From assembly GCA_018902385.1 (NCBI GenBank), contig JABSSW010000104.1, positions 1-27,756 of the forward strand: a stretch of 27,756 nt of DNA, in the 5' to 3' direction. A program made the position numbers and the translations under genes. The notes under the pieces were generated by a model, which saw only the letters and a list, made by a program, of their open reading frames with translations, searched no databases and had not been told where the DNA came from. How positions within the stretch are numbered: position 1 is the first letter of the stretch; every line of letters begins with the position of its first letter. The stretch is from Physcia stellaris. Taxonomy: Eukaryota; Ascomycota; Lecanoromycetes; Caliciales; Physciaceae. This document shows, in pieces, positions 1 to 27,756 of the stretch.

Positions 1-2030
1 AATTAAACATTTGAATAAAACATAATTTCGATACGATCGACGATTTTATTTTGAAAATGTAAAAAGAATGCAAACGAATGTTTAGACGCAACATAAAACG
101 ACATTCGAAAATTATAAATGTATCGCAAAATTTCCAGAAACGCGAATCGTAAAATTATTTGTAAAAAATATGCAAATCGTGCTTGTCCCAGCGCCGTGTA
201 CGATTGATCGACATTTTCGATTTAATGCAATTTACAAAATCAAAAACATAATGATTTCGTATTATAAATTCGAAATCATTGTCAATTTTTATCAATTGAT
301 TGTGAAATTGTTACACAATCATGTTTTCATTCGTTTTGATTACAAAAATTTTAGATCGAAAATAAATAAATAGTGTCAATTATCACAAATAAAAAATTAA
401 CAAATATTGCGTAATTTATTTCATTTATTGTCGACATTATATTATCGCGATTTACGACATATTTTTCAAAAATTTTAAAATCATTTCGATTTTCAAATGC
501 ATCAAAACATATTCAATAAATTTCGTTTTGTTATAATATTTTTGTAATCACAATTATACATCATGCTGATTAAAAAATATTTCGCGAATAATAAAAACAA
601 ACATGACATTCGAAAATTCTAACGATAAAAAATATGTTACGTGTTATTTCGATTTTTTACATTATTAATATATAAACAAACAATTACGAATTTTACATGT
701 TAATTTGAAAAATTTAAATTTTCGTGTTCAAAACGAAATTTGCAAATATTTTCAAACAAAATTAAAATCGAATCACAATCAATGCAAAAAAACAAAAATT
801 TAAAAATTATTTCATTGAAATGTGATTATTTCATCGAAACGATCAAAATTTTGCGAAACAACAAAAAAATTGTTTCGCGTTTTTATATCAAAACAATTTT
901 CAAATTGATATCAATAATTCGAATATGATCGATTAATTTGTTAATCGAAAAATTAATGTCAATTATAACAATATTATATCATGTTTTTTGAAAAAAATTG
1001 ACACGATTTCGAATTTTCGTTTATTTTCAAATTTTTTACAAACAATGATCGCGTGACATCAATTGTCGAAAATTCGAATGTCGATTCATTAAAAACAAAA
1101 AAACAACAAAAAAAAAACAAATTCAATACGAAAACGAAACAATTGAAAAACGTGTCGAAAAATTGATAAATCGAATTCATATATGCGATGTCAATGTGTT
1201 TATTGTTCAATCATAAATAACAAAATATAAAAAACGCAAATTTTGAAATCGAATCGTCGAAAAATAAAATTTATTATTTTATTGAACAACAAAACGATCA
1301 AAATGAACGTTCACGTACGATTTGAATTGACAAACATGATGTAAAAAAATGAATGTACAAAACGAAAAAATATTTGAATATATTTTTGCATCGAAAATTT
1401 GATTTATCAAAACGAATGAAAATTACAATTCAATGAAAAAAAAAATTGCAAATGAATTATAAAAAACGTTTCGAAAAATCAATAACGATGCAAAAATGTA
1501 ATTACGAAAACGATTTAATATATATTGAATACAAATTTTGCATTTCGTGTTTGATAAAAACAATCAATCAAAATTTAATTGATAATTTAACACGAATCGA
1601 TAAATTCAATGATAAAAATGACGTTAATAATCATTTTAAAACAAAAATTTCAAAACAAACGCGAAATAAAAAATAAAAAATATTTGATACGACAAAAACG
1701 AAACAAATTGTCAATAATTTTGAAATCGAAAAAACGATTTGAATGTTCAAAACAAAAAAACGAAATAAATGAAAAATCATTAAAAATAAAAATGATTTTT
1801 GAATGAAAAAAACGATATGAAACAACAATCAACAAAACAAAAAATATATTAATCAAAAAATATACATAAAAAGAATGAATTTATTTGATACGTTTTGAAA
1901 TATTTTGAAACAATTCAATGTTTCAAATGTAAATTTTGAATCAACAATGAACGATTTAAAGCAAATTTCAATTGTTTGAAATTTGTTTTTGACGAAACGT
2001 TGTTGATTTGAAACAATGAAAAACAATGAT
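1..2030. other. unassigned saturated AT-rich relic DNA
   Basis: I see no gene here. The stretch is very AT-rich and almost every C is followed by A or G. Short open frames on both strands are composition artefacts rich in Lys, Asn, Ile and Phe, with no motif I recognise. Because relic D's pol runs into the boundary at about 2,180 from the left, D's gag, protease and RT would be expected here, but I could not find an RT box or zinc knuckle by eye. A small patch at about 130-206 keeps CC, CCC and AG dinucleotides. Confidence 0.6.
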
Positions 2031-2187
2031 TCTGATTATTTGATTAAACGACTCAAAACAAATTTCAAACGTCAAAATCAATCGAACATTTTTTTCGACG
2101 TTGAGTCGAGATTTTGATTGATTACAACTTAAAATTCAATATCAATTCGACGTTAAAAACGTTAAAATTGATGTTTTGATTCAAATG
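2031..2187 (+). pseudogene. relic D: end of RNase H / RH-IN linker of chromovirus pol, cut by element A
   Basis: In the frame of codons at 2,107, 2,110 and so on, the translation reads KIQYQFDVKNVKIDVLIQM after a TGA at an expected Trp. This lines up with the post-RNase H linker of relic B (IQFQFEIPNVKTNTLIFM, about 26,196-26,250), both resembling the usual RPGKxNxxADALTR pattern of Gypsy pol. The frame stops at element A and resumes at 9,863 on the other side. The piece is non-functional. It keeps more CpT and ApG than the D sequence to the right of A, which I cannot explain. Anything upstream of about 2,050 is not recognisable as RNase H. Confidence 0.6.
2183..2187. repeat. candidate target-site duplication of element A, left copy (AAATG)
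   Basis: AAATG here and GAATG at 9,858-9,862 flank element A. They match at four of five bases and the mismatch is an A/G transition. Deleting A plus one copy restores the reading frame of relic D, which supports these boundaries. Confidence 0.6.
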
Positions 2188-2368
2188 AAAACAATGTGTG
2201 AAAGAACGTAAAATTGATTTTAATTCTACGAAGAAGTTTCGAAATATATACTTAAAACTATGATTGACAAATAATTTATTTCTCAACGACAAACACGTTT
2301 AGTTTTCAGATTTTGTCATTGACAATCGTCAGACAGATTTTCGTTTCATAGTCGACAGATTTTTAACA
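2188..2368 (-). repeat. element A 3' LTR (left copy)
   Basis: About 180 bp aligns in direct orientation with 9,668-9,857. Shared blocks include AACAATGTGTGAA near the left end and TTGTCATTGACAATCGTCAG at about 2,315. The inner edge is TAACA, i.e. TGTTA on the element strand. The outer edge lacks about five bases (TGTCA) found in the other copy, so the exact terminus is uncertain. Confidence 0.8.
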
Positions 2369-2499
2369 ATCTGTTTCAATCAAAATAGACGACATCGTTT
2401 CGATGTCAATGCTTTCTAATCATACAAAACATTATTCGTGTTGATATTTCTAATTTTTTTTTTAATTTCTGAAATCGATGAGAGCGTCGCATCAAAATA

Positions 2500-3219
2500 T
2501 CAATTGCGATAATCGACGACGTGATTGAAATCAGCGAAATGATAAAAGATGTGATCAATTCGACGATGATTGAATTTCGAATCAAAACAAATGTCTTCGA
2601 ATTTAAAAGTTAACGAAAATGTCGTGTTCGATTTACGTGAAATAACGATCGCGAATCGTTGATTTGTTGAAAAGTGATTGACAAACGTCGACGTCGAAAA
2701 AATAATTGTGAAAAACTTTTTAATCAATGAGATGACTGCGAAAAACTGTCTAAAATCGAAGTCTTTGAACGAAATGATAGTTTTGATCGATAAAATGAAA
2801 AACTTATGCAAACGATTTGACAGAAACATCGTGAACGCAACGCGTTTTCGTAATTTTGTACAAAATTTTGAACGTCATCGAATTTTGATAAATTTCGTCA
2901 TTCATCGTATTTTGATTTTCAATTTTTCATTTGACAAGATATTCATCGTCACGACGCTTGATTTGACGTTTGTTGATAAATTTTTCAATTTTTTGCGATA
3001 AAAACCTGATTTGATTCGATTCGTGTCTTTTTCAACGAAAACAAAATCTGATTGATTTGAGCGTGAACGATTGAAAAATCGTTCATTGATGAAAAAACAA
3101 ATTTCAATTGAGTTATGAATAAAACGAAATATATACGTCAATGATTCGAAAATTTCAATCGATATGTCGATTGTCAATTTTTTCAAAAATTTTGAAAAAT
3201 CGATATATTCTTGATTCAA
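2500..3219 (-). pseudogene. element A: integrase C-terminal region, chromodomain relic and tail
   Basis: The minus-strand frame ending at 2,902 contains FVFVEKDTNRIKS, typical of the linker between integrase and chromodomain in fungal Gypsy polyproteins. In a shifted frame at about 2,845-2,955 the translation reads EYLVK, then TGA, then K, matching the chromodomain core EYLVKWK with Trp turned into a stop. A 109-codon open tail (2,500-2,829) follows and has no recognised domain. In chromoviruses this domain guides integration towards heterochromatin. Here it is broken by stops and at least one frameshift. Confidence 0.65.
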
Positions 3220-3235
3220 CTTTTTATCGAGAATT

Positions 3236-4314
3236 TCAATTGTCGATATGTTGTATCATGATGCAATTTAATTCATAATCGTCAATTTTCATGAACAAAA
3301 ATTGATGTTTGCGATCATAATAATATTTGTTGATCATTTGAACGAATGCAATGACGTCAATCATTTCAAAACGAGCACGAGTAATTGCATTGAAAAAAGT
3401 TTTTGACGAATGATTTTCGATTGTCAATTGCGAAAACTTTTTCAAATCGTCGATAAATCAGACGTAACGAATTGACGAAACATGTTCAAAATTGCAACGA
3501 AACGAATTCGTAAAACGTTTCATCAATGTTTTGTGAATAATGACAAAGTGAAAATTGTTGAAATGACGTTGCAATTTGAAAGCAATATTTCAAGTCATTC
3601 ATTCGAAATTTTCATTGTAATCAGATAAAATCGAAAAACAATTTCAATCATCTGATTAATTCGCTCGAATTGATCGTCAGTCTAAAATGATATGCAGTTG
3701 AATAAAGCAAAACGAATTTCGAATTGTTTGAAAATTGTTGTTTTACATATCAAACAGAAACTTGCGATCTCGATTCGAGATTATGATTTTCGATATATTT
3801 CAATCAGCAACATCTAATTTGTCGATTAACGCGATTTTTCATTCAGCGACAAATCAAATTTTTTTGTCGACAATGAGTGTGAATCGTTTCGTGAACTTGC
3901 AAACGACAAACATCGTGATATTCAATTCGTCACGAAAACAAATAAAACTAAAATGAAATCAATGATGATTGTATGAAATGAAATCGACGAAATTAATATG
4001 AATTGTAATGAGTCATACGATGCGTGTTTTCTGATTTGATACATTTGACATTTCGAACAATACTTCAAATAATCACGCAAATAACGAGACAAATCGCGAA
4101 TATAATATGAAACGAACATTTTTTCGAAACATTTGACGTAATCGACATGTTCATCGTCATGAATCAATCGCAAAATGTCTGATACAACGAAATGAAAAAT
4201 GCAAAGACGACGCGATTCGTAAACATGATCATCGATGATAAAATTATTTGAACGAAAAATCAAATCATTTTTTTTTATAGAAAGACAGTTTTGCGACGTT
4301 TTCGTCGTCAACAT
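3236..4314 (-). pseudogene. element A: integrase (H2C2 zinc domain, core, C-terminal part)
   Basis: The frame at 3,922-4,314 contains the N-terminal zinc domain: HDDEHVDYVKCFEKM, then YYIRDLSRYLRDYLKYCSKC, which is the H2C2 pattern ending CxxC. It is followed by the core start FHTIIIDFIL, where the first catalytic Asp is kept. The middle (about 3,450-3,920) is too broken to read continuously. The frame at 3,236-3,445 has FVQMINKYYYDRKHQFLFMKIDDY, the usual region after the catalytic core (tract of basic and aromatic residues before the GPY-like module). The gene would have inserted element cDNA. Several frames are needed to cover it, so it is a pseudogene. Confidence 0.85.
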
Positions 4315-4336
4315 TCAGTATTTGATTGATCTTTTG

Positions 4337-5050
4337 TCAATTTAGATTTGTTTTGTAGCTTTCGAGTATTCGATTGCGAAAGTTTTTTTCATTTCGATTA
4401 GTGAAATTGTGAACAGAAAGATCAAATTCATTTTCATTAAAATTTCTGATCATTGACGCGTTGATATTATCGTTGATTAAACGTGACAAAACATCAGAAA
4501 CAATGCTCGCTTGCTTGTTTGATTTATGTCGAATATCGAGATTGAAACGCTGAATATAATTTGAAACACGAACAAGACGTAAATTGAACTTGTCGATCGA
4601 GATTGTTGTCATCGTGATTTGATTAGCAATGTCGAATGCAAAGTCATGATCAATATAAACGATTGTTTTGTTTGACGAAATTTCAACAATATGTTTTGTT
4701 TTTTGAAAATTCATACAATGTTTGTTATTTCGAATTTAATAAATCAATATTTTGTCTCGACATTTGAGTAGTCGATTAAAAAAAAATATCGACTTTATAA
4801 CGTGACGAAGAAAATATTTGTTTAACTCGAAAAAAATTTTTGACATAATACAGCATGACATCGAAATCGAACTTTTTGTTAACATTCAAATCGATGAATA
4901 ATTGACGTTTGAAATTCGAATATATTAAATAAAAAAATTTTGTCAAAACGATTTGCAAAGCATCGAATTAAATCAATTTTTTTGTCGTAAAATGTCAGAC
5001 GCGTGTTTTCGAAAAATAAACGCGTTTAACATTTTTTGCAATAAATTCGT
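4337..5050 (-). pseudogene. element A: RNase H domain
   Basis: The frame at 4,776-4,958 contains RQLFIDLNVNKKFDFDVMLYY, corresponding to the first catalytic strand of Gypsy RNase H (FxxxxDAS pattern) with residues altered. The frame at 4,337-4,714 contains TKHIVEISSNKTIVYIDHDFAFDIANQ and then NLRLVRVSNYIQRFNLDIRHKSNKQ followed by DVLSRL, the standard end of the domain (YIQRFxLxIxHKPGKxxxxPDALSRL). The Pro, Gly and Ala positions carry changes expected from C before pyrimidine going to T and G after purine going to A. The domain would degrade RNA in RNA/DNA hybrids. It is broken by stops and frame changes between the two blocks. Confidence 0.8.
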
Positions 5051-5123
5051 TACGCAAAAGTTCTGTTTTTTTGTTTTGTAACGATTTGAAAATATCAACA
5101 TAATGAGCGATATAATCACGTAA

Positions 5124-6218
5124 TCAGTCAATCAAGTCAAAATACGTTTCGAATTGTCGAAAAATACGAGAAAATCGAAATTTGACAATTGTTTTGAGTT
5201 TTTTTTCGAACGTGATTAAATCGAATGAATCAATTTTCTGATCGAGAAATGAAATTGATGAATAATTCAAAAAAATTTTGATGAACTTGATCGAAATGTT
5301 GTTTTTGTTTAATATTGAAAATATTTTGCGCAAACAAATTTCGTGTTCGATTTTTGTACGAGAAAATATCATTATATCGTTCACATAAATTTTGACAAAA
5401 TGACGATATTCGCGAAACAATCGATCAATTTGACGCTGCACGTACGTCGATGAATTTTTGTAATTCATGACAATCACGTTGAAATTTTTTTGATTTTTGT
5501 GATTGACGACAGTAAATTTGTGTCGATTATTTGAATGAATTCGTCATTGATAAAAGAAAGTTGAACAATCAATGACTGATATGTAATCGCAATTTCGCAT
5601 TGCGATTATAATATCTGTTTGCAATGATAACGAATATGCGTCAAATTGTGTTATGACATTGAGATTTTTAATGTTTATAATTACACGATTTTTTTTCTCG
5701 TCGTCAACGTTTTTTCAAACGCAAAAGCAAAAATAGAAAAATGACGTTGATTGATTAATTCAGAACATTCGATCAGTGCGATGCAAATCGTCGAAAATTT
5801 TGTCAATCAATTTTCTGTTTTTTGCATTCAAAAAATACATTTTTGTTTTCTTTGATACACGCTTTTTTCAATCATTTTTCAATGATATCTTCATTCAATT
5901 TTTTTTCGACATTTTAGCAAAGTCGATATTCTGTCAGAACGTCGAAAATTTCTCAACAATCTTGACGAATGAGTCTAGCTCGTCGAAATTGTAAACGATA
6001 ACGTCGTTAAACAAAACGATTTCGATCAGCGAAATAAAAACGTCTGTAAAAGATTTTTCGAAATTGAAAACTTTTCGCAACTCAGCAACTGACATCGAAA
6101 CTTGTGACAGAATGACTACAAACGATATCGATGTTTGTGACAGAATGATTAGCGACGATGAAATAGCAAACGTAATCGAAAAATTATTATCGACTGTAAC
6201 AACGACGACGTAAATCAC
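5124..6218 (-). pseudogene. element A: reverse transcriptase
   Basis: Minus-strand translation of about 5,480-5,940 in pieces gives KNRVIINIKNLNVITQFDAY and ISVIDCSTFFYQ followed by a TGA at Trp, both standard RT fingers/palm motifs of fungal Gypsy elements. The frame at 5,124-5,477 continues MNYKNSSTYVQRQIDRLFR, then the catalytic box as YVNDI, then KNNISIKFIKIFLNY and FSRIFRQFETYFDL. The first Asp of the YxDD box is Asn (codon AAC near 5,380), as expected if GGAC became GAAC. The upstream frame 5,934-6,218 is the poorly conserved PR-RT linker. Not functional. Confidence 0.88.
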
Positions 6219-6245
6219 GACGCAAACGAAAATGAATTTTTTGAA

Positions 6246-6788
6246 TCAATCATTTTTATGAGTGAATTTTGATTTTTTGACGACGAAATATCTGACATTT
6301 TCGTCGTCGATATCGATATGAAAATCATTGAAAAAATCAATTTCAAATATTCTGTCTAATCGAAAATTTCTAAAAATCATAATTGGAAATTCTTTATCGT
6401 TGCGTACAATAATAGACTTAATAAACGCGTCAACGAAATGTGCATACAAAATAAAATTGAAATTGTCATTCGACTCAAACAAAAAATTTTTTGTAATCGA
6501 CAATTCAACATGATGAACGACGACGATCATTTCGACATGTGACGAAATGACTGTAATTTTCTTGAAATGTACAAATCGTTGAATCGTCAATTTGAAAAAG
6601 CGTATTTTCAACGATATGATTATGTCGATATTATCAATTATTGCATGTTTTTTGATCATGTCAATAACGAAATTTTCGAATTCAATGATGTTATTATCTA
6701 GAAACATATTGATTTTCAAATTGTCAACGAAATGAATTTCACGTCTGAACAACGACGTGATTTTCTGATCATTTTTTGTGTCAAACAT
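6246..6788 (-). pseudogene. element A: protease and PR-RT linker region
   Basis: One 180-codon open frame contains FRREIHFVDNLKINMFLDNNII, which fits the retropepsin pattern of surface-strand, V-D-N-L-K-x-x-M-L-L-G-x-D seen in fungal chromovirus proteases, then FVHFKKITVISSHVEMIVVVHH and FVDAFIKSIIVRNDKEFPIMI. The active-site DTG/DSG triad should lie just upstream, in a stretch (6,790-6,960) where I could not read it. Glycines expected at conserved turns read as Asp or Asn. The assignment rests on order between the finger region and RT as well as on these motifs. Confidence 0.7.
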
Positions 6789-6967
6789 ATAAATATCACA
6801 TATGACATATTTTTAATTTTCATGTCGATTAATGTCTAGATCACGAATTTGAAATGACGAAATCATGATACGAATGAAAATATTGAATGTTTATGTTTTG
6901 AAAAAATTTCGATTCATAAATGAAACGTTAATATCAATGTTCAAACACACGTTTTTTGACAAAACGA

Positions 6968-7655
6968 TTACGACAAATGAAATTTTGATTTTGACGTAAT
7001 TTCAATCACGAAATTCGTATTCGATGTCAATATTTGCTGACGAATCGACGTTAAAACGAATAATGATGAATTCAAACGAAATAAATGAATTCGTAAATTC
7101 AACAAACGTGATTGTGTTCGATTGATTAAATTCGTTGATTTTTTTGTAGCATCGATTGTAAACGAATTGAAATTGAAATTTTTGATCGAATATGTTTCGA
7201 CGTCGCTAGAAAATTTCGACTTTTTTGAAAAAATCAAACTACAATCATCACGAAAATGACGATGTAACTCGTTGTTAAATGTGAAAACTTTTTTACATCG
7301 ACGACAATGAGATAGCGACGACTTGATCATTACTATTGACGCAATGAAATTAACGAGAATTTCATTTTTTTGATTCGAATTGTAGTAATTCAAATTGTCG
7401 TTCTCAATATAATAATTTTTATGCTTTTGATTGGAAAGTCTTTCGCAAATGAGTTGTGAAAATTTTTCACAAACTTTTTTTTTCGCTGTTATTTTCGTCG
7501 ATAACAAAAATTCTAGTTTTGTTATCACGATTGTCAAATTCGTTTCGATTATCTTGTTTTGTGTCGCTTGTTAATCGACGTTGTGATTGATTTTTGAATT
7601 TGAAATTTGACGCGTTTTCGAAAATCAATTGCAGAAATTGTTTGTCAATTGACAA
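6968..7655 (-). pseudogene. element A: Gag-pol junction with a C2HC-type finger
   Basis: Two overlapping frames (7,467-7,655 and 6,968-7,537) give an Asn/Asp/Arg-rich linker (RQDNRNEFDNRDNKTRIFV in spirit; read from 7,467-7,655), then a finger reading CRRCKKVFTFNNELHRHFRDDC: C-x2-C-x12-H-x4-C. The finger is not a CCHC knuckle; its SNN/FNN-x-LHRH core resembles the second C2H2 finger in element C at 13,972-14,037 (CRICSGIFGSNNALHRHLR). This is one of three links between A and C. The finger probably belonged to the Gag-pol polyprotein. The overlap between frames indicates a frameshift or an old translational shift site; I cannot tell which. Confidence 0.7.
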
Positions 7656-7659
7656 AACA

Positions 7660-9174
7660 AAAACGACAAATGTTTTTTGAAATGCGTTTGAAAACTGATA
7701 TTGAAATTTCTGATATTTTTGATAAGCATTATTTTGAAACGTCGAATTCTAATATTGATATGAGTTGTAATTTGATGATGATCAATATTTATACGAAAAA
7801 TAAGAAAATTGAAAATCGTCAGCGTCAGATTGCTGTTGATAATCGTTTTGTCGTTCACGATTTTGTTTATTTATTTGACGTTGTTTATCGATTTGATCAG
7901 AATTAGAATTGACATGTTGAATAAATCTATGAGCAATCATTTTCTGTCATATATTAGTTTTGACGTCAAGTGAATCGAAAAATGAAATAAAAATAATAGT
8001 CGTGATTGACTCAGATATCTGCATTTTGAAATTAAAATTCAAATTATTTCACGTCATAATTAATTGATTGTAAGTAGAATTGAATTCAACGATTTTAAAA
8101 TGTCGCATGATGTTCTGCACGTATGTTTTAAACATTCTATCATTACGAACATTTTGCATGATGTATTTTTCAATTTGCAAATTTTGAGAATTTGTGAATC
8201 ACGTTTCTTGAATCGACGAATCAAATCACGACATCATTGATTCATCGATGCATCACGAAACATATTTTTCTTAATTTCATTTAATTTCAGTGAATGTCAA
8301 ATGAAAACATCGTCACGTAAATATTCGACAATGAGTTCACGCATTTTGTGATCAAACGAATTCTTTTTCAAATTTTTAAATCGATCGATGAAAACGAATA
8401 CATTTTTGTAATAGATGTGTCGATCAACGTTGACAATGATTTTTTTATTCTTGTCATTTTCACGACGAGAATCAAAAAATCAATATTTTTTGAATTTTTC
8501 AGAATTGATTTATCGTCATCAGCGTCAATCGCAGTTTCATTCGAAAAATCAAAATAAAAAAAACGTCGATCATCACGTTCATTGTTGTTTTCGACGTTAT
8601 TTTGCTGCAAACGTTGAAGTTGTACTGTAAAATCGACAAATGTTTGAGTAACGATTGCAATGATCGCTGTTGTAATGATTGTTTGAATAATCGAATCAAA
8701 TTGATTTTGATTTTGACTTTGTTTTTGATCAAACATGACAAAATCAATGAATTGTGTGTAAATAGCTTTTTCAATTGAAATATCACGAATGTTGACAGAA
8801 TTGAAATCAGATGCAAAATCGATCGACGTGTTTGACGTGATAATAGATGAGTAGCTGAATGCTACAAACGAAAATGTAAGATTGAAAATTTGAACTTTCG
8901 ACACGCTATTGCGTCGAAATCTTTTTGAAAAAAAAACATCAAACGATATTGATGAGATTGACGAAATTGACGTTTTTAATTTGAATAGACGAGAAATCGA
9001 AAATGAAATCGAATCACTGAATTTTGAACTAATTACAGTTGAAAATTTGATCAAAAAGTTTCGAAAGACGTTCGAGTTGCGAAAGCGTTCGATATCAAAA
9101 CGAAATTGAATCAAAACGTTTTGAAACGAAATTGAATTAAAACGTTTTGAAACGAAACGACGTCGTTGATTCAT
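7660..9174 (-). pseudogene. element A: Gag
   Basis: The first 268 codons (8,368-9,174) are open and rich in Ser, Phe, Ile and Arg, with QRLQQNNVENNNERDDRRF near the middle. Downstream, broken frames at 7,860-8,240 read ILKNSL-type capsid pieces including FNSTYNQLIMT, a stop at Trp, then NNLNFNFKMQIS, which fits the capsid pattern of fungal Gypsy Gag. The segment ends in a low-complexity Asn/Gln-rich stretch. Gag would have formed the particle. I chose 9,174 as start because it is the first Met of the long frame; the true start could be upstream in the leader. Confidence 0.7.
9098..9149. repeat. 26-bp tandem duplication near the start of element A Gag
   Basis: Two adjacent copies of a 26-bp unit (core GAATCAAAACGTTTTG and GAATTAAAACGTTTTG) differ by one C/T change. 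The unit contains the palindrome AAAACGTTTT. It overlaps the first codons of the Gag frame. Confidence 0.7.
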
Positions 9175-9652
9175 TGAGATGAATAAACAGAATCGTTGAC
9201 TCGAGTTCTGAAAAATTTGAAAATTCTAGCGATCAGAATTTTCATCGTACGTCGATCAGTATCGTCGAATAACGAACAAAAAACGTGATTGATTTGCAGA
9301 AAATCGTAAATGAATCACGCAAACTGAATGATCTCGTTGAAAATTGACGTCAAAATGAATTACAGTTGATTTGTTGTGAAAGTCTTTCTGCTGATTTAAT
9401 TAGTTGTGAATGTCTTTCGATCGACGAAAGCGACTGATAGAACGAAGAATAAAATAGAATGAAATGAAAGTTTTCACAGTCAAATGAATAAAGTTGACGT
9501 AAAGTTCATCACATCAGTAACATCGATGAAGCGAAAGCGACAAAAAAATCTAAAAGAATTGATAGATTTGCGTGCAATGCAAATTGCAAAATTGACAAAA
9601 TCTTGATGATATTGTTGCAATAAATGATGCAAACAATAATTGATGTGATAAA
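9175..9652 (-). other. element A leader between PBS and Gag
   Basis: About 480 bp without a coding signal. It holds a small imperfect duplication (AGTTGTGAAAGTCTTTC and AGTTGTGAATGTCTTTC, about 9,373-9,420). Confidence 0.5.
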
Positions 9653-9664
9653 ATGATGCTATCA
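9653..9664 (-). promoter_or_regulatory. element A primer-binding site (TGATAGCATCAT)
   Basis: Three bases inside the 5' LTR, the element strand reads TGATAGCATCAT. Element C has TGGTAGCATCAT two bases inside its own 5' LTR. The single difference, GG to GA, fits the local mutation rule. The 5'-TGG start is normal for annealing to a tRNA CCA end; I did not identify the tRNA. Confidence 0.75.
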
Positions 9665-9667
9665 AAT

Positions 9668-9857
9668 TGTCAAGAACAATGTGTGAAAAAATGTAAAAAG
9701 CTTGATTGCTAATTCTACGAAAAGATTTCGAAATATATATTGTAAAGTTATGATGACAAATGATTTATCTTTCAACGACAAACACGTCTAGCTTTCAAAC
9801 TTTGTCATTGACAATCGTCAGACAGATTTTCGTTTCATAGTCGGCAAATTTCTAACA
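9668..9857 (-). repeat. element A 5' LTR (right copy)
   Basis: 190 bp, reading TGTTAGAAA to CTTGACA on the element strand (TG to CA). It aligns with 2,188-2,368, with substitutions mostly C/T and G/A. The inner end was placed using the adjacent primer-binding site. Confidence 0.8.
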
Positions 9858-9862
9858 GAATG
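9858..9862. repeat. candidate target-site duplication of element A, right copy (GAATG)
   Basis: Pairs with AAATG at 2,183-2,187; see that entry. Relic D's pol reading frame continues from the base after this copy. Confidence 0.6.
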
Positions 9863-11260
9863 TTTGAATTTTGTTCAACGAAAAACGACGAAAATTTTTT
9901 TTATAAAAAACAAATTTTGTTTTTTTTTTCGATTACAATTATATTCAATAAACGCGATGAATGATTTGTACGAACGCGTCATGCAAATCAATCGCGAAAA
10001 CGAAAATTGTATTAATTATCGTCAAATTTTGATCGATGATCAAATCATCAACGAAAAAATAAATTTACGAAATTGTTCGAATCGAAACGAAATTTTATTT
10101 AAAAACGAAAATTTATGAATTTCAAATCGATTAAATTTTATAATTGAAATAATTCGTGATGTTTACGATCAATTTTTTTGTGCACATTCGAACATGAATC
10201 GTATTGAGAAATTCATTAAACGTTATTATTATTGATTTAATATAAAATTATTCATCAAACGTTATATTCGTAATTGTCACAAATGTCAACGATCGAAATT
10301 TTCACACGATAATCGTCACGAATTATTAATTTCATTGTCGATTTTTAGTCAACGATAAATTGATATATCAATGAATTTCATAATCGAATTATTTGATTTC
10401 AAAAACAACAATGTCATTTGTATTATTATCGATCGTTTAATCAAAAAACGTCATTACGTTTTTTGCGTGATCGATGACGATGATTTAACAATTCAAATTT
10501 GTGTCAAAATATTCATACATTACGTATTTCGTGTTCATAAACTATTTTTTTATCATTTCAAATCGAAATGATCAATTCGTAAATCGCGTTTGAAAGTTTT
10601 TTTGTAAACGATTAAAAATCAAATATAAATTGTTCATTGTTTTTCAATTTGAAATTGATGATCAAATTGAACGAATTAATTAAAATATTGAAATTCGATT
10701 ACGTTTGTATTGCAATTATCGTCAAAATAATTAAATTGATTGAATAAATATCATGAAATTCGTTGACAACAATGATGTTTCGACAATCATCGAATTCATT
10801 TCATTTTTCATCAATAAAAATATCATTTTCGAATGATTTTCGAATCAAATTTAAATGATTACGAAATCACAAAAAAACATTTGTTAATTAAACAAAACGA
10901 ATTCATTGTCGAAAAAATGAATTGTATTATCGAATACGTCAAAATCAATATTATCGACGCAAAACAAAAAATGTTTGTTCGAATTAACAATTTTCGTTTG
11001 TTTATAAATTTTGAAATAGAAAATTATTTTTGATTAAATCGTCGTCATATAAAAACGACTCGTTCATTAAACAAACTCGATAACAAAAAATGAATTCATA
11101 CAAAATAATCAAAAAAAAATTTCGTTTATGAGTTGAAATTGCTCGACGACATGCACATTCATTCAATTTTTCATTTTTGATTGTTAAAAAAAAATTATAG
11201 AAATTCGTTGAAAAAACAATATAACGATTTTTCAAAATCAATTATTGTCGACGAAATGTT
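9863..11260 (+). pseudogene. relic D: chromovirus integrase (linker, H2C2, core, C-terminal)
   Basis: The frame from 9,957 reads MNDLYERVMQINREN and INEKINLRNCSNRNE, the usual stretch before the integrase zinc domain. From 10,119 in frame: IIEIIRDVYDQ, CAHSNMNRIEKFIKRYYY, a TGA at Trp, then RYIRNCHKCQRSK, giving H2C2. After another stop at Trp the core starts IDISMNFIIELF, where Asn replaces the first catalytic Asp. VICIIIDRLIKKRHYVFC follows. Later pieces include VKFVDNNDVSTII-like (10,750-10,800) and MNCIIEYVKINIIDAKQKMF (10,918-10,980). Gln codons survive, while Trp codons are TGA or TAA. Same clade as relic B. It is the right half of the element cut by A. Confidence 0.9.
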
Positions 11261-11264
11261 TAAA

Positions 11265-11430
11265 TGAAAATTCGATGATATATTGCAATTTCGATATCAT
11301 TATTATCGATTACAATATCGTTGCAATTAATTCGAATGAAAATTTCACGATCGCACATGATATTACGTCGACGACGACGAATTTCAAAATGTTCAAAACA
11401 TCGTGAATGTTTTTCACGAAATCAATTTAA
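11265..11430 (+). pseudogene. relic D: chromodomain
   Basis: One frame reads, after a TGA at the expected Trp, KFDDILQFRYHYYRLQYR, then stops at the two other expected Trp positions, then DDDEFQNVQNIVNVFHEIN. This is the chromodomain pattern WEVDDILxSRxxxxxLxYxVKWxG with TWYxxxxFxNAxxxVxxFH. All three Trp codons are stops. The domain sits at the C-terminus of pol as in chromoviruses. Relic B shows the same start at about 27,675 before the window ends. Confidence 0.8.
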
Positions 11431-11766
11431 AAACAACAAAATTTGCTTTGCGAAATGATTAAATCGTGAATTTTGCTATTTATGATCGATCAAAAAACGT
11501 TAACATTCAATTCGTTATTCATTTTCAAATTGATTCAAATGATTTTTTTAATCATTTTATGCATTCGTTTCGTTGTCATTTCGCGTTGTTTACAATCAGA
11601 ATTTACGTCGCATGATAAATTGAATCGTGTCAAAAATATTTTTAAAAATTGTCGTTTGATTTTATTAAATTATGAATAATGTAAAATGTCATGCAATGAT
11701 ATAAATAAACAACAAAATGTTAAAAAAAAACTCGAACGTTTACAAATTTGATCGACAAAAATTTCA
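11431..11766. other. unassigned sequence after the relic D chromodomain
   Basis: Probably the 3' untranslated part of D and possibly its LTR. I see no second LTR copy in the window to confirm this. Confidence 0.4.
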
Positions 11767-11904
11767 ATTGTTTACTAATGATTAACGAAATTATTCATAA
11801 AATTCATGCAAAATATTTGCTTTTCAAAAAATCTAATACATGCATATTTCGTTGAATGCAATGTACGAATTTATTGTCGCATATGCGATAATATCGACGA
11901 GTTA
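11767..11904 (+). repeat. first copy of a ~240-bp direct repeat, split by element C
   Basis: This stretch plus 14,416-14,450 resembles 14,505-14,740. Shared blocks are ATTGTTTACTAATG, GCAATGTACGAAT/GCAATGTACATAT, CGCATATGCG/CGCATACGCG and, beyond the insertion, ATCAACATGATCAAACTGTTC versus ATTAACATGATCAAATTGTTC. Element C sits inside the first copy. Confidence 0.6.
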
Positions 11905-11909
11905 ATCGT
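11905..11909. repeat. target-site duplication of element C, left copy (ATCGT)
   Basis: ATCGT directly precedes the 5' LTR and is repeated exactly at 14,411-14,415. Confidence 0.93.
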
Positions 11910-12072
11910 TGTTACGGTACAACCTCCACATAGGGCTGGAGTCAGGATATCTTGACAAGAACGGACTAGCGTCTTGGCAGCCTGGTCCATATCTCGCACT
12001 CTGTCTCCTAGATAGTAACAATAAAAACTACTTTTATCACCCACTTATTACATGCCTTATTGAGCCCCAACA
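11910..12072 (+). repeat. element C 5' LTR
   Basis: 163 bp, starts TGTTACGG and ends CCCCAACA. It differs from the 3' copy at three positions, all C/T with C followed by C in the unmutated state (GTCTTGG versus GCCTTGG; CCCC versus TCTC). It would supply the promoter; I see no convincing TATA box. Confidence 0.95.
12020..12025 (+). promoter_or_regulatory. AATAAA polyadenylation-type signal in the 5' LTR
   Basis: An exact AATAAA lies about 50 bases before the LTR end. The 3' LTR copy would be the one used for transcript ends. Confidence 0.5.
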
Positions 12073-12074
12073 AA

Positions 12075-12086
12075 TGGTAGCATCAT
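12075..12086 (+). promoter_or_regulatory. element C primer-binding site (TGGTAGCATCAT)
   Basis: Begins two bases after the 5' LTR and starts with TGG, as expected for pairing with a tRNA 3' CCA. The same 12-mer with one G-to-A change is at the equivalent place in element A. The tRNA is not identified. Confidence 0.8.
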
Positions 12087-12291
12087 TCAAGAAGACGATT
12101 TCTTGACTCCTATCGTCAAGGATTAACTTCCTGCAGAAGCAGTCGAGTGACAGTTCGCGAGAGCGCGAGAGTCTTATTATTGCGAAGCACATACCGCACC
12201 GAAGACATTGCGCGAAGCCGAGAAGCACGGCAACAGCATGTATACTGCTTATTAGTATCACCTAGTTGCTTGCAACAATCTAGTCAGCAGA

Positions 12292-13713
12292 ATGACGTCT
12301 AGCTTTCGAGCACCTAGCCGTATGGCATCAGAATCTATCTACTCGAGTTATTCAGACTCGCCAGAATTCTCCTACAATCAACCAGTATCCTCCATTCTCA
12401 AGAAATCATCGAGTCCTTCGAGTTCACCGAAATCCGTATCCTTTGCATACACCATGCATGATTTCCTAGAACCAACCTCTCCCTATCAGCGAATCTCCTT
12501 AACCGACAATTGGCCGTATCAATATCCTACCGTATCGGAAATGAAAGATGCCGAACTATTCATGGCCGAGGATACACGTTCTGATAAGCGTCGTCAAATT
12601 GTTGGCTGTTTTTACTGTCATTTCGTCGTGTTCGTTGACAAGTGGCATTACATCAATCCTTTGCAAGCTCATTTCGACGTATGCTCGAACTGTCCGTGCG
12701 TTCAAGATTACAAGGAAAAGCTAGAAGACAAAACTCTTTCAGTCGAGATCGATCGAATCGCCAAGGAACATCTGAATCGTGCGTTACTTCGCATAGCACA
12801 GAAGCAGGAAGAAGACCGTCAAGTCGAAAAAGCTCGTCTGACCAAGAAGCATGCAGAACGCCTTGCAGAACAAGATCGCATCGAAAAGACGCGAGCAGAA
12901 AAGATCCGTCTGGCCAAGGAACGTGCCGAGCTTCTTCAACAACAAAAGGCCGAACAAGCTCGCATTGCGAAGAAGCAGTCCGAAGCCTTTGCATGCAGAC
13001 GTTGCAGTGCGAAATTTCCTAACAACATCAAGTTCCATATCCATGTGCAAGATCACCACCAGAAGAAGGTCGAAAAGTCTGCAAGCGAGCCCGCAGAAAC
13101 TACACCAATTGCAGTATCTGCACCAGTAACTTTCCCTTCCACACCAAAGGCAGAACCTGTCACGATCACAACCTCAGAACCAGCACCGAAAGCAGTGGCC
13201 ACGATGCCTACATCTCCTGCAACACCTTCATCACCGAGTGAGCCGACATTGGTGCTCACATCATCTCCTAGCCAGTCAAAACCGACCTCGAAACCCTCAT
13301 TTCCAGATACATCACCTGTCATCCCGAAGCAGTCATCTACTGCACCGACTGCAACACCAAGAACGCAAATATCCTGGGCCGAAATTGCCTCACGGTCAAT
13401 TATTGCATCAAAGCCTTCACGTCTCCCAATATCTACACCAAAGCCAGTACCAAACGCGCTGGAGACTGCAGCAGTCGCTTGCCCGTCTACTTCGCCGCCT
13501 ACCTCCCCTCAGAAACCAGTACCAAAACACCAACACCAGAAATCCTACCTTACTATCGATGACCTGTTCGAGATGTTTGCTGAGAAGCGCCCGCAATCAA
13601 ACCTATTACACACCAAGAAACGCGCATCTTCCCCAAGCGTCTCCTCCCTCCACCAGACCAGCATTACGTCCTACTTCAGGCCTGCGGCCAATCAGAGCAG
13701 GCCGATTAGTTAG
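12292..13713 (+). CDS. BIR-like / coiled-coil / C2H2 / PIP-box protein of element C
   Basis: A 473-residue open frame, the only balanced one in the window. Residues 1-60 are Ser/Pro-rich, with a possible PP1-docking KSVSF at 47-51. Residues 67-137 fit a BIR domain: R67, W74-P75, P79, A87, F90, then C106-x2-C109-x17-H127-x6-C134 with W118 and P123. Canonical BIR spacing is CX2C-X16-H-X6-C, so there is one extra residue. Residues 141-230 are a charged Lys/Glu/Arg/Ala heptad-like coiled coil. A C2H2 finger follows (C235, C238, H251, H255). Residues 260-445 are Pro/Ser/Thr-rich, with SWAEIASR at 361-368. The C-terminus holds QTSITSYF (455-462), an exact PIP box. The gene starts at the first Met of the frame, about 205 bp after the PBS. 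Its function is unknown; zinc-binding and PCNA contact are inferences. By unverified recall, similar sequences occur in predicted Pezizomycotina transposon proteins. Confidence 0.9.
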   Translation: MTSSFRAPSRMASESIYSSYSDSPEFSYNQPVSSILKKSSSPSSSPKSVSFAYTMHDFLEPTSPYQRISLTDNWPYQYPTVSEMKDAELFMAEDTRSDKRRQIVGCFYCHFVVFVDKWHYINPLQAHFDVCSNCPCVQDYKEKLEDKTLSVEIDRIAKEHLNRALLRIAQKQEEDRQVEKARLTKKHAERLAEQDRIEKTRAEKIRLAKERAELLQQQKAEQARIAKKQSEAFACRRCSAKFPNNIKFHIHVQDHHQKKVEKSASEPAETTPIAVSAPVTFPSTPKAEPVTITTSEPAPKAVATMPTSPATPSSPSEPTLVLTSSPSQSKPTSKPSFPDTSPVIPKQSSTAPTATPRTQISWAEIASRSIIASKPSRLPISTPKPVPNALETAAVACPSTSPPTSPQKPVPKHQHQKSYLTIDDLFEMFAEKRPQSNLLHTKKRASSPSVSSLHQTSITSYFRPAANQSRPIS

Positions 13714-14115
13714 GGCTCGAAAACTCCAAATCCGAGGAGTTTTCAGCAGCATATGTCTGCGGAGTCGAACCGCACCAAATTCACCCCCAGCAAGTGGTCT
13801 GAGAAATCGGCCATTTTATCATACAAAACACCGACCTTCTCCCGCTTGCCTACCTCAGAGAAATCGAGCGTCCTGCCATACAAAATGCCAGGTATCTCAT
13901 ACCTTCGGCCAATGGCCGCACCTTGCAAATCCTCGGCCCACCTACCCAGTTCACCTGCCTTCTCCCATGCCTGCCGCATCTGCAGCGGTATTTTCGGATC
14001 GAACAATGCCTTGCATCGGCACCTACGAGCGATCCATTTCAGCCAAGCGCCTCGCCGTCATTTGGAGAGCCCTCCGAAACGCGGTCACCCCGGTCGCAAT
14101 CTCGGAGATCCTTGA
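13714..14115 (+). pseudogene. in-frame extension beyond a single UAG, with a second C2H2 finger
   Basis: Directly after the UAG at 13,711-13,713 the same frame stays open for 133 codons to a UGA at 14,113-14,115. It contains repeated short Lys/Ser/Tyr motifs (KSAILSYKTPTFSRLPTSEK, then SSVLPYKMPGISYL) and a C2H2 finger CRICSGIFGSNNALHRHLRAIH (13,972-14,037; C-x2-C-x12-H-x4-H). Either the UAG is a recent nonsense change, for example CAG to TAG, or it is read through as in some gag-pol genes. A CAG-to-TAG change is in CpA context and so is not explained by the CpY process seen around it. The reading frame and composition match the upstream gene, so I judge this part of the same ancestral protein. 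Confidence 0.75.
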
Positions 14116-14183
14116 CCTCTTGATGGAGAAATGGGTCCATTTCCTTACTTCTTTACATGTATTACTAATAGATTTCTCAAAGG

Positions 14184-14247
14184 ATGAATGCTGTCCCCGC
14201 CACGCAGCACAACGAGGACGTTGTGGTCTTTTTCGTTCGGTGGCACT
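14184..14247 (+). pseudogene. short conserved coding tail before the 3' LTR of element C
   Basis: An ATG frame reads MNAVPATQHNEDVVVFFVRW and then enters the 3' LTR, where it would end at 14,417. The DNA for DVVVFFVRW aligns with the equivalent place in element A (about 2,369-2,400, minus strand), which reads DVVYFD then a stop at Trp. So this is an ancestral 3' segment common to both elements, perhaps the end of a polyprotein. No function can be named. Confidence 0.45.
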
Positions 14248-14410
14248 TGTTACGGTACAACCTCCACATAGGGCTGGAGTCAGGATATCTTGACAAGAAC
14301 GGACTAGCGCCTTGGCAGCCTGGTCCATATCTCGCACTCTGTCTCCTAGATAGTAACAATAAAAACTACTTTTATCACCCACTTATTACATGCCTTATTG
14401 AGTCTCAACA
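14248..14410 (+). repeat. element C 3' LTR
   Basis: 163 bp, identical in length to the 5' LTR and 160/163 identical. It ends TCTCAACA and is followed by ATCGT. An AATAAA lies at 14,358-14,363. Confidence 0.95.
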
Positions 14411-14415
14411 ATCGT
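14411..14415. repeat. target-site duplication of element C, right copy (ATCGT)
   Basis: Exact match to 11,905-11,909. Host sequence with saturated composition resumes at once. Confidence 0.93.
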
Positions 14416-14504
14416 GATAAAAGAAATTTTATCAACATGATCAAACTGTTCGTTTTTTGATATCAATTTGATGTTGCAAAAATTTTCAAACTTGTTGACG
14501 CGTT

Positions 14505-14740
14505 CAATTGTTTGTTTACTAATGTTCGTCGAAATTATTTTTGACGAATTGTATGAATTGATCATTTTTCACGATAATCATTACATTCACGTTTTGTCGT
14601 ATGCAATGTACATATCAATTTTCGCATACGCGAAAATATCAATGCGTTAAACATTGTTACGATAATTTTATTAACATGATCAAATTGTTCATTTCATCGT
14701 AAATCGATTTGACGTTTTCACGATTTTTGACGAATCGATT
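14505..14740 (+). repeat. second copy of the ~240-bp direct repeat
   Basis: Pairs with 11,767-11,904 plus 14,416-14,450; see that entry. With element C removed the two copies lie about 240 bp apart, as a tandem duplication. Confidence 0.55.
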
Positions 14741-17700
14741 TCGCGAACGAAATCGATTTCACAACATTTCGAATTTATTTGTTCATTTTATCAATCATTC
14801 GATTCAACGTCATTTAAACAACATATTTAAATCGCGCAAAACATTCATCGTTAAAAAAAAAAAAATTCAATTGATCGTTTCGAAACGAAATTGAAAAAAA
14901 ACGAAAAGTAATGTGACGAACGTACATCGAATTCAATATTTGATAAAATTAACATCGAATTAACATTGTTATTTTATCACATCGAATGTTAAAATCGAAA
15001 TTCGTCTTGACGTATTCAAAAAATCAAATTTTTTATATATGTTTTTGCAAATTTCATGTATTTGTTTTTCATTTCGATATTTTCGTGTAATTATGTAATA
15101 ATATTATATTTTTGCATAACATTTTACATATTCAACGAAAATTTTATTGAATGTACATGCGAAAAAACATCGAAAAATACATCGAAAAATACGCAATATG
15201 TCAAAAAACAAAAATTCATCATTATCGTTTTTACGAAAAATTGTCGAAATTGTCGATGTGAACAAAATTATAAAAAAATTATTATCGATATAATTACAAA
15301 ATTTTCATCAAACAAATGACGCAAAAAAATTTACGATTCGATTATAATGATAATAAATCGTTACACAAAAATAACAATTTACGTTTCGATAAAATTTATC
15401 ATGAAAACGAACGAAATATGTAATTTGCTTTTCGACGACGTTTTTTTGAAATATGAATTATCGAAAAACATAATTTCAAATCGTGAATTTTTGTTTATAA
15501 ACAATTTTTGATTAACATTGTGTTATCACGCAAAAATTAAACACAAATTTAACATCGTTTTTCATTCACAAACGAATAATTAAACAAAAAAACAAAATTA
15601 AATTTTTGAATATTATTTGCGATATTTTTGCAATTACAAACAAAACAATTGAATTTCGTTGTTATTGATAATCGTTTTCGTATACAATTGTGCGAAACAT
15701 GCGTTTATTGAATTAATTTCGTTTAAAATTTTGTTCGAATATATTTTAAATTTTAATTTCAAATTCGATTTCGTTCAACAAAACATTTCGACGACGAAAC
15801 AAAAATTTCAAAATTTGTTCGATAAACGAAAAAAATTACAAAAAAATTTGAAACACAATAATGAAACGCAAACAAAATAAATCAATAAAAAAATATTCGC
15901 GAAAACATACAATATTGAAAACAAAATCATGTTGTCGATTAAAAATTTAAAACAAATGCAATCAAAAAAAAATTGTCGAACAAATATATCGAATTTTTTA
16001 AAATTAAAAACGTTGTCGACACGCAAATTTATCGTTTAAAATTGTCATTCAAATGACGCATTCATTCAATATTTCACGTGTTTTTATTCGAAAAATATTA
16101 TATCAACGAATTCATAAAATCGTTTGCGAAAATAATTTTGATAAACGATCACGAAAAAAAAAAAAAAAAAATTCGACGTGAAAAAAAAAATGTTTCGATA
16201 TTTGATTCGTTAAAAAAATATTCATCATGTGATGATAAATGAATTAAAAAAAATTGAATAACATCGACGAAACGTTGACGACGTTTAAACGAAAACGTGT
16301 CGAAATTCAATTGTTATTTTTCGTTCGAAAAAAAAAACGATCGTTCAAACGAAATTTTGCGAAATCAAATTTGAAATTCTCAAAAAAAAAACGACGATTT
16401 GTAACAAAAAAAACGTAAAATACGAATTTTTTTACAATAAATTGTTTCACAAATAATAAAATCAATAAAATTCATTTTTTTAATAATTGTGTCGTTGCAT
16501 TGAATATGTACAAATAATTAATAAATATGTTAAAATCATCAATTAATTTTTTCATGCGATGTTTTTTCAATTCGTCGTCGTTTTTGTGTTAAAAAAATCA
16601 CAAACAAAAATTTGTGAATTACAATGAACATCGTTTTGAATTTTATTTTCGTTTTTATCGTATCGACTTTTTCGATTGATTACGATTTGTTCGATTTTGA
16701 TAAAAACAATATTCAAAAACGATCATCACGTTTATTCGACGTCATTTTCGTCGAAATTCATAATTTCAACGTCAACAAAAATCTGATTTTCGTTTTTTTT
16801 TTTATTCGAGAAATTCGCAAAACGCATAATCGAAAAATTTTCATTGACGCGAAACGAATCGATTATAAAATATAAAATTTTATTGATATCGACGAATCGA
16901 AATTTCAATCGCAACAACAAATTTTCAATAAAACGATATTGATTTGATTTTTTTTGCTTTATGAAATGTTATTGAATTTTTTTAATTGTATTTTTCAAAC
17001 GTAATTACAAATTGAACATCAAATTCGTGCGTTTGTTTTTTATTGCATTTGTCAAAATCATCAAATGTTATTGAATTCGACAAACATATTTAAAAAAAAT
17101 TGACGTGCAAAGTTTGCGTATCAACACGCACGTAAAACATTTATCGTCGTGAAACGATTAAAAACATTGCGTAAATCAACGCGATCAATTGAAAACGTAA
17201 AATATTTTAAATCGACGATTTTTTTAAATTACTCGCGTATTTTTACGAGCATATTTGACGATTTTATTTAATTATTCGCGTATTTCGACGAGCAATCTTT
17301 GCAAAATTTGATCGAATGTTAATTAATTTCGCAAAATTCAAAACGAAAAATTTTGTTGTGTTAAAAACAATGAATCATTGTCATTGCGAATTGATGAAAA
17401 AATTTCGTGTTAAAAATGTGCGATCGTCACGATTTAATCGATTTTGTTTTTTTTTATTCGTTGATCGTTTCGTAACGAATATGAAATTTACATCGTTCGT
17501 CACGATAAAAATCAAATATAATGTAAAACGCATATTTAAAAAACAAATAACATAACGAGAATATTTAATTTAAAAAACAAATATGTACAAATGAAAATCG
17601 AAAAATATGTGTAAAATTTGCGAAAATTAAATTTTAATCACGTGTTTTTTTCAGTTTTGCGACAATGTTTTCGAGACACGTTCGTAACAAATTTTTTATT

Positions 17701-19188
17701 TGTTCAATTTTTTTCGTTTTCAATTCATTTTTTTAATTCGTTTTTCATTTTTTTATTATTCGTTTTCAATTTATTTTTCGTTAACAATTCATTTTTCATT
17801 TTCAATTCATTTTTCGTATTCAAATCATTTTTCAAATCATTTTTCAATTTTTTTTTTTTTTTTTTTTTCATTGTTCATTTTTTTTCACGATTTGTTTCGT
17901 TTTTTTCGATTCATAAAAATCGAAAACGAAAATTGCAACAAAAAATTCATTCAAGTAAAATCAAAAAAATTGACAAAAATTGAAAATGTGATTGAAAACA
18001 AATTAAATTTAATGCAAATTTGATTCGATATCAAACAATATATGATTTTTTGCAATTACGTCAATTGTGAAAATTTCGAAAATCGTATTCGAATATTGAA
18101 AATTTTCGCAATCGCACGATTTATAAATTGTATTCAAACATTATCGATATTCATTTTTGACATCATTCAATTATTGTTGAAATTATTAAACACGATCGAA
18201 AACAATTTATAAATATTAAAATTGATTCAAATGCGATCGAAATACGACGTTGATTGATTTAATTTTATTTGAAATATTTTGTCATATTTCGAATTTCAAT
18301 TTAACATCAAAAACAATCGTGTTGCGAAAATTTTGAATTGTCGCGATCAATTGTTTGTGACGATTTGTCGATTTTCGCAATTGTGTTTTTAATTTTGAAT
18401 ATTTCGAAAAATATCGCAAAATACAAATCATAAAAAACAACGATTGCGATAAATATTATTGACGTTGTTTTATTCATCGTTTATTAAAATTTTTAAATTC
18501 GAAATTTGAAAAAAAAAATATGTTAAAAAATGAATATCAATATAACGAAAAACATTGTTTTATTTTTTTTGTCGATATTGATCGTTATAAAAATTGCAAA
18601 TTGTAATGAGAAAAAAAAATAACAAATATAGAAATTGATCGTCGTTTTGATTTTTGAAAATTTTGAATTCGAAAATTATTTTGTTATTGTTACGAACATT
18701 TTTGACAAATAAATTTGACAAATAGATAATTAATATGATATGTGATCGAACAACGAATTATGTTTTAATTTTACGTTGAAATTAACGTGATTTGAAATTT
18801 GACGTCGCACATTGTTTGCAATTTCAATATTTTTTATTTATTTGTTTTTGCAAATTTATTGTTTTCGTTTAATTAATCAATAATACGTTCATTTAAACAC
18901 GACTCATGATATTACAATAAATTTTCAATTTTATCGTTCGTCGTGATACGCGAACGTTCAAAAATAAAATTTCAAATCGATCAAATTTTTTTGACGAAAT
19001 AAACGACGAAAAATTTTGTTGATCAAACAAACAATCAAAAAAAAATTTGACGAGACATTTGACGAAAATCGTAAAATAACAAATCGAATTTTCACGCAAA
19101 CGACGATATTTTCGACGAAAAAAAACGACGAAAAAAAAATTGATTCGATTAATTTTTTTTATCATTTTTCAATTTTTCATTTTTAATT
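14741..19188. other. unassigned saturated AT-rich relic DNA
   Basis: About 4.4 kb with no recognisable gene. CpC, CpT, ApG and GpG are rare throughout. It includes homopolymer A/T runs (for example around 16,150-16,170), two copies of a CTCGCGTATTT-type motif at 17,231-17,295, and a T-rich minisatellite-like stretch at 17,690-17,880. The part before 19,189 should contain relic B's 5' LTR and leader, but no second LTR copy lies in the window, so I cannot place it. Confidence 0.55.
17690..17880. repeat. degenerate T-rich minisatellite-like tract
   Basis: Many imperfect copies of an 11-13 base unit around TTTTCAATTCATTTTTC, ending in a T run near 17,850-17,868. Long Phe/Ser open frames over it are a by-product of the repeat. 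Confidence 0.6.
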
Positions 19189-20123
19189 ATGATTCGAAAT
19201 CATCACGAAACAATTTTTTTCGAATTTTTTATTTCGATGAAACAACGTTTCAAAACGTTACGTTTTAATGTGAATCGTATGTTGCACGAAATCAATGACA
19301 ATTTTTTCGACGAAAATTTCGTCGAGCAATTCAAACGTCGTCGATTTGTTTCAACGATCGAATTCATAAAAATGAAAAATAACGAAATTATTCATTTTTT
19401 GAACATTGTTATCATCGATCAATTGAAATGATAAATCAATTCAAAAATTATCGATTTTTTGAAAAAATTTGATCGATTACGCATTGATCGTGACAATTAT
19501 TTAAATGTTTTGATTCAATATCAAAATTTATACAATATCGTCAACGTCGATCGTGACGAATTGATCAATACAAACGTTCAATTCGATGAAATTCGTAAAA
19601 AATGAATACATTGAAAATTAATTACGAACAAACGCGTGATCGATTTTTAATCAAACAACACGATTACATTTTTTTCAAAAAAAATCACGACGTTGTGTTA
19701 ATCACGATTCGCGATCGTACACGAAATTTTAATGACGACGATAAAAATAACGACGACAAAATCAACGTATTTAATTTTTTTAATAAAAACAAACGACGTT
19801 CAAAAATTCATTCAAATTTTTTTAAATTCATCGACGAAATGAAATTTATTTGACATGTTTGAAAAACAAAAATGCACGATAAAATGACAATCAACGTTGA
19901 TTATTACGACACGAACATGATCGCAATCATTATTGTGATTGATTGAATTGAAAAAAATATCGAAAATCACATACAATCGATATATAATATCGACATGAAT
20001 CATTTCAAAAATTGACATATAATGTTGAAATTTTTGAATTTCATTTTCGAAAATTATAATTTCAAACGCAATATGCGTATTCAATTTCGAATATTGATCA
20101 TAAATATTCAAAATTTTCAATTT
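19189..20123 (+). pseudogene. relic B: Gag, N-terminal and capsid part
   Basis: Frame 19,189-19,431 starts MIRNHHETIFFEFF and is coiled-coil-like. Frame 19,602-19,853 includes an Asp/Asn-rich stretch and then NKNKRRSKIHSNFFKFIDEMKFI, which fits the start of Gypsy capsid (RSxKxPDPPxFTDGxxxTW). The same frame continues after TGA at Trp: KTKMHDKMTINVDYYDTNM, then IENHIQSIYNIDMNHFKN, TGA, HIMLKFLNFIFENYNFKRN and MRIQFRILI. This is the retrotrans_gag-type helical region. It is cut at 20,123 by element E. Confidence 0.8.
20119..20123. repeat. target-site duplication of element E, left copy (AATTT)
   Basis: AATTT, repeated exactly at 23,233-23,237 after the right LTR. Confidence 0.85.
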
Positions 20124-20308
20124 TGTTAAACAGACATGAACAATGATTGCATGAATTGCGTTCAATTTTTAAATATAAACAAATCGAAAATTTTGATGTG
20201 TGCGATGTCAAGACATTAAACTCAATGAAAACGCATTAAATTTTTTTTCGTCAAATTATATCAATTGAATTTTTGATCATTTTTTTGCGAAAATTGTATT
20301 TTTCAATA
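20124..20308. repeat. element E LTR, left copy
   Basis: 185 bp. About 15 differences from the right copy by my alignment, 13 of them C/T or G/A. The terminal CA has become TA. Confidence 0.88.
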
Positions 20309-20431
20309 TTTTTTTACAACATTCGTTTGTGTTTTCTGTTTAAAACAAATATTTTGATCATTTTGAAATTTTCGTGCAAACTTTTTTAACGATGCAAATT
20401 TTGATGTTTGAAATTTTTTCAAAACGATAAA

Positions 20432-20628
20432 TTTTGAAATTTTTTCAACGATACGTTGTTTGAAATTTTCGAACGAATTTTTTCAACGCGACAAATTTTC
20501 GATCTATTGAAAAACGTGAATGATTATCATTGTTGTCGACAAATTTTTTCAACGAAATGATTTTTGAAACTTTTTCAACGATGCATTGTTTGAAATTTTC
20601 GAACAAACTTTTTCAACGTGATAAAATC
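20432..20628. repeat. two 68-bp imperfect direct repeats inside element E
   Basis: 20,432-20,499 and 20,561-20,628 share TTTCAACGATACGTTGTTTG / TTTCAACGATGCATTGTTTG and then GAAATTTTCGAAC. They lie 129 bp apart. Confidence 0.75.
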
Positions 20629-21243
20629 ATACATCGATGCGAAAATTGCAAAAACGAACGAATCGAAATTCGATACACGTATTGATTTGAAATATGACGT
20701 AAAATCGAATTGTAAAACGTGCGATCGAATGATTGAAAACGTTCGAGATTTTGAATTTGTTTCTTTTTGAGATGACGCATCGATGTGAAATTTGATATTT
20801 AAAATTGAATAAACGATACATCATGAAACAAATATTTTTCGTTTGAATATTGTCGTTGAGACGAAAATATTATTGCAACACATTGACGACTCGTGTTGTA
20901 ATTCATTGATTTCACAAATGTTTCAAATTTTTTATTTCACATTGCGATTTCGTTGACGCAATATCTATGTAATTTGACTGTAAAAAATTCAAAAAATATG
21001 TCAACGAAATGAAAAAAATGAAAAATGATCGAGAAATCGATAAAAAATAATGCATCGAATGCGCGACAAATTTTTGCGAACATACATCGATGCAAAAATG
21101 CAAATTCGAACTTTTCGATTTTGATTAAAATTTGTCAAAAAATCAAATCGATTAATATGCGAAAAGATTCGATATTTTCAACATTATTCGTTCTTTTTGA
21201 TCGAATTTTTGTTTTGCGAAATCAAGATGTAATCTGATTGCAT

Positions 21244-21422
21244 AATACGTTTTTTCGAAACGATATTATGTAATTTCAAATTATTCGTGATTGTATAATA
21301 CGTTTTTTCGAAATCGTATTATTTGACGTCAAATCGTTATAACAAATTCATTAAAGATACGTTTTTGAAACAGACTCATTGTTGTTGCTGTAATTGTACA
21401 ATACGTTTTTCGAAACGATATT
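21244..21422. repeat. three near-palindromic hairpin repeats inside element E
   Basis: Copies at 21,244-21,267, 21,297-21,320 and 21,400-21,422 read AATACGTTTTTTCGAAACGATATT with small changes. Each can fold with arms AATACGTTT / AAACGATATT around a short loop. A partial fourth is at about 21,355-21,375. Each full copy is preceded by a form of ATTGTATAAT or ATTGTACAAT. Confidence 0.75.
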
Positions 21423-22700
21423 GTTACGCATTTTGTTTTTTTTCTTGTCACGTTTGATCGTTTTTTTTGTTTTTTTCTGTTTCGTATTTATCGTTCGATA
21501 ACGAATCGCAAAATGTAAAAAGTAAATGAATTATCGTGTTAAATCAAAACGAAGCAACAACAAAGAAAAACAATCAAATTTTTACAAATCAACAAAACAA
21601 TAACGAACAACTTTTAGCTTTTTTAGATCAATGATTCTTTTAAAGCAAAATTGAATAAACGATAACAAAACGAAAAGCGAATAAACAATAAAACAACAAC
21701 ATGTTGAATTTTTTCAAAAATGATTCTTTTCAAATGAGTGTTAAAACGAACGAAAAGAATAAAAACAAATAAACACGATTTAGAACTTTTTCGAAATAGT
21801 GACTTTTTCAAAGTAGAAAAATCACTAACGAAAAGTTCGAAAACAACAATTTTTGTGACTTTTTCAAATCAATATTCTTTCAAAAAAAAATTTCATGAAT
21901 ATTTCATTGTTTTCGATTCTCGAGACGATCGATGTGAATCAATTATTAAACAAATAAATGACGAAATGTTCTTGACAACGTTTGCAAATTGAATTGAATG
22001 AAAAATTTTCGAAAATCGAGAAATGTGAATCGAAATCGAGAATTTGCGCGAAAAATTTTCGCGAACATGTGTAAATTCTAAAAATTTCGAATTTGATCGT
22101 TTTGAAAACAAATAAAATCGTTCGCATTGAAATATGACGTAATGCGAATTTGTATGAAACGATCGTTGTTTTTAAAATTGCATATGTCAAAATTGCGCGA
22201 AAAACATGCGCGCATTCGATGTTGTTGCAAATTCATTGATTTCGACTTTTCAAAAAACATGCGATGTAAATCATTCACGATCAGATTGAAAATTTGAAAA
22301 CAATTGATGAAATGAACAAATCGACATTTTTTGCATCAACAGATTTCGATTTTTTGACGTGTGATATTCATCGCTTTTATTTTTTGTTATGTTTTTGTTT
22401 TTAATTTTTTCTTTAACGTGTTGTTGAACAAAACGAATAACGAAATCGAAAAATGAATAAAATGTCACGTGCGACGATCGACTAGATGTTTCGATCGAAT
22501 GACGATTGACGAATGTCAATAAAATAATTGTTTCGATATTTAGCTAATTAACGATTGACGTGTTATTGAAATAATCGTCGTATAAAATTAAATAACGAAT
22601 GATCGAGTAAATGCAATGATTGAATTGACATTTTTCAATTTTTCTGTTTTCAACGCAAAATCGTGTAAATTCTTTCTATTGTCGTTTATTCATTCATTGA

Positions 22701-22885
22701 ATTGATGATCGAATCTGTATTTGTGAAGTTTTTTTCACAATTTTAACGCGATCGAACGATGAGTTTTTTTTCACAATCGTTTTCATTCGCAAAATTGATG
22801 ATCGAATTCGTTGTAAATTTTCTTTATTGTTTTGACGCGATCGATCGATGAATTTTTTCTCATTGTCGTTGATTTTCGTGATTCG
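22701..22885. repeat. two ~90-bp imperfect direct repeats inside element E
   Basis: Starting at 22,701 and 22,795, both read ATTGATGATCGAAT, then ACGCGATCGAACGATGAG or ACGCGATCGATCGATGAA, then a T run and CACAATCGTT or CATTGTCGTT. Confidence 0.7.
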
Positions 22886-23047
22886 TATCGTGATCGAATC
22901 GATGCGATTATAAATGCGAATTCGCGTACGAAAAGATTCAAATTTCTAAAAACACAACAATTCACGATTTGTCAAATCGAATTGCTTTGTCAAAACAATT
23001 GCAACATCATTGTCACGAACAACATACGTTAATTCGAGTTCATAATT

Positions 23048-23232
23048 TGTTAAACAAACATGAACAATAATTGCATGAATTGCGTGTAATTTCTAAATAC
23101 AAACAAATCGAAAATTTTGATGTGTGCGATGTCAAAACATTAAACTCAATGAGAACGCATTAATTCTTTTTTCGTCAAATTATATTAATTGAATTCTTGA
23201 TCATCTTTTTGCGAAAATTGTACTTTTCAACA
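23048..23232. repeat. element E LTR, right copy
   Basis: 185 bp, TGTTAAACA to TTCAACA. Same length as the left copy and about 92% identical by hand alignment. Confidence 0.88.
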
Positions 23233-23237
23233 AATTT
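23233..23237. repeat. target-site duplication of element E, right copy (AATTT)
   Basis: Exact match to 20,119-20,123. Relic B gag resumes here. Confidence 0.85.
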
Positions 23238-23700
23238 TTTTATTTCATTTTTTTTCGTTTTAACAATTCAATCAATTATATCGAAATCATCAAAATCGAA
23301 AAATTAATGAATTTTTTTTTTTGAAATTTGAAAAAAAAAACAATGAATATTTATTTTCGCGAATTCATTACGTTCGACGAGATTCGAATCATTTTGCAAC
23401 AAATATACAATCGACAATTAAATTTTCGAAAAAAAATCGCGACACGTCAACAACGTTTTGAATTGTTTCAATTCAAATCAATTTTTGTCGTTTCGATTTC
23501 GATGTTTTTTACGAAATTTGTTATTTCGATTTTTTTCGTAAAATTTGTCGTTTATTTTCATTTTAACGTTGAAATCAAAATTCGTAATTCGATGATTGAC
23601 AAATTAATCGTCACGAACAAATGTTTCATATGCGATACAATCGATCACGTATAAAAAAATGTTCGAACGTTTACAAATATCAAAAACGTTATTAACACAA
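23233..23700 (+). pseudogene. relic B: Gag C-terminal part with zinc knuckle
   Basis: After element E, Gag continues: MNIYFREFITFDEIRIILQQ, IYNRQLNFRKKIATRQQRFE, a low-complexity Ser/Phe/Val stretch (from Ser/Ala/Pro), then KCFICDTIDHV at 23,614-23,652. The last block is a CCHC nucleic-acid-binding knuckle, CxxCxxxGHxxxxC, with Gly read as Asp. A TAA follows His-Val and the last Cys is not in frame. Confidence 0.78.
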
Positions 23701-23757
23701 AATGCAAATGTTTTACATAAATTTAATCAACGAATCGAGCGAATTTGATTCGAAAAA

Positions 23758-24156
23758 TTGATAATTCACATCAAAAACGCGATTGATAAATGTTTAAAAG
23801 AATTTTTTATTCATCATGACGAATTGTTTGATTTTTTTGTCAAACGATTTTTAATCATCAATTGTACGTTGTCATTCAACGATAATAAACATAAATTAAA
23901 ATTTTTAATAAACATTGATGCAATTGATTATGTTTTCATTGATAAAAAAATTGCGCAATTTGTATGCAACATGTTAAACATAAATTTCGTATTTTTATTA
24001 AAATCGAAATTTATTATTGAATTCGACGATCGTCAAATTTTTTTAATAATTTATGTCATTTATTTCAAATTGACAATTGATTTGCATTTCGAATTGACAA
24101 TTTTTTTGTTCATTATCGATTTGAACAATCATTCGATAATTTTAAAAAAATCGTGA
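23758..24156 (+). pseudogene. relic B: aspartic protease
   Basis: A 132-codon open frame contains LKFLINIDAIDYVFIDKKIA at residues 47-66, the retropepsin active-site region. The expected DTG/DSG is read as N52-I53-D54, so the catalytic Asp and Gly are both replaced, each by a change the local rule predicts. VCNMLNINFVFLLKSK, IIEFDDRQI and LTIFLFIIDLNNHSIIL follow and fit the flap and C-terminal ILG region. Inactive. Confidence 0.82.
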
Positions 24157-24729
24157 ATGAACAAACATGAAATTATTTTGAATATGATTTACGATAAATT
24201 AATTTTTAAATCGTTCAAATGTAATCATTATAAAAATATATTTATCAAAACAATGCAAATTCGACGTTTGAAAATTTTTGATTCAAATCGTCGATAAAAC
24301 GTATTTAATTGACGTCGCGATATTTTTTTATCGAAAACAAATAACGCGAAACATATTGTTATAATAAAATTTCGATATACGATTTTATTTCGTTCGTAAT
24401 TTAGTTTTTCAACGTTTTATATACAAAACGAATCAAACGTATTCGATTCAAAATGTTTCGATTGTTTTATTCATTCGAAAATCGATCAAAATGACGAATC
24501 GTTCGTCGTTAAATCAAATCATTCAAAAATTGATATTATAACGATTACGAAAACGACATTCGTCAAAATTTTTTTTGAAAAAACAACGCAATAAACGTTG
24601 AAAAATCAAAAAACAACAATTCGAAATTTTTTCATTTTCGAAATTGAATTTAAACGATTCAATGAATATCGCGATAATTGATGCGATTTTTTTTGTTTAT
24701 TCGTCGATTTCAAAAATCGAAAACAAAAA
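24157..24729 (+). pseudogene. relic B: protease-RT linker, unreadable
   Basis: About 570 bp between protease and RT with no long frame. It lies in the pol interior and should be the poorly conserved linker. Confidence 0.5.
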
Positions 24730-25640
24730 ATGCAATGTTTTTTCATTACGATCAATCAAATCGATTTCGCATTCAAAATATTGCGAACAAATTTTGAATC
24801 GTTGAAAATTGTCGTCATGATCAAAAAAATTTTGAAAAACGAACAAATCAAATCGATTTTTGAACGTATAATGAAAAAATTATCGAAATATTTCAAACAT
24901 TTGTCAAAAATATTTGATTTTCAAAAAACAATTGAATTGTCGTTGCATCGAATTTACGATCACAAAATCGAATTTTTAAACGATGACAATATATTGTTTC
25001 GAAATCGAATATATTTTTTGTTCGAATTTAAATTTCAAAAATTCAAAAAATATTTGAAAAATAATTTTTCAAAAAATTTCATCGTTTTCAATCAAACAAC
25101 ATACGTTTCGTTCGTTTTATTTGCAATTAAATTAAATAATCAATTACGTTTGTGTGTAAATTATCGACGATTTAATCACATCACGAAACGCAATCGATAT
25201 TTCATTTTTTTGATGAAAAAAATTTTGATTAAAATGCAAAATTGCAAATATTCGATCAAATTGAATATTATATCGATTTTCAACAAATTTCGAATGAATG
25301 AAAAAAATGAAAAATTCATCACGTTCGTTATTTTCATGAAATCGTACAAATATCGAATATTAATTTTCGAATTCATCAACGAATTCGCGAATTGACAATA
25401 TTACATGAACGATTTGTTGTTCAATTTTTTGAACGATTTTTGTCAAATTTATTTAAATGATATTTTTATTTACAACAAATTCAAAAAAAAAGCACATCGT
25501 TCACGTTCGTAAAATATTGAAAAAATTCAAAAAATCGAATTACAAATGAATATTGAAAAATGAAAAGTTTTTAAAAAAAATGACATTTTTGAACGTCATA
25601 TTATCGATGAATGATTTTCGCATGAATTCGAAAAAATAAA
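24730..25640 (+). pseudogene. relic B: reverse transcriptase
   Basis: A 221-codon open frame starting at 24,730 reads LSLHRIYDHKIEFLNDDNIL, then QLRLCVNYRRFNHITKRNRY and ISIFNKFRMNEKNEKFITFV, then YKYRILIFEFINEFAN and a TGA at the expected Trp. The same frame continues MNDLLFNFLNDFCQIYLNDI. The YLDDI box is read as YLNDI, codon AAT at 25,456, so the first catalytic Asp is Asn. The frame stays long because Gln codons are not lost. This is the best-preserved RT in the window. Confidence 0.93.
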
Positions 25641-26235
25641 AATTATTGTCAATTAAAAAGATTTTACAAATTTGAAAAAAATGCAAATTTTCGTGAGTTT
25701 CGTCAATTTTTACAAACGATTCATTCGTGATTTTTCGAAAAAAACTCGAATTTTCATTCGAATGATCAAAAAATTCGTGAATTTCGAATGAATTGTTGAA
25801 ATCGAAAAAATTTTCAATTTTTTCAAAAAAACGATAATCGAAATTTTCATCTTACGACATTACGATCGAATCAAACAAATTATTTTGAAAATTGATTTTT
25901 TTGATTACGTCAATGCGAAAATATTATTTCAATACGACGACGAAAAAATTTTACATTTCGTTATTTTTTATAATCGTAACATGATTTTAATCGAATGCAA
26001 TTACGAAATTTATAACAAAAAATTGTTGATCATTATTCGTTGTTTAAAACATTGACGTTTTAAATTTGAAAACATTGAAAAATCGATCAAAATTTTCATC
26101 GATTACAAAAATTTGAAAATTTTTATAACGTCAAAGAAATTAATTTTTCGTCAAATTCGTTGAACAATTTTTTTTTCGAAATTTAATATTGTCATTCAAT
26201 TTCAATTCGAAATTCCAAACGTTAAAACAAATACT
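25641..26235 (+). pseudogene. relic B: RNase H and linker
   Basis: The plus-strand frame continues with MQIFVSFVNFYKRFIRDFSK (RT connection), then ILFQYDDEKILHFVIFYNRN, IECNYEIYNKKLLIIIRCLK, TGA at Trp, SIKIFIDYKNLKIFITSKK and IRQIR-type text before another TGA. The pattern matches Gypsy RNase H: [24 protein letters not shown], then [24 protein letters not shown]. It ends at FQFEIPNVKTNTLI. Confidence 0.85.
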
Positions 26236-27600
26236 TTGATTTTTATGTTTGATTCACGATCAAAAAACGATATTGACGAACGACATCAATATCGAAAACA
26301 AATATTGTTTATTTCGAAACGATTCGAAATTCACATGATGAAAATTGACGAATTTATTTACGAACGAGTTTTTGTTGTCAACAAAATTGACGATGATTGC
26401 ACGATTTATCGTGAAATTATCGAACAAAATTTCATTTCAATGAATGAAATTGATTTACGAAATTGCATTGAAAAAAATGACGTTTTGTATCGAAAAAATC
26501 GATTTTGAAAATTCGTCGATATTTTTTTATTCGTTGATTTTTTCAGAAAAATTCATGAATTTTTTGTTTCGAAACATTCAAATTTTAATTGCATGAAAAA
26601 TTTTATACGTCGCGATTATTATTGATTCAATATACGCAAAACGATTCGTCGATACGTATTTAATTGTTATAAATGTCAACGCACGAAAATTTTCAAAAAT
26701 CGCAAAAACGATTTGTTTATTTTTTTGATTATATTTTTGCAACATTGAATCGATATATCAATGAATTTCATTATCGAATTGTTCGACGTTCACGATCATA
26801 ATGTCATATGCACGATAATTGATAAATTTAACAAAAAACGTCATTATGTGATTTGTATCGTCGACGACAAAAATATCAATATTGAAATCACGATTAAAAT
26901 ATTCATCAATTACGTATTTCGTACATATGAATTATTTTTTTTTATAACGTTTGATCGAGATTTTCAATTTATATCGTTCGTTTGACAAACATTTTGTCGA
27001 ATTTTCGACATCAAATGTAAATTTTTTCATCGTTTTTCATTTAAAAATCGATAAACAAATCGAAAAAATCAATCAAAATATCGAAAAACAATTGCGACAA
27101 TATTGCAATTACATGCAAAACGATTGAAATATTTAATTGTTTATAATCGAATTTGCAAACAACAACGCAATATTTGCAACAACAAAATTATTTTCATTTT
27201 TTATCAATAAAGATTTTCATTTTCGTATAAATTTTTCATCAAATTTTATCTCGTATGTTACAACGAGAAAACGATTTTTGATTATCAAAACAAAAAATAT
27301 TATTGACACGATGCAAAATATTTTTAATTATATACGAAATTATGCAAAAATGATTCAAAAACGTATAACAATTCAAATCAACAAACATCGAAAAATCGTA
27401 AAATACGTCGAAAAAAATTTCGTTTTTTTCGATCGACGAAACATCAAAACGATCAAATCGTTTGACAAATTCGATGACAAAAAATTAAATTTTTACAAAA
27501 TATTACAACGTATGAACAATTTATATCGATTCGAATTGTTTGAAATTATACATATTTACGATGTGTTTCATTGTTGATTTTTACGCAAAAATTTTCGTGA
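26236..27600 (+). pseudogene. relic B: integrase
   Basis: Frame 26,236-26,508 gives RHQYRKQILFISKRFEIHMM, YERVFVVNKIDDDCTIYREI and MNEIDLRNCIEKNDVLYRKN. The H2C2 zinc domain follows, with RDYY, a TGA at Trp and YVFNCYKCQRTK. The core starts at 26,761 as MNFIIELF with Asn for the catalytic Asp, then IIDKFNKKRHYVICIV and FFITFDRDFQFISF, where the second Asp is kept. Frame 27,137-27,577 reads MFIIEFANNNAIFATTKLFS, YVTTRKRFLI, NFVFFDRRNIKTIKSFDKFD and ILQRMNNLYRFELFEIIHIY. Confidence 0.92.
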
Positions 27601-27659
27601 TTCATTCGAAAATCAAATCAATAATTTTTTTGATTTTGTCATAATCAACGAAAATTTCG

Positions 27660-27756
27660 AATAAGAAATGAACGATATTTTGAAATTTCGATATTATTAC
27701 AATCATTTTTATCATGAATCGTGTTTGTATGATTGTATTGATTGATTAATTAAACG
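27660..27756 (+). pseudogene. relic B: start of chromodomain, cut by window edge
   Basis: After a TAA at expected Trp the translation reads EMNDILKFRYYYNHFYHES, matching the chromodomain start of relic D (KFDDILQFRYHYYRLQY). The window ends within it. Confidence 0.65.

Follow-up and report, generated by a model that had tools for sequence, protein, structure and literature searches.

Repeat-induced point mutation (RIP) is usually detected through the loss of CpA and the gain of TpA. For Neurospora crassa, passages of a published account give the dinucleotide order of RIP as CpA > CpT > CpG > CpC (PMC5496416), and rDNA copies are described as mutated too (PMC5555474), as they are in the present genome. 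The order stated for Trichoderma reesei is CpA ~ CpG, then CpT > CpC (PMC5496416). A preference for CpT, usually together with CpA, has already been published according to passages on the species concerned, which also record RID/Masc1 genes in Magnaporthe oryzae, Botrytis/Sclerotinia and Colletotrichum truncatum.

The window analysed here, a whole stretch of 27,756 nucleotides, is made up of the following features (strand is given where assigned; dinucleotide figures are remaining counts):

1-2220: mutated background DNA; CpC/GpG 4, CpT/ApG 17
2221-9869, minus strand: element A, an LTR-type repeat with 160-nt terminal repeats 84% alike; its longest open pieces lie on the minus strand
9870-11908: mutated background DNA; CpC/GpG 0, CpT/ApG 18
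11905-11909: target-site duplication of element C, left copy
11910-14410, plus strand: element C, a young LTR-bounded insertion with LTRs of ~165 nt 98% alike, TG..CA ends and a 5-bp target duplication
14411-14415: target-site duplication of element C, right copy
14412-20121: mutated background DNA; CpC/GpG 0, CpT/ApG 27
20122-23239: element B, an LTR-type repeat with 194-nt terminal repeats 91% alike; CpC/GpG 0, CpT/ApG 85
23240-27756: mutated background DNA; CpC/GpG 1, CpT/ApG 19
24122-26108, plus strand: mutated copy of a Gypsy-like retrotransposon with an unmutated relative (L070)

An earlier note on this DNA had claimed that C survives only before purines. The depletion of C before a pyrimidine (CpY) was found to be real and, by counts and shuffles, stronger than that note had said. 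Positions 14741-27756 hold 1 CpC/GpG and 127 CpT/ApG, versus 1513 CpA/TpG. In the segment 25201-25380, CpC and CpT are both absent, as had been claimed, with 12 CpA, 8 CpG and one C at the very end of the segment; its 18 G are preceded by T (10) or C (8), never by A or G. Within element C, 11 of the 19 C in 12421-12480 precede a pyrimidine (7 CpC and 4 CpT), again in agreement. The sum of CC, GG, CT and AG was 27 in 14412-20121, versus a mean of 691 and a minimum of 633 in 300 base shuffles, and 20 in 23240-27756, versus a shuffle mean of 536 and minimum of 476. Elements A and B, which the earlier list did not include, are also nearly devoid of CpC/GpG (4 and 0) yet keep 324 and 85 CpT/ApG, so that CpC, almost gone in element A, and CpT, partly kept there, appear to have been lost in two steps. 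Only element C has a near-normal composition. No Pfam family was detected above the cut-off in three open pieces of element A, nor was there a Pfam match for the 473-aa open frame of element C or for the open piece 24682-25392 of the Gypsy-like copy.

The standard indices did not register this DNA, as had been predicted. Six mutated segments gave TpA/ApT values of 0.40-0.50 and (CpA+TpG)/(ApC+GpT) values of 1.26-1.45, and were scored negative against RIP-positive thresholds of ≥ 0.89 and ≤ 1.03, respectively. Since a near-complete mutation system scores RIP-negative here, surveys using such indices may have missed genomes of this kind.

The polarity of change was not trusted from the window sequence alone; an unmutated copy and rRNA served to test it. 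The reference was L070, which lies elsewhere in the genome and represents the same retrotransposon in unmutated form; it contains reverse transcriptase and RNase H domains. In the window copy, C-to-T changes affected 253/261 CpC, 260/264 CpT, 44/247 CpA and 13/259 CpG sites, and totalled 571, with 11 changes from T to C. The eight mutated copies, including that of the window, gave 1909/1941 for CpC, 1973/2009 for CpT, 195/1845 for CpA and 71/1938 for CpG. In seven partly mutated copies the values were 431/462, 365/580, 18/524 and 11/444, respectively, and the difference between the first two suggests that CpC is mutated before CpT, a preference absent from the earlier note. These seven copies carry 825 C-to-T changes, ~20 T-to-C changes and ~15 transversions in ~4139 aligned bases (the last three figures being half of the both-strand cells of the table). 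C-to-T, together with G-to-A, is thus far above all other changes, as in RIP. The canonical CpA preference of RIP is not seen (18/524 and 195/1845), nor is the CpG loss of methylation decay or of a MIP-like process (71/1938). The degree of mutation varies between copies within one family. Little depended on the base at the 5' side or at +2 (0.92-0.95 for NCC and 0.53-0.73 for NCT, by 5' base), and TpC before A or G was spared (TCA 4/182, TCG 6/166).

Other repeats were consistent with this direction. Among 15 copies of the element A family (the 99% twin L050 and the five most distant of the 20 fetched were left out), C sites at which half or more of the copies carry T were 112/115 before T and 4/4 before C, and 9/123 before A and 24/120 before G. 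Between the LTRs of element A, 17 of 19 C/T differences fall at CpY (two of the 19 are located immediately beyond the 160-nt repeat). In element C the two LTRs differ at three positions in all, each at CpC. The LTR pair of element B shows 8 CpT and 4 CpA changes, and three further C/T changes (1 CpA, 2 CpG) lie just outside it. The CpA changes in these LTRs, and the 11% CpA change in saturated copies, indicate that CpA is not fully spared.

A displaced rDNA unit, a pseudogene of known ancestral sequence, was changed at conserved rRNA positions in 27/29 CC, 19/35 CU, 0/25 CA and 0/36 CG; the only 5.8S match found lies in this mutated unit. The claim of C-to-T change before C or T on both strands is thus borne out by direct copy comparison and by rDNA, and the 3' neighbours tabulated across repeat copies were mainly C or T, not the CpA or CpG that the earlier note had named as contrary evidence. 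Its claim of sparing stood for CpG (71/1938) and mostly for CpA, but not wholly in the most mutated copies (195/1845). Because CAA, CAG and CGA codons are spared, the coding outcome would be mainly missense changes and Trp (TGG) to TGA stops; internal stops in the 150 RVT_1 matches listed, out of 527 candidates, were 250 TGA, 33 TAA and 3 TAG. For the same reason, a dead element can retain rather long open frames, and gene prediction can be misled by them.

Outside the window, 166 of 190 sampled kilobases were normal, with observed/expected ratios of 0.94 for CC and 0.90 for CG, in a sample read for composition regardless of copy number. Within that scope, the other contrary outcome that had been named, the same depletion in unique host genes, did not appear. 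In six sampled mutated kilobases, CpG reached 3.38 times expectation. The three mutated stretches that were searched are all multi-copy, and some multi-copy families are unmutated. L024 has three abrupt borders, each within ~200 bp; the borders of L023, of L026 and on one side of L010 are graded. The element C family is unmutated though multi-copy (17 copies read of 73 matches listed, 73-82% alike by search), and was dropped as a source of a mutated/unmutated pair since all 17 copies read are unmutated. Private CpC-to-T changes were counted at 18/103 sites in element C versus 66/1557 in a pool of the remaining 17 copies, among them L039 with 12/98. Two retrotransposon copies on contigs C12 and C5, 96% alike, are both unmutated. 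In view of these copies and of the element C family, duplication alone may be insufficient, or the copies may be too young or too diverged.

The search for RID/DIM-2-like methyltransferases proposed in the earlier note returned one DIM-2-like and two RID-like genes. The first, on C3, matches 9BAP with E 2e-181, the best stretch covering residues 220-905 of a 1009-aa frame; 9BAP is apo-DIM2 as deposited, according to a passage of PMC11315935. PF00145 lies at 501-892 of this frame, so the DIM-2 match extends beyond the catalytic domain; no BAH domain was returned by Pfam at E 0.001. Two related PF00145 genes with open first exons, on C6 and C5, are presumably RID-like, a label based on architecture and a motif. 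Their catalytic domains are 40% identical, and they differ at motif VI (EET versus EQT). Judging from the DIM-2-like and RID-like genes, the genome is most likely that of a filamentous ascomycete. Two PF03167 matches, of the uracil-DNA-glycosylase type, exist in the genome, and loss of uracil glycosylase was rejected as a cause.

In this multi-copy DNA, C-to-T change is near saturation on both strands and is set almost wholly by the 3' base. It is best read as a RIP-type repeat defence with CpY as its cytosine target (CpC > CpT >> CpA, CpG) in place of CpA, to which we assign a probability of about 0.77. RIP proper, premeiotic and RID-dependent, may be the cause. Recognition of duplicated DNA would be confined to a restricted phase of the life cycle; a DNMT1-family enzyme of this genome, either a RID/Masc1-like paralog or the DIM-2-like one, would methylate and/or deaminate C before a pyrimidine. 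Several rounds would remove CpC first and CpT next, with a slow spill-over to CpA. Tentatively, and with less than even confidence, we propose that one RID-like paralog was re-specified to CpC > CpT, leaving repeats saturated, CpA and CpG largely intact, and the process invisible to current RIP surveys.

Alternatively, the changes could have accumulated slowly, without a RIP-like burst, if a DIM-2-type enzyme kept methylating CpY in heterochromatic repeats during the whole of vegetative growth and the methylated C then deaminated spontaneously, giving TpY. A DIM-2-like gene is present, confinement to repeats fits, and according to a passage of a 2026 review the targets of Neurospora DIM-2 are mostly non-CG sites, CpT being favoured (PMC13297926). 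However, the LTRs of element C are 98% alike and yet their only three differences are at CpC. In addition, 93% of CpC and 63% of CpT were lost in the partly mutated copies against the few transversions and T-to-C changes given above, which is far above ordinary methyl-CpG decay, where the excess is roughly ten- to fifty-fold. Glycosylase-type genes are also present, but methylated C may not be among their substrates. We consider this chronic decay unlikely. An AID/APOBEC-like cytidine deaminase, acting on repeats while they are single-stranded or on intermediates of reverse transcription, would account for C-to-T change on both strands and for the many retrotransposons among the targets. The specificity of such enzymes is mainly set by the 5' base, however, which matters little here; residual CpT and ApG were interspersed without strand runs in 6/6 copies tested, and rDNA is also mutated, making this explanation very improbable. 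An artefact in which methylated C is read as T in repeats is hardly credible, even though the analysis rests on the assembled sequence: misreading of a modified C would affect its own strand alone, and 98% conversion of both strands in the consensus would therefore not be expected; moreover, copies of one family differ in degree, and intact copies of the same element occur in the same assembly. Although CC and CT are dipyrimidines, UV-type damage is rejected because the TCA and TCG counts contradict it and most sampled kilobases are normal.

If a RID-like paralog has indeed been re-specified, the same hidden process may also operate in further species whose indices read as RIP-negative. The presence of two diverged RID-like enzymes, alongside a natural shift in target from CpA to CpC/CpT, would help in studying how RID selects its cytosine.

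Among known systems, the CpG-type hypermutation of Microbotryum, Tuber and Rhizoctonia solani AG8 likewise consists of C-to-T changes in fungi that are biased by sequence context, but CpG is spared here. According to passages on R. solani, CpC is the densest of the four CpN classes of SNPs, 214 bp apart genome-wide and 301 bp in repeats, these SNPs lying within the heterokaryon and being denser in genes than in repeats (PMC4014442). No CpC-first, CpA-sparing system was found in passages of the published literature. Clutterbuck 2011 is reportedly a survey of ascomycete genomes, in which a comparable case could be included. Published passages describe CpT-to-TpT change in transposons of M. oryzae, Botrytis/Sclerotinia, C. 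truncatum and Anisogramma anomala, as here. They mention no CpC preference, and in contrast to the present case CpT is accompanied by CpA at species level (single C. truncatum families show CpT alone) and the repeats of C. truncatum and A. anomala have TpA/ApT indices in the RIP-positive range. T. reesei likewise shows C-to-T change in repeats and departs from the N. crassa dinucleotide order, but CpC comes last there and first here. With N. crassa, the best-studied case, this genome shares C-to-T change on both strands, repeats as targets, AT-rich relics, a DIM-2-type methyltransferase and probably also RID-type ones, whereas the order CpC > CpT >> CpA, CpG is approximately the reverse.

The contig belongs to an assembly of 44 Mb in 147 contigs. 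Over the whole window the observed/expected ratios were 0.35 for CpC, 0.28 for CpT, 0.14 for GpG, 0.30 for ApG and 2.97 for CpG, and 260 of the 269 CpC and GpG were confined to element C. The elements referred to here are:

2221-9869: element A
11905-14415: element C with its 5-bp target duplication; 2.5 kb, LTR-bounded, with a 473-aa frame
20122-23239: element B

At 14741-27756, CpC/GpG occurred once, CpT/ApG 127 times, CpA/TpG 1513 times and CpG 791 times (1582 on both strands). The stretch 14412-20121 held 27 CpY-type dinucleotides (C before C or T), against a mean of 691 and a minimum of 633 in 300 base shuffles. A recount of 25201-25380 and 12421-12480 reproduced the numbers of the earlier note. 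Elements A and B, outside the segments listed there, had 4 and 0 CpC/GpG and 324 and 85 CpT/ApG, respectively. A 1-kb piece of element A, compared between the window and 14 related copies, contained 0-6 CpC/GpG and 5-76 CpT/ApG, with CpA/TpG at 112-141 and CpG (both strands) at 96-124, the lowest CpA and CpG values coming from shorter pieces. Since CpC was near zero while CpT varied among these copies, CpC was lost first and CpT afterwards. Element B also carries direct repeats of 85 nt and 47 nt, each present twice (20411-20625 and 21235-21334).

The direction of change was determined against an unmutated Gypsy-like retrotransposon. Among the best 150 scored reverse-transcriptase matches of 527 candidates, 10 had no internal stop, including a pair on contigs C12 and C5 that were 96% alike and of normal composition. 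Searches with the C12 copy and with window 25001-25600 had 6 places in common among the 40 listed by each. The C12 copy aligned to window 24122-26108, where T was found at 253/261 of its CpC, 260/264 CpT, 44/247 CpA and 13/259 CpG sites, with 571 C-to-T and 11 T-to-C changes overall. Seven further saturated copies (one covering only ~1.1 kb) gave 97-99% at CC, 95-99% at CT, 5-18% at CA and 2-5% at CG; the eight summed, in full four-base context, gave 1909/1941, 1973/2009, 195/1845 and 71/1938. In seven less mutated copies the values were CC 431/462, CT 365/580, CA 18/524 and CG 11/444, with 825 C-to-T changes versus ~20 T-to-C and ~15 transversion events. Conversion in these copies ranged with the 5' base from 0.92 to 0.95 at CpC and from 0.53 to 0.73 at CpT; the effect of the +2 base was small (0.88-0.99 and 0.55-0.69). 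The repeats have thus undergone strongly directional C-to-T change on both strands, set by the 3' base.

In the saturated copies, change at CpA (11%) exceeded that at CpG (4%) and peaked with T at +2 (CAT 74/451 versus CAA 29/572), which hints at a weaker second specificity. The C12 and C5 copies were unmutated, the other copies compared being heavily or partly mutated; the pair may represent a recent arrival or an escape from mutation.

The two LTRs of one element are identical at insertion. In element A, the 19 C/T-type differences between them comprised 16 CpT, 1 CpC, 1 CpA and 1 CpG (one CpT and the CpG lying just beyond the 160-nt repeat), besides 3 other differences. Element B showed 8 CpT and 4 CpA differences inside the LTRs and 1 CpA and 2 CpG just beyond, with 8 other differences in all, and the 3 differences in element C were all at CpC. 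A mutated rDNA unit (C41:45899-46052 and flanks), with LSU, 5.8S and SSU parts, contained the sole 5.8S match of the assembly among 39 scored of 2644 candidates, and functional rDNA may be absent from the assembly. Across 11 alignment blocks, and for Rfam consensus bases strongly conserved together with the adjacent base, T replaced C at 27/29 CpC, 19/35 CpU, 0/25 CpA and 0/36 CpG, the reverse U-to-C change occurring at 1/160. Including weakly conserved positions gave noisier values (108/162, 64/97, 10/89 and 26/128; U-to-C 25/418). Under a CpY rule TGG becomes TGA, with CAA, CAG and CGA kept, whereas a CpA rule would give mainly TAA and TAG; internal stops in the 150 listed reverse-transcriptase matches of the 527 candidates were 250 TGA, 33 TAA and 3 TAG. 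The proposal that C becomes T before C or T on both strands, sparing CpA and CpG, stands after the copy, LTR, rDNA and stop-codon tests.

The family of element C is multi-copy (17 copies examined, 73-82% alike by search) yet lies outside the mutation process; its 473-aa frame had no Pfam match. Private changes of element C affected 18/103 CpC and 6/69 CpT, versus 66/1557 and 54/1093 in the 17 relatives pooled, which suggests, without proving, that the process is still running.

Nineteen stretches of 10 kb at arbitrary coordinates gave 190 one-kb windows, classed by composition: 166 were normal (GC 0.49, CC 0.94, CG 0.90), 18 intermediate and 6 mutated. The intermediate ones showed the same order of loss (CC 0.13, GG 0.21; CT and AG 0.59). 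Three borders of mutated DNA in L024 were abrupt (within ~200 bp); the left border in L010 spanned ~400 bp, and the right border in L010 and those in L023 and L026 were graded.

Choice of cytosine by its 3' base is typical of cytosine methyltransferases. This, together with such genes in the genome, suggests a RIP-type defence that a DNMT1-family enzyme would operate. Slow methylation decay, which would also convert C to T, is less likely because changes other than C-to-T are very few. PF00145 had 4 matches in 3 genes, on C3, C6 and C5. The C6 and C5 genes were of normal composition with open first long exons, and splice-like signals could explain the in-frame stops of the former. Their catalytic domains were ~40% identical and an N-terminal stretch was also common to both. 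Motif VI read EET and EQT in the two genes, with an apparently shared intron position. They were labelled RID-like candidates on this architecture and on a motif, EQT instead of ENV. The C3 gene matched 9BAP (E 2e-181), deposited as apo-DIM2 according to the portion of PMC11315935 covered.

Standard RIP indices had been expected to be blind to this process, and the six mutated segments bore this out: TpA/ApT was 0.40-0.50 and (CpA+TpG)/(ApC+GpT) 1.26-1.45, not RIP-positive; four normal loci sampled for comparison had 0.62-0.71 and 1.26-1.33, respectively. Neither the canonical CpA target nor positive standard indices, both features of RIP membership, were found. The RIPCAL paper, in the part covered, defines CpC/TpC and CpT/TpT indices and leaves them out by default.

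In the parts of the literature covered, CpT change accompanies CpA in Magnaporthe, Botrytis and Sclerotinia, with a tentative RID motif link (PMC4352252), and in A. anomala (PMC10998396); it occurs in several C. truncatum families (PMC6180176), is high in N. crassa Tad1 (PMC2621366) and, as CpT-to-TpT, is termed dominant in RIP-capable genomes (PMC7882544). A CpT preference of DIM-2 is stated on others' work (PMC13297926). rDNA pseudogenes changed mainly at CpA (PMC5555474), Monilinia shows CpA change plus CpC-to-TpT double changes (PMC8959702), and R. solani AG8 is termed CpG-biased, its table having CpC as the densest SNP class (PMC4014442). The parts examined of PMC5765338, PMC5148876, PMC13001447 and PMC11105155 reported no CpC preference, and CpC-first, CpA-sparing repeat mutation was not described in this partly examined literature, which did not extend to Clutterbuck 2011. 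The order is CpA > CpT > CpG > CpC in N. crassa, and CpA ~ CpG, then CpT > CpC, in T. reesei, according to the part of PMC5496416 covered. CpC thus comes last in both, whereas it comes first in this genome, where the system behaves as RIP does but with the order of targets inverted.
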